A DNA stretch of 64,000 nt, from contig NZ_CP004078.1 in assembly GCF_000612505.1 (NCBI RefSeq), positions 395,001 to 459,000 on the forward strand, given 5' to 3'. The notes under the pieces were generated by a model that did no database searches, was not told where the DNA came from, and was given only the letters and a program-made list of their open reading frames with translations. Positions 1 to 64,000 of the stretch are shown in pieces. Every line of letters starts with the position of its first letter. The stretch's first letter is position 1. The position numbers and the translations under genes are program-made. This DNA comes from Paenibacillus sabinae T27 (GTDB lineage: Bacteria > Bacillota > Bacilli > Paenibacillales > Paenibacillaceae).

Positions 1-153
1 CGCTTATCTATTTGTCTTCTTGGACTATAAAATTCCTGAATTGGGCTCAATGATACAAGTATAACGCAAAGTACGGATAATCACACTTTTCATACGCTCC
101 CCTGATATTGACCGGGTGTAATCGGTGTCTCATCGCAAACCGGAAGGTTTCGT

Positions 154-159
154 TATAAT
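154..159 (+). promoter_or_regulatory. possible -10 element
   Basis: A perfect TATAAT lies 66 bases upstream of the chosen start of the membrane-protein gene. No good -35 hexamer is visible at 16-18 bp, so this is only a candidate. The first 150 bases of the window show no supportable gene. Confidence 0.35.
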
Positions 160-225
160 GAGAGCAAAGGATGACCGCCCGTCTTGCGGGCCGCCCAATT
201 CAAGTATGGAAGCGGGGAAAAAGGA

Positions 226-798
226 ATGAGTCAACGGGTAAACCGGACGGTGAAGCCGGGCGTGGGATCGGAAGAGAAGGAAGCGGAAAGACGGCCGCCC
301 TCTGTGCTGTTTCTTTATGTTTTGCAGGCCTTTTTGGGCCTGGGAGCCATCGCCGGAGGGGTGATGCTCATCATCGATCCAAGCGGGAGCATGATGGGGA
401 TGCCGGCGGATATCGTGCTGAAGCGGTCGCCTTTTTCCGATTATTTATTTCCGGGTATTATCCTGCTGGCGGTGTTCGGATTATTTCCGTTTCTTGTGCT
501 GTATGGTATGGTCAAAAAACCGCGCTGGGCATGGGCCGACACCCTTACTCCCTTTAAAGAGCTGCATTCCTCCTGGGCGCTATCCTTATATGTGGGATTT
601 GGCCAGATAATCTGGATCATGGTGGAGACGTACATTATGAACTCGGTCAGCCTCGTGCATGTATTTTATATGAGCCTTGGGCTGCTCATTCAGATTGTGA
701 CGCTTCTTCCTTCCGTGCAGCGGTTTTTTCTGCTGCCTCCCGGGCGGGGAAGCCATTTGCCGGATCGGGAGGCAGGCAGCTACAAGGTAAACCTGTGA
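226..798 (+). CDS. multipass membrane protein of unknown function
   Basis: A 190-residue protein that I do not recognise as a named family. After a charged N-terminus of about 28 residues there are four hydrophobic stretches, near residues 32-52, 72-97, 118-140 and 144-162, separated by short loops, which suggests a four-helix integral membrane protein. The ATG at 226 is preferred over the in-frame ATG at 184 because it follows AAAAAGGA at normal spacing. It is followed after 53 bases by the acetyltransferase gene on the same strand, so the two may be co-transcribed. No catalytic or binding motif is evident. Confidence 0.7.
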   Translation: MSQRVNRTVKPGVGSEEKEAERRPPSVLFLYVLQAFLGLGAIAGGVMLIIDPSGSMMGMPADIVLKRSPFSDYLFPGIILLAVFGLFPFLVLYGMVKKPRWAWADTLTPFKELHSSWALSLYVGFGQIIWIMVETYIMNSVSLVHVFYMSLGLLIQIVTLLPSVQRFFLLPPGRGSHLPDREAGSYKVNL

Positions 799-851
799 TA
801 GACGGGTCTAACGTATAACGCACAGCTATAGATACGATTGGAGATTGTTTT

Positions 852-1652
852 ATGGAAGAAATCAAAGGGAATTTAATCACCGTACGGACCCTGGCGGAGG
901 ATTTCCGGCGTCTTGGCCTGCGCGAAGGGATGACGGTGCTGCTGCATTCTTCGTTCAAATCGCTGGGTAAATGGGTGGCGGGCGGGCCCGTCGCCGTGAT
1001 TCTGGCGCTGGAGGAAGCGCTGGGCGAAGACGGAACGCTCATCATGCCGACACATTCGACCGATCTCACCGATCCTTCGGGCTGGATCAATCCCCCGGTT
1101 CCGAAGGAGTGGTGGGATTCGATCCGGGAGGAGATGCCGCCCTACGATCCCGGGTTGACGCTTCCGCGCGGGATGGGCGTTATACCGGAAACGTTTCGCA
1201 AGCAGACGAGGGTGCGGCGCAGCGGGCATCCGCTCTATTCCTTCGCCGGCTGGGGCAAGCATGCCGATACGGTTACCGCCGGACATGAACTGCCCTACGG
1301 TCTGGGAGACGGATCGCCGCTTGGGCGTCTATACGATCTGGATGGGATGGTGCTGCTGCTCGGTGTAGGGCATTTAAACAACACCTCCATGCATCTTGCA
1401 GAGTACCGTGCCGCTTACCGTGGAAAAAAAGAAGTTGAAGCCGGCGCCCCGATCACCGAGAACGGGACGAGAAGATGGGCGCGGTTTCCCGATCTGGAAT
1501 GGAACTCGGATGATTTCGGCCGCATCGGCGAGGACTTTGAACGGGAAACCGGGCTGGTCCGTCAGGGCCTGGTCGCGGCAGCGCCTGCCAAGCTGATGTC
1601 CCAGCGGGCCGTTGTGGATTATGCCGTACGGTGGCTTGAACAGCGGCGTTAG
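852..1652 (+). CDS. AAC(3)-family N-acetyltransferase (YokD-like)
   Basis: A 266-residue protein of the Antibiotic_NAT / aminoglycoside 3-N-acetyltransferase family, which transfers acetyl from acetyl-CoA to an amino group. The family signature is visible: HSSFKSLG near residue 34, a PTHS block near residue 65, GHPLYSFAGWG near residue 120, and LLLGVGHLNNTSMHLAE near residue 165. Length matches the family (about 260-280). Chromosomal Bacillales members of this type often have unproven substrates, so resistance should not be assumed. A strong hairpin terminator follows 37 bases after the stop codon. Start is the ATG following GGAGATTG. Confidence 0.85.
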   Translation: MEEIKGNLITVRTLAEDFRRLGLREGMTVLLHSSFKSLGKWVAGGPVAVILALEEALGEDGTLIMPTHSTDLTDPSGWINPPVPKEWWDSIREEMPPYDPGLTLPRGMGVIPETFRKQTRVRRSGHPLYSFAGWGKHADTVTAGHELPYGLGDGSPLGRLYDLDGMVLLLGVGHLNNTSMHLAEYRAAYRGKKEVEAGAPITENGTRRWARFPDLEWNSDDFGRIGEDFERETGLVRQGLVAAAPAKLMSQRAVVDYAVRWLEQRR

Positions 1653-1688
1653 GCGTTTTCGGCTGCTGAGGCCGACAATCCGCATGGC

Positions 1689-1727
1689 AAAAGGTCCAAC
1701 CGGCTATTCCCGGTTGGACCTTTTTTT
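1689..1727 (+). terminator. intrinsic terminator after the AAC(3)-like gene
   Basis: An inverted repeat, AAGGTCCAACCGG with CCGGTTGGACCTT around a short CTATT loop, runs into seven T. The stem is also A-flanked on the other side, so it could help end serS transcription from the opposite strand. Confidence 0.85.
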
Positions 1728-1832
1728 CAGTGTTAGGCAAGCCGGCGGCGCCCGTCCCGGCCCCGATCATCCCGAACGGATCCCTGGAATGGGGCGGTAA
1801 CCGCCATGGGCCGCCTAACCTCGCGCGCCGTC

Positions 1833-3125
1833 TTACAGCGCCGTCTGCGGCGCGGGAATAACCTCCCGCCCGTCCATATACTTCCGCAAAGCCTGCGGAA
1901 TATAAATCGAGCCGTCCTCCCGCTGGTGGTTCTCCAGCAGCGGGATAAGGATGCGCGGCGTGGCCGCCGCCGTATTGTTCAGCGTGTGGCAGTATCGCGC
2001 CCTGCCGCCCGCGTCCCGGTAGCGGATATTCGAGCGGCGGGCCTGGAAATCCAGTAGATTCGACGCCGAGTGCGTCTCTCCGTAGGCGCTGCGCCCCGGC
2101 ATCCACGTCTCGATGTCGTACTGCTTGTGCGTCTTCAGCGACATGTCGCCGGTGCAGACGGCCACGACGCGGTAGGGCAGCTCCAGCAGCTGCAAAATAT
2201 GCTCGGCGTTCGCCAAAATCTCCTGCAGCATGCGCTCCGAAACCTCCGGGTCGTTCTCGCACAGGACAACCTGCTCGATCTTCGAGAACTGGTGCACGCG
2301 GTACAGCCCGCGCACGTCACGTCCCGCCGAGCCGACCTCGCGCCGGAAGCAGGGCGATATCCCGGCCAGTCTCATCGGCTCCGTCAAGTCAACGATTTCG
2401 TCGCTGTACAGCGAGACAAGCGGTACCTCCGAGGTGCCCGCAAGCCAGCGGTTCTCGCCGCTCAGCTCATAGGTCTGGTCCATCCCGCTGGGGAAGAAGC
2501 CCGTGCGTTCAAGCGTCTCCGGGCGGACGATTGCCGGTACGTCCATAACCGTGAACCCTCTGGCGGTCAGTACATCAAGCGCGAGCCGCTGCACGGCGAG
2601 ATGCAGATATACCCCGGTTCCCTTGAGCGTATAGCTGCGGGGCCCGCCCGCCTTGACGCCGCGCGGAATGTCAATAATGTCATGCAGCTCGCCAAGCTCC
2701 ACATGATCCCGGGGCTCAAAGCCGAAGGCCGGAAGCTCCCCGAAGCGCCGGACCTCCACATTGTCCTTGTCGCTCTCGCCGATCGGCGTATCTTTCGACA
2801 CGGGATTTGGAGCCAGGAGCATTAGCTCCCGGCATTTGGTCTCCGCTTCAGCCAGCCGCGGTTCCAGATCAGCCAACCTTCCGCCGATCTCCCTTACCTG
2901 TTCCTTGGCCGCTTCACCCTCCGCAAGCTTCCCCTGCCGCAGCAGCGACTCCACTTCCTTGGTCAGCGCATTGCGCCGCGTCCGGAGATCTTCCGTCTCC
3001 CGGCGCCGCTCGCGCCGGCGGTCATCCCATTCCAGCAGCTCACCTAGCGGAAAATCAACCTTTTTCCACTTGGCCGTCTGTCTGACAAGCTCCGCATTTT
3101 CCCTGATCCAACCCATGTCCAGCAT
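1833..3125 (-). CDS. serS: seryl-tRNA synthetase
   Basis: A 430-residue class II aminoacyl-tRNA synthetase that charges tRNA-Ser in the cytoplasm. An N-terminal helical arm (about residues 1-110, MLDMGWIREN onward, rich in Arg and Glu) is followed by the catalytic domain, with TSEVPL, the motif 2 block FRREVGSAGRDVRGLYR and the motif 3 region ending NNTAAATPRILIP near the C-terminus. The reading frame stays open 65 codons further upstream, but the ATG at 3125 follows AAAAAGGAGCG and the upstream sequence is the T-box leader, so 3125 is the start. Length fits the family (about 425). It is transcribed alone under T-box control. Confidence 0.96.
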   Translation of the reverse strand: MLDMGWIRENAELVRQTAKWKKVDFPLGELLEWDDRRRERRRETEDLRTRRNALTKEVESLLRQGKLAEGEAAKEQVREIGGRLADLEPRLAEAETKCRELMLLAPNPVSKDTPIGESDKDNVEVRRFGELPAFGFEPRDHVELGELHDIIDIPRGVKAGGPRSYTLKGTGVYLHLAVQRLALDVLTARGFTVMDVPAIVRPETLERTGFFPSGMDQTYELSGENRWLAGTSEVPLVSLYSDEIVDLTEPMRLAGISPCFRREVGSAGRDVRGLYRVHQFSKIEQVVLCENDPEVSERMLQEILANAEHILQLLELPYRVVAVCTGDMSLKTHKQYDIETWMPGRSAYGETHSASNLLDFQARRSNIRYRDAGGRARYCHTLNNTAAATPRILIPLLENHQREDGSIYIPQALRKYMDGREVIPAPQTAL

Positions 3126-3144
3126 AACCGTTCGCTCCTTTTTG

Positions 3145-3370
3145 TAAAAAAATACAAAAAACGCCCTCATCCATGGGACGAGGAGCGTCAGCTCGCGGTG
3201 CCACCCAGGTTGACCGAATCCTAGCCTAAATCGGCATGTATTCGATCCTCTTTGGTCTTCGCGGTAACGGGCGAAACCCGGTAAACTTAGAGAGCGGTCA
3301 TGATGCCGCCCCGGTCGCAAACGCCTCGCGGTTGGATGCCGGTCATTAGCCTGATCGGGATGTGATGTTG
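3145..3370 (-). promoter_or_regulatory. T-box leader of serS
   Basis: On the minus strand the leader contains the T-box core GGGTGGCACCGCGAGC (3191-3206). It is followed directly by a terminator hairpin (ACGCTCCTC pairing with GAGGGCGT) and a U-run at 3145-3190. This is the antiterminator/terminator layout in which uncharged tRNA-Ser permits read-through into serS. A stem with UACCGGG and CCGUUA lies near 3265-3295. I could not assign the specifier codon with certainty. Confidence 0.93.
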
Positions 3371-3376
3371 CCGTTT

Positions 3377-3405
3377 AGTATAGCGCAGGGAGAAGCCGAT
3401 GGCAA
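3377..3405 (-). promoter_or_regulatory. serS promoter
   Basis: On the minus strand, TTGCCA (3400-3405) and TATACT (3377-3382) are separated by 17 bp. This is a sigma-A-type promoter placed directly upstream of the T-box leader. Confidence 0.8.
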
Positions 3406-4048
3406 GAAGGGAGGAGCGGAAGTATTGGCTCGTCCGTACAGAAGGCTTGGTAAAATGAGCGGATGACCAATACAGATTCCTATGTTCAATCTGATGCGTT
3501 ATGTTCGATCTGATGCGTTAGGGCATGTTTGCTTGGAACTGCCCGTCTGGCTGGCAAAACGGCTCAAGTGCAGTTTTTTTCCATCAAAAGCGTCGGTTAT
3601 CATGAAGTTCCTGAGATTATGCAGGAATTTCAACTGTGTGGAATGAATTTGAGGTTGAACAAGCCCCAAAACTGCACATTTACAGGCGCTTTACCCGTGG
3701 CTGCTTCAAATGGAAAAAAAGATGCACTATTTCAGGTTTTCTGCCCTACCCTGCTCACCCGCGTCTCATTGAAGTTCGTATCGCATGTTTAGTTTGCCCG
3801 CCGCTCCGGCTGAAGCCATCAACCCTTCTTTCTTGCGGGGTGCTATTCCAGAAGAGGTTTGTCGAATTCGAACAGCCGTGCAGTAATTGATGCTTAAAGG
3901 AGCCTCTCGTCAAGGTCTCGTTATTTGCCGACGCTTTTCAAGCTTGAGAGCCCGTCCGCGTTGACATGGGCAGGTCCCCTTTGTTACGATAATTAAAATT
4001 TAAGTATTATTGTCGGAAGTACGGGCCGGCTAAAGCCCGAGCAGACAG
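3406..4048. other. gene-free stretch with short repeats
   Basis: About 640 bases with no convincing gene. Two open frames at 3529-3792 and 3636-3890 lack ribosome-binding sites and resemble nothing I recognise. The stretch holds a 19-bp tandem duplication (TATGTTCRATCTGATGCGT at 3481-3518) and a 10-bp inverted repeat, GTGCAGTTTT at 3568 and AAAACTGCAC at 3668, exactly 100 bp apart. It may be a decayed element or an interspersed repeat. Confidence 0.5.
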
Positions 4049-4061
4049 AAGAGGTGGAAAA

Positions 4062-4616
4062 GTGGCCAAGATTGTGATAATCAACGGGACGCCGTCCCTT
4101 GTATCGCGCATCAATGCGGTGATTGAGCACGCCGAGCATGCGCTTCTGGGCAAAGGATTTGAAGCCAGCCGGATCAATGTGGCGGAACTGCCGCCGGAGG
4201 ATCTGATTCATACGAAGTTTGAGAGCGAAGCGATCGTCAAGGCGAACGGGCTTGTAGCCGAAGCGGATGCGCTCGTCATTGTCAGTCCGGTGTATAAGGC
4301 ATCCTATACCGGTGTGCTCAAGACGTTCCTCGATCTCATTCCCCAGAAAGGCCTTGCCGGCAAAATCGTGCTCCCGCTCTTCATGGGCGGCAGTCTGGCG
4401 CATCTGCTGACGATCGACTATGCGCTGAAGCCGGTGCTGTCCGTGCTCGGCGCGCGCCACATTCTGGGCGGCGTATACGCCGTCGATTCCCAGGTCGTGC
4501 GGAACGATCAGGGCGTGGTGGAGATCGCGGAAGAGCTGCAGCTGCGGCTGAACAATGCGCTGGAGGAATTTGCAGAAGAGACGGAGCTGAAAGCGGCGCG
4601 CAAGGCGCAGGGCTAA
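4062..4616 (+). CDS. ssuE: SsuE-like NAD(P)H-dependent FMN reductase
   Basis: A 184-residue flavodoxin-fold protein of the NADPH-dependent FMN reductase family. Features are an N-terminal KIVIINGTPS phosphate-binding loop, VSPVYKASYTGVLKTFLDL near residues 75-93, and LPLFMGGSLAHLL near residue 106, which closely follow SsuE. SsuE supplies reduced FMN to an alkanesulfonate monooxygenase, but no ssu transporter or monooxygenase is in the window, so the partner is unknown. The start is a GTG at 4062 preceded by AGAGGTGG. It is a single-gene unit ending at a strong terminator. The gene symbol is by resemblance. Confidence 0.82.
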   Translation: MAKIVIINGTPSLVSRINAVIEHAEHALLGKGFEASRINVAELPPEDLIHTKFESEAIVKANGLVAEADALVIVSPVYKASYTGVLKTFLDLIPQKGLAGKIVLPLFMGGSLAHLLTIDYALKPVLSVLGARHILGGVYAVDSQVVRNDQGVVEIAEELQLRLNNALEEFAEETELKAARKAQG

Positions 4617-4671
4617 CCGGCTTGAACGAGGGGCCCGTGCCGGAAGCGACCGCTCCATTTCTAACAGGTAG

Positions 4672-4704
4672 AGACATCCCGAAAGGGGTGTCTTTATTTT
4701 TTTA
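4672..4704 (+). terminator. intrinsic terminator after ssuE
   Basis: AGACATCCC and GGGGTGTCT form a 9-bp stem around a GAAA loop, followed by a T-rich tract. Confidence 0.9.
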
Positions 4705-4805
4705 TATACTACTTAATTCATTGACTCCAAAAAATAATCATGTTAGATTTCATAGTAATTAACTAGGAATAGTCTAGATTAAAGATGGATGTAGGGGGAA
4801 AGGTC

Positions 4806-6950
4806 ATGAGCTCATGGGTTGGTTCACGTAAAACGAAGAATATATGGAGGTTTTTTGGACTCCAGCCGGGAATCGCTTTACTCAACAGATTGTCTTTTCT
4901 GGGTAAGTTCACTCTGATCGGAATAGCCGTACTTGTGCCGGTGTTTGTATTGGCTGGGCAATCCGCGGTCGAATCCCGAAGCTCGGTTGCGGTTACGAAG
5001 GTTCAGATCGAGGGACTGAAGGCAGTGGAAATAACGGGAGGACTTTTGAGGCTGATGGAGCGGCATTCGATCGTACAGGCAGGTACTTATGCGGGGGTGC
5101 CGGATAACGGAGAGCTAAAGAACTCCGAAGCCGAGATCGACCGGTCGCTGGAGTCTCTTAAGACCCAACTGGTCGCCTTTCCAAGCGACGCTTCCCTTCA
5201 GGAGAAATGGAAGGCTTACCAGGACCAATGGAACGCAGTTAAAAAAGAAGGCCCCAATTTGAGACGCCTGGAAAGTCTCGACGTACATATGCAGCTGTTG
5301 AACCAGACGGTGGAGCTGATCGACCTTCTGGGGGTGAAGTCGGAGCTCTTGCTGGAGAGTGATCCCGAATTGTTCCTGATCAAAGAAGAGACTCTCCGCA
5401 AATTCCCTTCGTTCCTGCATCAGCTCGGATTGTTTCAGGTGGATACGCTGACCGCGGCAGCGCAGACCACCATTGATGATGTGGTCAAGAACACGATAGC
5501 CGCCGACTGGGATTCCGTGCAGAGCGGCTGGAACCGTATTTATTCGCCGACTGGCGGCGCCGCAGGCCAGGATGAGTCGCTGGGAGCGGTGAGAGCCGGG
5601 GATGCGGGGACACAGGAGAGTGTTGCGCTTGCGCTGGACAAGGTGGAATCCGGAGTGCTGCTGCCGCTTAAGGTCTCACTGAATCAGGGTGAATGGCTGG
5701 AGCTGTCGGAGAATGCGCTGAACCGTTCGTTTGCGCAGTGGAATGCACGAATCGGCTGGGTCAATGACCGATTGGAGCAGCAGGTTCAGGATCGCAACCG
5801 GCAGGTCTTCTGGACCCAACTGATCGGCGGAGCGGCCATTCTGTTCTCGCTGTATTTGTTCACGGCGCTTTACCGGTCGATTACCCGGGTAGTGACCGAG
5901 ATCAAGCAGACGGCCTCCCGGATGGCCGACGGGGATCTATCCGTCCGGTTTCATGTCGATACCAAGGATGAGCTAAAGGTGATTGCCAACAGCTTTAATC
6001 ATATAGCCGAGTCGTTCAAGTCCGTTCTGACCGAAATCGGCCAGTCTTCCAGCCAATTGGCGGCCTCTGCCGAGCAGTTGTCCCAAAGCGCCAAGCAAAC
6101 CTCCAAAGCGTCCGGGCATATCGCGGGAATTACTGAAAAAATCGCCGACGGCGCCGGTCTTCAGGTGCTGAAGGTGGAAGAAAGCGTACATACCATTCAT
6201 GAGGTGGCAGCGCAAATTCAGGAAATCTCCGAGCGCGCCATTTCGGTTGCCGAAACAACGTCCACCGCCTCCCTCAAATCGTCCAAAGGCGGGGAAGCCG
6301 TTCGGACCGTCACTGAACAGATGAAGTCCATCACCGGCTCCGTCGACAGGGTCGGGAAGGTCATTGCCCGGCTGTCATCCATATCCCAGCAAGTCGGGCA
6401 AATGAATGAGGACATTACGCAATTGTCGCAGCAGACTCATTTATTGTCGCTGAACGCCGCCATTGAAGCGGCCAGGGCGGGAGAGCACGGACGCGGCTTC
6501 TCGGTAGTCGCCGAGGAGGTCAAGAATCTGGCCGAGCAATCTTCCCGTTCCGCCGAACAGATCGCCGGTCTCATTCAGACCATTCGATCCGACATCGGCC
6601 ATGCGGCAAATTCCATGCAGGAGGCAACGAAGGAGGTGGATCTGGGCATGGAGCTTGTCCATACGGCGGGCAGCTTGTTCACCGAGATCGAACATTATGT
6701 CGACGAGGTGAAGAATCAGGTTCAGGAAGTATCGGCGGCCACCCAGCAAATCTCAGCCGGTACAGGGTATGTCGTGCAGTCGATTCAAGGCATCTCCGAC
6801 GTAGCGAATACCACCGCATCCGGAACCCAGGACGTCTCCGCCGCGGCCGAGCAGCAGCTCGCATCGATGGAAGAGATGTCCTCGTCCTTCCATGCTGTAA
6901 CCGATATGGCAGAAGGGATGCAGGTGCTGGTAAACCGCTTCCGGGTATAG
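4806..6950 (+). CDS. methyl-accepting chemotaxis protein
   Basis: A 714-residue transmembrane chemoreceptor that signals to CheA/CheW at the inner face of the membrane. Order of parts: a cytoplasmic start with TM1 at about residues 35-52; an extracytoplasmic sensor of about 280 residues that I cannot assign to a ligand; TM2 near 333-353; a HAMP linker ([14 protein letters not shown]); then a long helical signalling domain with the conserved tip [19 protein letters not shown] near residue 553. The ATG at 4806 follows GGGGGAAAGG and is preferred over the in-frame ATG at 4785, which lacks a site. No che gene is adjacent, so this is an orphan receptor. A terminator follows. Confidence 0.93.
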
Positions 6951-7010
6951 AAGCCCGTTTCCCGCCGACCTGTCCCCACCGCCCTGTGAAATAAACCTTG
7001 CAGCGCCGGC

Positions 7011-7055
7011 AAACGAACCCATTCTTTCGCTTTCTGCGGGAATGGGTTCGTTTTT
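7011..7055 (+). terminator. intrinsic terminator after the chemoreceptor gene
   Basis: AACGAACCCATTC pairs with GAATGGGTTCGTT around a short spacer and is followed by T5. It lies 27 bases before the convergent oxidoreductase-like gene. Confidence 0.88.
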
Positions 7056-7082
7056 GGGCTTTAGACGTTTGGCGGCTGTATT

Positions 7083-8204
7083 TTAGTTCATAGGCTCCGT
7101 TGATTGTCTCGTCCCGGTATCGGCGGCTCTTTGTACCGCGTCGATCAATGTATGGGCGGCCAGTGCCGTATGGAAATCGGGAGCCAGGCGGGAGTTGTTC
7201 TCCAGATCGCTGTAAATTTCCCTGTACAGCCCGGCCAGATTAAATGCGGGACCCGCTGGCAGACCCGAAGGCTGCAAAATATACTGTGGAGGAATGGGCA
7301 GATCGCCGAAGGCTTTGTTGCCCGGCTGCGCTCCCTTCAGCGTGAAAGAGTCGATCTGAAACATGAAGTTCTCGTTCGATTGCAGGATCAAGTCGCCTTC
7401 CGTCCCGTTTATTTCAATCGAGAAATGTCCGATGTGGGTGTTGCGGATATGGGTATTCATAATCGCTCCGCCCGCCAGTTTGCCGATGATGACCACATGA
7501 TCGGGCGAGGTGGCTTGAACGACCTCTCCTGTTTCAATCGTGGGTATCCGCTCAGCCTGTGTCTCCAGAACCGCCGACACTTCTGAGAAGGGGCCAAGCA
7601 GATACGTCAGCCCATCCAGCAAGTGCCCAGCGGCTATTGTTAGATGGTTCGCTCCGTTTGTCTTGTCCAGCAAATAGACTCGGGATTGAGGGATCTGCTT
7701 TGACCGTGAAGGGAAGAGAGGCAGCGCGTAGCTGCAGTGTACGGCCCGGATTTCCCCGATGTATCCTTCGGCAATCAAGTCTTTCAGGTAGCGGACAGCC
7801 GGGTTGGCCCGGGACTGAAGTCCGGCAAAATGACGGACCCCCTTTTCTTCTGATGCATGGAGCAAATCAGCCGCCTCAGCGGACGATCGTCCGAGCGGAA
7901 ACTCGCAAAGGACGGATTTTCCGACCTGCAGCGCGGTTTGTACCAGCTTCTTATGCTCGGGTACTTTAACCGCGATCGTTACCAGATCGACATCCGGATG
8001 GATGGCCAGCTCATACGGATCGGTAAAAGCATGGGGGATGCCAAAATGCTTCGCCGTTTCATCAGCGCTGTCTTGACGGGTGGTGCAAACGGCGGCCGCC
8101 TGAAATTCAGGAAGCGCGAGCAATGCCGGAAGGTGGGCAAGTGCTCCCCAGGACCCGTTCATATTCGCACCAATGACACCGACTCCCCGTTTGTTTATTT
8201 TCAT
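7083..8204 (-). CDS. Gfo/Idh/MocA-family protein, Gal80-like
   Basis: A 373-residue protein with an N-terminal Rossmann nucleotide-binding domain (GVGVIGANMNGSWG) and a C-terminal Gfo/Idh/MocA alpha/beta domain. Family enzymes are NAD(P)-dependent sugar or inositol dehydrogenases with an EKP motif whose Lys lies in the active site. Here that position reads CEFPLG, so the Lys is replaced. This resembles yeast Gal80, a non-catalytic NAD(P)-binding regulator. The protein may therefore bind dinucleotide without oxidising a sugar, which is an inference. It is a single gene facing the chemoreceptor, with no sugar operon beside it. Confidence 0.82.
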   Translation of the reverse strand: MKINKRGVGVIGANMNGSWGALAHLPALLALPEFQAAAVCTTRQDSADETAKHFGIPHAFTDPYELAIHPDVDLVTIAVKVPEHKKLVQTALQVGKSVLCEFPLGRSSAEAADLLHASEEKGVRHFAGLQSRANPAVRYLKDLIAEGYIGEIRAVHCSYALPLFPSRSKQIPQSRVYLLDKTNGANHLTIAAGHLLDGLTYLLGPFSEVSAVLETQAERIPTIETGEVVQATSPDHVVIIGKLAGGAIMNTHIRNTHIGHFSIEINGTEGDLILQSNENFMFQIDSFTLKGAQPGNKAFGDLPIPPQYILQPSGLPAGPAFNLAGLYREIYSDLENNSRLAPDFHTALAAHTLIDAVQRAADTGTRQSTEPMN

Positions 8205-8376
8205 AACCCCAACTCCTTGTGAATGGAATGTTTGTTAGGTTAAAATGCGGCTATAACGTTACGATAGTACAAGTACTGAGTTAATGTAAGTGGGCACTTT
8301 TTTGTTCCCAGGCGGGAGTATGACGGGAAACATAACTGGGGATAGGCTCGAAAGAGGCCTGCATCCCGGATACCGG

Positions 8377-8421
8377 AATAGCAGCAAGTATCCAATAACC
8401 GGGGACTTGCTGCTATTTTTT
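8377..8421 (+). terminator. terminator-like hairpin in the ABC-operon leader
   Basis: AATAGCAGCAAGT pairs with ACTTGCTGCTATT, followed by T5. It points rightward but no rightward gene lies between the previous terminator and it. It may be an attenuator in a leader of the ABC transporter operon, or a relic. Confidence 0.65.
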
Positions 8422-8480
8422 GTAAGCTGCAGTTTTTTTGAGGGAATATCGGCGGATTTCGATTCTTACGCCACTGCTTC

Positions 8481-8498
8481 CAGTTCATTTTCAGTTCA
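8481..8498 (+). promoter_or_regulatory. possible response-regulator site (direct repeat)
   Basis: CAGTTCA occurs at 8481-8487 and again at 8492-8498, an 11-bp period as expected for tandem half-sites of an OmpR-type regulator. It lies 55 bases upstream of the transporter whose operon encodes such a regulator, which suggests autoregulation. Inference only. Confidence 0.4.
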
Positions 8499-8553
8499 CA
8501 TTGAACGGGTAGGATGTAGGCAGGAAGAGAAACGGATAAGTGGAGGATGAAGC

Positions 8554-10518
8554 ATGAAATTATTAGAGATCAAAGATGTAAACAAATCGTACAAGCTGGC
8601 CGGAAAGGAAAAAATAGCGGTACTCCGCGGCGTAAATCTAAGCTTTGACAGCGGCGAGTTTGTTTCCATTCTGGGAGAGTCGGGCTCGGGAAAGTCAACG
8701 CTCATGAATATTATCGGCGGCATGGATTCGGATTACGAAGGTGAAGTGATCGTACAGGGGAAATCGCTGAGATCCATGAAAGAGAAGGAAATCGATGCGT
8801 ACCGGAAAAATAAAATCGGGTTTATTTTTCAGAGCTTCAACCTGATTCCCCATCTGACCGTGCTTGAAAATGTAACCATTGCGATGCAGATGATGGATAA
8901 AAGCGAGAAGGAAAGAAACCGGCGCGCGCTGGAAATTTTGGAGGAAGTGGGCTTGAAGGGGCATGTGAAGAAGCGGCCGAATCAGCTGTCGGGGGGGCAG
9001 AAGCAGCGTGTTGCCATTGCGCGGGCATTGGCGAACGATCCGGATATTATTTTGGCGGATGAACCGACAGGCGCGCTTGATCAAGAAACCAGTGAACAAA
9101 TTCTGGAGCTTCTTGACTCTATCGCGCAAAAAGGCGTTCTCATCATTACAGTAACGCATTCACAAAGAGTGGCCGATTTCGGCAGCCGGATTGTAAGGGT
9201 AGAGGATGGGAGCATAAGGGAAGACCAGGCTTTAAAAGAGCGTTATCATTCGGAGAAGAAATCGGTAGATAAAAAAGGGAAGAGCTTAAGCTTTCTGGCT
9301 TCTTTTAAACTGGCGATCCGAAACATGCAATTAAAGGCCAAAAGAAATATGCTTGTCGCTTTGGGAGCTTCAATCGGTATATCCAGCGTCCTGTTGATGC
9401 TGTCGCTAGGGAATGGCGTAACCGGCTATATCAACGACCAAATTAATTCCAGCACGAATCCGCTTCTTATTGACGTAGTGAAGTCGGCAGGCGGGAACGT
9501 TAAGGCGCAGGGTGGCCCGCCCGCTGAGAGGTTGGTAGGAGATCCGTTTACCGAAGAAGATGTGGCGAAGATAAGCGGTATTAAAGATGTGAAGAGCGTA
9601 GAGAAAGCAACGACTATCAGAGAGAAATCCAACATCGTATACGGTAGTAAAAATTATGCGCTTCCGGCCTTGCAGACCGTTACGGATTCGGTTACAGAGA
9701 GCAATATCGAAGCGGGAACCCTTCCGTCCGGGAATGAGGTGCTGTTATCGACCGGTTTTGCGCAGCGCTTAACCAATGAACAATCATACGGCACCCTCGT
9801 AGGGAAATCCGTCAAATTATTTGTGAACGAAATGAACTCAAGCAATCAACCCGTTATCGTGGAACAAGAGCTTACTGTCTCGGGAATCTATAAGCAGGCG
9901 GACAGGGGGCCGGTTGGGGGAGCGGATGCTTATGTGGCTTACAGCACGCTTGAAGAAGCCTATAAGCAGCACAAGATCAGTTTAAGTCCGCTGCAGCTTA
10001 ATGCTTATGCCGCAAATGTGAATGATGTGGAACATATCAAAACGGATATCGAGAACGCCGGATTTGTGACATCTCCCACCACCAAGCTTATGAAGCAGCT
10101 GACAACCTATATCAATCTGGCCTCCTGGGTGCTCGCCGCCATTGCAGGTATTTCCCTGCTGGTTTCCGGTATAATGATTCTGATCGTTCTGTATGTAAGC
10201 GTAGTGGAGCGTACCCGAGAGATTGGTATTTTACGTGCAATCGGCGCAAGGAAGAAAGATATTCAGCGCATTTTCTTTTCTGAATCGGCCCTGATTGGCC
10301 TGCTGAGCGGTGGAATTGCCATTGCGGGCGCCTTGCTGGTCAGCTTTGTGCTTAATATGATTCTTGACCGTGCATTTGGTGTGGAGCTGATTCAATTAAC
10401 GCCTTCGTATATGCTCTTTGGATTAGGTATCAGCACTTTGATCAGCGTTATGGCCGGATTGCTCCCTTCATCCAAAGCTGCCAAGTTGGACCCTATGGAA
10501 TCACTTCGGTACGAATAG
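8554..10518 (+). CDS. fused MacB-type ABC transporter, ATPase plus permease
   Basis: A 654-residue protein with an N-terminal ABC ATPase (Walker [10 protein letters not shown] near residue 41, signature [10 protein letters not shown] near 145, Walker [13 protein letters not shown]) followed by a FtsX/MacB-type permease. The permease has one TM near residue 268, a large extracytoplasmic domain and three TM segments in the last 150 residues. MacB-type proteins act as mechanotransmitters exporting peptides or drugs. In firmicutes the two halves are usually separate genes, so the fusion is notable. It heads an operon with a two-component system, an arrangement typical of antimicrobial-peptide sensing and defence. 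Start ATG lies close behind a purine-rich site (AAGTGGAGGATGAAGC). Confidence 0.9.
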
Positions 10519-10562
10519 CATTTTGGAGTCGGATGGAAACCGCAGGACTGGAGGACCCGGGA

Positions 10563-11240
10563 ATGAACAAGATATTGGTTGTGGACGATGAGCCCCATAT
10601 CCGTAAATTAATCAAGCTTTATCTGGAAAATAGCTCTTTCGATGTCATTGAGGCGGAGGACGGACAGGAAGCGCTGGATTACGTGGCGCATACCAAAGTC
10701 GATTTAATGGTTGTGGATGTCATGATGCCCCGCATTGACGGGATAGAGTTAACCGAAGCGATACGCGGATACTTGGATATCCCGATATTGATCATTTCGG
10801 CGAAAGGCGAATCCATGGATAAAGTCAGAGGGTTCACAGCGGGGACGGACGATTATTTGGTCAAGCCGTTTGATCCGGTTGAGCTGGTTCTGCGGGTGAA
10901 ATCTCTTCTCAAACGGTACAACATGACCGCTACCAAGACCATTCAACTGGATGGAATCACGGTGGACCTTGAATCGTTAACGGTGACTTCGCAGGAGATG
11001 ACCGTACACCTGAAAAAGAAAGAATGCGAGCTGTTATTTATGCTGGCCGGTTCACCCGGCCGTATTTTTACCCGGACACAGCTAATCGAAAGTTTGTGGG
11101 GGATGGATTACGAAGGAGATGAGCGGACGGTTGATGTCCATATCAAACGTTTACGCCAGCAAATGGAGCCATTCCCTTCCGTGCTCATAACAACGGTTAG
11201 AGGACTCGGATATCGAATGGAGCCTATGGAGCATGTTTAG
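10563..11240 (+). CDS. OmpR/PhoB-family response regulator
   Basis: A 225-residue regulator with an N-terminal receiver (acidic VDDE, phosphoacceptor Asp in VVDVMMPRIDG, Lys in LVKPFDP) and a C-terminal winged-helix DNA-binding domain ending TTVRGLGYRMEP. The ATG at 10563 follows GGAGGACCCGGGA. An in-frame ATG at 10533 lacks a site and adds ten residues outside the fold. The gene starts 45 bases after the transporter and overlaps the kinase gene by 8 bases, so the three form one operon. It probably activates the operon. Confidence 0.95.
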   Translation: MNKILVVDDEPHIRKLIKLYLENSSFDVIEAEDGQEALDYVAHTKVDLMVVDVMMPRIDGIELTEAIRGYLDIPILIISAKGESMDKVRGFTAGTDDYLVKPFDPVELVLRVKSLLKRYNMTATKTIQLDGITVDLESLTVTSQEMTVHLKKKECELLFMLAGSPGRIFTRTQLIESLWGMDYEGDERTVDVHIKRLRQQMEPFPSVLITTVRGLGYRMEPMEHV

Positions 11241-12555
11241 AAAAAGCCTTCGGGTCCAAATTATTGCCATTTTTGTTGCCATCGTGTTTATCAGCCTGTT
11301 TATAGCGTTCACGATCAGCCGGTTATTTTCAATGAGAGAAGTGGCTGTTGATCAGCCTTTCCTGAAGATAGCGGAGGATGCTGCTTCGCTCTGGAGGATA
11401 ACCGCGCCGGAGTACCGCGACCGGCTGCCGGAAATTTTATCCCATTATCATGTGCAGGCTGGGGTCGTGGAGGAACGCGGCAAGCTTCCCTTTTCGTTGA
11501 GCGCCGAGGAGGCATCCCCGCTGTTTGATAAGGGATTGAAGAAGCCTGTATTTTTGAACACGAAGGATGGGCCGATCCGTTTTATCGGTGTGCCGGATAT
11601 TGATGGGGCCGGACATTCCATGATTCTTAAGGTGGACTTCAGCCGCTTTTTGGAGAGTATTCTTAAAATAGTGCTCATTGGTCTTATTAGTGTGCTGCTT
11701 GTCGGAATTTTGCTCATTTTGCTGACCTCGCGTTACTTGGTTGAACCGGTAAGCCGGTTGACGGGCGCGGCGCGGGAGATGGCCAAAGGAAATTTATCCT
11801 ATCGTCTTGCACACCGAAGGAAGGACGAGATCGGAACGTTGATGGACAGCTTTAATGATATGGCGAGCGAGCTTCAGAATATCGATAAAATACGGGAAGA
11901 TTTCGTCATGAACGTATCCCATGAAATCCAAAGTCCCCTGACCTCGATCCGGGGGTTTACCCGGGCGATGAGAGACGGAGTCATTCCGGCGGAACAGCAA
12001 AAAGAGCATCTTGATATTATTTATGAGGAGACGCTCCGTCTTTCCAGATTAAGCGAGAATCTGCTCCGGCTGGCTTCACTGGATTCGGAGCATCATCCCT
12101 TTCATCCTGTAACCTACCGGTTGGACGAGCAGCTCCGCAGAGTGATTCTGGTATCCGAACCGTTATGGACAGAGAAGAACCTGGACGTGGAGCTGAATCT
12201 GCATATTTGCAGCGTCACAGCGGACCGGGATTTACTTGAACAGGTGTGGCAAAATCTGATTGCGAATGCAATACGATACTCCGATACGAACAGCCTGATT
12301 GAAGTGTCGATGGATAAATCGGATCAGGCCGTCGACATTCATATTAAAAATACAGGCAAAGGAATTCCGGAACGGGACCTTTCGTCTATATTTGAAAGAT
12401 TTTATAGAGTGGATAAAGCGAGAACGCGTTCAACGGGCGGAAATGGATTGGGATTGTCCATTGTGAAGAAAATTATCGAGCTTCATCATTATAAAATAGC
12501 GGTCAAAAGTGAAGAAGGGAAGGAAACCTGTTTTACGGTTTCGATCCCTTTATAG
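11233..12555 (+). CDS. sensor histidine kinase
   Basis: A 440-residue membrane kinase. TM1 is near residues 9-28, followed by a short extracytoplasmic loop of about 105 residues, TM2 near 140-166, HAMP, a HisKA dimerisation domain with the phosphoacceptor His in VSHEIQSPLTSIRG, and a HATPase_c domain with N box NLIANAIRYS, GKGIPERDLSSIFERFYR and GGNGLGLSIVKK. It is the cognate kinase of the overlapping response regulator. With the adjacent ABC transporter, a role in sensing an envelope-active compound or peptide is likely but unproven. A shared hairpin terminator follows. Confidence 0.95.
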   Translation: MFRKSLRVQIIAIFVAIVFISLFIAFTISRLFSMREVAVDQPFLKIAEDAASLWRITAPEYRDRLPEILSHYHVQAGVVEERGKLPFSLSAEEASPLFDKGLKKPVFLNTKDGPIRFIGVPDIDGAGHSMILKVDFSRFLESILKIVLIGLISVLLVGILLILLTSRYLVEPVSRLTGAAREMAKGNLSYRLAHRRKDEIGTLMDSFNDMASELQNIDKIREDFVMNVSHEIQSPLTSIRGFTRAMRDGVIPAEQQKEHLDIIYEETLRLSRLSENLLRLASLDSEHHPFHPVTYRLDEQLRRVILVSEPLWTEKNLDVELNLHICSVTADRDLLEQVWQNLIANAIRYSDTNSLIEVSMDKSDQAVDIHIKNTGKGIPERDLSSIFERFYRVDKARTRSTGGNGLGLSIVKKIIELHHYKIAVKSEEGKETCFTVSIPL

Positions 12556-12585
12556 AGCTTCGTTCGGATTTCCGATACAACGGTC

Positions 12586-12635
12586 AAAAAGCTGCCAACC
12601 CCTCCATTTACAGGGTATTGGCAGCTTTTGTTTTC
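12586..12635. terminator. bidirectional terminator between kinase gene and nrdB
   Basis: AAAAAGCTGCCAA and TTGGCAGCTTTT pair across a 16-18 base loop. The A-run and T-run on either side let it serve both the rightward kinase operon and the leftward nrdB. Confidence 0.88.
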
Positions 12636-12642
12636 TAACAGG

Positions 12643-13674
12643 TTACAGATCGTCAAATCCGTTGTCGTCGCCCACCTTGCCGTAGTTGCGGGATTTGGCT
12701 TCGAAGAAGTCGGTCTTCGTCGCGTTCAGCGCTTCGTCGGAGAAAGGCTTGATCCACGGCATGCAGTTCACATCCACGTCCTCGTACGCTTTGTCCAGTC
12801 CCATCAGGGTGAGGCGTTTGTTGGCGATATATTTAATGTAGTCGCTCAGTTCGCGAAGGTCGATGCCGCGTACCTCTTGCAGCGTATAATGCGCCCAGTT
12901 CGTCTCAAGCTCAACGGCCCGGTCGATGGTCCGGTACACATAGTCCATATTTTCCTTGGTGTTCAGCTCCGGGAAGTCCTCAAGCAGTTGCTTGAACACT
13001 TCGGCGAAGAAGTAGCAGTGCTGGTTCTCGTCCCGCTGGATGTAGGAGATCATCTGGCTGGTCGCCATCATTTTCTGGTCTCGGGCCAGGTTGTAGAAGA
13101 AGGCGAATGTGCTGTAGAAGAAAATCCCCTCCAGAATCAGGTCCGCCACCAGCGCCTGGAAAAAGCTCTGCCGCGACGGGTTATCGCGGAACTCCTGGTA
13201 AATCTCCGAAATGAACTGATTGCGTTCCAGCAGAACGGGATCATGCTTCCAGTATTCGAAGATCTCCTTCTGCTCCCGCTCGGAAACGATCGAGGAGAGG
13301 ACGTAGGAATAGGACTGGTTATGCACGACCTCCTGCTGCCCGATAATCGCCGAAATGGCCTCTAAGGAAGAGTCGGTAAAATAACGCTTCACGTCGCCGA
13401 CGAACATCGTCTGCATCGAATCGAGCACAGCGAGCAGGGAGATGTTGATTTTGAACACGCGCTGCTCTTCGGCGTCCAGCAGCGGGAACTGCTGGGCGTC
13501 CTTGGACATCGGAATTTCGTCGGCGATCCAGTGGTTCAGCAGCAGCACCTTGTACAGCTTGTACATGTGCGGCATGCGGATGTCGTTCCAGTTCAGAATG
13601 CCGGAGCATTCGCCTTCGATAATGCGGGTGGATTGGTTTGGGGCTTCGGTGTTGAATATTTTTTGCAGCTGCAT
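12643..13674 (-). CDS. nrdB: ribonucleotide reductase small subunit, class I (R2)
   Basis: A 343-residue ferritin-like R2 subunit that houses the di-metal site and tyrosyl radical for ribonucleoside diphosphate reduction. Metal ligands and the radical site are recognisable: Asp in LAVLDSMQ, EVVH with the tyrosine four residues later (HNQSY, equivalent to E. coli Tyr122), Glu in LILEGIFF, and DENQH. The radical Tyr is present, so this is not a Tyr-less class Ic type. It lies 241 bases downstream of nrdA on the same strand. The gap holds a structured interspersed repeat, so the two genes may not be equally expressed. Confidence 0.95.
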   Translation of the reverse strand: MQLQKIFNTEAPNQSTRIIEGECSGILNWNDIRMPHMYKLYKVLLLNHWIADEIPMSKDAQQFPLLDAEEQRVFKINISLLAVLDSMQTMFVGDVKRYFTDSSLEAISAIIGQQEVVHNQSYSYVLSSIVSEREQKEIFEYWKHDPVLLERNQFISEIYQEFRDNPSRQSFFQALVADLILEGIFFYSTFAFFYNLARDQKMMATSQMISYIQRDENQHCYFFAEVFKQLLEDFPELNTKENMDYVYRTIDRAVELETNWAHYTLQEVRGIDLRELSDYIKYIANKRLTLMGLDKAYEDVDVNCMPWIKPFSDEALNATKTDFFEAKSRNYGKVGDDNGFDDL

Positions 13675-13712
13675 GGCTGGTCACTCCTCTGTTATCTTGA
13701 GCAAAATGATCG

Positions 13713-13872
13713 GATATCAGGTGATGGCCGCAACTTCCGGTGAATGTTTGAGCTTCCGATCGCTGTTGTCTCCAGATTTTTCGATTATTCCGCTCTATGC
13801 GGATAAAATCCGGAGACAAAGGCGAACGCTAACGCTTCTCCAGCTCCAAACTTCCCCTTCGTTGCTTCACAC
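13713..13872. repeat. structured interspersed repeat, copy A
   Basis: About 130-160 bp shared with 38067-38228. The core is a long imperfect palindrome: TTGTCTCC-A-GATTTT on the left pairs with AAAATC-C-GGAGACAA on the right, around a central CCGC-TCTAT-GCGG hairpin. An outer GTTTG/CAAAC pair closes it. It sits between nrdA and nrdB. Confidence 0.75.
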
Positions 13873-13915
13873 CCGTATCTTTGGCAAGCAAATCAATGAC
13901 AAACGAAGCAGCGAA

Positions 13916-16249
13916 TTAGCTTGCGCAGGACTCGCACTCCTCGATCGTCAGCGCACGGCTGCGCACGTAATAGGTCGATTTGAGACCGCCCTTCCAGGCG
14001 TTCAGGTGCAGGTCCAGGAACTCGGTCGCCTTGATGTCCGGGCGAACGTACAGGTTGAAGCTTTGGCCCTGGTCCACATGGCGCTGGCGGGCCGAAGCCA
14101 TGCGGATCGACCAGTTCTGGTCGATCAGGAACGCCGTCTTGTAGTACCAGATCGTCTTCTCGGACAGATCCGGGGCCGGGTTGGCGATTTTGTAGGTCGT
14201 CTTCTCCTCGTAGGAGAGCAGATCGTACAGCGGGTCGATGCTGGCCGTCGAGCCGGCGATGATCGACGTCGAGCCGTTCGGCGCGATCGCGAACATCCAG
14301 GCGTTGCGGACGCCGTCCCGCGCGACCTCTTCCTTCAGAGCGCGCCACTGCTCGGCCGTGACGAATTTGCCTTCGCGTTCGCCGCTGGTGTAGCCGCGCA
14401 GTTCAAAGTAAGCGCCCGTCTCCCAGTCGGAGCCGGCGAACTTCGGATAGCGGCCCTTCTCGCGGGCCAGCTCCATGCTGGAGCGGACGAGCAGGTAGTT
14501 AATATGCTCGTACAGATGATCGTTATATTCTACGGCTTCTTCGGATTCCCAGCGGATGCCTTCCAGCGCGAGCAAGTGATGCAGGCCGAAGGTACCGAGG
14601 CCAACGGCGCGATACTGGCTGTTCGTATACTGCGCCTGGAGCACTTCGATATTGTTAATGTCGATGACGTTGTCCAGCATGCGAACCTGAATCGGAATAA
14701 GGCGTTCCAGTACCCCGGCCGGAACCGCGCGGGCAAGATGGATCGAGTTCAGATTGCAGACGACAAAGTCGCCGGGGATTTTGGAGATGACGATCCGCGT
14801 CTGGCCGTCCTTCGTCACCAGTTCCTCGTGCTCAACCACAGTCGGAGATTGATTCTGCATAATTTCCGTGCAGAGGTTGGAGGAGAACACCATGCCCTTG
14901 TGACGGTTCGGATTGGCCCGGTTGACCGTATCGCGGTAGAACATGTACGGCGTCCCGGTCTCAAGCTGCGATTTCATGATCCGCTTCATAATGTCGATAG
15001 CCGGAACGGTGATGCGGGTCAGCTCCGGGTGGGCGGACGCTTCGGCGTATTTCTCGCGGAAGGAGCCTTGCCCGAATTCTTCGTCATAGAAGTCTTCAAG
15101 GCCAAGGGCGCGGCCGTTCGCATCCTTCCATCCCATCACCTTCTTCACCTCATGCGGGCAGAACAGATTCCACTGTCCCCGCGCTTCCACGGCTTCCATG
15201 AACAGGTCGGGCAGGCAGACGCCGTGGAAGACGTCATGGGCGCGCATGCGCTCGTCGCCGTTGTTCAGCTTGAGATCCAGGAACGCGAGGATATCCTTGT
15301 GGAACACGTCGAGATAGACAGCGATCGCGCCCTTGCGGGTGCCGAGCTGGTCGACGCTGACAGCGGTGTTGTTCAGCTGGCGAATCCAGGGGATGACGCC
15401 GGAGCTTGTATTCTTGTGGCCGCGGATGTCGGAGCCGCGGGCGCGCACTTTGCCAAGGTAGACGCCGATACCGCCGCCCATTTTGCTGAGACGGGCCACG
15501 TCCGTATTGGAGTCGAAGATGCCCTCCAGCGAGTCGTCGACGGTGTCGATGAAGCAGCTGGACAGCTGGCCCGCGACTTTTTTGCCCGCGTTGGACATCG
15601 TTGGGGTGGCGGCGGTCATATAGATGTTGCTCATCGCCCAGTAGGCTTCCTTCGCCAGCTCCAGACGCTTCTCCGCAGGCTCCTGATGCATCAGGTACAT
15701 GGCGATGATCATGTAGCGCTCCTGTGGCAGCTCCATGACGCGCCCGTCGAAATCGCGGGCCAGATAGCGGTCGGACAGCGTGAGCAGCCCGATGTAGTCG
15801 AACAGCAGGTCGCGTGACGCGTCGATGCAGGCTCCCAGCTCTTCAATCTGCTCTTTCGTGTAGGCGGTCAGCAGTTCCTCGCGGTACACACCTTTTTTGA
15901 CGAGGCCTTCAATCAGCGGATACAGCGCGCCGTACGGCTCGTCCGGGTACGCTTTGTAGCGGCGGTTGACCGCCGCTTTTTTATAGAGGGAGGTCAGTAG
16001 GGAGCGGGCGGCGGCGAATTTCCAGTCCGGTTCTTCCTTGGTCACCAGCTCCAGGGCGCTCATTGTAAAAGCACTGCTGATCTCCTCGCCGCTAACCTCA
16101 TCGCGCCGCAGCTTGGCATTCACGCCGCGCAGCAGCGTTTCTTTATTCAGATTGTCCAGTCCACTAAGAATACGGTCGGCATAAACGGAAAGACGCATTT
16201 CATCAAAGGCAAGCTGACGGTTGTCGGGTTTCACTACGAGTTGGGGCAT
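13916..16249 (-). CDS. nrdA: ribonucleotide reductase large subunit, class I (R1)
   Basis: A 777-residue catalytic subunit reducing ribonucleoside diphosphates with the R2 radical. Residues 1-95 resemble the ATP-cone, but the usual VxKRDG start reads VVKPDN, so allosteric ATP/dATP control may be altered. The barrel carries the expected active-site cysteines in GQLSSCFIDT and DFVVCNLNS, the NxCxE loop in FSSNLCTEIM, the phosphate-binding APNGSTSIIAGST, and a C-terminal redox pair ECESC. The ATG at 16249 follows GGAAGCGATCCGA. It is convergent with nothing and lies upstream of nrdB. A 700-base gap separates it from nrdG, so it probably has its own promoter. Confidence 0.96.
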   Translation of the reverse strand: MPQLVVKPDNRQLAFDEMRLSVYADRILSGLDNLNKETLLRGVNAKLRRDEVSGEEISSAFTMSALELVTKEEPDWKFAAARSLLTSLYKKAAVNRRYKAYPDEPYGALYPLIEGLVKKGVYREELLTAYTKEQIEELGACIDASRDLLFDYIGLLTLSDRYLARDFDGRVMELPQERYMIIAMYLMHQEPAEKRLELAKEAYWAMSNIYMTAATPTMSNAGKKVAGQLSSCFIDTVDDSLEGIFDSNTDVARLSKMGGGIGVYLGKVRARGSDIRGHKNTSSGVIPWIRQLNNTAVSVDQLGTRKGAIAVYLDVFHKDILAFLDLKLNNGDERMRAHDVFHGVCLPDLFMEAVEARGQWNLFCPHEVKKVMGWKDANGRALGLEDFYDEEFGQGSFREKYAEASAHPELTRITVPAIDIMKRIMKSQLETGTPYMFYRDTVNRANPNRHKGMVFSSNLCTEIMQNQSPTVVEHEELVTKDGQTRIVISKIPGDFVVCNLNSIHLARAVPAGVLERLIPIQVRMLDNVIDINNIEVLQAQYTNSQYRAVGLGTFGLHHLLALEGIRWESEEAVEYNDHLYEHINYLLVRSSMELAREKGRYPKFAGSDWETGAYFELRGYTSGEREGKFVTAEQWRALKEEVARDGVRNAWMFAIAPNGSTSIIAGSTASIDPLYDLLSYEEKTTYKIANPAPDLSEKTIWYYKTAFLIDQNWSIRMASARQRHVDQGQSFNLYVRPDIKATEFLDLHLNAWKGGLKSTYYVRSRALTIEECESCAS

Positions 16250-16953
16250 TCGGATCGCTTCCTTTCACTGCATAAAATTTTTATGGGATGAAGATTAAAG
16301 GGCATGAATAAATAAGGGACATAAGTAAGTATGAATGCGGCCTTACTATGGATAACCGCAGTGTGTATATATAATTTTCAATATCAAAAATTGATATATT
16401 TAAGCGCATAGTTAGGCCCGGTCCGGACCTATAAACCGGAATTTCTCCCGTTTATAAGCCCTTGAACGAGCATTGCACTAAGTTTAACGGGAAATCCTCC
16501 CTCATAATTTGCCGTTTGAGCCCAAATGGGGAGAAAACGGACAAATAAGCTGGAGAATTTCCGTCTTAATAACTCAAAGATACTTATATGATAAAAATAA
16601 ACGGGAGAAATTCCCGCATATCCGCTATAGAAGGGTCGAAGCAAGAAGTAGGGTCCAAGCAGCATTCTCGGGTTTAATTGACGGCACTATCAGTTCAGCT
16701 AAGAAGATTGGTAGGTCGCCTCATTCGCAAACTGGCCCCAACGCAGGCCCTTGCCATCAAGAGCTTCCGGTCTATACAGGGCTCCGGCCCGTTTAGCCCC
16801 TTGGCCCATTTGCCTGTCCCGGTTCAACTTCCGCTGCCAACCCGCCGCGAGTTCTCGCATCGCATGGCCGCTCCCGAGGGCCGGCTTACAGCCTTGCGGG
16901 CTAACACCAACCCGCCGGGAGTTTTCGGCTCGCCACGCCGCTCCCCGCCCAGG
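16250..16953. other. intergenic region upstream of nrdA with repeats
   Basis: A 704-base stretch without a convincing gene. Near nrdA it is AT-rich and holds a perfect palindrome, ATATCAA-AAA-TTGATAT (16381-16397), a possible operator. The middle, 16437-16620, carries several copies of a GGGAGAAATTCC-type word in both orientations. At 16840-16960, AACCCGCCG followed by about 45 similar bases occurs twice in tandem. I could not identify a good NrdR box or a clear promoter for nrdA. Confidence 0.5.
16437..16618. repeat. GGGAGAAATTCCC-type repeat cluster
   Basis: GGAATTTCTCCCG (about 16438), CTGGAGAATTTCCG (about 16551) and CGGGAGAAATTCCCG (about 16602) are versions of one near-palindromic word in AT-rich sequence. 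The same word recurs at 60.3 kb. Confidence 0.5.
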
Positions 16954-17472
16954 CTACAGCAGAACCGGCTGCCACAGCACGGGCTCCGCGCCGCCTGCAA
17001 GGCTGGCCTGAATATCGATAATCCGCTGGTTGGAGCTGCCGCGGAAGCGAAGGGTCGTGTCCTTCAGGGCTTCCTCGAAGCGCCCGTCAATCAGCACCTG
17101 GCACAGAGACAGCAGCTTCCATTCGGGCGATCCCGGCATCGCCGCCAGCTCTTCGAAAGTGTAGCCGGTATAGATCCACACCGGGAAATCCGGCAGTGTT
17201 CCGCGCACCTCGCCAATGAACTCCGCAGCTTCCTCCGCGGAGAAAAAAGGATCGCCCCCCGCCAGCGTCAGACCGCTCAGCAGCGGATTGGCCGCCATGT
17301 CGCCGATGATCTGCCGCCGCCGCGAAGGGGTGAAGGGCTCGCCATACCCGAAATTCCAGGTTTCGGGATTGAAGCAGCCCGGGCAGCGGTGGCGGCAGCC
17401 GCTGATGAAGACGGCGGCCCGCAGCCCTTCGCCTTCGTTAATGGATTCCGGGTAGTAGCCGCATATATTCAT
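16954..17472 (-). CDS. nrdG: anaerobic ribonucleotide reductase activating protein
   Basis: A 172-residue radical-SAM enzyme that installs the glycyl radical on NrdD. The cluster motif CRHRCPGC (CxxxCxxC) lies near residues 26-33, followed by the GGDPFF segment near residue 72, and the short length is typical of NrdG. Its ATG overlaps the nrdD stop codon (ATGA), so the two genes are translationally coupled in one operon. Both are controlled by the leader upstream of nrdD. Confidence 0.94.
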   Translation of the reverse strand: MNICGYYPESINEGEGLRAAVFISGCRHRCPGCFNPETWNFGYGEPFTPSRRRQIIGDMAANPLLSGLTLAGGDPFFSAEEAAEFIGEVRGTLPDFPVWIYTGYTFEELAAMPGSPEWKLLSLCQVLIDGRFEEALKDTTLRFRGSSNQRIIDIQASLAGGAEPVLWQPVLL

Positions 17473-19454
17473 AGATGCTTGACCCGGTCCCTAACCTCGG
17501 CCTGCTTGGCCGCGTTGAAGCGGGTCTGGTAGTCTCCGGTCAGGTAGCCTGTGACCCGGCGCAGGCGGCGGATATGCACTTTCTCTTCATGTGCGCCGCA
17601 GGAAGGGCAGTTCGAGCCGATGACGCCCTCATAGCCGCAGCCGGAGCAGCGGTCCACGGGATGGTTGATGCTGAAATAGCTGATATTTTGCTCCAGGGCG
17701 TAACGGATGATTTGGACAAAAGCCGTCGTATTGCTGCGCGCATTGCCATCCAGCTCGACGTAGGAGATCGCACCGGCGTTGCAGTATTCGTGGAACGCGG
17801 CTTCGAGCTTGATCTTGTTCGCCGCGCCCGTCGGGTAGTAGACCGGAACGTGGAACGAGTTCGTATAATACTCGCGGTCGGTAACGCCTTCGATTTCGCC
17901 AAGCTCCTTGCGGTCGATCTTGGTGAATTTGCCGGACAGCCCTTCCGCTGGAGTGGCGAACAGGGTGATGTTCAGGTCGAGCTCTTCGCTTTTGCGGTCG
18001 CAGAACTCGCGCATATGCCGGACGATGGCCAGCGCCTTGTCGTACACCTCGGCATCCTCGGCGTGATGCTTGCCGTACATCGCCTTCATGCATTCGGCTA
18101 TCCCGATGAAGCCGATGGACAGGCTGCCGTGCTTCAGCAGCTCACTCACTTGCTCCTCGGGTTCCAGCAGTTCCCCGCCTTCCCATACGCCCTCGCGCAT
18201 CATGAAGTCGGACGCTTTGGCCTTTTGCGCCGCCTGGATGCGGAAGCGGTGAAGAAGACCCTCCAGGGCAATTTCCATATAATGATCGAGATCATGATAG
18301 AAGCCTCCCTCATCCGCCGCTTGCCGCAGACCCGTAACGATCCCGTGCTGGACGCCAAGCCGGACAAGGTTGAGCGTATTGAATGACAGATTGCCTTTGC
18401 CGGAGCAGTAATTGCGTCCGAAGCGGTCGCCGAGCACCCGGGTGCGGCAGCCCATGGTTGCGAATTCGGTATCCGGGTTCGCCGGGTCGTAGTACGCCAG
18501 ATTCAGCGGGGCGTCCAGATTCGCGAAATTCGGGTACAGCCGCCGCGCCGAGCATTCCGCAGCCTTCAGGAACAGCTCGTAGTTAGGATCGCCCGGCTGC
18601 TGGTTCACGCCTTTTTTACATTTGAAGATCTGAATCGGGAACACCGGCGTTTCTCCGCTGCCCAGTCCATTCATCGTCGCCGTCAGCAGGGAATCGATAA
18701 CAAGCTGTCCCTCGGGCGAGGTGCAGGTGCCGTAATTGATGCTGGTAAACGGAATTTGTCCGCCCGCTCTGGAAGACATCGTGTTCAGGTTATGTATAAG
18801 ACTCTCGGAGGCTTGGAGCGTTTCGCTCTCGGTCTCCTTCAGCGCGTAGCGGAAGGCCTTCGGGTACCGTTCCTTCAGATCGGTCCGGCTCATGGTGATT
18901 TCCCCGAGATCCTCGCTTGCTTGTCCTTCTTCAAAATAATCCAGGCCCTTGCGGAACTGCTTGGCGAAGGATTTGGCCACATAAGGGGCGAGATCGTGGT
19001 CGAGCTTGCTTCCGGATACGCCGCCGTATTGAGCGTTTTGCTGGGATTGAAAAATAATCGCCGTAAGCGCCATAGCCGTCATAATGGAGTTCGGAGGCCG
19101 CACGCTGCCGTTGCCGGTGTTGAAGCCCTGCCGGAGCAGCTTGTCAAACGGGATGAAAATGCAGTTCGTCGTTCCGATGGCGTATTGGTCCAGATCGTGC
19201 ACGTAGACGACGTTTTCCTTGATCGCCTGCACAAGCTGTGGCGGCATCGTAAAGCTGCGGGCATACCACTTGGAATACTCGCTGCCGAATTTGCTCATCT
19301 TGCCGGAGAAGCTTTCCCCGTTAAGATTGGCATTCTCCCTCAGCAGATCCATGTCCCGGCTGTCGATAATATCGCGCCCCAGACCGATAACTTCCTCCAA
19401 CAGAACTTCGTTTGCGCTTTGCCCGCTTGTTTGCCGTTTCTCCAGCAGCGTCAT
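17469..19454 (-). CDS. nrdD: anaerobic (class III) ribonucleoside-triphosphate reductase
   Basis: A 661-residue glycyl-radical enzyme that makes dNTPs without oxygen. The C-terminal zinc site is visible as CSGCGYEG and CPSCG. The radical loop RVTGYLTGDYQTRFN lies just beyond it, with the radical Gly in RVTGY. The frame is open for 32 codons upstream, but the ATG at 19454 follows GGAGAGGAGAA, and the upstream sequence is a riboswitch leader. With nrdAB nearby, the organism carries oxygen-dependent and oxygen-free routes to deoxynucleotides. The leader holds a cobalamin riboswitch and NrdR-type boxes. Confidence 0.95.
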   Translation of the reverse strand: MTLLEKRQTSGQSANEVLLEEVIGLGRDIIDSRDMDLLRENANLNGESFSGKMSKFGSEYSKWYARSFTMPPQLVQAIKENVVYVHDLDQYAIGTTNCIFIPFDKLLRQGFNTGNGSVRPPNSIMTAMALTAIIFQSQQNAQYGGVSGSKLDHDLAPYVAKSFAKQFRKGLDYFEEGQASEDLGEITMSRTDLKERYPKAFRYALKETESETLQASESLIHNLNTMSSRAGGQIPFTSINYGTCTSPEGQLVIDSLLTATMNGLGSGETPVFPIQIFKCKKGVNQQPGDPNYELFLKAAECSARRLYPNFANLDAPLNLAYYDPANPDTEFATMGCRTRVLGDRFGRNYCSGKGNLSFNTLNLVRLGVQHGIVTGLRQAADEGGFYHDLDHYMEIALEGLLHRFRIQAAQKAKASDFMMREGVWEGGELLEPEEQVSELLKHGSLSIGFIGIAECMKAMYGKHHAEDAEVYDKALAIVRHMREFCDRKSEELDLNITLFATPAEGLSGKFTKIDRKELGEIEGVTDREYYTNSFHVPVYYPTGAANKIKLEAAFHEYCNAGAISYVELDGNARSNTTAFVQIIRYALEQNISYFSINHPVDRCSGCGYEGVIGSNCPSCGAHEEKVHIRRLRRVTGYLTGDYQTRFNAAKQAEVRDRVKHL

Positions 19455-19530
19455 TGTGCAGTTCTCCTCTCCGTAACGTCCCTGTCTTAAACTTTGGTTG
19501 TCTTGCCTTCGGGTACCTTTCCTGCATTCC

Positions 19531-19567
19531 AAAAAGGCATTTCCCGCCAAAGAACGCAGAAAATGCC
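19531..19567 (-). terminator. terminator in the nrdD leader (riboswitch platform)
   Basis: On the minus strand GGCATTTTC pairs with GGGAAATGCC across a 17-base loop, followed by T5. It lies between the cobalamin aptamer and the nrdD start, where ligand-controlled termination would act. The antiterminator pairing was not traced. Confidence 0.85.
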
Positions 19568-19672
19568 ACTATGCAAGCCCGGCCCGATTGAACAAAGCCC
19601 GGTCATCTAAAAATACATAGCGGACACCTCTCCTGTTCCTCGCAGGCGCTGGTATGAATGGTGTCTCTAAGA

Positions 19673-19876
19673 AACAGGCAGGTCTCCTGGCTTCCGTCTG
19701 TTCTTCCGGCGCCTTCCCGAAGAGCTGCCTTGCGCTCTCAGTGGCCCTATGCCGGAAGATGCCGCCCTCGTCCTCGCCTGAGGAGGGGCATCCGGTTACA
19801 GTGGCGGGACCGCAGCGGATTCGCACCGCGCTTCCCTATTAAGCTCGAACTCTCCGTCAGAGAGTCAAGCACCTGA
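19673..19876 (-). ncRNA. cobalamin riboswitch upstream of nrdD
   Basis: The minus strand reads GGTGCTT at the 5' side, then TTAATAGGGAAGCGCGGTG, AATCCGCTGCGGTCCCG, the GCCACTGTAACCGG block, and at the 3' end the B12 box AAGCCAGGAGACCTGCC. These are the conserved segments of the cobalamin aptamer in order. It is followed by an intrinsic terminator, so adenosylcobalamin would be expected to switch nrdDG off. Confidence 0.95.
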
Positions 19877-19878
19877 TT

Positions 19879-19894
19879 CTACTATATTTTGTTG
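19879..19894. promoter_or_regulatory. NrdR-type box 1
   Basis: CTACTATATTTTGTTG matches the NrdR consensus ACACTATATATTGTGT in most positions. It overlaps the probable -10 region (TATAGT on the minus strand) and sits directly upstream of the riboswitch. Confidence 0.65.
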
Positions 19895-19910
19895 TGATTT
19901 ATTTAAGATA

Positions 19911-19926
19911 ACCCAATATATTGTAT
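19911..19926. promoter_or_regulatory. NrdR-type box 2
   Basis: ACCCAATATATTGTAT matches the NrdR consensus at 13 of 16 positions by my count. Its start is 32 bp from that of box 1, three helical turns, which is the classical spacing of paired NrdR operators. Confidence 0.75.
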
Positions 19927-19955
19927 CTGTAAACATATTTTTTGATTTTTTGATA

Positions 19956-20006
19956 TCCACAGAACATCCACAAACGGTCCACAGGTAATCCACAAATTCA
20001 TCCACA
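19956..20006 (+). repeat. phased array of five TCCACA words (DnaA-box-like)
   Basis: TCCACA occurs at 19956, 19967, 19978, 19989 and 20001, at intervals of 11, 11, 11 and 12 bp. Three copies extend to ATATCCACA, TAATCCACA and TCATCCACA, each one mismatch from the DnaA box TTATCCACA. The array lies 30 bp upstream of NrdR box 2 relative to nrdD transcription. Confidence 0.7.
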
Positions 20007-20130
20007 AACCTGCCGCTTAGGGGGTGGAAAAGGTGGGCATACCGGGCTCGTTAGTGTCCGGATTTGCCTTCGATTTTGCCTCAACCAATCTCGCATGCTC
20101 TCCGGCCACTGATGAATGAGAGAGAATGAT

Positions 20131-20159
20131 TTGTAGCCCGGCTCCCCAGTTGCTACAAT
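20131..20159 (+). promoter_or_regulatory. promoter of the thiamine-binding protein gene
   Basis: TTGTAG and TACAAT are separated by 17 bp, ending 58 bases before the start codon. Confidence 0.65.
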
Positions 20160-20217
20160 ATAGGAAAGATGGCAGGGATGTTTCCAAAAGTTCAGTATGG
20201 AGAGGGAGGCTATTCAA

Positions 20218-20526
20218 ATGGCTATCGCCGAAATTACCGTAATTCCGATCGGGACCGGCAGCACCAGTCTCAGCAGCTACGTCGCCGGGATGCAGCGCGC
20301 ACTGGAGAGCGTTGAGGGCATTACCTTTGAGCTTACATCTATGGGAACCATTATTGAAGGCCCGCTGCCGCGCATTCTGGCGGCCGTCGAGGTTCTGCAC
20401 GAGACGCCGTTCGCGGCCGGTGCCCAGCGCGTGTCCACTGCGCTCAAAATCGACGACCGCCGTGACAAAGCGGCCAGCAGCAAGCAGAAGCTGGAGTCGG
20501 TAGAGCGGAAGCTGCACGGAGAATAA
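20218..20526 (+). CDS. MTH1187-family thiamine-binding protein
   Basis: A 102-residue protein of the MTH1187/YkoF-like (DUF77) family, a ferredoxin-like fold whose members bind thiamine or its pyrimidine. Family features are the N-terminal AIAEITVIPIGTGSTSLSSYV strand-loop, FELTSMGTIIEGPL near residue 40, and a basic C-terminal helix (KQKLESVERKLHG). The ATG at 20218 follows GGAGAGGGAGG and is preferred over the in-frame ATG at 20197. It is a single gene with no thiamine transport gene nearby and no TPP riboswitch visible in its short leader. Confidence 0.88.
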   Translation: MAIAEITVIPIGTGSTSLSSYVAGMQRALESVEGITFELTSMGTIIEGPLPRILAAVEVLHETPFAAGAQRVSTALKIDDRRDKAASSKQKLESVERKLHGE

Positions 20527-20724
20527 GAGCGGGCGGGGCGCCAGGGCCCGGCATGATTGCGGCCCTGCGGCCCACCGTGCCGCAGGGAGGCGGCCAATGG
20601 CTGGCGCCCGCCGGTTGGCTCCAATCGAACGTATGCAGCGCCGACCTGCGCTCCCCACAGGTTGGGTCAGGGCATTCTCTTTCGCAGGGAGCTGAATCCT
20701 TACCAATCCGGGGCGGAAAAAGAG

Positions 20725-20752
20725 TTGATTTTTTCGCCAAACAAGGTATAAT
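20725..20752 (+). promoter_or_regulatory. tRNA-Thr promoter
   Basis: TTGATT and TATAAT are separated by 16 bp, ending 31 bases upstream of the tRNA. Confidence 0.75.
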
Positions 20753-20783
20753 AGTTTCTGTTGTGACGGAAAATTTACAACAT

Positions 20784-20855
20784 GCTGGTGTAGCTCAGGG
20801 GTAGAGCAACGCACTCGTAATGCGTAGGCCGGGGGTTCAATTCCCTTCACCAGCA
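20784..20855 (+). tRNA. tRNA-Thr (anticodon CGT)
   Basis: A 72-base cloverleaf. The acceptor GCTGGTG pairs with CACCAGC, with discriminator A. The D stem is GCTC/GAGC, the anticodon stem ACGCA/TGCGT closes the loop CTCGTAA, and the T arm is GGGGG-TTCAATT-CCCTT. The anticodon CGT reads ACG threonine codons. The CCA end is not encoded. It is a single tRNA gene with its own promoter and terminator. Confidence 0.95.
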
Positions 20856-20873
20856 TCCTATAAAGACAAGAAT

Positions 20874-20911
20874 GGCGCAGGTTCCGGGATTTCGGGACTG
20901 CGCCTTTTTTT
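20874..20911 (+). terminator. terminator after tRNA-Thr
   Basis: GGCGCAG pairs with CTGCGCC, enclosing a partly paired loop (TTCC/GGGA), and is followed by T7. Confidence 0.9.
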
Positions 20912-20990
20912 AGCTATTGGAGAGAAGCTCTTCCACTGTATGGTCAAAACTCCAATTGATTTGGGGTACACCATTCGCCTAGCGGTTTTT

Positions 20991-21872
20991 TTAGTATGGA
21001 ACTCTCGATATACATCTGGATAGAGCCATTGTTAAAAGTTCTTCGTTGAACACACGGGATTGTCTATTTCGCTCAATTAGCCAATTAGCAAAACCTACTG
21101 CTGCTTGATACTCCTCATAATTTTCAGCATTCACCCGGAACTCAGCCAATTTAACCAATTGTGCGTATTCCTCATCCGATAATTGGATGCCCAGCCCAGA
21201 AAGTTGTCTCTGACGGATTCTCCGTGCCGAATCATCTTGTATGGCTCGGTGCGTATTGGACACTTGTCCCCCATGAAGTCGATAATACATTAAATTATGA
21301 GGGATATTTGCTAATTGCGCGCATGTGGAAAGCCGATTCCACAGTTCGTAATCTTCGGCGTGGGGATAGTTATGATCATAACGAATATGAAGACGATTTA
21401 CTGAACTTCGGCGCATCATCACGGAAGGGTGTAATATGCAGCAATAAAATAATAGCCAGACCTTTATTTCTTCGTGATTCATAGGATTTAACTTGACGGG
21501 TCCAAGATAGTTAGTTGTGTATCCTGTTCCACAAACATCTATGCTGCGATTCTGATCCATAAAATAAGCCTGCACTTCCAAGCGGTTTAGTGCGGCTATA
21601 TCATCGCTGTCCATACGCGCGATGTACTGACCCCGAGCCAGATCAAGTCCTTGATTCAGAGAAGTTACAATACCCATATTCTCGGAATGGAATATTTTCC
21701 TTACCCTTGTGTCTCCTATTTCATGTATGATTCCTGCTGATCCGTCAGTTGATCCGTCATCGATGATGATCAATTCCAGGTCGGTCAACGTTTGCAATAA
21801 AATTGAGTTAACTGCTTCCTGTAAATACAGTGCGTTATTATAGACCGGCATAATTACAGATATTTTTGGCAC
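20991..21872 (-). CDS. family 2 glycosyltransferase
   Basis: A 293-residue GT-A fold glycosyltransferase that would transfer a sugar from a nucleotide sugar, probably to a cell-surface glycan. Conserved parts are ISVIMPVYNN at the start, IIIDDGSTDGS near residue 36, ARMDSDDIA (the DxD-type metal site) near residue 86, and HAEDYELWNRL near residue 170, where an ED supplies the catalytic base in many GT2 enzymes. The start is a GTG at 21872, eight bases after AGGAGG; the nearby ATG is out of frame. Base composition is clearly more AT-rich than its neighbours and no other glycan gene adjoins it, so acquisition by transfer is possible. Confidence 0.9.
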   Translation of the reverse strand: MPKISVIMPVYNNALYLQEAVNSILLQTLTDLELIIIDDGSTDGSAGIIHEIGDTRVRKIFHSENMGIVTSLNQGLDLARGQYIARMDSDDIAALNRLEVQAYFMDQNRSIDVCGTGYTTNYLGPVKLNPMNHEEIKVWLLFYCCILHPSVMMRRSSVNRLHIRYDHNYPHAEDYELWNRLSTCAQLANIPHNLMYYRLHGGQVSNTHRAIQDDSARRIRQRQLSGLGIQLSDEEYAQLVKLAEFRVNAENYEEYQAAVGFANWLIERNRQSRVFNEELLTMALSRCISRVPY

Positions 21873-22119
21873 CCGGCATTCCTCCTAAGTCCTTGTCTCT
21901 CATTAACAGGTTATGATGAGACACACTAATGCGCGATAGAAGAACAGAAAAAAGGCATATGGTCGGAGTGTATTTGTTGTCGGCAGCCAGGACTGCTTCG
22001 ACAATACCAACAAGAGAAGCCATTATTCTGCCTTTTTCGAGCAGCGCATTTTCCGGGAGGTCCTGCCGTTCCAACTTTCATCCGGCATTCATACTCTATT
22101 AAAAAGGAGGTGACAAGCG

Positions 22120-23535
22120 ATGGATGACAGAAAGATTCGAAGTCTTTTGTCGAAAGAACCGGTAAATCCGAATATATCCTCGTCAGCCAGAGCATTATTG
22201 TCGTATTTGTACCAATTGCAGGGCAAGGCGATTATCTCCGGGCAGCATGAATATCTGGAGTCTCCGAACCAGTTCAGTCCGTACATTTTCAGCAAGACAG
22301 GCAAATACCCGAAGCTCAAAGGCGTGGAATTCGGTGCAATCAACGGCCAGAGCGACCAGACCGTCTATAATCAGCGGGCCAATGTGGTCAATGCCTGCAA
22401 AGACTGGGTGCTGAATAAAGGCGGCATCATCACGGCTACCTACCATGCGACATTCCCCGGAACCGCCAACACTTGGGCCAATGTACAAGCCGACTGTACG
22501 CCTGAACAGTTTGAGCCCATCATCACACCGGGTACGGATCTGTACAACGCGCTGATTGAGGATATCGATCAAGTCGCAGAGCATTTGAAGGCGCTTCGCG
22601 ACGCGGATGTCCCGGTTCTCTGGCGTCCTTATCATGAAATGAACGGAACGTGGTTTTGGTGGGGCGGCCAGCCGAAGTTTAATAATCTGTGGGAGATCAT
22701 GTACAACCGGTACGTGAATGTTCATGGCCTTAATAACTTGCTGTGGGTCTGGAGTCCGAACGCAAACAACCAGTGGTGTCAGAACGCCGCCGATTTTTAC
22801 GTGGGCCACAACCGCGCGGATGCGCTGGGCATGGATATCTATAACAACGACTTCAAGGCTTGGCATCATCAGGAGCTGCTGCGGATCGGTGAAGGCAGGA
22901 TCATCGCGATTACCGAGAACGGTCAGAATCCGGATCCGACCACACTTCGGCAGAAGCAATATATGTATTCGTGGTTCATGACCTGGGGCAGCTATGTAAA
23001 AGATGGAAGTCGTAACCCGGCGGATAAGCTGCAAGCGCTGTATAACGATCCTTTCGTGCTGACCCTGGATGAACAATACCCGCCGGAAAATGCCGTGTAC
23101 CCGCCCGATACATCCATCGGAAACGGTTTATGGGGAGATTATTACGTCGGGACTAACTTTGAAAAGTACTATCTGGGCAAAACGGTGCCCAAAATCGATT
23201 ATAACTGGATGAAGGGAACGCCGGTGGGCAATTACAGCATGTCCATCAAGTGGGCAGGATACCTTCGCCCCAGATATTCCGAAGATTATACGCTGTACAC
23301 GAAGGCCTCAGACGGCGTAAGGCTGTATCTGGACAACAACCTTCTTCTGGATGACTGGACGGTACACAGCACGCAGGAGCATTCCGTGACCCTTCGTCTG
23401 GAGGCCGGAAAATATTATTTTATCGAGCTGCATTATTTCAACGGAGGCGATCCCGAGGCTGCCGTAAGCCTCTCGTGGTCCAGCCCCAGCCAGCCGAAGG
23501 AAGTGATCCCGCAGTCGCAATTGTATTCTGGGTAA
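22120..23535 (+). CDS. GH26 glycoside hydrolase (beta-mannanase-like) with PA14 domain
   Basis: A 471-residue protein with a GH26 catalytic barrel (about 1-330) and a C-terminal PA14 domain (about 343-470), a carbohydrate-binding beta-barrel. The acid/base Glu is E173 in WRPYHEMNG and the nucleophile Glu is E266 in ITENG, both as in GH26 mannanases. The start is firm (AAAGGAGGTGA before ATG), yet no signal peptide or TM segment is present. That is unusual for a polysaccharidase with a binding module. It may be released by lysis, be attached to spores, or act on imported oligosaccharides. No mannan utilisation genes are adjacent. Confidence 0.88.
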   Translation: MDDRKIRSLLSKEPVNPNISSSARALLSYLYQLQGKAIISGQHEYLESPNQFSPYIFSKTGKYPKLKGVEFGAINGQSDQTVYNQRANVVNACKDWVLNKGGIITATYHATFPGTANTWANVQADCTPEQFEPIITPGTDLYNALIEDIDQVAEHLKALRDADVPVLWRPYHEMNGTWFWWGGQPKFNNLWEIMYNRYVNVHGLNNLLWVWSPNANNQWCQNAADFYVGHNRADALGMDIYNNDFKAWHHQELLRIGEGRIIAITENGQNPDPTTLRQKQYMYSWFMTWGSYVKDGSRNPADKLQALYNDPFVLTLDEQYPPENAVYPPDTSIGNGLWGDYYVGTNFEKYYLGKTVPKIDYNWMKGTPVGNYSMSIKWAGYLRPRYSEDYTLYTKASDGVRLYLDNNLLLDDWTVHSTQEHSVTLRLEAGKYYFIELHYFNGGDPEAAVSLSWSSPSQPKEVIPQSQLYSG

Positions 23536-23620
23536 CTCCGGATAGCCGCCCAGTACTTATCTTAAGCTGCCTTAATACAATGGTGTGATGTTCCATACAG
23601 ATTTAAGGAGGATGCTGAGA

Positions 23621-23977
23621 TTGCAAAAGAAACGGCTTGCGGGAAAGAAGAGAACCGGATCTTCCAGACAAAGACATGTTCATGAATTTCAAGGCAGCAC
23701 CAGACTGGCGGAAGAAGGCGCAGACCGGCACAATCACCGGTTTGCCGGCGTTACAGGGCAAGCGATTCGGTCGGGAAACAGTCATGTCCATGAAATTAAT
23801 CTGGAAAATACGGATTTTCTGGACCATTTTCACAATCTGAAAAAGATCAGAACAGGACCGGCCATTCCGGTCGGAAACGGCAAGCATGTACACTTTGTAA
23901 CCGGCCGGACGACGTTGAACGACGGTCATACCCACCAGTTCCGTTTCGCGACCCTGATTGAATCGCCGCTAACTTAA
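23621..23977 (+). CDS. YmaF-family protein
   Basis: A 118-residue protein with five regularly spaced histidine motifs: HVHEF, HNHRF, SHVHEI, KHVHF and HTHQF. This is the pattern of the Bacillus YmaF family, whose function is unknown. Paired histidines suggest metal binding. The start is set at a TTG (23621), nine bases after AAGGAGG. The ATG at 23612 sits directly against that site, and those further upstream have none. The short basic N-terminus (KKRLAGKKRTGSSRQR) is not a signal peptide. A GC-rich hairpin terminator follows. Confidence 0.8.
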   Translation: MQKKRLAGKKRTGSSRQRHVHEFQGSTRLAEEGADRHNHRFAGVTGQAIRSGNSHVHEINLENTDFLDHFHNLKKIRTGPAIPVGNGKHVHFVTGRTTLNDGHTHQFRFATLIESPLT

Positions 23978-24000
23978 TGAACCTATCCATGTAAAAGAAA

Positions 24001-24047
24001 AAGCACGGCGGCGAGATGAAGTAAAATGACCTCGCCGCCGCTTTTTC
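24001..24047 (+). terminator. terminator after the YmaF-family gene
   Basis: GGCGGCGAG pairs with CTCGCCGCC around a 14-base loop, followed by CGCTTTTT. Confidence 0.85.
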
Positions 24048-24117
24048 CATCCCCCTTGCACGCATACTTAAACGCTTGTCCATTACAAAGCTTCTTGTTA
24101 ACTTTAGCGAACTTGGC

Positions 24118-24154
24118 AAAATAAGAGCCTACTTTTGAAGTAGACTCTTATTTT
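24118..24154. terminator. bidirectional terminator downstream of the YjcZ gene
   Basis: AAAATAAGAGCCTAC pairs with GTAGACTCTTATTTT, with one mismatch, around TTTTGAA. The A and T arms allow function on both strands; it lies 12 bases after the YjcZ stop. Confidence 0.8.
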
Positions 24155-24165
24155 GGGCGAATTGA

Positions 24166-24255
24166 CTAGAAAGTTTTGAGGACAATGACCAAGAGGATAT
24201 AAAGCACCAAGATTACAGTTGTAGAAGTGAACATTTTTCCATAGCCTTCGCTCAT
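24166..24255 (-). CDS. YjcZ-family sporulation peptide
   Basis: A 29-residue peptide beginning MSEGYGKMF and continuing into a single hydrophobic helix, VILVLYILLVIVLKTF. This matches the YjcZ family of tiny sporulation-associated membrane peptides: a GYG N-terminus followed by a LLVIV helix. The ATG at 24255 is preceded by AAAGGAGGT at ideal spacing. The open frame extends 31 codons upstream, but that part has no site and is polar. The Gly-rich stretch usual between GYG and the helix is shortened here. Monocistronic, with a terminator directly downstream. Confidence 0.8.
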   Translation of the reverse strand: MSEGYGKMFTSTTVILVLYILLVIVLKTF

Positions 24256-24367
24256 TACTTTTACCTCCTTTGGTTTTCTTAGACTAGTGTATGCATCGTT
24301 TTGATTCGTGTTAGTGTTATCGCCTAACCCGTGGTTTTCCTTTTCCATTTTTCCGTCCGGGCAAGTT

Positions 24368-24411
24368 AGACAAACAGCCCGGCTCTCCGCTTTAGCGGAA
24401 GACCGGGCTTG
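24368..24411 (-). terminator. terminator after the GH32 gene
   Basis: On the minus strand AGCCCGGTCTTCCGCT pairs with AGCGGAGAGCCGGGCT, with one mismatch, and is followed by a T-rich GTTTGTCT. It is 29 bases beyond the GH32 stop codon. Confidence 0.85.
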
Positions 24412-24439
24412 TTTAGGGCGATGACGTAAAGAGATAAGG

Positions 24440-25888
24440 CTATCGAATCAGCTTGACTGAGCCGCCTCGCAGCTGAACTTGGCCGCCGACCGTATAGAAC
24501 GACAGGCGTTCGAGAGGTTTCTCCGGAAAGATCAGGCTGGTGATGGAGGACAGGCCGTCATTGGCAAAAACCTCGACCGAGGAAGCGTCGATGAGCACGC
24601 GGATATCCTTGAGCTGGCCGAGTTCCTCTGTCGTCTGCGGCAGCGGGAACATGGCCGAGAATCCGGTGTCCCCGGATTGCTCTCTCCGCAGAGAGAGGGT
24701 CCGATCGGCGGCCGAGTAAGAGAGAACGGTCCGGTCGGTGCCGGTATGATGAATAATGATGCCGAATTCCGCGGCTTCAAACCGCTCCAGATGAAGATTT
24801 AAATCGGCGCAGTCCGCCTCGGCTTTGAACTCGAACTCTTTCCCCGCGGACAGGAGAAGGTCGGGCAGAGCAACCGATTCTGTAAACTGATGGTCCAGCT
24901 CTTTAACCGGGTGCTGGTGCAGCAGTGTCCGGCCCTCGGACGTCCGGAGCGACAAGGTGCGAGGAATGGTCATGGAGCCGCGCCATCCCGAGCTCGGAAT
25001 CTGGTTCGCGTACCGCCAGTTGTTCATCCAGGCGACATAGATTCTTCTTCCGTCTTCCTCCGGAATATCCGAGAAGCTGACGCCCGCATAGTTGTCTTTG
25101 CCGTAGTCGAGCCACCGGATGTCGCTGTGCTCCGGCGTAAAGACACTTCCGTCAAAGGTGCCGACAAAATACTGCGTGCGGGAGCCGTGCTCCAGCTCCG
25201 CGTTGTCGCCGACGCTGACGAGCAGCACCCATTTGCGTTCATCCGTCCCCTGGACGGCAAGCTCGAACAAATCCGGGCATTCCCACACGGCTTCATGGGA
25301 ACCCGCTCCGTCGCCAAACTCGCTCTCGAACGTCCAATCAATCAGGTTGGGAGAAGAATACAGGGAGATGGTCTGGCCCGTAGCCAGAGCCATAATCCAT
25401 TTTGAATGCGATTCGGACCAGAAGACCTTCGGGTCGCGGAAATCCGGGTTGCTCGAATGCGTCAGAACAGGATTTCCTTCGTATTTGATCCAGGTTCTTC
25501 CGTTGTCATGGCTGTATGCCAGGCTCTGGCTTTGTACGGTGGGAGACGTTTCGCTGCCGCCCAAATGGCTGGTGAAAATAGCCACGATTCCCGGCTCGTC
25601 CGGGAAAAATCCGGTGGTGTTGTTCCAATCGACAACGGCGCTGCCGGAAAAGATCGTTCCGTTATCATCCGGGTACAGGGCGATATCGAGCTCTTCCCAC
25701 GTTGTCAGATCCTTGCTGACGGCATGCCCCCAGTGCATCGGTCCCCAAACCGAAGAATAGGGATGGTACTGATAGAACAGGTGATACTCTCCATCCAAAA
25801 AAACGAGTCCGTTCGGATCATTGATCCAGTTTTGCTTGGGAGAAAAATGCAGTACGGGCCTTTGATTGGCTGTTTTTAAAATGCCCAT
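24440..25888 (-). CDS. sacA: GH32 sucrose/fructan hydrolase
   Basis: A 482-residue GH32 enzyme with an N-terminal five-bladed propeller (to about residue 330) and a C-terminal beta-sandwich. The nucleophile Asp is D24 in NWINDPNG, the transition-state Asp is in FRDPK near residue 150, and the acid/base Glu is in ECPDLF near residue 205. There is no signal peptide, so it acts in the cytoplasm on imported sucrose, sucrose-6-phosphate or short fructans. It is divergent from the LacI regulator and fructokinase genes, which points to sucrose or fructooligosaccharide use. Levanase and sucrose-6-phosphate hydrolase cannot be separated by eye, so the symbol is tentative. Confidence 0.88.
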   Translation of the reverse strand: MGILKTANQRPVLHFSPKQNWINDPNGLVFLDGEYHLFYQYHPYSSVWGPMHWGHAVSKDLTTWEELDIALYPDDNGTIFSGSAVVDWNNTTGFFPDEPGIVAIFTSHLGGSETSPTVQSQSLAYSHDNGRTWIKYEGNPVLTHSSNPDFRDPKVFWSESHSKWIMALATGQTISLYSSPNLIDWTFESEFGDGAGSHEAVWECPDLFELAVQGTDERKWVLLVSVGDNAELEHGSRTQYFVGTFDGSVFTPEHSDIRWLDYGKDNYAGVSFSDIPEEDGRRIYVAWMNNWRYANQIPSSGWRGSMTIPRTLSLRTSEGRTLLHQHPVKELDHQFTESVALPDLLLSAGKEFEFKAEADCADLNLHLERFEAAEFGIIIHHTGTDRTVLSYSAADRTLSLRREQSGDTGFSAMFPLPQTTEELGQLKDIRVLIDASSVEVFANDGLSSITSLIFPEKPLERLSFYTVGGQVQLRGGSVKLIR

Positions 25889-25938
25889 GCGATCTACCGC
25901 CTTCCGGTTGGGATTTGCAAGTTGAACAGGTTCGGAAT

Positions 25939-26030
25939 TTTACATTTGACAATATGATTAATTTACAATTTAACAAATATACTTGGAAAATGTCAATGAA
26001 AATGTAAAGATAGAATTGTTCATTTGTAAA
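25939..26030. promoter_or_regulatory. operator half-sites between sacA and the LacI regulator gene
   Basis: Four related words lie in the divergent promoter region: TTTACATTTG (25939-25948), TTTACAATT (25962-25970), and, inverted, AAAATGTAAA (25999-26008) and CATTTGTAAA (26021-26030). This two-plus-two arrangement suggests operators for the adjacent LacI-family protein. Confidence 0.5.
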
Positions 26031-26037
26031 TTATGCA

Positions 26038-26066
26038 TTGAGAATAGCGCCGGAATGCTTTATATT
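26038..26066 (+). promoter_or_regulatory. promoter of the LacI-type regulator gene
   Basis: TTGAGA and TATATT are separated by 17 bp, 44 bases upstream of the start codon and directly downstream of an operator-like half-site. Confidence 0.65.
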
Positions 26067-26110
26067 AAATAATTAAGAAGGGTGCTATAAACAAAGGTGG
26101 AACAACATTC

Positions 26111-27157
26111 ATGAGGAAACCGAAAGTTACCATTCAACACATCGCCGATTCTTTGGGAATATCCAGAAACACGGCATCCAAGGCGCTCAACGGTGTTGAA
26201 AGCATACCGGCAGAAACAAGGAACAAGGTGCTCAGGAAGGCGGCCGAGCTCAAGTATAAGCAATTCGCCTATATGGATATAGACACGGCGGGCCAGGTCC
26301 CCGAAAGTCAGGGCAATATCGCTCTTCTGACCTCCAATCTTCCCAACAGCTCGCATTTTGGATCACAGCTGATCAGCGGACTGGAGAAAAGGATCAGCGC
26401 CGAGGGCTACACCTTGTCGATTTATTTTATCCGTGAGAACGAAATGGGCGGTTTGGCTCTCCCCGGCAACTTTGAAGCTTCCAATGTGGACGGCATCATC
26501 TGTATCGAGATGTTCAACAAGGAATACAGCGGGCTGGTCACTAGCCTTGGCATTCCGGCCATCTTTGTGGACTGCGCAGCCGATATTTTCCACCCGGAAC
26601 TGAAGGCGGATCTGGTACTGATGGAAAATCAGCACAGCACGTACTCTCTTACCCGGAAATTAATTGCACAGGGCTACCGGAGCTTCGGATTTGTAGGCGA
26701 TTACAATCATTGCAAAAGCTTTAACGAGCGATGGGCCGGATTTAACAAAGCGTTGAACGAATCCGGAATCGAGCCGGACCCTTCTTACTGCATCGTGGAA
26801 CCGGACCGGAACTTCTTTTTGGAAGGCGACTGGATGAAGCGGAAGCTGGATGCGATGAAGGAATGGCCCTCTGTCTTTATTTGCGCCAATGATTTCATTG
26901 CGATAAGCGTCATGAAGTCCCTGAAACACAAGGGGATCAAGGTGCCGGAAGAGGTTGCGGTATGCGGCTTTGACGATTCTTCGGAGTCACGTGTGGTCGA
27001 GCCTCCCCTTACGACGGTGCATATTTACAGCAACCATATGGGCATTATTTCGGCCGAGATGTTATTATCAAGAATGAAAGATCCATCAAGGCCCTTCCAA
27101 GTCACTCATGTGGGCACGGATCTGGTATTCAGAGGCTCCACGCCCGCACTAAATTAA
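26111..27157 (+). CDS. LacI-family regulator of the sucrose/fructan cluster
   Basis: A 348-residue repressor-type protein. An N-terminal helix-turn-helix (TIQHIADSLGISRNTASKAL, residues 6-25) and hinge helix are followed by a periplasmic-binding-protein-like sensor domain with typical segments such as SFGFVGDYNHCKSFNERWAGF, FICANDFIAISVM and VAVCGFDD. It probably binds the repeated TTTACA/TGTAAA words in the divergent region and responds to a sugar from sucrose or fructan breakdown. The fructokinase gene follows after 22 bases in the same operon. The effector is unknown. Confidence 0.92.
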   Translation: MRKPKVTIQHIADSLGISRNTASKALNGVESIPAETRNKVLRKAAELKYKQFAYMDIDTAGQVPESQGNIALLTSNLPNSSHFGSQLISGLEKRISAEGYTLSIYFIRENEMGGLALPGNFEASNVDGIICIEMFNKEYSGLVTSLGIPAIFVDCAADIFHPELKADLVLMENQHSTYSLTRKLIAQGYRSFGFVGDYNHCKSFNERWAGFNKALNESGIEPDPSYCIVEPDRNFFLEGDWMKRKLDAMKEWPSVFICANDFIAISVMKSLKHKGIKVPEEVAVCGFDDSSESRVVEPPLTTVHIYSNHMGIISAEMLLSRMKDPSRPFQVTHVGTDLVFRGSTPALN

Positions 27158-27179
27158 ATCCTACATATGAGGTGATCAA

Positions 27180-28172
27180 ATGAAGAATTATGGAACGGTA
27201 CTTTGCGTTGGTGAGTTGTTAATCGATTTTTTCTGCACGGATGTGGATGTCAATCTTGTTGACGGACAGCATTTCTCGAAGCAGGCAGGCGGGGCTCCGG
27301 CCAATGTCAGCGCGGCGATCGCCAAGCTTGGAGGGAATGCATCCTTCCTGGGCAAGGTCGGGGACGATCCTTTCGGCAAGTTCCTAAAGCAGACGCTGGA
27401 TCAGGAACGTGTCGACACTTCCATGTTGTTGTTCGAACAGGGAACGCCGACAACGCTGGCCTTTGTTTCACTGCAAGGCAACGGGGAGCGCGACTTTGTG
27501 TTCAACCGCGGCGCAGACAGACTGGTGACTCCGGAAGATCTGGACAAAGAGCAGATCAAACAGGCATCCATCGTTCATTTTGGCTCCGCAACGGCATTAT
27601 TGAATGATCCTTTCAAACAGACTTATCTGGATTTGATGGATGAAGCGAAGGAGAACGGGCAATTTATCTCCTTTGACCCGAACTACCGGGGCGACCTGTG
27701 GAAGGGCAGCGAAGAGGAGTTTATCAGCCTTTCCAAGCAAGGCATCCAGAAAGCCGATTTCGTTAAACTGAGCGAGGATGAATTGAAAATCGTAAGCGGG
27801 GAGTCTGACCGTGAGTCTGCGCTGGACATTTTGCATGGCTGGGGAGCCAAGACGGTAGCCGTTACCCTTGGAAAAGAGGGAACACTGATTTCGACCGGCG
27901 CCACCAGAACTCTGATCGACAGCATCAAGGTAAAATCCATCGATTCCACCGGGGCGGGAGACGCTTTTATCGGAGCGGTTCTGTTCCAGATCAGCGGACT
28001 TGAGCAGCCGAAGGAATTCGCTCAAGACTTTGAGCAGCTTCAGAAATTTGTGACGCTTGCCAACCGCGTCGGAGCGATCGTCTGCACCAAAGTGGGCGCA
28101 ATCGCTGCACTGCCTACGCTGGAAGAGGTTGAGCGCTTTGCTTCGCAAGCCGACTCGACCATTGAAGTTTAA
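27180..28172 (+). CDS. scrK: fructokinase, PfkB family
   Basis: A 330-residue ribokinase-like sugar kinase that phosphorylates fructose released by the neighbouring GH32 enzyme. Conserved features are [20 protein letters not shown] near residue 35 (sugar binding), [11 protein letters not shown] near residue 165, and [12 protein letters not shown] near residue 257, where the GAGD Asp is the catalytic base. The ATG follows GAGGTG. Co-transcribed with the LacI regulator. The symbol follows the sucrose context; other PfkB substrates cannot be excluded. Confidence 0.9.
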
Positions 28173-28293
28173 GCTTTGATAATAACGCGGTTCTCCAGTG
28201 GTTGGGGGGCCGCGTTTTTTTACCAAATGAACTATGAACCGAACCTATTTTCCGGGTAAACTCTTCTTAGGACAGAACTCGGGAGGCTGTGAC

Positions 28294-28797
28294 ATGTTTG
28301 GATTCACAAGAAAAAAGAAAGACGCCTCGCTCATCGGACTAATGGCCCCGGTAAAGGGAAAGCTGCTGCCGCTGAAGGACGTGCCGGACCTTGCATTTTC
28401 AGACGGCTCGATGGGGGGCGGAGGAGCTATCCTGCCCTCGGAAGGATTGGTAACGGCGCCATGTCCGGGGACGGTGGCCCATGTTATGGAGAAGAGCAAG
28501 CACGCCCTGCTGCTTGAGCATGAAGCGGGATTTCAGATATTGATTCACGTCGGCATCGAAACCGTATCGTTAAAGGGTGAAGGCTTCTTTCCCCGCGTGG
28601 CCGCCGGCGATAAAGTGAAGACCGGGCAGCCGCTGCTTGAGTTCGATCTGGAGACGATTGTAAGGGCGGGGCTGTCGCCGGTTACCCCGATTATTATACC
28701 TGGCGGTCAGGATCGGGTCGAAAGCGTAGAATTCAACGGGGATTCGGCCTTTCGAAAGAAGGAGCCTTTTATCCGGGTTTTGCTGAAGAACGGGTAA
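28294..28797 (+). CDS. PTS glucose-type EIIA component
   Basis: A 167-residue EIIA of the glucose superfamily, a soluble phosphocarrier that receives phosphate from HPr and passes it to an EIIB domain. The phosphorylated His is H85 in ILIHVGIETV, with the partner His H70 fifteen residues earlier (SKHALLLEH), the same spacing as in E. coli EIIA-Glc. The ATG at 28294 follows GGGAGG; the upstream in-frame ATG at 28234 lacks a site. No EIIBC is nearby, so it probably serves a sucrose or glucose EIIBC elsewhere that lacks its own EIIA. It lies 120 bases beyond the fructokinase gene. Confidence 0.9.
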   Translation: MFGFTRKKKDASLIGLMAPVKGKLLPLKDVPDLAFSDGSMGGGGAILPSEGLVTAPCPGTVAHVMEKSKHALLLEHEAGFQILIHVGIETVSLKGEGFFPRVAAGDKVKTGQPLLEFDLETIVRAGLSPVTPIIIPGGQDRVESVEFNGDSAFRKKEPFIRVLLKNG

Positions 28798-28920
28798 AAA
28801 AATTCAGCTTCAAAGGGAAATTTAAGGTATTTTTCAGCTTTTGGTCAGGTTATTTTCAGGTTCGGGGTGTATATTGAATTTACCAAACACCCCCCAGTGT
28901 TTTGTGAATATATTCTTTAC

Positions 28921-28957
28921 GGCCCTACCGACTCCCACGGCAGGGCCGGTTTTTTTT
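28921..28957 (+). terminator. terminator downstream of the EIIA gene
   Basis: GGCCCTACC pairs with GGCAGGGCC around GACTCCCAC, followed by GG and T8. Confidence 0.9.
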
Positions 28958-29021
28958 AAAAGCCGGATTTTTTTCGAAAAAAACAATAAAAATTTTAAAT
29001 AAAAAGGCCAATTGTGATAAA

Positions 29022-29039
29022 ATTCACAACGTTATGTCT
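29022..29039. promoter_or_regulatory. Rex/FNR-like palindromic operator
   Basis: TTGTGATAAAATTCACAA is an 18-bp palindrome, TTGTGA-N6-TCACAA. It fits the CRP/FNR form TGTGA-N6-TCACA exactly and the Rex form TTGTGAA-N4-TTCACAA with one mismatch. It lies 69 bases upstream of a 32-codon membrane-peptide gene, suggesting redox or oxygen control. Confidence 0.65.
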
Positions 29040-29107
29040 TGAGTTGATCTATATTAAATTCATGAATTAAAAATTTAAAATATTGATTTGGGAATGAGGA
29101 ATGAAAG

Positions 29108-29206
29108 ATGAGAGCAGAAGGAAACTTCCGTCGCGGATTGGTGTATGGCGTTATGTTCAGTGTTCCTTTGTGGATGTCCCTGATTGGCTGGCTGCATGTA
29201 CTGTAA
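29108..29206 (+). CDS. 32-residue membrane peptide
   Basis: A short open frame, ATG at 29108 to TAA at 29206. It encodes a basic, polar start (MRAEGNFRRG) and one hydrophobic helix (VMFSVPLWMSLIGWLHVL). A GAGGA site lies seven bases upstream. Its N-in topology with positive residues before the helix fits a single-pass inner-membrane peptide. I recognise no named family with confidence. The Rex/FNR-like palindrome just upstream and a terminator before it make an independent, redox-controlled transcript plausible. There is no terminator with a clear T-run directly after it. Confidence 0.6.
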   Translation: MRAEGNFRRGLVYGVMFSVPLWMSLIGWLHVL

Positions 29207-29479
29207 CTGACCGTTTTCGGTAATGGGCGAAAATTGAAAATAGAGGCCAATTGCGAAGGGCTGCCCGGGGGATGACGGCGGCTTTTTTTGCGTGGGAAAA
29301 AACTCCGGTCTTTAAGAGCGGCGATACCCCTCGCTAAAGGCTGCCTTTTCGCCAAATTAGATGCAAGGCCCGGGATCATGCTATACTGCTCACGTAGCTT
29401 TAGAAAAACGGAAAAATTTGGAGCCGCGCCTGAAAATGGCGTTTACGAAGAATCTTTGGGGAAGGCCGGGTGAACTTTT

Positions 29480-30433
29480 ATGCTGTGGCTGCTGATTGCG
29501 ATTGCTGTAATTCTCGTTTGCGCCGCCGGCGTAGCCTATGCCGGGCTTTATTTTTACAAGGTGGGCGTTATGCGCGCCCCGAAAGTATTCATGAGCAATA
29601 ATCCTGATCTGAGGAGCGATCCGCCCGTGGCGGGGGCCTCCTGGGGAGAAGGGCAGCAGTGGATAGCCGGCCAGACCATCCGGAATATAGAGCTGGTATC
29701 GGACGACGGCTTGAAGCTGCGGGGATACTGGATTGCTTCGGACCGCGCGGAAGGGCGGACCGCGATTGTGGCCCACGGCTATTCGGGCAAGGGAAAGGAC
29801 ATGGGGGCATACGCCAAAATATATCACGACGTGCTCGGCTTCAATGTTCTCATTCCCGACGCCAGAGGGCATGGGGAAAGCGAAGGCGGTTATATCGGCT
29901 TTGGCTGGCATGATCGGCGCGATTATGTGCGCTGGATTCAGCGCGTCATCGAGGAGACGGGGCCGGAGGCGCAGATCGTGCTGCACGGCGTATCGATGGG
30001 CGGAGCGACGGTGCTGATGACCTCGGGGGAGGAGCTGCCGCCGCAGGTCAAGGCAATCGTCGCCGACTGCGCCTACACCTCGGTCGCCGCCGAGCTGTCT
30101 TACCAGCTGCGGAGGATGTACCGGCTGCCAAGCTTTCCCTTTCTGCAGAGCGCTAGCCTGGTGTCGCGCATCAAGGCCGGCTATTCCTTCCGCGAAGCCT
30201 CCGCGCTGCGGCAGGTGCGAAGCGCGAAGGTGCCGATTTTATTTATCCACGGGGACGCCGACACCTTCGTTCCTTTTTACATGTTGGACGAGCTGTATGA
30301 GGCCTGCGGCAGTCGCAAGGAACGGCTGGCGATGGAAGGCGCCGGTCACGGAACGTCCTACGACAGGGATAAGGCGGAGTATATCCGCCGGATCGCCGGC
30401 TTTATCGGCCTATATACTAAGGCTTTGCCCTAA
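29480..30433 (+). CDS. membrane-anchored alpha/beta hydrolase
   Basis: A 317-residue hydrolase with an N-terminal TM anchor (residues 2-25) and an extracytoplasmic or membrane-facing alpha/beta-hydrolase domain. Features are an oxyanion segment AHGYSGKGKDMG, DARGHGESEGGYIGFGWHDRRD, the nucleophile elbow GVSMGGA near residue 176, the acid in HGDADTFVP near residue 258, and the His in GAGHGTS near residue 290. The catalytic triad is complete. This architecture is common in Bacillales (YqkD/BAAT-like serine aminopeptidase S33 group), with substrate unknown. A strong hairpin terminator follows. Confidence 0.9.
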   Translation: MLWLLIAIAVILVCAAGVAYAGLYFYKVGVMRAPKVFMSNNPDLRSDPPVAGASWGEGQQWIAGQTIRNIELVSDDGLKLRGYWIASDRAEGRTAIVAHGYSGKGKDMGAYAKIYHDVLGFNVLIPDARGHGESEGGYIGFGWHDRRDYVRWIQRVIEETGPEAQIVLHGVSMGGATVLMTSGEELPPQVKAIVADCAYTSVAAELSYQLRRMYRLPSFPFLQSASLVSRIKAGYSFREASALRQVRSAKVPILFIHGDADTFVPFYMLDELYEACGSRKERLAMEGAGHGTSYDRDKAEYIRRIAGFIGLYTKALP

Positions 30434-30440
30434 AAATGGA

Positions 30441-30477
30441 CGCGCCCGGTATCCGCAAACAGCGGTTACCGGGCGCT
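30441..30477 (+). terminator. hairpin after the alpha/beta hydrolase gene
   Basis: GCGCCCGGTATCCGC pairs with GCGGTTACCGGGCGC, with one mismatch, around AAACA. The following T-tract is weak (TTGTATGTT). Confidence 0.75.
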
Positions 30478-30907
30478 TGTATGTTGACGGAAACGGCGAT
30501 GTCCGTAAGGGGCAGCGGCGCTTCCGTGCATTATATTTAATCCTCCCGCCGTTCGTGAGCAACGGGCTTCTTACTCCTCGTCTATTTCCAGCAGCCGTAT
30601 GGCGATAATAGATTCTGCATCCAAAACGACAAAAGCCCTACCTCTCTTTTGCCCTTGCGGCTCCAATGACCGCGCCAGTGTGAGTCGGAAAATAACAGCT
30701 TGAATATCGTCTCATAAATAAGGAAGAGTCGCATAAGAAAATGTAAAATTTTCAATAAAAGAAACCGATAAACACAGTAAGTTGCTCCTGTGCGATCCTT
30801 TTTTAACGAATTTTTCATATGGGGAAAATCAAATATTACTATAGTTTAATGCATTGTAAACCGAAATGCAAGCGGCATAGTGAGAAAAAAAGGAAAATGG
30901 AGGAGAA
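30478..30907. other. gene-free stretch
   Basis: About 430 bases with no supported gene. A minus-strand open frame at 30582-30818 has no ribosome-binding site and an implausible composition. The right half is AT-rich and must contain the promoter of the HD-GYP gene, but I could not fix its elements. Confidence 0.5.
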
Positions 30908-32431
30908 ATGAATATATATAAATCTTTCTTAAATAAGCAGATCCTCCATTATTTATTGGGTTCCGGGGTAGCCGTCATAGCGGGAGGCGGCCTGCTAATG
31001 GGCTCCACGCTTGAAATCGGCTGGGACGAGTACGGCCGGCTGATCCTTAATCTATGCTTTTCGTTTGTCATTATGGTATTGGCCGAACTGAGGCAGTTCA
31101 ACAAACATATCGAGCCCATCCGCCACGCTTTTGCCGAAAAGGAACCTTCGCTTGATACGCTGAGGAGCGCCTATTTGCGGACGCACCGGCTGCCGATGCT
31201 GGCGGTCAAGCGTATTTTCGGTCCTCACATGCTTGGTCTGTCGGTTCCGTCGAGCCTTGCTGCAGCCTGGATGATTCATTCGGGACTGCTCCATCTCCCT
31301 TATTCCTATATTGTCTTTGGCATAATCGGAGCGGTATTAATTACGAGCATGCACGCGCTGATCGAATTTTTTCTGACCGAAGCGTCCATTCCCGTTCTGC
31401 TGCGGCACTTTCGGGAGGAGGCGCTGGCAAAGCATGAGGCCGATTTCTCGTTGGAAGAGCACAGCCATGTATCTATCGGCCCCAAATTTCTGATCAGCTG
31501 TACGCTGATTGGAACCTTTCCGCTTTTTTTATTCAGCGTGATGACTCAGGTGCGGCTGGGCAGTCTCAGCGGAACGTCGATGCGCACCTATTGGGCGTGG
31601 GCGGGCCTGGTCGTTCTGCTCGGCATACTTTTTTCCATGATCGCGGCTCTTCTCCTTACGCGGAGCGTTCAGCGGCCTATCCAGCAGTTGTACGCGGCGA
31701 TGAATGAAGTCAAGGACGGCAGCCTGCTGCAGATGCAGAACCATTATTCGGATGAGTTCTCCCGGCTGGTGGCGGGATTCAACATGATGACCAAGGGCCT
31801 TGAGGTCCGGGAGCGCCAGAACCGGCAGATGCTGGACAGCCTGTTCACAACGCTCGCGGTGGCGCTGGACGCCAGAGACTCGTACACAGCCGGTCATTCG
31901 GTTCGCGTGGCGGAATATTCCGTCATTATCGGGAGGCTCGCAGGGATGCGGGGACAGGAGCTGGACAACCTCCACAAAAGCGCTCTGCTGCATGACATCG
32001 GAAAAATTGGCGTGCAGGACAGCGTGCTGTTCAAGGAAGGGAAGCTTACGGACGAGGAGTTTGACCAGATTAAGAGCCATCCCGTACTGGGCGTGAATAT
32101 TCTGGGCCAGATAGAGCCGCAGGAGAAAATGGCGCCCTACCTCGGCGGTGTGCGCTCGCATCATGAACGCTATGACGGAAAAGGGTACCCTGACGGTTTG
32201 AGCGGTGAAGGTATCCCGCTGTTTGGCCGGATTATCGCGGTTGCCGACGCGTATGATGCGATGACCTCGGACCGTCCTTACCGCCAAGGCATGGCCCATG
32301 AGCAGGCGCTGGGCATATTGGAGAAGGGAAGAGGGACCCAGTGGGACCCGGAGCTTGCAGCGTTATTTCTGTCCTATTTCGGTAAAATTTGCGGCTCAAT
32401 AGGCGCGGGTTATCCAGAAAAAACCGGATAA
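30908..32431 (+). CDS. HD-GYP cyclic-di-GMP phosphodiesterase, membrane-bound
   Basis: A 507-residue protein with about six TM segments in the first 255 residues, a HAMP linker (QRPIQQLYAAMNEVKDGSLL) and a C-terminal HD-GYP domain. Metal-binding and signature residues are intact: GHSVRVAEYS, LLHDIGKIG, HHERYDGKGYPDGL (the GYP triplet) and DAYDAMTSDRPYR. Intact motifs indicate an active hydrolase of cyclic di-GMP or a related dinucleotide. The ATG follows GGAGGAGAA. Monocistronic, with the EET-like operon starting about 150 bases later under its own promoter. Confidence 0.93.
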   Translation: MNIYKSFLNKQILHYLLGSGVAVIAGGGLLMGSTLEIGWDEYGRLILNLCFSFVIMVLAELRQFNKHIEPIRHAFAEKEPSLDTLRSAYLRTHRLPMLAVKRIFGPHMLGLSVPSSLAAAWMIHSGLLHLPYSYIVFGIIGAVLITSMHALIEFFLTEASIPVLLRHFREEALAKHEADFSLEEHSHVSIGPKFLISCTLIGTFPLFLFSVMTQVRLGSLSGTSMRTYWAWAGLVVLLGILFSMIAALLLTRSVQRPIQQLYAAMNEVKDGSLLQMQNHYSDEFSRLVAGFNMMTKGLEVRERQNRQMLDSLFTTLAVALDARDSYTAGHSVRVAEYSVIIGRLAGMRGQELDNLHKSALLHDIGKIGVQDSVLFKEGKLTDEEFDQIKSHPVLGVNILGQIEPQEKMAPYLGGVRSHHERYDGKGYPDGLSGEGIPLFGRIIAVADAYDAMTSDRPYRQGMAHEQALGILEKGRGTQWDPELAALFLSYFGKICGSIGAGYPEKTG

Positions 32432-32505
32432 CCCTCTTTTCTTGGACGATAAATATATATTTTGTGAAGTCCGCCCGAAATCGGGCAACCAAACTTTCGC
32501 TTTCA

Positions 32506-32534
32506 TTGAAGGATTTAGAACAGACCGTTATAAT
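32506..32534 (+). promoter_or_regulatory. promoter of the eetA operon
   Basis: TTGAAG (32506-32511) and TATAAT (32529-32534) with exactly 17 bp between, 46 bases upstream of the eetA start. Confidence 0.8.
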
Positions 32535-32579
32535 TAATAAGTCTGGTTATTATTTAATTAAAAAATAAGGGAGAATTTT

Positions 32580-32957
32580 ATGAAACGCGCAGATGTGCTG
32601 CTCGTCGCCGTCGTATTGATCGCTGCGCTCGCTTTTCTTGTCCCCCGTTATTTCGGTAACGATGCCAAGGAGAACGAGTTGGTAGCCAATATTACGGTGG
32701 ACGGCAAGCATTACCGTACCGTAAAGCTGACCAAAGAAGAACAGACCATTGATATCCGGACGGAACGCGGCTATAACATCCTTAAAGTCCATGATTACGG
32801 CATAGAGATGTATGATGCGGATTGCCCTGACAAGGTATGTCTGGGGTTTGGATTTATTTCCCGGCCCAAACAGACGATTGTCTGTCTGCCGCACAGGGTT
32901 CTGGTGGAAATCGCTAATCAGACAGGGGAGGACGAAATAGATGGGATTGTCAGGTAG
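32580..32957 (+). CDS. eetA: NusG domain II protein, EetA-like
   Basis: A 125-residue protein with one N-terminal TM helix (residues 5-23) and an extracytoplasmic NusG domain II. The family's cysteine-bearing core is present: CPDKVCLGFGFI near residue 81 and QTIVCLPHRVLVEI near residue 100. In Listeria the equivalent protein EetA is encoded next to EetB and is needed for flavin-based extracellular electron transfer; its chemistry is unknown. The next gene begins inside the last 17 bases of this one, so the two are co-translated. Start ATG follows AAGGGAGAA. Assignment rests on domain plus neighbourhood. Confidence 0.82.
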   Translation: MKRADVLLVAVVLIAALAFLVPRYFGNDAKENELVANITVDGKHYRTVKLTKEEQTIDIRTERGYNILKVHDYGIEMYDADCPDKVCLGFGFISRPKQTIVCLPHRVLVEIANQTGEDEIDGIVR

Positions 32958-33492
32958 CGAATCGACCCAGGCGCTGAAGAAGACGGTCATTATCGCGATT
33001 TTTTCTGCGGTGGCCGTCGTGCTGGGCATCGTGGAGGCCCAAATTCCTTTATCGGCGATGGGGCTGATGCCGGGGGCGAAGCTGGGCTTTGCCAACATTA
33101 TGATTTTGACCTGCATTTATTTTTTGCGCGGACGGGACGCCTTTATGCTTGTTATCCTGAAAACGCTTCTCACTGCTTTTATTCTCGGTACGTTCTCCAG
33201 CCTGCTGTTCAGCTTGTTCGGCTCGCTCCTCAGCTTTGCGGTCATGTTCCTTCTAATGAAGGGAGGGCGCAATCGGCTGAGTCTGATCGGGGTCAGCATT
33301 GCGGGCAGCATCGCCCATAATATCGGACAGCTGGCGGCGGCGTCGATCGTCATGGGCACCTCCAGTATTCTGTATTACTTACCAATCCTGCTCGTAACCG
33401 GAATTGTCACCGGTATCGCGGTCGGCTATGCGGTCCGCTATCTGGTGTCCTCATTGTCCAAAATATCGCTGTTCGAGGAATTTTTGCGCTAA
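32941..33492 (+). CDS. eetB: Gx-family membrane protein, EetB-like
   Basis: A 183-residue integral membrane protein with about five TM helices, of the Gx transporter family (also labelled heptaprenyl diphosphate synthase component I). Typical segments are GIVEAQIPLSAMGLMPGAKLGFANI near residue 29 and SIAGSIAHNIGQL near residue 118, which resemble S-components of ECF transporters. In Listeria EetB is essential for extracellular electron transfer. Here ECF ATPase and EcfT genes follow immediately, which supports a transport role. The ATG follows GGGGAGG within the end of eetA. Confidence 0.85.
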   Translation: MGLSGSESTQALKKTVIIAIFSAVAVVLGIVEAQIPLSAMGLMPGAKLGFANIMILTCIYFLRGRDAFMLVILKTLLTAFILGTFSSLLFSLFGSLLSFAVMFLLMKGGRNRLSLIGVSIAGSIAHNIGQLAAASIVMGTSSILYYLPILLVTGIVTGIAVGYAVRYLVSSLSKISLFEEFLR

Positions 33493-33524
33493 GCGCCGTC
33501 GCAGCCGCAGGGAGGGTGAACAAC

Positions 33525-34391
33525 ATGAAGGAATTGGACGGAAAATGCCATTCCGCAGGGCAAGCCCCTGACGCCATCGTGCTGGAGGACGTGTCGTTCG
33601 GCTATGATCCGGCGCAGCCGATTCTGCACGGGATCTCGCTGAGCATCCCACAGGGGCAATGGGTCAGCCTGGTGGGAGAGAGCGGCTCGGGGAAGTCGAC
33701 GCTGGCGAAGCTGCTGAATGCGCTGCTTCCCAAAAGCGCCGGGGAAATTACCGTGTGCGGCGAGAGGCTGAGCGAAGACACCATCTTAAATATCCGCCGG
33801 AAAATCGGCATGGTCTTCCAGAACCCGGATAACCAGTTCGTCGGGGAAACGGTCGAGGAGGATATTCTGTTCGGTCTGGAAGGCCTTTGTTTGTCCAGGG
33901 AGGAGATGGACCGCCGCCTGCGGCTCTATGCCGGCAAGCTCGGGATTACCGGGCTGCTGGCCAAGCACCCCGGGGAGCTGTCCGGAGGACAGAAGCAGCG
34001 GGTAGCGATTGTCTCCATTCTGGCGATGGAGCCGGGCGTCGTCATCTTTGACGAGGCCTCTTCCATGTTGGACGAAGAGAGCCGGAACGGGCTGCTGGAC
34101 ATATTGCGGGACATGCATGCCGAAGACTACACCATTCTGATGATTACGCATGACGCCGATGAAATCATGGCCTCGGAGCGTGTGCTCGCGCTGTGCGGGG
34201 GCGGGCTGGCGGGGGATATGACGCCGGCCGAGCTGTTCAGCAGCCCGGGGCTGCTGGAAGCGTGCCGCCTGCATGCGCCGTACGCCTGGGAGCTCAGCCG
34301 CGAGCTTGAGGCCCGGGGAATTACGATCGGCGTACCCGCCAGTGAAAAGGAGCTTATCGAAACACTATGGCCATTCAACTCCAGCAAGTAA
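33525..34391 (+). CDS. ecfA1: ECF transporter ATPase 1
   Basis: A 288-residue ABC ATPase of energy-coupling-factor type. Walker A is GESGSGKST near residue 50, the ECF-typical Q-loop region is MVFQNPDNQFVGETVEEDI, the signature is [10 protein letters not shown] and Walker B is VVIFDEASSMLD. ATG at 33525 follows AGGGAGGG; the GTG at 33516 lies inside that site. Starts 32 bases after eetB and overlaps ecfA2 by 25 bases. Works as a heterodimer with EcfA2 to energise EcfT and an S-component. Confidence 0.92.
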   Translation: MKELDGKCHSAGQAPDAIVLEDVSFGYDPAQPILHGISLSIPQGQWVSLVGESGSGKSTLAKLLNALLPKSAGEITVCGERLSEDTILNIRRKIGMVFQNPDNQFVGETVEEDILFGLEGLCLSREEMDRRLRLYAGKLGITGLLAKHPGELSGGQKQRVAIVSILAMEPGVVIFDEASSMLDEESRNGLLDILRDMHAEDYTILMITHDADEIMASERVLALCGGGLAGDMTPAELFSSPGLLEACRLHAPYAWELSRELEARGITIGVPASEKELIETLWPFNSSK

Positions 34392-35263
34392 GCTATACGT
34401 ATTCGCAGCAGAGTCTGTGGCGGCAGGCGGCGCTGCATGGAATCGATTTTGAGCTTCCCCAAGGGACGATGGTCGGCATTGCCGGAGCCACCGGGTCCGG
34501 CAAATCAACGCTGCTTCAGCTGTTCAACGGGATTCTAAAGCCGACAGAGGGAACGGTGTCGGTTCTCGATATTACGCTCCGGGCCGGAGAGAAGCCGCCC
34601 AAGCTGCTGCCGCTCAGGCGGCGCGTCGGGCTGGTCTTCCAATTCCCGGAGCAGCAGATGTTCGCCGAGACGGTGGAGAAGGATCTGTGCTTCGGTCCGC
34701 TCAACTTCGGCATGAGCCCGGATGAGGCGCGGGAGCGCGCGCGTCAGGCAATGCTCGATATGGGGCTGGACCTTGCGCTGCTGGAACGGAATCCGTTCCG
34801 CCTGAGCGGCGGGCAAATGCGCAAGGCGGCTATCGCCTCGGTGCTGGCGGCCGATCCCGAGATTATTGTGCTGGACGAGCCGACAGCCTCGCTGGACCCG
34901 GTCAGCCGCAGAGAGCTGATCGGGCTGCTCACGCGCCTCTGCCGGGAGCGCGGGCGGACGGTGATTATCGTCACGCACCGGATGGATGAGCTGCTGCCCC
35001 ATGCCGACCGCTGGATCATGCTGGACCAGGGCCGGACCGCCTTTCAGGGCGGCATCCGGGAGCTGGCGGCGGACCCGTCTTTGCTGACGCGCTGCGGGCT
35101 GGCGGTGCCAGACTCGCTGCGCTACTGGCGGGCTGTTGCCGACCGGCTGGGCCTTGAGGGCGAAGAGCCGCGGTTGACGCCGGAAGGCTTGGCCGAGCTA
35201 ATTGCGTCGCGTCGAAGCGGCAATTCCGGCCGGGCTGGCGAACAGGGGGCCGGCTATGAATGA
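34367..35263 (+). CDS. ecfA2: ECF transporter ATPase 2
   Basis: A 298-residue ECF-type ABC ATPase, with Walker A GATGSGKST near residue 37, LVFQFPEQQMFAETVEKDL, signature LSGGQMRKAA and Walker B IIVLDEPTASLDP. The start lies within the last 25 bases of ecfA1, and its end overlaps ecfT by 8 bases, so the three are translationally coupled. Firmicutes usually encode the general ECF module near ribosomal protein genes. A second copy here would be dedicated to the substrate of this locus. Confidence 0.92.
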   Translation: MAIQLQQVSYTYSQQSLWRQAALHGIDFELPQGTMVGIAGATGSGKSTLLQLFNGILKPTEGTVSVLDITLRAGEKPPKLLPLRRRVGLVFQFPEQQMFAETVEKDLCFGPLNFGMSPDEARERARQAMLDMGLDLALLERNPFRLSGGQMRKAAIASVLAADPEIIVLDEPTASLDPVSRRELIGLLTRLCRERGRTVIIVTHRMDELLPHADRWIMLDQGRTAFQGGIRELAADPSLLTRCGLAVPDSLRYWRAVADRLGLEGEEPRLTPEGLAELIASRRSGNSGRAGEQGAGYE

Positions 35264-36047
35264 GCGTTTGCTGCTCGGCAGAAGCATTGAGACCGGCTCT
35301 TGGGTCCATAAGCTGGACCCCCGGTCGAAACTCGCCGGCATGCTGCTGTACTCCGCCGCCATTTTGCTGTCCCGGTCCTGGCCGGCCATGGCGCTGATCG
35401 CAGCGATCTCGGTGGCGGTGGCGGCGTCCACCCGGATTCCGCTCAAATATTATGTAATGGCGGCCAAGCCGCTTCGATATTTAATGCTGTTTATTCTTAT
35501 CGTCCAGCTGCTGACGGTCAAGGAAGGAGCGGTCCTGGTGACCGTCGGCTCCTTCTCCCTTTACGAGGATGGCCTGAGGCTTGGCGCGTTCGCGGCGATC
35601 CGCACGTTTCTGCTGGTCGCCTTTACCGCACTGCTGACCTTTACGACCACGCCGGCCCGGTTGAACCAGGGCCTTGAAGGGATCTTGTCGCCGCTCCGCT
35701 TTATCGGGCTTTCACCGGCCCGCTTTACGCTGATGATCAGTCTCGCCCTGCGGTTCATTCCGACGATTCTGGACGAGTCGGAAATTGTGCTGAAGGCGCA
35801 GGCTTCGCGCGGAGCCGATTTAAGCGAGCTGCCGCTTAAGGAGAAAGGGCGGATGCTGGTGACGCTGCTCGTTCCGGTCATTGCCGGAGCGTTCCGGCGG
35901 GCTCAGGATCTGGTCTATTCCATGGAAGCCCGGGGATTCCGGATGGATGCCCCCCGTTCGCGGTATCACCGCCTGAAATGGGGCCGGGCGGATTCTTTTT
36001 TTATCGCTATATTTATTCTGGCAGGCCTTGCCGCCGCTATCCTGTAA
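35256..36047 (+). CDS. ecfT: ECF transporter transmembrane protein EcfT
   Basis: A 263-residue membrane protein with about five to six TM helices and the two coupling-helix motifs of EcfT: AQASRGADLS near residue 183 and YSMEARGFRMD near residue 223 (Ala-Arg-Gly signature). It couples the EcfA dimer to an S-component. The ATG at 35256 is chosen over an earlier in-frame ATG at 35202 that lies within ecfA2. The only S-like protein in the operon is the Gx-family EetB, which makes that a candidate partner. Confidence 0.92.
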   Translation: MNERLLLGRSIETGSWVHKLDPRSKLAGMLLYSAAILLSRSWPAMALIAAISVAVAASTRIPLKYYVMAAKPLRYLMLFILIVQLLTVKEGAVLVTVGSFSLYEDGLRLGAFAAIRTFLLVAFTALLTFTTTPARLNQGLEGILSPLRFIGLSPARFTLMISLALRFIPTILDESEIVLKAQASRGADLSELPLKEKGRMLVTLLVPVIAGAFRRAQDLVYSMEARGFRMDAPRSRYHRLKWGRADSFFIAIFILAGLAAAIL

Positions 36048-36087
36048 CTGGAAAATCACCGGGGGAGTCACATAAGGAGGAACACGA

Positions 36088-38025
36088 ATGACGCGTTATT
36101 TTAATGGGAGAGAAATTGAACTGCTGGCTCCGGCCGGCACCTTTGACATTTTTAAAGAGGTTGTGAAGTCCCGCTGCGATGCGGTCTATCTTGGCGGCCC
36201 CGTGCTGAATATGAGAATGATGCGAAAGGGCTACAATCTATCTCTGGAGGAGATTGCACAGGCGCTCGACATCGCCCACGGCCTTGGCAAAAAGGTGTAC
36301 ATTACCGTCAACAACCTGTTCAGCGAAGAGGAGACCCGGGAAGCCCGTGAATATCTCACTTATCTGGAGAGTATCCAGCCGGACGCGCTGATCGTACAGG
36401 ATATGGCGGTTCTGGGGCTGATCCGGGAAATGGGACTTACGCTGCCCATCCATGCTTCAGTTATGATGAATGTACATAATCTGGAGATGATCCACGCGCT
36501 GCGCGAGCTTGGCGTAAGCCGCGTCGTCACCTCGCGGGAGATGGATCTGCAGACGGCGAAGCTGCTGGGATCAGCAAGCGGAATGGAGCTGGAGTATTTC
36601 GTCCACGGCGATATGTGCTCCGTCCACGGTGCGAACTGCTATTACAGCTCCCATGTGTTCGGGATGAGCAGTAACCGGGGCAAATGCATGAAGCCGTGCC
36701 GCTGGGATTACCGGATTAAAAAAGACGGCTACATCTTCCCGGCGGAATACCCGCTCGCGGTTAAGGATATGTTCATGTATGAGAATCTGCCGGAGCTGAT
36801 CGAATCGGGAATCACCTCGTTCAAAATCGAAGGCCGCATGCGCGACAAGGATTTCATGGTGATGCTCGTCAACAGCTACGGCGAGGCGATCGACCGGTAT
36901 ATCGACGATCCTGTCGGGTTTGACCGCACGGTGGATTCGAAGCTGCTGTACAATAACCGCAAGCGTGATTTCTCCACCGCTTACGCCTTCGGCAAGCCGG
37001 GACTCCGGAACATTAACCGGCGGTTTGAAGGGACCGGCAAGTTCTACAGCACAGGCAAGGTGTTCAGCACGCCGACTGCGGAGCGCGAACTGTCCGAAGA
37101 GCGCGTGGAGCAGCTCCGGGAACGGCTGGCGGCGGAGGGGAACCAAGACCGCGCGCGGACGAACCCCGAGCTGGCGGTACGCGTCAACAACATGGCGCAG
37201 GCCAAGGCCGCCCTGGAAGCAGGGGTGGAGCATCTGTATCTGTCCGGCGATGTCTACGAGCCCGACCGTCCGTTCACCAAGCGTGACGTAATGGAGCTGG
37301 GCTCGATCAAAGGGAAGACGAAGCTGATTCTGGGACTGCCTCGAATGATGACGGAGCTGCATTTTGACCAATACGACCAGCTGCTCATTCATGGGGAACG
37401 TCTCCCGATCGACGGTCTGCTCGTTACGAATCTTGGCGCCATCCGCCGCTATAACGGAACCGGTTATCCGCTGATCGGAGACGCCAGCCTCAACATTTAC
37501 AACACGCTCTCCGCCGGGCTGTACGCAGGGCTGGGACTTAAGCGGATCAGTGTATCGCCCGAGATGACGCTGGAGCATTTTGCGTCCTTTGCCTCCCGCT
37601 GCGACCTGCCGCTGGAAATGGTGGTGCACGGTTCGCCGGCGCTGATGTATATGGAGCATGATTTATACGAAAATACCGAAGTGATGGAGCCGATCGGCGA
37701 GGAAGACAACCGTTATGTAAGCAATGATGTGCTTGTCTTGATGACCGATAAAGGGGAAAATCCGGTGTACCGCGACCAGCATGGACGCTGCCATCTGCTG
37801 TTCTCCAAAGAGCTGTGCTATTTGCCGGTGCTCAGTGAGCTGAATGCGGCAGGCATCTCCTGCTTCCGCATCGAGGGCGCGACCTATACGCCGGAGCAGC
37901 TGAGCGCAATCCTGAATGCCTATCGGAACGCCATAAGCGGCATTTCCGGTACCGGAGAAGAAGCGGCAGAGAGCCTGGAGCCTGTCTATGCGGGCTATAC
38001 GCTCGGATCGCTGCAATTCAATTAA
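36088..38025 (+). CDS. U32-family protein with Cys cluster
   Basis: A 645-residue member of the peptidase U32 family. Residues 12-35 (LLAPAGTFDIFKEVVKSRCDAVYLGG) open the barrel, and four cysteines of the U32 signature are present (C177, C184, C200, C204), expected to hold an iron-sulfur cluster. Known U32 proteins include the tRNA and rRNA hydroxylation factors TrhP and RlhA and the oxygen-independent ubiquinone hydroxylation proteins UbiU and UbiV. A peptidase role is doubtful. It starts 40 bases after ecfT behind AAGGAGG. In a quinone-related cluster, a role in anaerobic hydroxylation is conceivable but unsupported. Confidence 0.88.
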   Translation: MTRYFNGREIELLAPAGTFDIFKEVVKSRCDAVYLGGPVLNMRMMRKGYNLSLEEIAQALDIAHGLGKKVYITVNNLFSEEETREAREYLTYLESIQPDALIVQDMAVLGLIREMGLTLPIHASVMMNVHNLEMIHALRELGVSRVVTSREMDLQTAKLLGSASGMELEYFVHGDMCSVHGANCYYSSHVFGMSSNRGKCMKPCRWDYRIKKDGYIFPAEYPLAVKDMFMYENLPELIESGITSFKIEGRMRDKDFMVMLVNSYGEAIDRYIDDPVGFDRTVDSKLLYNNRKRDFSTAYAFGKPGLRNINRRFEGTGKFYSTGKVFSTPTAERELSEERVEQLRERLAAEGNQDRARTNPELAVRVNNMAQAKAALEAGVEHLYLSGDVYEPDRPFTKRDVMELGSIKGKTKLILGLPRMMTELHFDQYDQLLIHGERLPIDGLLVTNLGAIRRYNGTGYPLIGDASLNIYNTLSAGLYAGLGLKRISVSPEMTLEHFASFASRCDLPLEMVVHGSPALMYMEHDLYENTEVMEPIGEEDNRYVSNDVLVLMTDKGENPVYRDQHGRCHLLFSKELCYLPVLSELNAAGISCFRIEGATYTPEQLSAILNAYRNAISGISGTGEEAAESLEPVYAGYTLGSLQFN

Positions 38026-38066
38026 ATTTTAAATATATATAAGCTGAACTTAAGATTTTCTCATCA

Positions 38067-38228
38067 GATATCAGTCGTAACTACGAGGAACGTTTGGACT
38101 TCCGGCCGCTGTTGTCTTCAGATTTCTCGATTTAACCCGCTCTTCGCGGATGAAATCCGAAGACAAAGGCGATCGCTATCGCTCCTACAGTTCCAAACTT
38201 CCCCTTCGTTACTCCTTACCCTGATGTC
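38067..38228. repeat. structured interspersed repeat, copy B
   Basis: Second copy of the element at 13713-13872. TTGTCTTC-A-GATTTC pairs with GAAATC-C-GAAGACAA around CCGC-TCTTC-GCGG. GTTTGGA (left) and TCCAAAC (right) close an outer stem, and the edges read GATATCAG and CTGATGTC. Two stem pairs differ from copy A by compensating changes. It lies between the U32 and aminotransferase genes. Confidence 0.78.
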
Positions 38229-38308
38229 ATTTTTTAAAGTTCATCGTATATAGTATCGTAGAAGAAAGACGGGCGGACGAAACTCTCAGAAAAGGGGGAC
38301 TAGAAGGC

Positions 38309-39619
38309 ATGAACGAGAAGGAAATCATCGGGAGAGAGGCCGTCGCGGCCAAGCGTAAGCAATATTTTTATCCTTGTACACAGCACTTTTACCGGAATTC
38401 GCCGCAGCTTGTGCGCGGATCAATGCAGCATGTATATGACGAGAACGGGAAAAAATACACCGATTTCTTCGCCGGGGTGTCGGTGGTCGCCTGCGGCCAC
38501 TGCAATCCGGCGATTACGGAGCGGACCATTCACCAGCTGCAGCAGCTGCAGCATACGACGACCATCTATCTGACCCAGCCGAACGTCGATCTGGCGGAGC
38601 GGCTGGAGAAGGTTCTTCCCGGCGAGCTTAGACGCACGTTCTTCGTGAACAGCGGCTCCGAGGCCAACGAGGGAGCGATGCTGCTGGCACGGCTTCATAC
38701 CGGCCGTAAAGGATTTATTGCGCTGGAGAGCGGGCTGCACGGCCGGACCAATCTGACAATGAGCGTAACAGGGCTGTCCATGTGGCGGACCGATAAATAT
38801 CTGGACGAGGATGTCACCTTTATCCGGCGTCCCTATGACCCGGAGCTGACGCCAGCGCAGGCGGCGGAGCGGTCTCTTGAGGATTTGAAAAAAGTGCTTG
38901 AAGAGAAGGGAGATACGATTGCCGCCATGATCGCCGAGCCGATTCAGGGCAACGGCGGGATGATCCTGCCGGAGCTATCGTACTTCCGCTCGGTCAAGAC
39001 GCTGCTTGATCAGTACGGCGTCCTGCTGATTGCCGACGAGATTCAGACCGGCTTCGGGCGCACGGGCACCATGTTCGCCATGGAGCATTTCGGCGTAGTG
39101 CCGGACATCATCACGATGGCGAAGGCGCTCGGCAACGGCGTGCCGGTAGCGGCCTTTGCGACCAATGACGACATCGCCCGTTCCCTGAACACGCCGTCCG
39201 CCTCCACCTTCGGCGGAAATCCGGTATCGGCGGCCACGGCGCTGGCCGTGCTCGACTACATCGAGGCGGAGCGGCTCCCCGAGCGGGCGGAGCGGCTGGG
39301 CGCGAAGCTGAGGGAAGGGCTTCTGGACCTTCAGCGCAGTTATCCGGGCACAATCGCCGATGTGCGGGGAGCGGGCCTTATGCTGGGCGCCGAGCTGCGC
39401 GCCGGCGGAGCGGCGGAAAACGCGGCCTTGACGGATGAAGTGCTCGAAGAAATGAAAGACCGGGGATATTTGATCGGCAAGAACGGAGTGGGCCGAAATG
39501 TCCTGGCCTTCCAGCCGCCGCTCGTTATCACCGAAGAAGATATCGGCGGGCTGCTTCAGGCGCTGGACGGGACACTGGCCCGCATTCTGGCCGAAGCGGC
39601 GCCTTCGGCGGACGTGTAG
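38309..39619 (+). CDS. class III PLP-dependent aminotransferase
   Basis: A 436-residue fold-type I aminotransferase of the ornithine/AGXT2 group, transferring an amino group between an omega- or alpha-amino donor and a keto acid. Recognisable parts are FFAGVSVVACGHCNP near residue 52, FVNSGSEANEGAMLLAR near residue 111, LIADEIQTGFGRTG near residue 240 (PLP-binding Asp), and the Schiff-base Lys in MAKALGNGVP near residue 273. It resembles alanine-glyoxylate type enzymes, but substrate is undetermined. The start follows AAAAGGGGGAC. It precedes the UbiA gene by 52 bases. No clear functional link to electron transfer. Confidence 0.88.
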   Translation: MNEKEIIGREAVAAKRKQYFYPCTQHFYRNSPQLVRGSMQHVYDENGKKYTDFFAGVSVVACGHCNPAITERTIHQLQQLQHTTTIYLTQPNVDLAERLEKVLPGELRRTFFVNSGSEANEGAMLLARLHTGRKGFIALESGLHGRTNLTMSVTGLSMWRTDKYLDEDVTFIRRPYDPELTPAQAAERSLEDLKKVLEEKGDTIAAMIAEPIQGNGGMILPELSYFRSVKTLLDQYGVLLIADEIQTGFGRTGTMFAMEHFGVVPDIITMAKALGNGVPVAAFATNDDIARSLNTPSASTFGGNPVSAATALAVLDYIEAERLPERAERLGAKLREGLLDLQRSYPGTIADVRGAGLMLGAELRAGGAAENAALTDEVLEEMKDRGYLIGKNGVGRNVLAFQPPLVITEEDIGGLLQALDGTLARILAEAAPSADV

Positions 39620-39671
39620 GCAGGCCGGCCTTTGGAAGCTACAAGAGAGAAGAGAATGGGGAAGAAACGCT

Positions 39672-40556
39672 ATGGTCATCATTAACGCCTGCAAACAAGC
39701 GGCGCATAAACTCAAATTATTCGGCGAGCTGGTCATGTTCTCGCATACGCTGTTCTCGCTGCCTTTTGCCATCATCTCCATGGTGTGGGCGGCTGGAGGC
39801 TGGCCTTCGGGCCGAATCATGCTGTGGGGGCTGATCGCTCTGATCGGCGCCCGCAACGGCGCCAACGCGTTCAACCGTCTCGTCGACCGCACCTTTGACA
39901 GCCAGAATCCCCGGACGGCGCACCGGCATCTTCCCCAGCGCCTGCTGGCGGAGAAGGAAGTGGCCGTCTTCGTTGCCGTCAACTACGCGATTTTTATATT
40001 CGCTTCGGGAATGCTGAATCTGCTGTGCCTGATCCTGTCGCCCGTGGCGATCGTTTTGATTTCAACTTACTCTTATACGAAGCGTTTCACCTACCTCAGC
40101 CATCTGTATCTGGGCTTTGTGATCGCTTCCGCTCCGATCGGGGCGTGGTTTGCGGTAACCGGGCAAATCGCCTTTACGCCTTTTGTCATCGGCACGGTCG
40201 TCATGCTGTGGATCGCCGGCTTCGATATTATCTACGGCACCCAGGACATCGATTTCGACCGCCGGGCCGGACTGTGGTCCATTCCCAGCTACTTCGGACT
40301 AAAGAATGCGCTCCGCATTGCGAAGGCGCTGCATTTTATCATGATTATGCTGCTGCTCTTCCTGTATGTGTGGCGCGGACTGGGCTGGATATATCTCGTC
40401 GGCATCGGCGCCGCGACCCTGCTTCTGATGACGGAGCACAACATCATCAAGCCGTCGAACCGGCAGCTGATGAAGGTCGCCTCTTACAATTTGAATCAGG
40501 TGATCAGCATGGTCATTTTGGCTTGTTCGCTGGTTGATTTCTTTTATGTAAGCTGA
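39672..40556 (+). CDS. UbiA-family prenyltransferase, DmkA-like
   Basis: A 294-residue integral membrane prenyltransferase with about eight TM helices. Both Asp-rich Mg-binding motifs are present: NGANAFNRLVDRTFD near residue 62 and DIIYGTQDIDFDRR near residue 180. The family attaches polyprenyl chains to aromatic rings in quinone synthesis (UbiA, MenA, MqnP). In Listeria's EET locus DmkA makes a dedicated demethylmenaquinone pool. Here the prenyl diphosphate synthase lies directly opposite. The exact aromatic acceptor cannot be read from sequence. The ATG at 39672 is chosen because the upstream open frame overlaps the aminotransferase gene. Confidence 0.87.
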   Translation: MVIINACKQAAHKLKLFGELVMFSHTLFSLPFAIISMVWAAGGWPSGRIMLWGLIALIGARNGANAFNRLVDRTFDSQNPRTAHRHLPQRLLAEKEVAVFVAVNYAIFIFASGMLNLLCLILSPVAIVLISTYSYTKRFTYLSHLYLGFVIASAPIGAWFAVTGQIAFTPFVIGTVVMLWIAGFDIIYGTQDIDFDRRAGLWSIPSYFGLKNALRIAKALHFIMIMLLLFLYVWRGLGWIYLVGIGAATLLLMTEHNIIKPSNRQLMKVASYNLNQVISMVILACSLVDFFYVS

Positions 40557-40601
40557 GCTTATCTATACGTTCCGGCACTCCAATGCAGGAAAAAGAATAC
40601 G

Positions 40602-40641
40602 AAAAAGGCGGATACTCCCGTGATGGGGTATCCGCCTTTTT
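40602..40641. terminator. bidirectional terminator between the two EET-like operons
   Basis: AAAAAGGCGGATAC pairs with GTATCCGCCTTTTT around TCCCGTGATGGG, with A and T runs on both sides. It separates the convergent ubiA-type and dmkB-type genes. Confidence 0.93.
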
Positions 40642-40664
40642 CATGGTAAAGAATTAAAAAAGAG

Positions 40665-41645
40665 TCAGCGGTCTCTGCCCGCAAAGAACGCAATCAGCGT
40701 CTCCAGATCGGCGTGCGCCGGATAGGAGGACAGTTGCTTCGCGATGACCGCCGCCTGTTCCAGATAACGGCGGCTCATTTCTTCCGTGCGGGCGAGCGCG
40801 CCGCTGCCGGAGATGGCCGCGAGAGCGTCCCGGACGTCGGCATCTGAAGAGCCGGGGCCGATGCGGCGGATGCGCGCTGCAAGCGCCGGGTCCTGCAGCG
40901 CGTAGATTACGGGCAGGGTGACCTGTCCGTGGCGTAGATCGCTGCCAGCAGGCTTGCCGAGCGTCTCGGACGATTGGGTGAAATCCAGCAGATCGTCCTG
41001 GATCTGAAAGGCGATGCCGAGCGCCTCGCCGAACGCGTACAGCGCCTCGGCCGTCTCTTCCGTGCTCTCGGCTGACAGAGCTCCCACACGAAGGCAGGTC
41101 GCCATCAGAAGAGCCGTTTTGTTGAGCGATTTATCCAGGTACTGCTCAAGCGTAAGATCATAGTCGTAGGCATGCTCCATCTGCTGGTATTCCCCAATGC
41201 ACAATTGGGCGGTGGCTATGGCCGACAGATCATGTACATAATGGGTCTTATCCCCGGCATGCTTGCTTAACAGTTCGATAACCCTCGCAGACATATAATT
41301 GCCGATATGGACGGCTGAGAGTACCCCCGTCTGCGTATGCAGGGCGGGACGTCCGCGCCGCAGCTTGGCATCATCGATAATATCGTCATGAACAAGCGAG
41401 GCGGCATGGATGAACTCGGCAGCCGCGGCCAGTTGGAGCGTGCGGCGTCTCTGTCCCTTCCGGCCAAAACGGCTTCCGACAATGACCATAAGCGGGCGAA
41501 GCCGTTTGCCTCCGGAACTGACAAGCTCCAGAACGCCTTTGGCCAGCGCCGAGCCTCCGGGCACATCCTTGTCGCGCGTGACCAGCCGTTCGATTTCAAG
41601 GTTAACTTCCGCAATGTCGATATTCAAGGCTTCATGCAGCTTCAT
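40665..41645 (-). CDS. polyprenyl diphosphate synthase, DmkB-like
   Basis: A 326-residue trans-prenyltransferase that elongates an allylic diphosphate with isopentenyl diphosphate to make the quinone side chain. It carries the first Asp-rich motif DDIID (residues 87-91) with the RRGRP that follows, and the second, QIQDDLLDF, near residue 216. It resembles HepT, the catalytic half of heptaprenyl diphosphate synthase. The Listeria EET locus encodes a comparable synthase, DmkB. A small HepS-like protein is encoded 7 bases upstream, suggesting a two-subunit enzyme. Confidence 0.9.
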   Translation of the reverse strand: MKLHEALNIDIAEVNLEIERLVTRDKDVPGGSALAKGVLELVSSGGKRLRPLMVIVGSRFGRKGQRRRTLQLAAAAEFIHAASLVHDDIIDDAKLRRGRPALHTQTGVLSAVHIGNYMSARVIELLSKHAGDKTHYVHDLSAIATAQLCIGEYQQMEHAYDYDLTLEQYLDKSLNKTALLMATCLRVGALSAESTEETAEALYAFGEALGIAFQIQDDLLDFTQSSETLGKPAGSDLRHGQVTLPVIYALQDPALAARIRRIGPGSSDADVRDALAAISGSGALARTEEMSRRYLEQAAVIAKQLSSYPAHADLETLIAFFAGRDR

Positions 41646-41652
41646 GTTGGCG

Positions 41653-42114
41653 CTATCCCACCTGTTCTATCGCTTTTTCCGAACGACGCTTTTTTTTAAA
41701 CTCGGCATTCAGGAATTGTCCGATTAGAGCTGTGAGGTCCAGCTCGCTGTAGTCTCCATTAGCTCTTCTGACTTGCTGCTGTTTAATATAAGGAGCCAGG
41801 AAGACGACGAAATCCAGCTCGCGGTGCTTTATGGCGAACTGAAGGTAAAAGCTGTATAAATAATCTCCATCAAGCACATTACGGATCAAATCGGGATGAT
41901 CCTCAGTGCATTCCATATGCCGGCGGGCAGCCAGCTCAAGAATGATGTACATGCCCATGAAGTGCATTTTGCGGCTGTATTCCAGGTTATAGCTGTCCAT
42001 TACCGAGAGCAGACCATCGCCTTCCGCCGGAGAGAAAGGAAGCTGAATTCCGGCGATGGGCGACAATTCAGCCTGAAGCAGCCGAAGAGTATCTCCAAAG
42101 AGTTGTCTGTTCAC
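41653..42114 (-). CDS. small HepS-like protein
   Basis: A 153-residue, mostly helical soluble protein with no signal peptide. The segment VLDGDYLYSFYLQFAIKH near residue 81 resembles the GDxLYSxYY region of HepS, component I of heptaprenyl diphosphate synthase, but the protein is shorter than HepS (about 250). It ends 7 bases before the prenyl synthase start, so the pair should be co-translated and may form a heterodimer. The N-terminus aligns poorly with anything I know. Family assignment is tentative. Confidence 0.6.
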   Translation of the reverse strand: MNRQLFGDTLRLLQAELSPIAGIQLPFSPAEGDGLLSVMDSYNLEYSRKMHFMGMYIILELAARRHMECTEDHPDLIRNVLDGDYLYSFYLQFAIKHRELDFVVFLAPYIKQQQVRRANGDYSELDLTALIGQFLNAEFKKKRRSEKAIEQVG

Positions 42115-42191
42115 AAGATTCTCTCCTTCTTGTCGGTTTTGCGGAAGCAGTCAAAAGCCTGGATCATCCTTACAAAACCTCTCTTAAATAA

Positions 42192-42224
42192 GGAGAGTAA
42201 TGTGCCTGAAAGACACATTACTCC
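42192..42224. other. hairpin between ndh2 and the HepS-like gene
   Basis: GGAGAGTAATGTG pairs with CACATTACTCC, with a two-base bulge, around CCTGAAAGA. No T-run follows on either strand, so it is not a classical terminator. It could be an RNA-processing or stability element inside the leftward operon. Confidence 0.5.
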
Positions 42225-42327
42225 ATTAAAGTTGATATTAATCTTGTATAAATCAACATAGAAAACACATAGATGACTTATATAATAGCAATTGAAAGTA
42301 CGGTAATCATTCAGACAATCCGCTGCT

Positions 42328-44211
42328 TCAGTCGGTGTACAGATACCATCGCCTTACAAGCGGAATTTTCTTCCACTGCTTCTTGAGCCAAGGCAGAACG
42401 TAGTAGTCGAGACCGAAGACGCTGCCGGAACCGCCGATGCAGGCGATTGCCGCCGCCACATACCACAGCATTTCCGTAGCTGCCATTTTGGTCGTCCAGA
42501 TCATGACCGCCATGCCTATCGTCGCAATGGAGGAAAGGGCGGTGAACAGTCCGACAATCAGCAGGATACCAAAGATGATTTCGGCGCATACCATGCCGAG
42601 CTGGAACCACTTGGCAAGAAACGTGTAGTTGCCGTCCGGTTTATAGAACAAGAGATCCATGAACCAGTTCGAAATGTTGTAGATGAACTTCGGAACCGGA
42701 AGCGCGGAAACCGCTTCTTTGGCCGTATCGACCGCCGATGCCGCCGATTGGGCGTCAACCGTTTCCTTGACGTTGCTTACCGCTTCGCTGGCCGCCGATG
42801 TTGCATCCTTAAGATAAGGGGCCGCCGGGATCAGGAAGATCTTGCTCCAGCCTTGGTCGATAATCTTCCGCAGCTTGTCAATGCCTTCATACAGCCACAT
42901 GCCGCCGAGCAGCATGCGAAGCGGAACGATCCAGAAGTTCGGCGAGCGCTTGGAGAAATATCCGCCGACGAAGCTTCTGCGGTTCTCCACATGGAAGAAC
43001 TCATGCATCATGTAAGTCCAGACTTTATTAAAGCCGGCTACACCGGACAGATAGTAAATGTTGATCATATGCTTGGCGAACATCGCCATGAATCCGGTGA
43101 GCATGAACATTTTGTTCGGAAGACCGACATTCGCAACGCCGTAGCGGCTTCCGATCGATACCATTGTGCCGTGGAAGGCCGGTTTATAAGCCTTTTTCGC
43201 GGTTCCGTTAATGTCGGCGACGATGTTGCCGGCAATCAGCGGCGCGGCAAGCTCGGCGTTCTCGACCATTTGCGGAACGGGACGCTGTTCGCCTTCGACA
43301 ATGTAGAAGATGTTGTCGCCGACAACATATACGTTCTTGTGGTCGACGCTTTCCAGATGCTCGTTGGTGACGATACGCTTGCGGCCTTGCTGCTGGACAT
43401 CAAGCTTACCCACCAGCTCGGAGCCTTCGACGCCCGCCGTCCAGACGATGGTGTTGGCTGCTACGACATTATTCTCGCCGAGAGCCACGCTTCCTTTGCC
43501 GACTTCGGTGATCTTGGCGCCGGTGACGATTTCCACGTTCAGCTTCCGCAGGTGCGCTTCGGCTTTACGGATCAGCTTCTCCGGCAGGATTGGCAGAATT
43601 TTCGGCGCCATATCAGCAACGATCAGCCGCACTTCCTTCGGATCGATGAAGAACTCTTTGCACAGCTCTTCGCGGTATTCCGCCATTTCGCCCACCAGCT
43701 CAACGCCGGTAAAGCCTGCGCCGACGATAACAAAGGTCAGCATGGAACGGCGAACTTCAGGCTTCTTCTCTTTGGCCGCCTGCGTGAACATGTCGCGGAT
43801 TTGGCGTTTCAGCGCAACGGCGTCATCATAGGACCAGAAAGAGAAGGTGTTCTCTTCAGCGCCGGGAATTCCGAAGAAGGTCGGCTTGCTGCCCGTGCCG
43901 ATAACGAGATAGTCGTATTCGTAGACGGCCTTCTCGGACGTCAGCTTCTTGCCCTGGAAGTCGACATTGCTAATCTCGTCAAGGACAACGTCCACTTTGA
44001 GGCCGGCAAAAATCTTCTTCAGGTCAATCTTGATCGAATCCTCGGGCGCGCGGTTTGCGGAGACCTCATGAAGCTCCGTCAAGAGCGTATGATAAGGATT
44101 CCGGTCGATCAGTTTGATTTCAATGTCTTTGTTGTTTTTCAATTTCTTGGCCAGCTTTTTGGCTGTAAGTACACCGCCGTACCCGCCGCCAAGAATGACG
44201 ATTCTCTTCAA
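42328..44211 (-). CDS. ndh2: NDH-2 NADH dehydrogenase with DoxX-like C-terminal domain, Ndh2 of EET type
   Basis: A 627-residue fusion. Residues 1-390 are a type II NADH:quinone oxidoreductase, with FAD-binding GGGYGG (8-13), NADH-binding VGAGFTGVELVGEMAE near residue 165, and VYVVGDN near residue 300. The C-terminal part has four or more TM helices in a DoxX-like region, interrupted by an Ala/Ser/Val-rich loop near residue 490. Ordinary NDH-2 lacks this tail; the same fusion and length characterise the Listeria EET NADH dehydrogenase Ndh2. Start is TTG behind GAGGTGAG. It would pass electrons to a dedicated quinone at the membrane. Confidence 0.92.
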   Translation of the reverse strand: MKRIVILGGGYGGVLTAKKLAKKLKNNKDIEIKLIDRNPYHTLLTELHEVSANRAPEDSIKIDLKKIFAGLKVDVVLDEISNVDFQGKKLTSEKAVYEYDYLVIGTGSKPTFFGIPGAEENTFSFWSYDDAVALKRQIRDMFTQAAKEKKPEVRRSMLTFVIVGAGFTGVELVGEMAEYREELCKEFFIDPKEVRLIVADMAPKILPILPEKLIRKAEAHLRKLNVEIVTGAKITEVGKGSVALGENNVVAANTIVWTAGVEGSELVGKLDVQQQGRKRIVTNEHLESVDHKNVYVVGDNIFYIVEGEQRPVPQMVENAELAAPLIAGNIVADINGTAKKAYKPAFHGTMVSIGSRYGVANVGLPNKMFMLTGFMAMFAKHMINIYYLSGVAGFNKVWTYMMHEFFHVENRRSFVGGYFSKRSPNFWIVPLRMLLGGMWLYEGIDKLRKIIDQGWSKIFLIPAAPYLKDATSAASEAVSNVKETVDAQSAASAVDTAKEAVSALPVPKFIYNISNWFMDLLFYKPDGNYTFLAKWFQLGMVCAEIIFGILLIVGLFTALSSIATIGMAVMIWTTKMAATEMLWYVAAAIACIGGSGSVFGLDYYVLPWLKKQWKKIPLVRRWYLYTD

Positions 44212-44259
44212 AAGGAACTCACCTCATTTGTCTGAATTAGCTGCAGGAAGGATCGTGAA

Positions 44260-44799
44260 TTACTTCGCTTGTTCCAGCGCTTTTTCTGCCAGAGTCCAGT
44301 ATTCGCCTACGCTGATGGATACGCCGGAGATGGCATCGGTTTTTCCTTCGGCGTTAAACGCAGGAGCTGCGCCTTTGTTGTCGATGTAGTACTGCTCGGC
44401 TTTGGCGACTTCCTCATGCCATTCGGCCAGGGCGGACGGATTTTTTTCTTTCATGCCATACTTGCCGTCTTTGGAGAACTGCTGCTTGTCATTGCCGTCT
44501 TTGTCGACGCCGGTGAATTTAACCGCGGATACGGCACCGTTCGACACGGTAACTTCAACAGTGGGCTTCCAGCCGCTCTTGGCGTCCATTTCGCCTTCGG
44601 CCTTATAAACGCCGTCCTTGTATTGTGCTGCGGATGCGTCAGGAGCTGTGCTTGCAGCCGGTGCTACGGATGCGGCAGGAGCCGTGCTGGCGGCTGGTGC
44701 GGTGCTGGCGGCAGGGGCGCCTTCGTTGCTGTTGCCACAGCCTGCGGCAAGCAAGCCGAGAAGCAGGGCGCTGGATACTACTGCAGTTGTTTTTTTCAT
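44260..44799 (-). CDS. FMN-binding-domain lipoprotein, PplA-like
   Basis: A 179-residue lipoprotein with a signal peptide and lipobox LLAAGC (Cys21). A low-complexity APAAST-type spacer of about 30 residues follows, probably crossing the cell wall, and then one FMN-binding domain. The motif DAISGVSIS (155-163) matches the ApbE flavinylation site DxxSGA[T/S]xT, with Val for Ala and Ser161 at the modified position. Listeria PplA, the terminal surface flavoprotein of EET, carries two such domains; this has one. It starts the leftward operon, 48 bases before ndh2, behind GGAGG. An FmnB/ApbE transferase must lie elsewhere. Confidence 0.87.
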   Translation of the reverse strand: MKKTTAVVSSALLLGLLAAGCGNSNEGAPAASTAPAASTAPAASVAPAASTAPDASAAQYKDGVYKAEGEMDAKSGWKPTVEVTVSNGAVSAVKFTGVDKDGNDKQQFSKDGKYGMKEKNPSALAEWHEEVAKAEQYYIDNKGAAPAFNAEGKTDAISGVSISVGEYWTLAEKALEQAK

Positions 44800-44867
44800 A
44801 GGGAATGACCTCCAAAATAGTTTAAAATATATATATTAAAATGTAAAACATTTAAATATCGTTTGAA

Positions 44868-44881
44868 GTGATAAAAATCAC
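44868..44881. promoter_or_regulatory. CRP/FNR-type half palindrome pair upstream of the PplA-like gene
   Basis: GTGATAAAAATCAC is a perfect GTGA-N6-TCAC palindrome 68 bases upstream of the lipoprotein start, the core of a CRP/FNR-family site. It could link the operon to oxygen or redox state. Confidence 0.5.
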
Positions 44882-45024
44882 CTTGTAAATGATGAATGTC
44901 ACTTGGCTTTGGGCCTTTTGTCCACTTATTGTTATCGGAACAGAACCTTCAGAAATTAATAGCGAAAATTTATAATGTTTCTGAATTGTGTCGACGGAAT
45001 AGTAGCATATTCCTACCTTTTTAA

Positions 45025-45042
45025 ATGTGAAAAAGTTCACTT
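45025..45042. promoter_or_regulatory. Rex-like operator upstream of the PplA-like gene
   Basis: ATGTGAAAAAGTTCACTT contains TGTGAA-N4-TTCACT, matching the Rex operator TTGTGAA-N4-TTCACAA except at the outer positions. Rex senses NADH/NAD+, which would suit an NADH-disposal pathway. Confidence 0.5.
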
Positions 45043-45282
45043 ATAAGGATAACGCTTCATTTCCTGCTCCATTATATCGAAGTTTTAAATAAATTGATAG
45101 ATTAATTTTATGATTTAAGAAAGGTTTATGTGACAAAAACCGACTTGATTCTTTATTTGTTAAAAATGGAAATTGATTCATCAAGCCGATTCAGCCGAAA
45201 AATGAAGGGGTAATTTTACTGTAAGGAAATCAGGGCATTCCTTGAAATGGTAACCATCCATATTTCTAGGGTAAGGAAGGCG

Positions 45283-45564
45283 ATGTCTATGTATAAATCC
45301 CATGTAATTGCCGGGAGAATCCTCGAAATCCGTGATGACCATGTGCTTACCCAGCAGGGTGACATCATTTGCAGCTACCATTCCCGATATTACTTGCTGC
45401 CGGATGAAGAGGCATGGACAGAAGAGCAGATCAGCCCGCAGGACCTCCCCGAAACGCCGGGGGAGCCGGTTAAAGAACATCATCGCTTCATGGGGATCGT
45501 CAAATACTTGAGCATGGCCAGACCCCGGTTTTTCCATATGAAGAAGAGCGCAAATCGAATCTGA
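45283..45564 (+). CDS. small hypothetical protein
   Basis: A 93-residue soluble protein that I do not recognise. It starts MSMYKSHVIAGRILEIRDDHVLTQQGDIICSYHSRYYLL (shown here in outline only by its features: a beta-rich, mixed-charge N-terminal half), and ends in a basic tail. The ATG at 45283 follows AAGGAAGGCG; an in-frame ATG at 45247 has no site. The stop codon lies inside the loop of a strong terminator, an arrangement that couples the gene end to transcript end. No membrane segment or cysteine cluster is present. Confidence 0.65.
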   Translation: MSMYKSHVIAGRILEIRDDHVLTQQGDIICSYHSRYYLLPDEEAWTEEQISPQDLPETPGEPVKEHHRFMGIVKYLSMARPRFFHMKKSANRI

Positions 45565-45581
45565 TTTGCGCTCTTCTTCTA
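45542..45581 (+). terminator. terminator overlapping the end of the small gene
   Basis: GAAGAGCGCAAATC pairs with GATTTGCGCTCTTC around GAATCT, followed by TTCT. The stop codon of the preceding gene is in the loop/3' arm. Confidence 0.88.
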
Positions 45582-45677
45582 AAGTTTCTGACGGAGCACC
45601 GCCATAATTAAGGCGCGTGGTTAATTATGGTAGTATTTAAACGGGTATATCATCTGGTGTTTTGCGGGAGTGAGTTC

Positions 45678-47108
45678 ATGGAATACATAAAGATATTTTT
45701 TATTAACACGGCGATGCTCATCACATTGGCCTATCTGGCGAATCTGCTGTTCAAGCACACCATTTCCCGTTCCTCCGAACGGACCAAGCAGGCCGCCTGG
45801 GTCGTAATGGCGATATTGGCGGGCGGGCTCAGTACGTTTTTCGGGTACCGGCTGGATGACAACGTGATATTTGATTTGCGCTTCGTTCCGCTGATTATCT
45901 CCACCATCGCTTACCCGCAGCCTCTGCTTCTGATTCTGATTGGAGTAGGCACCGGCCTGATGCGCTTTGCGTTCGGCATCAATGCGGCCGCGGCAGCCGG
46001 AATGATCAATCTGTCCATTCTGGGCCTTATTTGCGCGGCGCTGTCTCTTTGGATACGCCGTTCCCCATTATCCATGATTGCCAAGGGCCTGGTTGTCATT
46101 CTGGCAGTCAACTTCTTTAATGCAGTCAACATCAGCATATTCGGAGTCATTCCCTTCTATGAATACATATCGGAGATCATGCCGATCACGTTCCCGTCCG
46201 GGATGCTACTCAGCATTTTGTTTGCACTGATTGCCCGCGACTTTCATCTGGAGCACAAACGGATGCAGCAGATTGAGCAGGTCAATGCGCTGCTCTCCGA
46301 GCAGGCGACGGAGCTTCAGAAGAACAAGATCGTTCTGGAAGAACGGGCGAAGCAGCTTATGCTGGCCTCTCAATATAAGTCGGAATTTCTGGCGAATATG
46401 TCGCATGAGCTGCGAACTCCCTTGAACGGGATTATCAATCTGTCGGAGCTGATCGCGGAGCATGACGATTCGGTCACGAGAGAGGAGCTCCAGGCTTACG
46501 GAAGCCTCATACACCATTCCGGCGAGGAGCTGCTGCTGCTGATCAACGATATTCTGGATCTGTCCAAAGTGGAGGCGGGCAAGCTTGAAATCGTCAGCGA
46601 GGAGGTCAATGTCAGCGAGGTTCCCGCGCTGCTCTTCCAGCAGTTTGATGTGATCGCTAAGCAGAGAGGGCTTGATTTTACTATCCAGCTGGAGGAGGAT
46701 CTGCCGGAGACGCTGGTCTCCGATCCGCAGCGGGTACAGCAAATTCTGCGCAATCTGCTCTCGAACGCGTTCAAGTTCACCCATCGGGGCGGTGTTTCGC
46801 TGACCATTCGGCGGGAACAGCGGCGGCAGGGGGGGCGAGAAGCGTCCTGGATCGTGTGGGAGGTAAAAGACACCGGCATCGGCATACCGAAAGACAAGCA
46901 TCTGAGCATCTTCGAGGCATTTCAGCAGGCGGACGGGACAATCAGCCGGCAGTATGGGGGCACTGGATTGGGCTTGTCCATCAGCCGGGATCTTGCCCGG
47001 CTGATCGGCGGTTTTATTACGCTGCAGAGCCAGGAAGGCGAGGGCAGCGCCTTCTCCCTGTACTTGCCGTTAACGGCTCAAGAACAAGGCATAAAAACTC
47101 CAATTTAA
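45678..47108 (+). CDS. sensor histidine kinase with 5TM-LYT-like membrane domain
   Basis: A 476-residue kinase with about six N-terminal TM helices resembling the 5TMR-LYT sensor (FDLRFVPLIISTIAYPQPLLL and following), a coiled-coil linker, a HisKA domain with the phosphoacceptor in NMSHELRTPLNGI near residue 242, and a HATPase_c domain with NLLSNAFKFTH, DTGIGIPKDKH and GGTGLGLSISRDLA. No receiver domain is attached and no response regulator is adjacent, so it is an orphan kinase that may feed a phosphorelay such as sporulation initiation. The ATG at 45678 follows GGGAGTGA. Confidence 0.9.
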   Translation: MEYIKIFFINTAMLITLAYLANLLFKHTISRSSERTKQAAWVVMAILAGGLSTFFGYRLDDNVIFDLRFVPLIISTIAYPQPLLLILIGVGTGLMRFAFGINAAAAAGMINLSILGLICAALSLWIRRSPLSMIAKGLVVILAVNFFNAVNISIFGVIPFYEYISEIMPITFPSGMLLSILFALIARDFHLEHKRMQQIEQVNALLSEQATELQKNKIVLEERAKQLMLASQYKSEFLANMSHELRTPLNGIINLSELIAEHDDSVTREELQAYGSLIHHSGEELLLLINDILDLSKVEAGKLEIVSEEVNVSEVPALLFQQFDVIAKQRGLDFTIQLEEDLPETLVSDPQRVQQILRNLLSNAFKFTHRGGVSLTIRREQRRQGGREASWIVWEVKDTGIGIPKDKHLSIFEAFQQADGTISRQYGGTGLGLSISRDLARLIGGFITLQSQEGEGSAFSLYLPLTAQEQGIKTPI

Positions 47109-47151
47109 TTTGTAATTCTGACTTATTGACGCTAGGGCGAAGCGGAGTAGA

Positions 47152-48468
47152 ATGGAGCAAGAGCCGCGTCAAAGGAGTGTTGCCGTTACGATCAACATCA
47201 TGAGAAACCGCCCCGAAGCCTCTCCTCCCCGAAGAAGAGGCCGCAAGTTTTCGACATACCGGAGAAACCTGCATATGGCCACATGGGAAGGCGTCCCCTC
47301 GACTATCTTCCAGGTGCTGCTTCAGGGGCAGTTTCTGACCGGTTTCCTGCTGTATTTGGGCGCTACTTCCGGACAAATCGGTTTTGTGATTGCGCTTACG
47401 ACACTTGTGAATGTCGCACAGATCGGCGTCGCCTTTCTGATCCAGAGGCTGCCCAGCCGCAAGTGGGCGCTCGTCACCTTTGTTTCCATTCACCGGGTGC
47501 TGTGGGCCGCTACCGGGCTCGTTCCGTTCCTTTTTCCCCGTCCCTTTTGGGTCAGCGCTTTCATTATTTTGTATGCCCTTGCATTTATAGCAAATACCGC
47601 CGGCGCCGTACTGTGGAGCTCGGTTATCGGGGATTTGGTCCCGCCGCGCGTACGGGGACGCTACTTCGGAATCCGCAATACCCTGCTGAACGCCTTGGGA
47701 AGCCTTGTCGTCTATGGGGGCGGCGTCGTCCTGGACCGCTACCCGGGAGCGCAGGGATTTCTGATTCTGTATATCGTAGTGTGGATATTTTCCACGGCGA
47801 ATATTATAGTATTCTTCTTCTATCCGGACGTGCCCTTTGAGAAATCGGAGGAAAGAAAGTTTGTGCCGATGTTTAAGAAACCGCTTCACGATGGACTGTT
47901 TATGAAATCGACGCTGTTTCTCTCGCTGTGGCTGCTGCTGCAAAATGTGACCGTGCCGCTGTATTCCTATGTCATGCTGCAACTGCTGCACATCAACTAT
48001 CAGACGCTTTCGCTTCTCAACGTGGCCCAGACCGTGTTCATGATGGCGAGCTTCTATTTCTGGGGGAATCTGAACGCGCGGTACAGCAACAAACGGCTGC
48101 TCTTCTGGACGCTTCCGATCATCGCAGTTTCCTCGCTGCTGTGGGGGCTGCTGTCCGTGCTTCCCTTGTTTCCGGTGCTGTTCGCCGCGCATATCGTGTT
48201 CGGAGTGGGAGTCGGCGGTTTTAACCAGCTGGCCTTCAACTTCATTATCGGAGATACGCCAAAAAAAGAGCGTCCGATGTACATGGCCATGTACGCGGCA
48301 CTAACCGGGCTGGCCTCATTCATTGGACCGGTGATTGGCGGCAAGGTGTACGAATGGATTGACGGCTGGCCGCACGGGTTCCAGGTGTACGGAATGCAGC
48401 TTATCGTAGGAGGGCTGATGATCGCGCTGATCGCGCTGCTCGGGCGCCGTATCCTGAAGGATGTTTGA
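47152..48468 (+). CDS. MFS transporter
   Basis: A 438-residue major facilitator with about 12 hydrophobic helices after a basic 35-residue N-terminus. The loop between helices 2 and 3 carries QRLPSRKWALV, and PPRVRGRYFGIRN appears in the loop between helices 4 and 5, both seen in an uncharacterised Bacillales MFS group. The substrate cannot be read. It may start further inside the annotated frame. The next gene starts 14 bases after its stop, so the two may be co-transcribed. Confidence 0.87.
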   Translation: MEQEPRQRSVAVTINIMRNRPEASPPRRRGRKFSTYRRNLHMATWEGVPSTIFQVLLQGQFLTGFLLYLGATSGQIGFVIALTTLVNVAQIGVAFLIQRLPSRKWALVTFVSIHRVLWAATGLVPFLFPRPFWVSAFIILYALAFIANTAGAVLWSSVIGDLVPPRVRGRYFGIRNTLLNALGSLVVYGGGVVLDRYPGAQGFLILYIVVWIFSTANIIVFFFYPDVPFEKSEERKFVPMFKKPLHDGLFMKSTLFLSLWLLLQNVTVPLYSYVMLQLLHINYQTLSLLNVAQTVFMMASFYFWGNLNARYSNKRLLFWTLPIIAVSSLLWGLLSVLPLFPVLFAAHIVFGVGVGGFNQLAFNFIIGDTPKKERPMYMAMYAALTGLASFIGPVIGGKVYEWIDGWPHGFQVYGMQLIVGGLMIALIALLGRRILKDV

Positions 48469-48482
48469 AAAGGAGAATATTC

Positions 48483-49193
48483 ATGAACAAAACGGCAATG
48501 GTGCTTGGAGCCACCGGACTCGTTGGGAAGGCGGTCGTGGAGGAGCTCTTGCGTGAAAACTGGAAGGAAGTGCGGGTGCTCGTCCGCAGACCGCTTGCAC
48601 TCCGGCACGACAGGCTCAAGCAGACGGTAGCCGACTGGGAGCGGCTGGAGCGTTACGGCGATCTGTTCGAAGGAGCGGACGCCGTATTCTGCTGTCTCGG
48701 GACGACGATCAGGAAAGCCGGATCGCAGCAAAATTTCGAGCGAGTCGATCTGGAATACCCGCTAACGGCGGCCAAGCTTGCAAGGAAAGCCGGTGTGAGA
48801 CAATTTCTAGCGGTATCGTCCATGGGGGCGAATCCGCATTCGCGCCAATTTTACAGCCGGACCAAAGGCCGGATGGAGGAGGCTCTAAGCGGCTTAGGCT
48901 TTCCGGGGCTGCATCTGTTCCGCCCGTCCCTGCTGCTGGGGGAGAGGGAGGAGTTCAGATTGTTGGAGCGCTCCGCCGCCTGGCTTATGACCCGGCTGGA
49001 TGGTCTTATGGTCGGCAGGGCGGCCAAATACCGTGCCATCAAAGGGGAGACTGTTGCCCGGGCCATGGTCCATATCGCGGCGGCTGATCCGAAAGGGCTG
49101 CATATATACCCGAACGACGTTATTCAGGTGCTTGGAAAAGACTTTGCTGCCGAGGCCCCTCCGGCTTGGGAGGATGAGAAAGGTTTGCAATAA
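48483..49193 (+). CDS. NAD(P)H-binding Rossmann-fold protein (HTATIP2-like)
   Basis: A 236-residue short-chain-dehydrogenase-like protein of the atypical, NAD(P)-binding oxidoreductase type. The nucleotide loop GATGLVGKAVVEELL opens the protein. VFCCLGTTIRKAGSQ near residue 71 and AVSSMGANPHSRQFYSRTKGRMEEAL near residue 110 match the HTATIP2/YraR-like group, with the YxxxK pair in YSRTK. The ATG at 48483 follows AAAGGAG. Substrate unknown. Confidence 0.85.
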   Translation: MNKTAMVLGATGLVGKAVVEELLRENWKEVRVLVRRPLALRHDRLKQTVADWERLERYGDLFEGADAVFCCLGTTIRKAGSQQNFERVDLEYPLTAAKLARKAGVRQFLAVSSMGANPHSRQFYSRTKGRMEEALSGLGFPGLHLFRPSLLLGEREEFRLLERSAAWLMTRLDGLMVGRAAKYRAIKGETVARAMVHIAAADPKGLHIYPNDVIQVLGKDFAAEAPPAWEDEKGLQ

Positions 49194-49250
49194 AGAGAGA
49201 TTACGATTTAAAATGATGACATGAATAGATGAATGGGAGGAAATTGAGAG

Positions 49251-49631
49251 ATGAGCAAAAAGCAGGTAGCCACGTCAAAAGCACCGGGGGCCATCGGTCC
49301 GTACAGCCAGGCGATTATCGCCGGAAATTGGGTATACACCTCGGGCCAACTGGGGCTGAATCCGGAAACGGGCGAGCTGGCGGGAGATGTACAAGCCCAG
49401 GCGCGCCAGTCGCTGGCGAACGTACAGGCCATTCTGGAAGAGGCCGGAACCTCGCTGGACCATGTAGTGAAGACGACGGTGTTCCTTAAGGACATGAACG
49501 ATTTCACGGCCGTGAACGAGGTGTACAGCAGCTTCTTCAGCGAGCCTTATCCGGCGCGCAGCGCAGTTGAGGTTGCCCGTCTGCCCAAAGACGGACTCGT
49601 GGAGATTGAAGTTGTAGCTCGCAGAAAATAA
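49251..49631 (+). CDS. ridA: RidA-family enamine/imine deaminase
   Basis: A 126-residue protein of the RidA/YjgF/YER057c family, trimeric, which hydrolyses reactive 2-aminoacrylate and related enamines or imines. Conserved features are APGAIGPYSQAI near residue 10, YTSGQLGLNPETG near residue 26, and the C-terminal PARSAVEVARLPKDGLVEIEVVA containing the catalytic Arg. The ATG follows GGGAGGAAATTGAGAG. A strong hairpin terminator ends the unit. Confidence 0.95.
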   Translation: MSKKQVATSKAPGAIGPYSQAIIAGNWVYTSGQLGLNPETGELAGDVQAQARQSLANVQAILEEAGTSLDHVVKTTVFLKDMNDFTAVNEVYSSFFSEPYPARSAVEVARLPKDGLVEIEVVARRK

Positions 49632-49693
49632 CGCGGCGCTCTGTTCACGTATGGAAATCCGTTCCCCGCTGCCGTTAAGGGCCGGATTCGAAT

Positions 49694-49752
49694 AAGCCTT
49701 TCCCGAGTACAGTCCTCCGGTAACCCGGAAGACTGGCGGGAAAGGTTTTTTT
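49694..49752 (+). terminator. terminator after ridA
   Basis: AAGCCTTTCCCG pairs with CGGGAAAGG, enclosing an inner stem (TCCGG/CCGGA), followed by T7. Confidence 0.9.
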
Positions 49753-49772
49753 ATAAAATGGGTTTTCGGCTG

Positions 49773-49801
49773 TTGACATTCTACCTACTAGTAGGTATAC
49801 T
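49773..49801 (+). promoter_or_regulatory. promoter and operator of the TetR regulator gene
   Basis: TTGACA (49773-49778) and TATACT (49796-49801) have a 17-bp spacer. The spacer and -10 hold the perfect 16-bp palindrome TACCTACTAGTAGGTA (49782-49797). Binding there would block RNA polymerase, giving autorepression. Confidence 0.88.
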
Positions 49802-49820
49802 CAAGTCAAGAGGTGAAGAT

Positions 49821-50411
49821 ATGAACCGATCCGATCATATTATGAACGTTGCTAATCGTCTGATTCTGGAGAAAGGGTATAGTGCTTTCAGCTATGCGGA
49901 TGTCGCTGCCGAAATCGGTATCCAGAAGGCAAGCATTCACTACCACTTTCCGTCCAAAGCCAACCTGGTGCAAAATGTGGTGAGCAGGTACCGGCAGGAA
50001 GTGCGGGGGAATCTGGCCAAGCTGGACTCCATGACGGGCGATCCCCGGGTGAAGCTTGAGCAGTATTTGTCGTACTGGGAGTCATGCCTGCAGAGCAAGG
50101 CGATCGACATGTGCCTGTGCGCGCTGCTTGCCTCCGAGATTCCGATTCTGCCTGAAGAAGTCATCGGCGAGATTCGCGGGCATTTCCGCGATTTAACGGA
50201 CTGGCTGGCCCGGCTGATGAAGGATGCGGCTGAAGAGGACCGGTTCGCGGGGGAAAGCGAAGCCGCCGCCATCGAGGAAACGGCCCATGCCATTCTGGCC
50301 TGTGTGCACGGCGGGATGCTCGCTTCCAGGACATTTAACGATGCCGGGCAGTTCGGCAAGGTGAAGAATCGTCTGCTGGGATTGATTACGGAGAAGGCCG
50401 TCACAGTGTAA
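49821..50411 (+). CDS. TetR-family transcriptional repressor
   Basis: A 196-residue TetR protein. The N-terminal helix-turn-helix is clear (GYSAFSYADVAAEIGIQKASIHYHF, residues 20-44, described in parts: SYADVAAEIGI then KASIHYHFPSK). The C-terminal ligand domain resembles the AcrR/YcdC-type C-terminal fold and suggests a small hydrophobic ligand. The ATG at 49821 follows AGAGGTGAAG. The same 16-bp palindrome occurs in its own promoter and upstream of the next gene, so it very likely represses both. Confidence 0.93.
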   Translation: MNRSDHIMNVANRLILEKGYSAFSYADVAAEIGIQKASIHYHFPSKANLVQNVVSRYRQEVRGNLAKLDSMTGDPRVKLEQYLSYWESCLQSKAIDMCLCALLASEIPILPEEVIGEIRGHFRDLTDWLARLMKDAAEEDRFAGESEAAAIEETAHAILACVHGGMLASRTFNDAGQFGKVKNRLLGLITEKAVTV

Positions 50412-50457
50412 TGCTTTTTTAGCAAAGGAAAAGAGACAAATTTTTTTAAGTTAAACC

Positions 50458-50473
50458 TACCTACTAGTAGGTA
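50458..50473. promoter_or_regulatory. second TetR operator, upstream of the hydrolase gene
   Basis: TACCTACTAGTAGGTA, identical to the palindrome at 49782-49797, lies 26 bases upstream of the hydrolase start. Confidence 0.85.
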
Positions 50474-50498
50474 AAAAGAACCAAAGGAGAAGATTACA

Positions 50499-51308
50499 AT
50501 GAAAAAACCGACGATTGTATTTATTCACGGAGCTTTTGTTACACGGGCGAGCTTCGAGCCGCTGATGGGGTATTTCAAGGACAGAGGGTTTGAAGTTTTG
50601 GCGCCGGCCTGGCCTTTCCACGATCAGCCCGTTGCCAAGCTGCGGGAACGTTCCGAAGCCGGCCTTGGCAAGCTTGGACTTGAGGACCTGACGGAATACT
50701 ATGCCAATTTTATCAAGGCGCTGCCGGAAAAACCGATCATCATCGGCCATTCCTTCGGCGGACTGCTGACGCAGCTGATGATGGACCGCGGGCTGGGTTT
50801 GGCGGGAATCGCTATTAATTCCGGGGGCGCCAAAGGCGTGGTGTCGGCTGCCTATCCGACTACGGCGCGTTCCATCTTCGGTATTTTGTCGAAGCCTTGG
50901 CGCAAAACCTTTATGATGTCGCTCAAGGAGTTTAAGTACGCCTTTGTCAACACGCTGGGCAAAGCTGAACAGGAGCGGGCTTACCGGGAGCATGTCGTCC
51001 CGGAGACGACCCGCATCTTCTTCCAGGGAGCCGTCGCCCCATTTGCTTCGAACAGCCCGTTCAAAGTGGACTTTAACAACGGCCGCCGCGGGCCGCTGCT
51101 GATGATTGCCGGGGAGGTCGACCGGATTGTGCCCGCCAGCCTGGTGCGCAAGAATTACAGCTTATACAATCAGCGGTCCGGAGCCGTGACGGATTACAAG
51201 GAATTTCAAGGACGCAGCCACTGGATTATCGCGCAGCCGGGCTGGGAAGAGGTGGCGGATTTCATCGACCTTTGGTTGAAGAAACAGCTGCCGGCCTATG
51301 AAGGGTAA
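50499..51308 (+). CDS. alpha/beta hydrolase under TetR control
   Basis: A 269-residue cytoplasmic alpha/beta hydrolase. FIHGAFVTRASFEPL forms the oxyanion region, the nucleophile Ser is in IIGHSFGGLL near residue 85, the acid is in GEVDRIVP near residue 207, and the His is in GRSHWIIAQPGW near residue 241. No signal peptide. The operator shared with the adjacent TetR gene means it is probably induced by the regulator's ligand, so it may detoxify or degrade that compound. The ATG follows AAAGGAGAAG. Confidence 0.9.
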   Translation: MKKPTIVFIHGAFVTRASFEPLMGYFKDRGFEVLAPAWPFHDQPVAKLRERSEAGLGKLGLEDLTEYYANFIKALPEKPIIIGHSFGGLLTQLMMDRGLGLAGIAINSGGAKGVVSAAYPTTARSIFGILSKPWRKTFMMSLKEFKYAFVNTLGKAEQERAYREHVVPETTRIFFQGAVAPFASNSPFKVDFNNGRRGPLLMIAGEVDRIVPASLVRKNYSLYNQRSGAVTDYKEFQGRSHWIIAQPGWEEVADFIDLWLKKQLPAYEG

Positions 51309-51676
51309 GTTTTGACATCATAGGCGAAGACAGAACGGCACAAGAAAATCAGCGGCAATTCGGCCGGCCAGGCATTCCTGGACGGCTTTTTGCTGTTCTA
51401 GGCTCTCCCTGGCATCACGAATTTGTTTAGCTGAAAATCGCTTAATTTGCCGTAAATTCGCCGGTGGCCAGATTTGCGGACCGCGAAATATGCAGAAATG
51501 TTTTTAAATCCGGGCTTTTTCGTATAAGATGGAGATAAAACCTTTTTTTGAAATTCGGAGCTCTGCATCTGCAGAAATAGATATAGAATGAGAACTTTTC
51601 CGGCGAAACGGCTGCCGCCTCGGGGCATCGAAGCGGGATGTCCGTTTTGGCCTGTTCAAAAAGACAGGAGATCACG
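51309..51676. other. intergenic region before the SNF2 gene
   Basis: A 368-base stretch. A weak GCCGGCCAGG...CCTGG...GGC hairpin with TTTTT lies near 51358-51397 and may end the hydrolase transcript. The middle is AT-rich without a convincing gene. The promoter of the helicase gene must lie here but is not clear. Confidence 0.45.
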
Positions 51677-54600
51677 ATGACAAAGCATCTGTATGCAATG
51701 TGGCTGGGGGATGTTTTATTTTGCTTCTCCGGTGAGACTTCGGAACCCAAAGTAGATGCCTGGACTCGTGTGGTCAAGCGGCTGGAGCTGGGCGGGGGGC
51801 AGCGGCCGTTCGCGGGAGCCGCGCTTCGCTTGGCTGAAGTAAGGTACCCTGCGGCCAGAGCCGAAGGCAGAGCGTCCCGCCGGCCGATGGCCGGACGAAT
51901 GCTCGAAGGGCTTGCTCTGTCGCCGAAAGACGCGTTCGAGCTGCTGCTCGCCTGGGACGAGACGCTATGCGAGCGGCAGGGCATCGCTCCCGGAGGGGAG
52001 ATGGGCTACTGGGCGGCGGCGGCGCGCTTTGCGCTGGAGCTGCTGGCTACAGGCGGCATCGCTCCGGGAGCTGTGCTTCCCCGGCCGGCGGGCTCGCGGC
52101 GGCGCGGTGGGGAACAGGCGGCGGAAACGTGCTGGATTCCCGTCTTCAGAGAGCCGGGTCAGCGGGAAGCCTTTTTGCAGTTCTCCGCCTCCATGCCGGC
52201 GCTGGCGCTCAGCTCGTCAACCCCGCAGGGGAGCGAACCGGCCTCACGGGAAGAAGCGGGGGCGGCGGTGCTGTACTCCTTCCTTCAAGCGGTAATCAAC
52301 GCGGAAGTCAAAGGGGTCGTGGCCGGAATGGAGCAGGAGCTTGCCCCATACAAGGCCAACTACCGGCGGGGCCGGTCGCCATTGACGGAGCTGTGGTGGA
52401 ACAGCCTGCTTACGGGCAGCCGCGACATTCCGGTTCAGGGCACGCCCGCCGAGGTCACGGAGCTGCTCGAGGCGGTTAACGCCCCGGCAGCCGGCAATAT
52501 TCCCAGCTTCGGAGCGACGGAGGAGCAGAGCGGCCAGTTCGGCCTCGGACTAAGGCTCGAGCCGCCGAAAGAGGATGAAGAGATATGGCGGCTGTCTTTC
52601 TGGGCCGAGGGGCGGGAAGAGAGCGGATTCTGGCTGCCGGCGGAGATGATCTGGAGCAGCAGAGACCGGGAGTTTACGCTCTGGGGCAAACGCTACAGGG
52701 GGATTCAGGAGCAGCTCCTTGCGGCGCTGGGCCGGGCGGCCGAATGGTCGCCGGACATCTCGCAGGCGCTTGCGTCTCCTGCCCCGACCGGCGTGAGCCT
52801 TGAGCCGGAGCAGCTGTATGTATTCCTTAAGGAGACGGTGCAGAAGCTGACCGCCCGGGGAATCACTGTCCAGCTGCCTTCGCGCTGGAGCAAGGAGGGA
52901 CGCCGCCGGATCGGCATGAGGCTGAAAATGCAGCTGCCGGAACTTCCGGCCGGACCGCAGGCGCTTGCACTCGGCATGGAAGCGCTGGTGTCCTTCAAGA
53001 TCGAAGCTTCCCTCGGCGACAGTTCCGTCAGCGCGGAGGAGCTGGGGGCGCTGCTGGCCGCCGGGGTTCCTTTTGTAAAGTTCCGGGGAGAATGGATCGA
53101 GGTAGACCCTAAGGAAATCCGCCAGGTCCTCCGGTATATGAAACGCCATCAGAGCGGCGAAATGTCCACTTCGGACTGGATGCGCCTTGAAGCCGAGGCG
53201 GGAGAGGAACGGCTGTGGAAGGGAATGCCTGTAACCGGCATGGAAACGACCGGCCTGCTGGCCTCTCTGCTGCGCGGGGATGCCGCGCAGAGTCCGCCTG
53301 AGCTGCCGGTTCCCGGGGAACTGAAGGGAACGCTGCGTCCTTACCAGGAACGGGGCTACCAATGGCTGAGCGTTATGAGCGAGCTCGGCTTCGGCGTCTG
53401 CCTCGCCGACGATATGGGCCTTGGCAAGACGATCCAGGTCATCGCGAGTCTGCTCAGACGCAGGCACTCGGGGGCAAAGCCCGGAGTGGTCAAGGCGATA
53501 ACCGCCGCGGGACAAGGCGTCGGGCCGAAGGCGAGCGGCGGCCGGGCGGGCCACGGCCTGCGCCAATGGACGGCCGCAGACAGCGATCCGGTGCTAATCC
53601 TGTGTCCGACCTCGCTGCTCGGCAACTGGCAGCGGGAGCTGCGGCGGTTCTCGCCAACGCTTGGCGTCTACATCCATCACGGAAGTCGCCGGGTACGCGG
53701 CGCGGCCTTCCGGGAGCAGGCGGTCAGCCATGATATCGTGCTGACCACGTACCATTTGGCCGGCAGGGACAGCGAGGACCTTGCCTCGGTGTCCTGGTCG
53801 ACCGTGGTGCTGGACGAAGCCCAGTACATCAAGAATTACCGGACCAAGCAGGCGCAAAGCGTCATGCGGCTCGCCGCCCCCCACCGGATCGCCATGACCG
53901 GAACGCCGGTGGAGAACAGGCTGGGCGAGCTGTGGTCGATTTTTCATTTTCTGAACCCGGGATATCTCGGCACTTTTCATTCCTTCCGCGAGCGTTACGG
54001 GACTGGTGAAGGGATGGAACGGCTGCGGGAGCTGCACCGGCTTGTGTCGCCTTTTTTGCTGCGCAGACTCAAGAGCGACCCCGACATATCCAAGGATCTG
54101 CCGGAGAAGCTGGAGCTGAAATCGTACTGCGCGCTGACGGAGCACCAGGCGCTATTGTACCAGGGCGTCGTCAACGAAATGCTGGATACGATCGGGGAGA
54201 GCACGGGGATGGCCCGGCGGGGACTGGTGCTGTCTTCCTTGACCAAGCTGAAGCAAATCTGCGACCATCCCCAGCTTTTTCTCAAGGAAGAAGGCCGGGC
54301 CAGCCGAAACGATCAGTCCGGCAAAATGGAGGCCATGTTCGAGGTGCTGGACAGCATTTCAGAGCTTGGGGAGTCGGCGCTTATTTTTACCCAGTACGTG
54401 GCGATGGGCGAGCTGCTGGTGAACAGATTGGCCAAGCGCTACGGCAAGACGCCGCTGTTCCTGCACGGAGGGGTGTCGAAGCGGGACCGCGACGAAATGG
54501 TGCGTTCTTTCCAGGAAGGGGAGGGAACGGCATTCTTCGTTCTGTCGCTTAAGGCGGGCGGAGTAGGGCTGAATCTGACCCGTGCCAATCACGTCTTGCA

Positions 54601-54853
54601 TTACGACCGCTGGTGGAATCCTGCAGTGGAGAATCAGGCGACGGACCGGGCCTTCCGGATCGGGCAGCTGAAGAACGTGCAGGTTCATAAGCTGATCTGC
54701 CAGGGAACGCTGGAGGAGAGAATCGACGAATTGATCGAGCGGAAAAAGAATCTCTCCGAGCAGGTGGTCGGCTCCGGCGAGAACTGGCTGACCGAGATGT
54801 CGGATCGCGAGCTGAAGGAATTGATCGAGCTGCAGAATCAGGACTGGATGTAG
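51677..54853 (+). CDS. SNF2-family helicase
   Basis: A 1058-residue Swi2/Snf2 ATPase. The first 550 residues are a poorly conserved accessory region (SNF2_assoc-like). The core has Walker A DDMGLGKTIQ near residue 575, LILCPTSLLGNWQRE, the DEAH-box variant DEAQYIKN near residue 715, TGTPVENR, and, in the C-terminal RecA lobe, SLKAGGVGLNLTRANHV and the arginine finger region DRAFRIGQ. A Gly/Ala-rich insert (about residues 600-630) sits between motifs I and Ia. Bacterial members translocate on DNA or displace RNA polymerase. The ATG follows AGGAGATCACG. The next gene is a probable companion. Confidence 0.92.
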   Translation: MTKHLYAMWLGDVLFCFSGETSEPKVDAWTRVVKRLELGGGQRPFAGAALRLAEVRYPAARAEGRASRRPMAGRMLEGLALSPKDAFELLLAWDETLCERQGIAPGGEMGYWAAAARFALELLATGGIAPGAVLPRPAGSRRRGGEQAAETCWIPVFREPGQREAFLQFSASMPALALSSSTPQGSEPASREEAGAAVLYSFLQAVINAEVKGVVAGMEQELAPYKANYRRGRSPLTELWWNSLLTGSRDIPVQGTPAEVTELLEAVNAPAAGNIPSFGATEEQSGQFGLGLRLEPPKEDEEIWRLSFWAEGREESGFWLPAEMIWSSRDREFTLWGKRYRGIQEQLLAALGRAAEWSPDISQALASPAPTGVSLEPEQLYVFLKETVQKLTARGITVQLPSRWSKEGRRRIGMRLKMQLPELPAGPQALALGMEALVSFKIEASLGDSSVSAEELGALLAAGVPFVKFRGEWIEVDPKEIRQVLRYMKRHQSGEMSTSDWMRLEAEAGEERLWKGMPVTGMETTGLLASLLRGDAAQSPPELPVPGELKGTLRPYQERGYQWLSVMSELGFGVCLADDMGLGKTIQVIASLLRRRHSGAKPGVVKAITAAGQGVGPKASGGRAGHGLRQWTAADSDPVLILCPTSLLGNWQRELRRFSPTLGVYIHHGSRRVRGAAFREQAVSHDIVLTTYHLAGRDSEDLASVSWSTVVLDEAQYIKNYRTKQAQSVMRLAAPHRIAMTGTPVENRLGELWSIFHFLNPGYLGTFHSFRERYGTGEGMERLRELHRLVSPFLLRRLKSDPDISKDLPEKLELKSYCALTEHQALLYQGVVNEMLDTIGESTGMARRGLVLSSLTKLKQICDHPQLFLKEEGRASRNDQSGKMEAMFEVLDSISELGESALIFTQYVAMGELLVNRLAKRYGKTPLFLHGGVSKRDRDEMVRSFQEGEGTAFFVLSLKAGGVGLNLTRANHVLHYDRWWNPAVENQATDRAFRIGQLKNVQVHKLICQGTLEERIDELIERKKNLSEQVVGSGENWLTEMSDRELKELIELQNQDWM

Positions 54854-54900
54854 CCCGGATCTCCAATAAAACAAGGTGAAGCAAGCCGCGGAGGGATGAT

Positions 54901-55653
54901 ATGACGGAGACGATGAACATGGTGCTGAAAGCCGCGCCGGGAGTACTGACGGCCGTATGGACGCCCGCATCCGGCCAGGCTGCCGTTGACGATGCCGGCG
55001 GTGCGGGGACAGCGGGCTCGCCGCAGGCATCCCCGGAATTCCGGCAGGTCCTGAAGATGGAGGTATGGCCGCTGTCCCGGCGCCAGGAGGCGATCAAGCG
55101 ACTTGCCGGGAGTCCGGGGGAATTGTACGGCCTGCTCAAAGGGCGTCTCCCGGCATGGCTGGCCGAATTCGGGCTGTGGCCGGACGAGTCTGAGCTTGCG
55201 GTCCCGGATACGAATGACGAAGCCGCGAATAAAGAGGCAATAGCGAAGGTGAGGGAACGGCTGGCGAAGGAGCCGCTGACCGCGCTCGCGCTTCGCGGCC
55301 TGCCAAAAGGCGAGCTGACGGACGAGATCTTCGCGCTCTGGGCACGGGGCACAGGCGGAGAAGCCGGGACGGGGCTGTCTGCCGAGCTGGGCAGACTGGA
55401 GAAGAAGGGGCCGGCGGTGTCCGCCGGAGAATGGCTGGCGGAGGCCTCGGCCGAGGGTTCGCTTCACCAGCCGGGCCCCGCGTTCCTTGAGGTTCGGGAC
55501 CGGTCTGTTCCGGACTCTCCCTCCATCGCTCCTTCGATGGAGGACTGGAAGGCGCTGCTGCCGAATGTGCCCCGCGCGCAGGAGGGGCTGGAGCTGATTA
55601 TGCGGCGGGCCGCCGAGGCTGCTGCCCGGAGGGCGGCGAAGCTGGAGAAGTAG
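54901..55653 (+). CDS. hypothetical protein adjacent to the SNF2 helicase gene
   Basis: A 250-residue soluble protein I do not recognise. It is rich in Ala, Gly, Pro and Glu, has a low-complexity segment near residues 25-45, a helical middle, and ends in an Ala/Arg-rich helix (RRAAEAAARRAAKLEK) suited to nucleic-acid or protein contact. SNF2 genes in Bacillales often have a SWIM zinc-finger gene as neighbour. No zinc finger is present here, so it could be a truncated or diverged relative. The start follows GGAGGGATGAT, 47 bases after the helicase stop. Confidence 0.7.
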   Translation: MTETMNMVLKAAPGVLTAVWTPASGQAAVDDAGGAGTAGSPQASPEFRQVLKMEVWPLSRRQEAIKRLAGSPGELYGLLKGRLPAWLAEFGLWPDESELAVPDTNDEAANKEAIAKVRERLAKEPLTALALRGLPKGELTDEIFALWARGTGGEAGTGLSAELGRLEKKGPAVSAGEWLAEASAEGSLHQPGPAFLEVRDRSVPDSPSIAPSMEDWKALLPNVPRAQEGLELIMRRAAEAAARRAAKLEK

Positions 55654-55706
55654 CCTGCTCTACAGCCTGCGGCGTGTCCGAGACACAAGCGTATGCTGGA
55701 ACAGGA

Positions 55707-55748
55707 AAGCCCCGCGGCTGTGGAAACAAGCCGCGGGGCTCTTTTTTG
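55707..55748 (+). terminator. terminator after the SNF2 unit
   Basis: AGCCCCGCGGCT pairs with AGCCGCGGGGCT around GTGGAAACA, followed by C and T6. Confidence 0.93.
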
Positions 55749-55819
55749 TCCGATGAAATTCAGCCAGCTTTCCCGGCTTCCGGCAAGCCTCAGACCTTCC
55801 GGTCATAAGCTTGTCCGCC

Positions 55820-56518
55820 TCAAGACAGCTCCAGAATCTCCCGGCGCAGGCGAAGCATTTTCTTGTCCAGCTCGTCGGCGGCTCGTGCGGCGCTCTTCAG
55901 CTCATCCGCAACATGGGCCGGCAACTGCTTGTCGTATTTGTAATAGAGAATGTGCTCCATGCTCGCCCAGAAATCCATGGCCAGCGTCCGAAGCTGGATT
56001 TCGGCCTTTACCCATTTCGTTCCGTCCAGAAGAATGAGCGGCACGGCGACGATCACATGCAGGCTTTGATACCCGTTCGGCTTCGGCTGGGCGATGTAGT
56101 CCTTGATTTCCAGCACGCGGATATCTTCCCTGGCGCTAAAATGATCGGCCAACCGGTAAATATCTTTGACAAAAGCGCAGACAATCCGCATGCCGGCGAT
56201 ATCGTGAATATGCGTTTCGATATTCTCGAAGCTGAGGGCGTACCCTTTGCGTTCCAGTTTTTGCAGGATGCTCTTCGGCTCCTTAACCCGGCTCTTGATA
56301 TGTTCAATCGGACTGTACCCGTCCCGCATCTTCCATTCGGTCTTCAGCGTCTCGACTTTGTTCTCAAGCTCTTTAAGGGCCAGGTGGTAAAGAGCAGGCA
56401 TTTTCTTGAATTCGTCAAGCTGCCTGGACAGCTCCTCGTTTAATTCCAAACGGCCCAAATCCTGAACGTGAACCTGCAGTTGATCCAGTGTTAGCATTCT
56501 GCGATCTTGTTCTTTCAC
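55820..56518 (-). CDS. small alarmone synthetase (RelQ/YjbM-like)
   Basis: A 232-residue stand-alone (p)ppGpp synthetase domain that transfers pyrophosphate from ATP to GDP or GTP. Conserved segments are HIHDIAGMRIVCAFVKDIYRL near residue 95, PNGYQSLHVIVAVPL near residue 140, and EIQLRTLAMDFWASMEHILYYK near residue 170. No hydrolase HD domain is present, as in RelQ/YjbM and RelP/YwaC. A GTG at 56518 is chosen because GGGAGAG lies five bases upstream; the frame is open further. Monocistronic. Confidence 0.9.
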   Translation of the reverse strand: MKEQDRRMLTLDQLQVHVQDLGRLELNEELSRQLDEFKKMPALYHLALKELENKVETLKTEWKMRDGYSPIEHIKSRVKEPKSILQKLERKGYALSFENIETHIHDIAGMRIVCAFVKDIYRLADHFSAREDIRVLEIKDYIAQPKPNGYQSLHVIVAVPLILLDGTKWVKAEIQLRTLAMDFWASMEHILYYKYDKQLPAHVADELKSAARAADELDKKMLRLRREILELS

Positions 56519-56789
56519 GGATACTCTCCCGAATTTAGTATTTATTCGCCCCTTCATTTTAACCGATGTGAACCGCCGGATGCAAAATTTTCCACCTGTA
56601 TCCAGTTTATTATCCGCCCCTTTGAAGGCGCTTCGCGCTTATATCAGGAACAACGGCCGTGGGTTCATCATAAAAAGCCCCGCTCTTCTTAGCAAAAAGC
56701 TTCCCGATGATCAGACTAATGCCAAACGGGCGCATATGGAAGCTCTCTGCCGAAAAGAAAAAGGCATTCTGGGAAGAGGAAACGCTTAC
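56519..56789. other. intergenic region, no feature identified
   Basis: About 270 bases between the alarmone synthetase gene and a small minus-strand frame. I see no convincing gene, and no clear promoter or terminator. Confidence 0.4.
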
Positions 56790-57011
56790 TTATTTATGGG
56801 CATTTATGGGCGAGCCGTCCTCGCCGTATCCCTTGTCGCGGTAGACCGTATCCTCCAGCTTGACCTCGAACTCTCCCGCTTCGCCCCGCATATCCTGAAC
56901 CAGCCTGTGTTTAAGGGATACATAGTAGCTTTCATTGTCCGTCACGATAATCCCTCCAGCTTCGGTGAGATTTGTCAGCATCATTTTTAAGTAATATACA
57001 CGAGACGACAA
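56790..57011 (-). CDS. possible small hypothetical protein
   Basis: A 73-residue minus-strand frame with plausible protein composition (LTEAGGIIVTDNESYYVSLKH, partly quoted). It lacks a good ribosome-binding site at the TTG at 57011 or at the internal ATGs near 56983. It could be a real small protein with a poorly defined start, or a remnant. I recognise no family. Confidence 0.4.
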   Translation of the reverse strand: MSSRVYYLKMMLTNLTEAGGIIVTDNESYYVSLKHRLVQDMRGEAGEFEVKLEDTVYRDKGYGEDGSPINAHK

Positions 57012-57184
57012 ATAATGAATCTGGCCGTCACATTTGGTATGATAGAGACATAGTTTCCGGCGGCCTCGTGCGGTTGCTTGTTTGGCCCAGAAATCAAGTG
57101 GAAACGGATACCCTCCTGTAAGGCGGACGCCGTTTCATTTTCGCCGGTGCTATGTTTGGCTCATTGTGAGAAGGGGGACTATCT

Positions 57185-57940
57185 ATGAATCTGTTGCAGC
57201 GCATTAAAGACGGAGCCACCCGGGTTAGCGAAAAAGCGCAAAACTCCGTGGAGATCGGCAAGCTGAACAGCCAAATTTCCGATATTGAGCACGAAATGGA
57301 AATGGAATTTCTGAAGATGGGCAAGATCTTTTATGAGGGATACCGCTCCAGGGATTTATCTCTGGCTGAAGGTCAAATGACAGAAATGTCCCGCTCCTGC
57401 CTCAGACTTCAGGATAAAATCGACGCTCTGCGCTCGCGCATCGCCGAACTCAAAAATGAACGACTCTGCAAATGCGGATTTATTGCCCCGCTGGACGCAA
57501 ATTTCTGCCCGCACTGCGGACGCAAAATGGAGCAGGCCGCAAGCGCTCCCGCTCCGGTCATTTACGCTCCGGCACCGGATCGGCAAACGGATGAACAGGA
57601 CAGACGGGGGGCTTCGGCGGGGCCGCAGGAGGAACCGGAGCTTTATGACTACAGCCATGACGACAGCGAGGAAGAAGAGCTTCCGCTCCCGGCTCCGGTA
57701 GCCGAGTATGCCGGGAACGTGCAGGATACGGAGCGTGAACGCCGCCTGGCCGATGAGCTGGAACGGGAGCGGGAAAGGCAGCTTGAGCTCGACCGGCGTA
57801 TCCGGGATTGGCAGGGTAAGGGTCACGAGGAGACGGAAGAAGACACCGGCCCGCGCGAGACGGTGAAATGCCAGATTTGCCGGGCGGACCTGCCCAAAGG
57901 CTCCATGTGGTGTCCGCGCTGCGGATCGGAACAGATTTAG
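57185..57940 (+). CDS. coiled-coil protein with two zinc ribbons
   Basis: A 251-residue soluble protein. Residues 1-95 form a helical, probably coiled-coil region. A first zinc ribbon (CKCGFIAP...FCPHCGRK, residues 95-120) follows, then a Pro/Glu/Asp-rich linker, a charged helix (about 180-215) and a second zinc ribbon at the end (CQICRADLPKGSMWCPRCG). Similar proteins in Bacillales are annotated only as zinc-ribbon domain proteins. The ATG follows AGAAGGGGGACTATCT. The TrmB-like regulator gene starts 36 bases later and may be in the same operon. Confidence 0.82.
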   Translation: MNLLQRIKDGATRVSEKAQNSVEIGKLNSQISDIEHEMEMEFLKMGKIFYEGYRSRDLSLAEGQMTEMSRSCLRLQDKIDALRSRIAELKNERLCKCGFIAPLDANFCPHCGRKMEQAASAPAPVIYAPAPDRQTDEQDRRGASAGPQEEPELYDYSHDDSEEEELPLPAPVAEYAGNVQDTERERRLADELERERERQLELDRRIRDWQGKGHEETEEDTGPRETVKCQICRADLPKGSMWCPRCGSEQI

Positions 57941-57976
57941 TCTTACACTCAGCCGGCCTTGGGAGGGATGACAGAA

Positions 57977-58816
57977 ATGGAACAATTGCTGCTGCATCTG
58001 CGCAGTCTGGGCTTTACGGAAATGGAGTCCAAAATTATGGTGGAGCTGGCGGCGATCGGTCAATCCTCCGGATATGAGGTGGCAAAACGCCTCGGTGTCT
58101 CCAGGTCCAATGTGTATGCCGCGCTTCAGCGCCTGACCCAGCAGGGGTATGTGCGCTGCGGCGACGGAGAGCCGGCCCGGTACAGCGTCCTGGCCCCGGA
58201 AGAGCTCTCGAAGATGATCTCCGGGCGGGTTCAGGCGTCTCTCGCCTTCGTTCAAAGCGAAATGCCGCGCGGCGGCTCGGTCAGCAGCACCTTTTATAAT
58301 GTGGAAGGCGAGCGCAATGTCATGGATGCGCTGATCCGCCAGCTTAACGCGGCGGAGCATGAGATTGTCGTCGACGTATGGCGGGAGGAAGCCTCGCTGC
58401 TGCGCAGCGAGCTGGAGCAGGCCGAGCGGCGCGGAGTGAGGCTCCTCTGGGCTTTTGACGGCGGCAATGCCGCAAGCCCGTACCTGCCGTGGCCGCCTCT
58501 TGCCGGGATGGAGGAAGCCGAAGGCCGCAAGTTCTCATTCGTGGTCGACCGGCGGTGGTGCATGCTCGGCATGCGCGGCGGCGGGGATGGAACGGCCCAG
58601 GCAGTCGTGACCGAGCACCGGGTATTGGTGGACCTGCTGCTGGGCCATTTCATGCAGGAAATGGTGTTGTTCGAGCTGGAGCAGGATATGGGACCCGAAC
58701 TGGAACGGCGATACGGCCATCGCTACCGGAGCATTTACGGTAAATATATCGGAAGCGAAGACGAAGCGGAACGGATGGAGGCAGGGGCTCCGGGGAACAC
58801 TCGGGATGGTGACTAG
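57977..58816 (+). CDS. TrmB-family transcriptional regulator
   Basis: A 279-residue protein with an N-terminal winged helix of TrmB type (LRSLGFTEMESKIMVELAAIG; recognition helix VSRSNVYAALQRL) and a C-terminal PLD-like or sugar-binding domain (EIVVDVWREEASLLRSELEQ, partly quoted). TrmB proteins are best known from archaea and respond to sugars; bacterial members are less studied. The ATG at 57977 follows GGGAGGG at nine bases; earlier in-frame starts abut or precede that site. Targets are unknown, with the zinc-ribbon gene upstream and a small gene downstream as candidates. Confidence 0.85.
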   Translation: MEQLLLHLRSLGFTEMESKIMVELAAIGQSSGYEVAKRLGVSRSNVYAALQRLTQQGYVRCGDGEPARYSVLAPEELSKMISGRVQASLAFVQSEMPRGGSVSSTFYNVEGERNVMDALIRQLNAAEHEIVVDVWREEASLLRSELEQAERRGVRLLWAFDGGNAASPYLPWPPLAGMEEAEGRKFSFVVDRRWCMLGMRGGGDGTAQAVVTEHRVLVDLLLGHFMQEMVLFELEQDMGPELERRYGHRYRSIYGKYIGSEDEAERMEAGAPGNTRDGD

Positions 58817-58862
58817 CCTTCAACCGCAAATAGGCCAAACCATGCCAGGGAGGTGAAGAAGA

Positions 58863-59168
58863 ATGGAGTGTATCGTTCATTTTGAAGTGCTGCATTCGAA
58901 AGGGCCCAAAGCGCTGCGGGGGCTGCTGTTTCTTGACGAGGGAGCGGCTCCGACCGAGAGCCAGCTGATTGACATGTTTAAGGACATGAAGTTCAATGTA
59001 AGGCTCGATGACCGGGAGAAACTGATATTCAAGCCTGTAGACGCGGGGGCCGACTATTCCGAGATCCGGATCACCGGCTATGACGCGGGTGACAAAAAAT
59101 CCGGGGAAGATCATGATTTGAAATCGATCGTCAGCAATCTGCTGCCGCCGAAGCCGTCAGGTCTTTGA
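58863..59168 (+). CDS. small hypothetical protein
   Basis: A 101-residue soluble protein of mixed alpha/beta composition starting MECIVHFEVLHSKGPKALRG. I know no function. The ATG follows GGGAGGTGAAGA at good spacing, and the gene is 46 bases downstream of the TrmB-like regulator, so it probably belongs to the same operon. A hairpin follows directly. Confidence 0.72.
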   Translation: MECIVHFEVLHSKGPKALRGLLFLDEGAAPTESQLIDMFKDMKFNVRLDDREKLIFKPVDAGADYSEIRITGYDAGDKKSGEDHDLKSIVSNLLPPKPSGL

Positions 59169-59177
59169 ACCGGTCGT

Positions 59178-59844
<667 letters not shown>

Positions 59845-59949
59845 GGCCCTTGGGGGCCGTGCCCCGGTAAGGTGCGGGATGAACGAAGCTGGGGAATGAC
59901 GTGCCCCGGGCCGATAGGCGGCTGGCGATGTGCTGGAGGTGCGTCGGGT

Positions 59950-60112
59950 GAGGCCATACGGAGGCTGATGCGCGGGAAGGCGCGCCTGGTGAAGTGATGC
60001 GGAGGCCGATGCGGGGAAGGTGCGCCTAGTGAGGCGATGCGGAGGGTGATGTGAGGGAAGACGCGTCGTTGAGAGGCGATGGATGCGGAGGTCGCAGCGT
60101 GGAAGGCGCGCC
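59950..60112. repeat. degenerate 40-bp tandem repeat
   Basis: About four imperfect units of 40-41 bp, with a core like GAGGCGATGCGGAGG-YGATG and GGGAAGGCGCGCC. Units begin near 59950, 59991, 60031 and 60071. The stretch has no supported gene. Confidence 0.6.
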
Positions 60113-60239
60113 GCGGGTAAGAGGCCGGGAAAGAAGCGCCCCGGCATGTTAGGCTGGCCGAGCGATACGCTCCGAGCCCTTTGATCCGGCGGTCTGCGAA
60201 CTGGGCGTTGGTCGTTCATTTGGACAACGGGCGAAAGTC

Positions 60240-60470
60240 CCTCCCATGCGTGGTTTCAGTCGATTAAAGGGAAAAAGTACCGTTTATTTCAGAGTAAACC
60301 GCCCTTATTGGAGAATAAAAGGGAATTTCTCCGCTTTATTTTAGATTAAGTCCTCTTTTCGAGCCGTTTGTTCGAATTTAGAGGGAGAAATTCCAGCTTA
60401 AATAATAAAAAAGGAATAAATGCAAAATTAAAAGGGAGTTTTTCCCTCTTATTTTCAAGCCAGCTTCTTT
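60240..60470. repeat. AT-rich repeat cluster with GGGAGAAATTCC words
   Basis: GGGAATTTCTCCGC (about 60325), GGGAGAAATTCCAGC (about 60383) and GGGAGTTTTTCCCTC (about 60432) are variants of the word found at 16.4-16.6 kb. They are spaced about 50-60 bp apart in AT-rich sequence between genes. Confidence 0.5.
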
Positions 60471-60589
60471 TTGAGCCCGGAAAGGGCTGGTGGTTTTCAT
60501 CCGTTGAGTAGAGGGCATATATGCAATGAATGAATCGGGTGAACAGGAGGTCCTCCTCCCAATGGGGGATTGGGCCGCCGGACTCCGGA

Positions 60590-60640
60590 AAAATAAGCAG
60601 CCGTTATAACCGGGTGAAATGGCCCGCTATAACGGCTGCT
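60590..60640. terminator. terminator at the end of the lipid kinase unit
   Basis: AGCAGCCGTTATA pairs with TATAACGGCTGCT, with an inner CCGGG/CCCG region, with T-rich tracts on both sides (TTATTTTTCC on the minus strand, GTTTTGTT on the plus strand). It lies 130 bases past the lipid kinase stop. Confidence 0.85.
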
Positions 60641-60769
60641 GTTTTGTTATCGCTTCCGGAGAGGGGGCGTTGCACTCGAGGAAGGCGGGAAGCGCCCCGG
60701 GGGGGCGCCAGCGGCACCTGGCGCACCTGGCTGCGCCGCCGCGCGGGCGCCCGCCTCTCGCCGCGGGCG

Positions 60770-61729
60770 TCAGGCGCCGCCCGCGCGGCTCCCGGTGCCT
60801 TCCTGGGGCGCCGGGTCCGCCGGGCCCCGAGCCGGGGGCGCGAGCACGGCCAGCGCCCCTGGCTCGCAGCGCACGGCCAGCGCGCCGCGGCCGATGCTCT
60901 CGCCGTCGCCGATCGCGGGCTGCTCGCGATCGAAGTGCACCGCTGCGCTTGTCCCGCGCAGCATCGTCACGAAGGGCAGCGAGACATGGCTGCCCTTCAG
61001 CACCGTCGGGAACAGCCGCAGCAGCTGCATGCGGCTGCACCCGTGGACGACGCAGACGTCGAGCCGGCCGTCGTCCGGTCTCGCCTGCGGCGCGATGAGC
61101 AGCCCGCCGCCGTAGCTCGGCAGGTTGCAGACCGATGCGAGCCAGACGCCCTCGAAGCGATGCTCCTGCCCGTCGCAGAGGACGCTGGCCCCGCAAGGCT
61201 TAAAGGTGATCAGTGTATGCAAAATGCCGATCAGATAGGCCAGCTGCCCTGCGTGAAGGGTGTTGCACAGCCGCTTGTACCGGCTGGCGTTGACGTTCTC
61301 GGCGACCTGGGCGTCGAATCCGCTGGCGACGGCGGTTAATGTATAGCCGCCGTTTGCGGCCAGCAGGTCGGCCGGAACGCGGATACCGGTCAGCGCGGCA
61401 TCCAGTGCAGCCTCCGGCTCCAGCGGAATGCCGAAGGCGCGCGCGGTGTCGTTCCCGGAACCCGCCGGCACGATGCCGAGCGGAACGCCGCGTGTTCTAA
61501 GCGCTTCCAGTACGCTGTGGATCGTTCCGTCGCCGCCGACTACGACGCAGGCGCTCCACCGCTCCCGGCGGGATAGCGCCTGCATGACATCGCGGCCTGC
61601 GCTTGAAGCGCTCTCTGTGAGCAGCGCTTCATACTCCGCCCCTCGCTCCTTTAGCATCCTCTCGATCCGCTGCCAGACTTTTCGCCCGGCTCCTCCGCCG
61701 GAACACGGATTGATTACAAACAAGTACAT
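60770..61729 (-). CDS. diacylglycerol kinase-family lipid kinase (YegS/DgkB-like)
   Basis: A 319-residue cytoplasmic or membrane-associated lipid kinase. Conserved features are VINPCSGGGAG near residue 5, VVVGGDGTIHSVLEAL near residue 62 (GGDGT nucleotide-binding), IVPAGSGNDTARAFGIP near residue 86, and DGRLDVCVVHG near residue 215. It would phosphorylate diacylglycerol or a related lipid in membrane phospholipid turnover. The last 20 residues are Gly/Ala/Pro-rich. Monocistronic. Confidence 0.9.
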   Translation of the reverse strand: MYLFVINPCSGGGAGRKVWQRIERMLKERGAEYEALLTESASSAGRDVMQALSRRERWSACVVVGGDGTIHSVLEALRTRGVPLGIVPAGSGNDTARAFGIPLEPEAALDAALTGIRVPADLLAANGGYTLTAVASGFDAQVAENVNASRYKRLCNTLHAGQLAYLIGILHTLITFKPCGASVLCDGQEHRFEGVWLASVCNLPSYGGGLLIAPQARPDDGRLDVCVVHGCSRMQLLRLFPTVLKGSHVSLPFVTMLRGTSAAVHFDREQPAIGDGESIGRGALAVRCEPGALAVLAPPARGPADPAPQEGTGSRAGGA

Positions 61730-61839
61730 TCCTTTTCCCCCAGGCCCAGATTCATGCTGTTGTCCTCTTTCATTGTACTGAAGGGAGATGGCAAATGGGA
61801 ATGCTTTTTCATAGGCCGAAAGTTAGAGGCCAAAAGAGC

Positions 61840-62178
61840 TTACAGACGCCGCAGCTGCCGCTCCGCAATATTGCCGGCCCAGGGCAGCTTATACCAGTTA
61901 CCCCGGAGGGCGTGATAGGTCATCAGCAGCCAGATGCCGAAGCTGCACAGGAAGATGAGCGCCGCAAGCAGCGCGCCTATAAAAGGCAGCAGACCGGCGA
62001 GGACATGGCCGATCATGAGCGCGCCGTAGGCCAATAACGATTGGAGGGAGTGGAACAGCACGAACCGGCTGCGTTTCTCCAGGGCAAGAAAGACGATGCC
62101 CCCGGCAAAAGGGAACAGATAGCATAGCGCAGCCGCGATATAATCCGGCAAGCCGACGGATGAACGAAACGGGGACAA
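61840..62178 (-). CDS. DUF4870-family membrane protein
   Basis: A 112-residue protein with three hydrophobic helices (about residues 13-32, 45-72 and 74-92) and the charged loop EKRSRFVLFHSLQSLL characteristic of DUF4870 (also TIC20-like) proteins. Function unknown. The open frame extends upstream, but those residues are unlike the family. A TTG at 62178 lies nine bases after AGGAGA and gives the expected length; a GTG at 62187 directly abuts that site. Confidence 0.78.
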   Translation of the reverse strand: MSPFRSSVGLPDYIAAALCYLFPFAGGIVFLALEKRSRFVLFHSLQSLLAYGALMIGHVLAGLLPFIGALLAALIFLCSFGIWLLMTYHALRGNWYKLPWAGNIAERQLRRL

Positions 62179-62297
62179 GGGCTTCACTCTCCTGTCATAT
62201 GGACAGAAAGCGCCCGCGGGCACAGGCCTTGCACGGGCGCTTCCTCTACACAAGCTTATGAGTGGGCCGGACAAAGTATGAGCAGCGTTTAGGCTGC

Positions 62298-62710
62298 AAG
62301 CGGCTTTCTGCCAATCCGCCAAGCCTAAGCTGCCGATCTATTCTGCCAACCCGCCAAGTTTAAGCTGCCGATCTATTCTGCCACCCCGCCTTATCCTGCA
62401 GCCGACCGGCCCTTCTGATCCGCTTATCCATCCAGCCGACCGGCCCTTCTGATCCGCCTTACCCATCCAGCCGATCTATTCTGCCAACCCGCCAAGTCTA
62501 AGCTGCCGATCTATTTTGCCATTCCGCCTCATCCATCCAGCCGATCTATTCTGCCACCCCGCCTTATCCTGCAGCCGACCGGCCCTTCTGATCCGCTTAT
62601 CCATCCAGCCGACCGGTCCTTCTGATCCGCCTTATCCTGCACCAATCCTTCAGATCCGCCATATCCATCCAACCGACTGATTCTTCTGATCCGCTTATCC
62701 CATTCATCCC
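62298..62710. repeat. 34/35-bp minisatellite
   Basis: About eleven tandem units of 34-35 bp, form CCGAYC...TTCTGMYMMYCCGCC...ATCC..CAG. By sequence type the order is A B C C' A A' B C C' with decayed ends; the block B C C' at 62368-62470 reappears at 62541-62643, 173 bp away. Because unit lengths alternate 34 and 35, no frame is kept, so it is non-coding. It lies between the DUF4870 gene and the serine hydrolase gene. Confidence 0.88.
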
Positions 62711-62748
62711 AGTTCATCATCTCGCTAATTTAAGTCCGTTGCTCTCAT

Positions 62749-63771
62749 TCAGCCGTCTGCCATTGCCGGAATAATGTATTGCTCGACCAGTTTTCGGGGA
62801 TGCTTCCAGTGGCTGGTTCTGCTCTTCGCTGTAAAGACGATGGCGGCCGAGAGCTTCGGCAGCAGCAGAATCTGCTGCCCGCCGTGCCCGTGGGCCACCG
62901 AGAACGGCTGCCTGGACATGGTGCCCGTCCAGAACTGAAAGCCGTAATCGCCGTATGCCGGGTAGCCGGCGGTCTGGGCAGCCAGCGCCTGATCGAGCCA
63001 ACCAGCCGGGATGACCTGCCGCCCCGCATACCTGCCGCCGTCCAGCAGGCACAGGCCGATCTTGGCCATATCCCGCGAGGTCAAATGCAGGCCGATATGG
63101 CCCATGCTGTGGCCTTCGGGACTTGGCAGCCAGGCGGCGTGCTGGATGCCGAGCGGGGTAAACAAATGCTCCATCGCATAGGCGAAGGCGTCCCGCCTCG
63201 TCGACTCCGTCAGCATCATCGAGATTAGATGCGAATCGGGGCTGCGGTACTGAAAGGTGCCGATGTTCTCCGGCACAATCGGCAGGCCGAGGGCGAAGGA
63301 GGCCCAGCGGCGGCTGCGGTGAAACTTGTGGATCAGCGGCTCGCCGAGCCTTTTCCCGGTCTTCCAGACGAAGCCCGAGGTCATTGTCAGCAGATGGCGG
63401 AGCGTAATCTCCGGCAGCTGCTCCGAATGCAGATGCGGGACATGCTTTCCCAGCACCTCGATTACGGGGACGTCGGGTTCCGGCATTTCGCCTCTCCCGG
63501 TGGCTATTCCGGCCAGCAGGGAGGTCACGCTTTTCGTGGCGGAGCGGAGGTCGTTCAACCGGGCGGCGTGTCCTTCTCCGTAATACCGCTCCCAAATTAA
63601 CCGGCCGCGGCGCGCGATCAGCATGCTGTGCATTTTCGGATATTCCCGCAGCACGGCCTGGTGGGCCTGCTCCAGCTTTTCCGCGCAGGTTCCCGTATCT
63701 TCGGGCTTCGCCATCGGAATATAGGGAACGGAGGCGTGGGGCGAGCGAAGCAGGGTAACCGCCGGCTTCAT
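62749..63771 (-). CDS. serine hydrolase of the beta-lactamase/class C penicillin-binding family
   Basis: A 340-residue soluble serine hydrolase. The SxxK nucleophile motif is SATK near residue 77, the second motif reads YRS (FQYRSPDSH, near residue 173), and the third is HGHGGQ near residue 294, where classical enzymes have KTG or HxG. There is no signal peptide, so a cytoplasmic esterase or peptidase role is more likely than beta-lactam resistance. The last codons lie 39 bases from the minisatellite. The ATG at 63771 follows AGGGAGCG. Confidence 0.88.
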   Translation of the reverse strand: MKPAVTLLRSPHASVPYIPMAKPEDTGTCAEKLEQAHQAVLREYPKMHSMLIARRGRLIWERYYGEGHAARLNDLRSATKSVTSLLAGIATGRGEMPEPDVPVIEVLGKHVPHLHSEQLPEITLRHLLTMTSGFVWKTGKRLGEPLIHKFHRSRRWASFALGLPIVPENIGTFQYRSPDSHLISMMLTESTRRDAFAYAMEHLFTPLGIQHAAWLPSPEGHSMGHIGLHLTSRDMAKIGLCLLDGGRYAGRQVIPAGWLDQALAAQTAGYPAYGDYGFQFWTGTMSRQPFSVAHGHGGQQILLLPKLSAAIVFTAKSRTSHWKHPRKLVEQYIIPAMADG

Positions 63772-63932
63772 GGCGCGCTCCCTATGCCAGATTTTATAAA
63801 TAAAGACGGTGGTTGCTCATGCATGGCGTTCCCCTTCCAAGCCCTAAGGTTACTGTTCACTATTAGGTTAACCAATTGTTTTCGGAATTTCTCACACTTG
63901 ACTAATCCGGTGCGGGGAATTTATGCTGAAGT

Positions 63933-63946
63933 GGAACGTATGTTCC
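63933..63946. promoter_or_regulatory. LexA/DinR-type SOS box
   Basis: GGAACGTATGTTCC is a palindrome matching the Bacillus LexA consensus CGAACRNRYGTTYC in 13 of 14 positions. It is 54 bases from the right window edge, so its target is probably a rightward gene outside the window. Confidence 0.65.
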
Positions 63947-64000
63947 AAACGATTTGTAAAAAAAATTTACTATGTAGGCTTTACACGGGAAAGGTGGAAG

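What the first reader, a model, noticed from the sequence alone, without database searches (positions are those of the whole stretch)
32580..44799. Two convergent operons match a flavin-based extracellular electron transfer locus
Seen: within 12 kb are a NusG domain II protein, a Gx-family protein, a UbiA prenyltransferase, a polyprenyl diphosphate synthase, an NDH-2 with a DoxX-like tail, and an FMN-binding lipoprotein. Known: the Listeria EET system uses EetA, EetB, DmkA, DmkB, Ndh2 and PplA of these same types. Inference: the organism can pass electrons from NADH through a dedicated quinone to surface flavin. The gene order differs (two convergent runs meeting at a shared terminator). The FMN transferase FmnB/ApbE is missing from the window.
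Basis: partly seen in the sequence, partly recalled or inferred. Interest (0 to 1): 0.75.

Follow-up and report, generated by a model that had tools for sequence, protein, structure and literature searches.

The report
Electron-export genes with swapped quinone maker
A Paenibacillus bacterium carries the gene set that lets some Gram-positive bacteria push electrons out to iron or electrodes, but the part that would make the electron carrier in the membrane has been replaced by a different three-gene module whose product is not known.

Summary
All six named proteins are there; the two runs meet at a strong shared terminator. Ndh2's core falls in the EET clade (100/100 against 13 ordinary NDH-2s) and its tail is homologous to Listeria-type Ndh2. 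Missed: a complete ECF transporter beside EetA/EetB (in Listeria the FAD exporter) and a possible HepS-like partner of the prenyl synthase. The absent FMN transferase is elsewhere in the genome: an FmnB-like ApbE, of a type found in 44 of 45 EET genomes and 0 of 73 others. An EET operon in Paenibacillus is already published. What looks new is the quinone module. The UbiA is not MenA-type; it stands in a constant trio with a U32 protein and a class III aminotransferase (70 of 70 loci with enough DNA), and UbiA and U32 occur in the same 40 of 118 genomes, all with EET Ndh2. These genomes carry futalosine-route genes and no MenD over cut-off, so DHNA synthesis is not expected; yet 34 keep an unlinked MenA-type DmkA. 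The local lipoprotein lost one of two FMN domains and has an atypical flavinylation motif. What the trio makes is unknown.

The parts
32580..32957 (+). EetA-like (NusG domain II, extracytosolic)
   Evidence: PF07009 E 4.5e-31; 38% over 94 columns to a Listeria-type EetA, E 1.6e-18
32941..33492 (+). EetB-like ECF S component (predicted FAD export)
   Evidence: PF07456 E 5.3e-42; 37% to a Listeria-type EetB, E 1.6e-32
33516..34391 (+). EcfA ATPase
   Evidence: PF00005 E 5e-32; TIGR04520 288 bits, cut-off 315
34367..35263 (+). EcfA' ATPase
   Evidence: PF00005 E 1.2e-27
35256..36047 (+). EcfT (counterpart of FmnA)
   Evidence: PF02361 CbiQ E 1.3e-39
36088..38025 (+). U32 family protein; four Cys (177, 184, 200, 204) invariant in 9 aligned relatives
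   Evidence: PF01136 E 1.3e-89; alignment A3; same 40 genomes as UbiA2
38309..39619 (+). class III PLP aminotransferase
   Evidence: PF00202 E 1.1e-105; between U32 and UbiA in 70 of 70 named loci with enough downstream DNA
39675..40556 (+). UbiA-type prenyltransferase (UbiA2), TIGR01475 type, not MenA
   Evidence: PF01040; TIGR01475 272.6 bits, cut-off 180.8; tree
40601..40642 (.). shared bidirectional terminator
   Evidence: hairpin -31.3 kcal/mol, z -6.9; sequence
40665..41645 (-). polyprenyl diphosphate synthase (DmkB/HepT-like)
   Evidence: PF00348 E 6.2e-67; 38% to a Listeria-type DmkB, 36% to own HepT
41653..42114 (-). possible HepS-like small subunit (inferred from fold and place)
   Evidence: no Pfam family; model pLDDT 92.7; best Foldseek PDB hit 9kp1_A B. 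subtilis HepS, E 0.042
42328..44211 (-). Ndh2 with C-terminal membrane extension
   Evidence: C-terminal part matches that of a Listeria-type Ndh2, E 7e-26 in a two-sequence comparison; EET clade 100/100
44260..44799 (-). FMN-binding-type lipoprotein, single domain, motif DAISGVS

Best explanation
[quoted passage not shown] Proposed flow: NADH -> Ndh2 at the membrane -> a prenylated quinone made by UbiA2 with a chain from the PPS/HepS-like pair -> FMN on the surface lipoprotein (and on a second, unlinked PplA) -> ferric iron, free flavins or other outside acceptors. FAD for loading the lipoproteins leaves the cell through EetB with EcfT/EcfA/EcfA' (EetA as partner), and the unlinked FmnB-like ApbE attaches the FMN. 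Shown here by sequence: the family identities, the Ndh2 clade, gene linkage and co-occurrence, ApbE and PplA2 elsewhere in the genome. Inferred: all fluxes; that UbiA2 replaces DmkA (its precursor would be the futalosine-route 1,4-dihydroxy-6-naphthoate or a derivative changed by U32 and the aminotransferase); and that the HepS-like ORF partners PPS.
For: Families. Ndh2 core tree of 39 rows: 26 EET Ndh2 against 13 generic, 100/100; homologous C-terminal extension. 118 Paenibacillaceae genomes, own included: long Ndh2 in 45; among these an ApbE of the FmnB-like type (E 1.2e-88 or better) in 44, UbiA2 (69% identity or more) in 40, U32 (58% or more) in the same 40, MenA-type DmkA (59% or more) in 34; each in 0 of the other 73 (counted in 89). 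DmkA lies far from the EET genes, yet it and this ApbE type are absent from G480 and G434, the single Ndh2-less genomes of two otherwise positive genera (g4, g150). ApbE's best solved match is Listeria FmnB 7ESA, E 1.9e-68. Of six Paenibacillaceae loci without the trio, three carry a MenA-type gene instead (L057, L058, L086), two run off their contigs (L056, L087) and one (L088) has neither, its trio lying on another contig. Two EET loci outside the class pair a UbiA with UbiD rather than MenA (L134, L141). FAD export by EetB/FmnA/EcfAA' was shown in Listeria by PMC9973259 (abstract and passages). A Paenibacillus with such an operon reduces iron minerals (PMC10373932, section 16 read).
Against: No physiology for this strain. 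The local lipoprotein is diverged, has one domain, and its SGVS motif departs from the preferred G-A-T at two places, each change reported to lower flavinylation in model proteins; one of 21 related loci (L099) shows no lipoprotein at all beside Ndh2. In Listeria a clean eetA deletion had no phenotype; in L. plantarum dmkA and dmkB were scored as not required when DHNA or riboflavin was added, with only a minor loss of iron reduction with DHNA, so the quinone branch may matter less than the gene linkage suggests. G449 has the futalosine-route gene and no MenD over cut-off but a MenA-type gene in its locus, so the prenyltransferase type does not simply follow the naphthoate route. UbiA2 passes none of the three MqnP models and is not sister to Paenibacillus MqnP. 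No UbiD decarboxylase was seen in the window and eight own-genome stretches examined, a small part of the genome. The co-occurrence tests are not corrected for kinship.
Confidence: 0.78

Rival explanations
1. EET locus with an ordinary quinone: UbiA2 simply makes plain demethylmenaquinone from 1,4-dihydroxy-6-naphthoate, helped by a housekeeping UbiD decarboxylase; U32 and the aminotransferase do unrelated work and ride along.
For: Own genome has a MqnA-UbiX-MqnP cluster, and PF02621 (MqnA/MqnD) genes are in 117 of 118 genomes. UbiA2's nearest kin outside the family, seven tree rows, lie beside UbiD and UbiX without U32.
Against: U32-aminotransferase-UbiA stay together in 70 of 70 named loci with enough DNA, also when away from the EET genes (G457, L102). 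Related trios exist in other genomes of the phylum without EET genes in the stretch (L139, L142; with UbiD/UbiX in L137), and U32 lies beside UbiA in 14 of 27 loci found by UbiA outside the family, all one family code, f86. U32 and UbiA2 occur in the identical 40 genomes.
Confidence: 0.4
2. The locus powers flavinylated envelope reductases or ferric iron assimilation rather than respiration to outside acceptors.
For: EetB and ApbE also serve other flavinylated systems (PMC9973259 section 11). This genome has a second ApbE next to a small protein with an SGAT motif and a further membrane-type protein (read by eye).
Against: Ndh2 of the EET type is followed by the lipoprotein in 50 of the 58 named loci that show Ndh2, and a Paenibacillus with such an operon reduces iron minerals.
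Confidence: 0.15
3. The system is decaying in this lineage: the lipoprotein lost a domain and its motif is poor.
For: One domain here (179 aa); two in the partial P. zanthoxyli and P. forsythiae proteins; only a 107-aa piece listed for P. durus. L099 shows no lipoprotein beside Ndh2.
Against: All 12 genes here are open frames. Single-domain lipoproteins also occur in P. sp. HN-1 and P. spiritus, and half-length PplA matches with open frames of 193-199 aa occur in G102, G077 and G113. The V in the motif is the norm in this family: 219 of 229 motif copies in the 120 listed homologues.
Confidence: 0.07

Closest known systems
Listeria monocytogenes flavin-based EET locus (Light et al. 2018, recalled, not held; PMC9973259: abstract, passages and section 11 seen)
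   Same: Ndh2 with membrane tail, EetA, EetB, ECF subunits, prenyl synthase, FMN lipoprotein, ApbE (the last outside the window)
   Different: Convergent order; EcfA/A'/T in the locus; UbiA2-U32-aminotransferase instead of a MenA-type DmkA; HepS-like ORF; single-domain SGVS lipoprotein; ApbE and a MenA-type DmkA unlinked; futalosine-type host
Paenibacillus sp. Cedars EET operon (PMC10373932, section 16 read, other passages seen)
   Same: EET genes with ecfA1-ecfA2-ecfT in one operon and dmkA elsewhere; iron reduction seen
   Different: That section names no UbiA, U32 or aminotransferase in the operon; its genome was not examined here
L. plantarum FLEET locus (PMC9888254, passages)
   Same: Ndh2, EetA/B, PplA, DmkA/B; added DHNA supports EET
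   Different: MenA-type DmkA named; no U32-aminotransferase-UbiA mentioned in the passages seen
Futalosine-route MqnP/UbiX/UbiD enzymes (pathway chemistry recalled)
   Same: UbiA2 belongs to the wider UbiA-like family (TIGR01475); its kin lie beside UbiD and UbiX
   Different: UbiA2 is 41% identical to the cell's own MqnP and not sister to it
UbiU/UbiV/TrhP U32 hydroxylases
   Same: U32 domain with a conserved four-cysteine set (their iron-sulfur chemistry is recalled)
   Different: Scores far below those families' cut-offs (TrhP 173, UbiU 134, UbiV 67 bits); 645 aa; paired with an aminotransferase

Membership tests
Listeria-type flavin-based EET locus | Ndh2 of the EET clade with C-terminal membrane extension | tested here: met
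Listeria-type flavin-based EET locus | EetA and EetB homologues | tested here: met
   (homology, no tree)
Listeria-type flavin-based EET locus | ECF T and A subunits for FAD export | tested here: met
   (presence; export not tested)
Listeria-type flavin-based EET locus | polyprenyl synthase (DmkB) | tested here: met
Listeria-type flavin-based EET locus | MenA-type DmkA in the locus | tested here: not met
   UbiA is TIGR01475 type; MenA-type gene at 4,993 kb instead. I treat this as a variable part: L134 and L141 also have UbiA, L057 and L058 a MenA-type gene
Listeria-type flavin-based EET locus | PplA with two FMN domains and D-x-x-[S/T]-G-A-[S/T] | tested here: not met
   one domain, DAISGVS; an unlinked PplA with two DAVSGAT motifs exists
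Listeria-type flavin-based EET locus | FmnB/ApbE in the genome | tested here: met
   not in the window
Listeria-type flavin-based EET locus | electron transfer to outside acceptors | not testable with these tools
   needs Fe(III) or anode assays
MqnP (futalosine prenyltransferase) | passes curated MqnP models or groups with MqnP | tested here: inconclusive
   below all three cut-offs, but so is the cell's own MqnP; not sister to Paenibacillus MqnP
MenA/DmkA | hits to DHNA prenyltransferase models | tested here: not met
   no MenA model among the 19 families listed at E up to 0.01
HepS small subunit of prenyl synthases | HepS fold beside a catalytic subunit | tested here: inconclusive

The most novel reading that the evidence does not exclude
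The U32-aminotransferase-UbiA2 trio makes a chemically distinct, EET-dedicated quinone, for example a hydroxylated or amino-substituted naphthoquinone made without oxygen, so that the export chain has its own carrier insulated from the respiratory menaquinone pool. A linked reading: the unlinked MenA-type DmkA in these genomes without MenD lets them scavenge DHNA made by neighbours.
Probability: 0.2. Interest if true: 0.8.

Novelty: new variant of a known kind. Interest (0 to 1): 0.52.

Why it matters
It suggests that the quinone-making part of Gram-positive EET is a swappable module (MenA-type, UbiA with UbiD, or UbiA with U32 and aminotransferase). It makes testable whether EET uses a private quinone. 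It also predicts that many Paenibacillus can export electrons without making DHNA, and perhaps by using DHNA from neighbours.

Tried and rejected
Considered and dropped. (1) Chance cluster of redox genes: rejected by synteny. (2) Ordinary NDH-2: rejected by tree and tail. (3) UbiA2 as a duplicate of the cell's own MqnP: not favoured by the tree, whose deepest split is weak. (4) U32 as the ordinary paralogue: the genomes carry other U32 proteins at about 32-37% identity (own copy 34%). (5) HepS by sequence: no family hit, fold only, with no Foldseek match at E 0.001 or better. A profile search of U32 against PDB sequences found nothing at E 0.01, a PADLOC scan of three proteins found nothing, and the solved aminotransferases nearest to the window's one (phospho-lyase, acetylornithine, 4-aminobutyrate types) do not name a substrate. 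Literature searches listed no paper, by title and start of abstract, that joins Gram-positive flavin EET with a futalosine-type or U32-aminotransferase quinone module; (Paenibacillus + menaquinone + futalosine) held 0 papers; a 2026 survey of quinone pathways (PMC13386864, 12 passages) has no occurrence of Paenibacill or U32. The library holds open papers only. The 80 named loci were fetched by U32, so EET loci without U32 are not in that set.
Full report
Place and organism. The window is G000:C1:395001-459000 of a single-contig genome of 5,270,569 bases. Residues 340-627 of its Ndh2 are 95% and 94% identical to those of Paenibacillus zanthoxyli and P. durus, so it is a close relative of these; no name was given.

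What is there. In order on the plus strand: EetA-like, EetB-like, EcfA, EcfA', EcfT, U32 protein, class III aminotransferase, UbiA; then on the minus strand, converging: polyprenyl synthase, a 153-aa ORF, Ndh2, lipoprotein. An 18-bp hairpin flanked by A and T runs sits between the two runs.

Is it the EET system? Six loci from unnamed Bacilli genomes served as Listeria-type comparators. Five carry a PplA over NCBI's cut-off (5 of 398 genomes); the sixth (G102) has a half-length PplA below it. Their order is DmkB-EetB-(EetA)-Ndh2 diverging from PplA-FmnB-DmkA; in L061 and L071 no EetA was called. Window Ndh2 aligns with a comparator Ndh2 over nearly its whole length (35.6% over 630 columns). 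Its C-terminal part alone matches at E 7e-26 in a two-sequence comparison, while the 13 generic NDH-2 proteins stop at 392-417 residues. In a maximum-likelihood tree of the shared core (39 rows) the 26 EET Ndh2 and the 13 generic ones separate at 100/100; the program warns that the long Lactobacillales-type and Paenibacillaceae branches meet, so the order inside the EET side is less sure.

The missing flavin transferase. The genome has two ApbE genes. One (genome 1,440,434-1,441,576) has Listeria FmnB (7ESA, E 1.9e-68) as its best solved match (7ESA is FmnB with FAD). Of 118 Paenibacillaceae genomes, 45 have the long Ndh2. An ApbE of this type (E 1.2e-88 or better) is in 44 of these 45, the exception being the fragmented G405, and in 0 of the 73 others, which have weaker ApbE matches or none (Fisher 8e-32, not corrected for kinship). 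An ApbE lies beside eetA in 33 of 80 named loci (31 closest to one subtype, 2 to the own copy). In this genome it lies elsewhere. A second PplA with two canonical DAVSGAT motifs is at 5,047,610-5,048,464 next to a BioY/ECF cluster.

The quinone module. The UbiA is a TIGR01475-type enzyme (272.6 bits, cut-off 180.8) with no MenA model among its hits. The cell's own MqnP lies with MqnA, UbiX, HepS, HepT and, by eye, a MenG-like methyltransferase at about 3,459-3,464 kb. PF02621 (MqnA/MqnD) genes occur in 117 of 118 genomes and MenD over its cut-off in 1, G411 (117 of 118 have weaker matches, own best 61.7 bits against 244.2). G411 is the genome without PF02621, and its EET locus has a MenA-type gene in place of U32-aminotransferase-UbiA (L057). 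That fits a prenyltransferase that follows the host's naphthoate route, but G449 has PF02621, no MenD over cut-off and still the MenA-type gene (L058), so the rule is not strict.

UbiA2 (69% identity or more) is in 40 of 118 genomes and U32 (58% or more; two pieces in G456) in the identical 40, all within the 45 Ndh2 genomes. In three mixed genera the genes come and go with Ndh2: g3 5 of 10, g4 9 of 10, g150 10 of 11; in g152, g153, g155, g158 and g159 five Ndh2 genomes lack UbiA2. In 80 named loci fetched by U32, the order U32-aminotransferase-UbiA holds in 70 of 70 with enough downstream DNA. In G457 the trio lies on another contig than the EET genes and is still together (L102). Related UbiA-U32-aminotransferase sets lie in genomes of the same phylum but another class, without EET genes in the stretch (L139, L142) and once with UbiD and UbiX (L137); of 27 loci found by UbiA outside the family, 14 have U32 beside UbiA. 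In a tree of 59 UbiA rows the 21 EET-trio rows form one clade (100/100) next to seven UbiA beside UbiD/UbiX (96/89), not next to Paenibacillus MqnP; the deepest split is weak (47/84). One of those seven (L134) is itself in an EET locus with prenyl synthase, EetA, ApbE and Ndh2; L141 is another EET locus with UbiA and UbiD. So at least three quinone modules occur with this EET core.

A MenA-type DmkA (59% identity or more to the own copy) lies unlinked in 34 of the 45 EET genomes and is in 0 of 73 others; the own copy is at 4,993,028-4,993,966. Six genomes with UbiA2 lack it or hold only a fragment, so UbiA2 may stand alone. Since these genomes have no MenD over cut-off, the DmkA presumably uses DHNA from outside, as L. 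plantarum can with added DHNA; but there dmkA and dmkB were scored as not required (PMC9888254, passages).

The lipoprotein. Most neighbours' proteins have two FMN-type domains (two hits in 45 of 50 named loci); here the first is gone. Partial P. zanthoxyli and P. forsythiae proteins still have both; P. sp. HN-1 and P. spiritus have one; L099 shows none beside Ndh2. In the 120 listed homologues 219 of 229 motif copies read G-V instead of G-A, mostly SGVS. A review reports about 50% flavinylation after A to V and a 10-55% decrease after T to S in model proteins (PMC12052999, section 8). So flavinylation here is likely but not assured.

Known or new. PMC10373932 (section 16) already reports a Listeria-like EET operon with ecfA1A2T in Paenibacillus sp. 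Cedars, with dmkA elsewhere, and iron reduction. The locus as such is therefore a known kind. That section does not mention a UbiA2-U32-aminotransferase trio, and my searches listed no paper linking such a module or the futalosine route with this EET system.

Verdict. A Listeria-type EET locus in a variant form: what it works like is well supported by homology, while the nature of its quinone is open and testable.

Noticed in passing
window 30616-30703 (+): Rfam BsrC sRNA match (61.8 bits) just upstream of the HD-GYP gene that precedes the locus.
   Followed up: no
window 17469-19891 (-): Cobalamin riboswitch (87.7 bits) directly upstream of an anaerobic ribonucleoside-triphosphate reductase (PF13597, E 2.4e-176): a B12 switch on a class III enzyme.
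   Followed up: partly
L062:5998-10492 (genome 5,044-5,048 kb): Second, canonical-motif PplA lies next to BioY and an ECF ATPase plus a fused ATPase-T protein, far from the EET locus.
   Followed up: partly
L134-L138, L141: UbiD-UbiA clusters outside the class, most with UbiX, sit beside an NMT1-type substrate-binding lipoprotein (Pfam-checked in L134 only), in several with an ABC ATPase and permease; possibly a precursor importer.
   Followed up: partly
L060:16861-19120 and L070:1933-4113: Two Listeria-type EET loci have a pair of shorter U32 proteins nearby.
   Followed up: no
P0239 (P. durus): The lipoprotein homologue listed for P. durus is only 107 aa, ending inside the first domain.
   Followed up: no
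window 42194-42224 (-): A 14-pair hairpin between Ndh2 and the 153-aa ORF could split the minus-strand run into two transcripts; the scan found fewer such sites than its shuffles, so this is weak.
   Followed up: no
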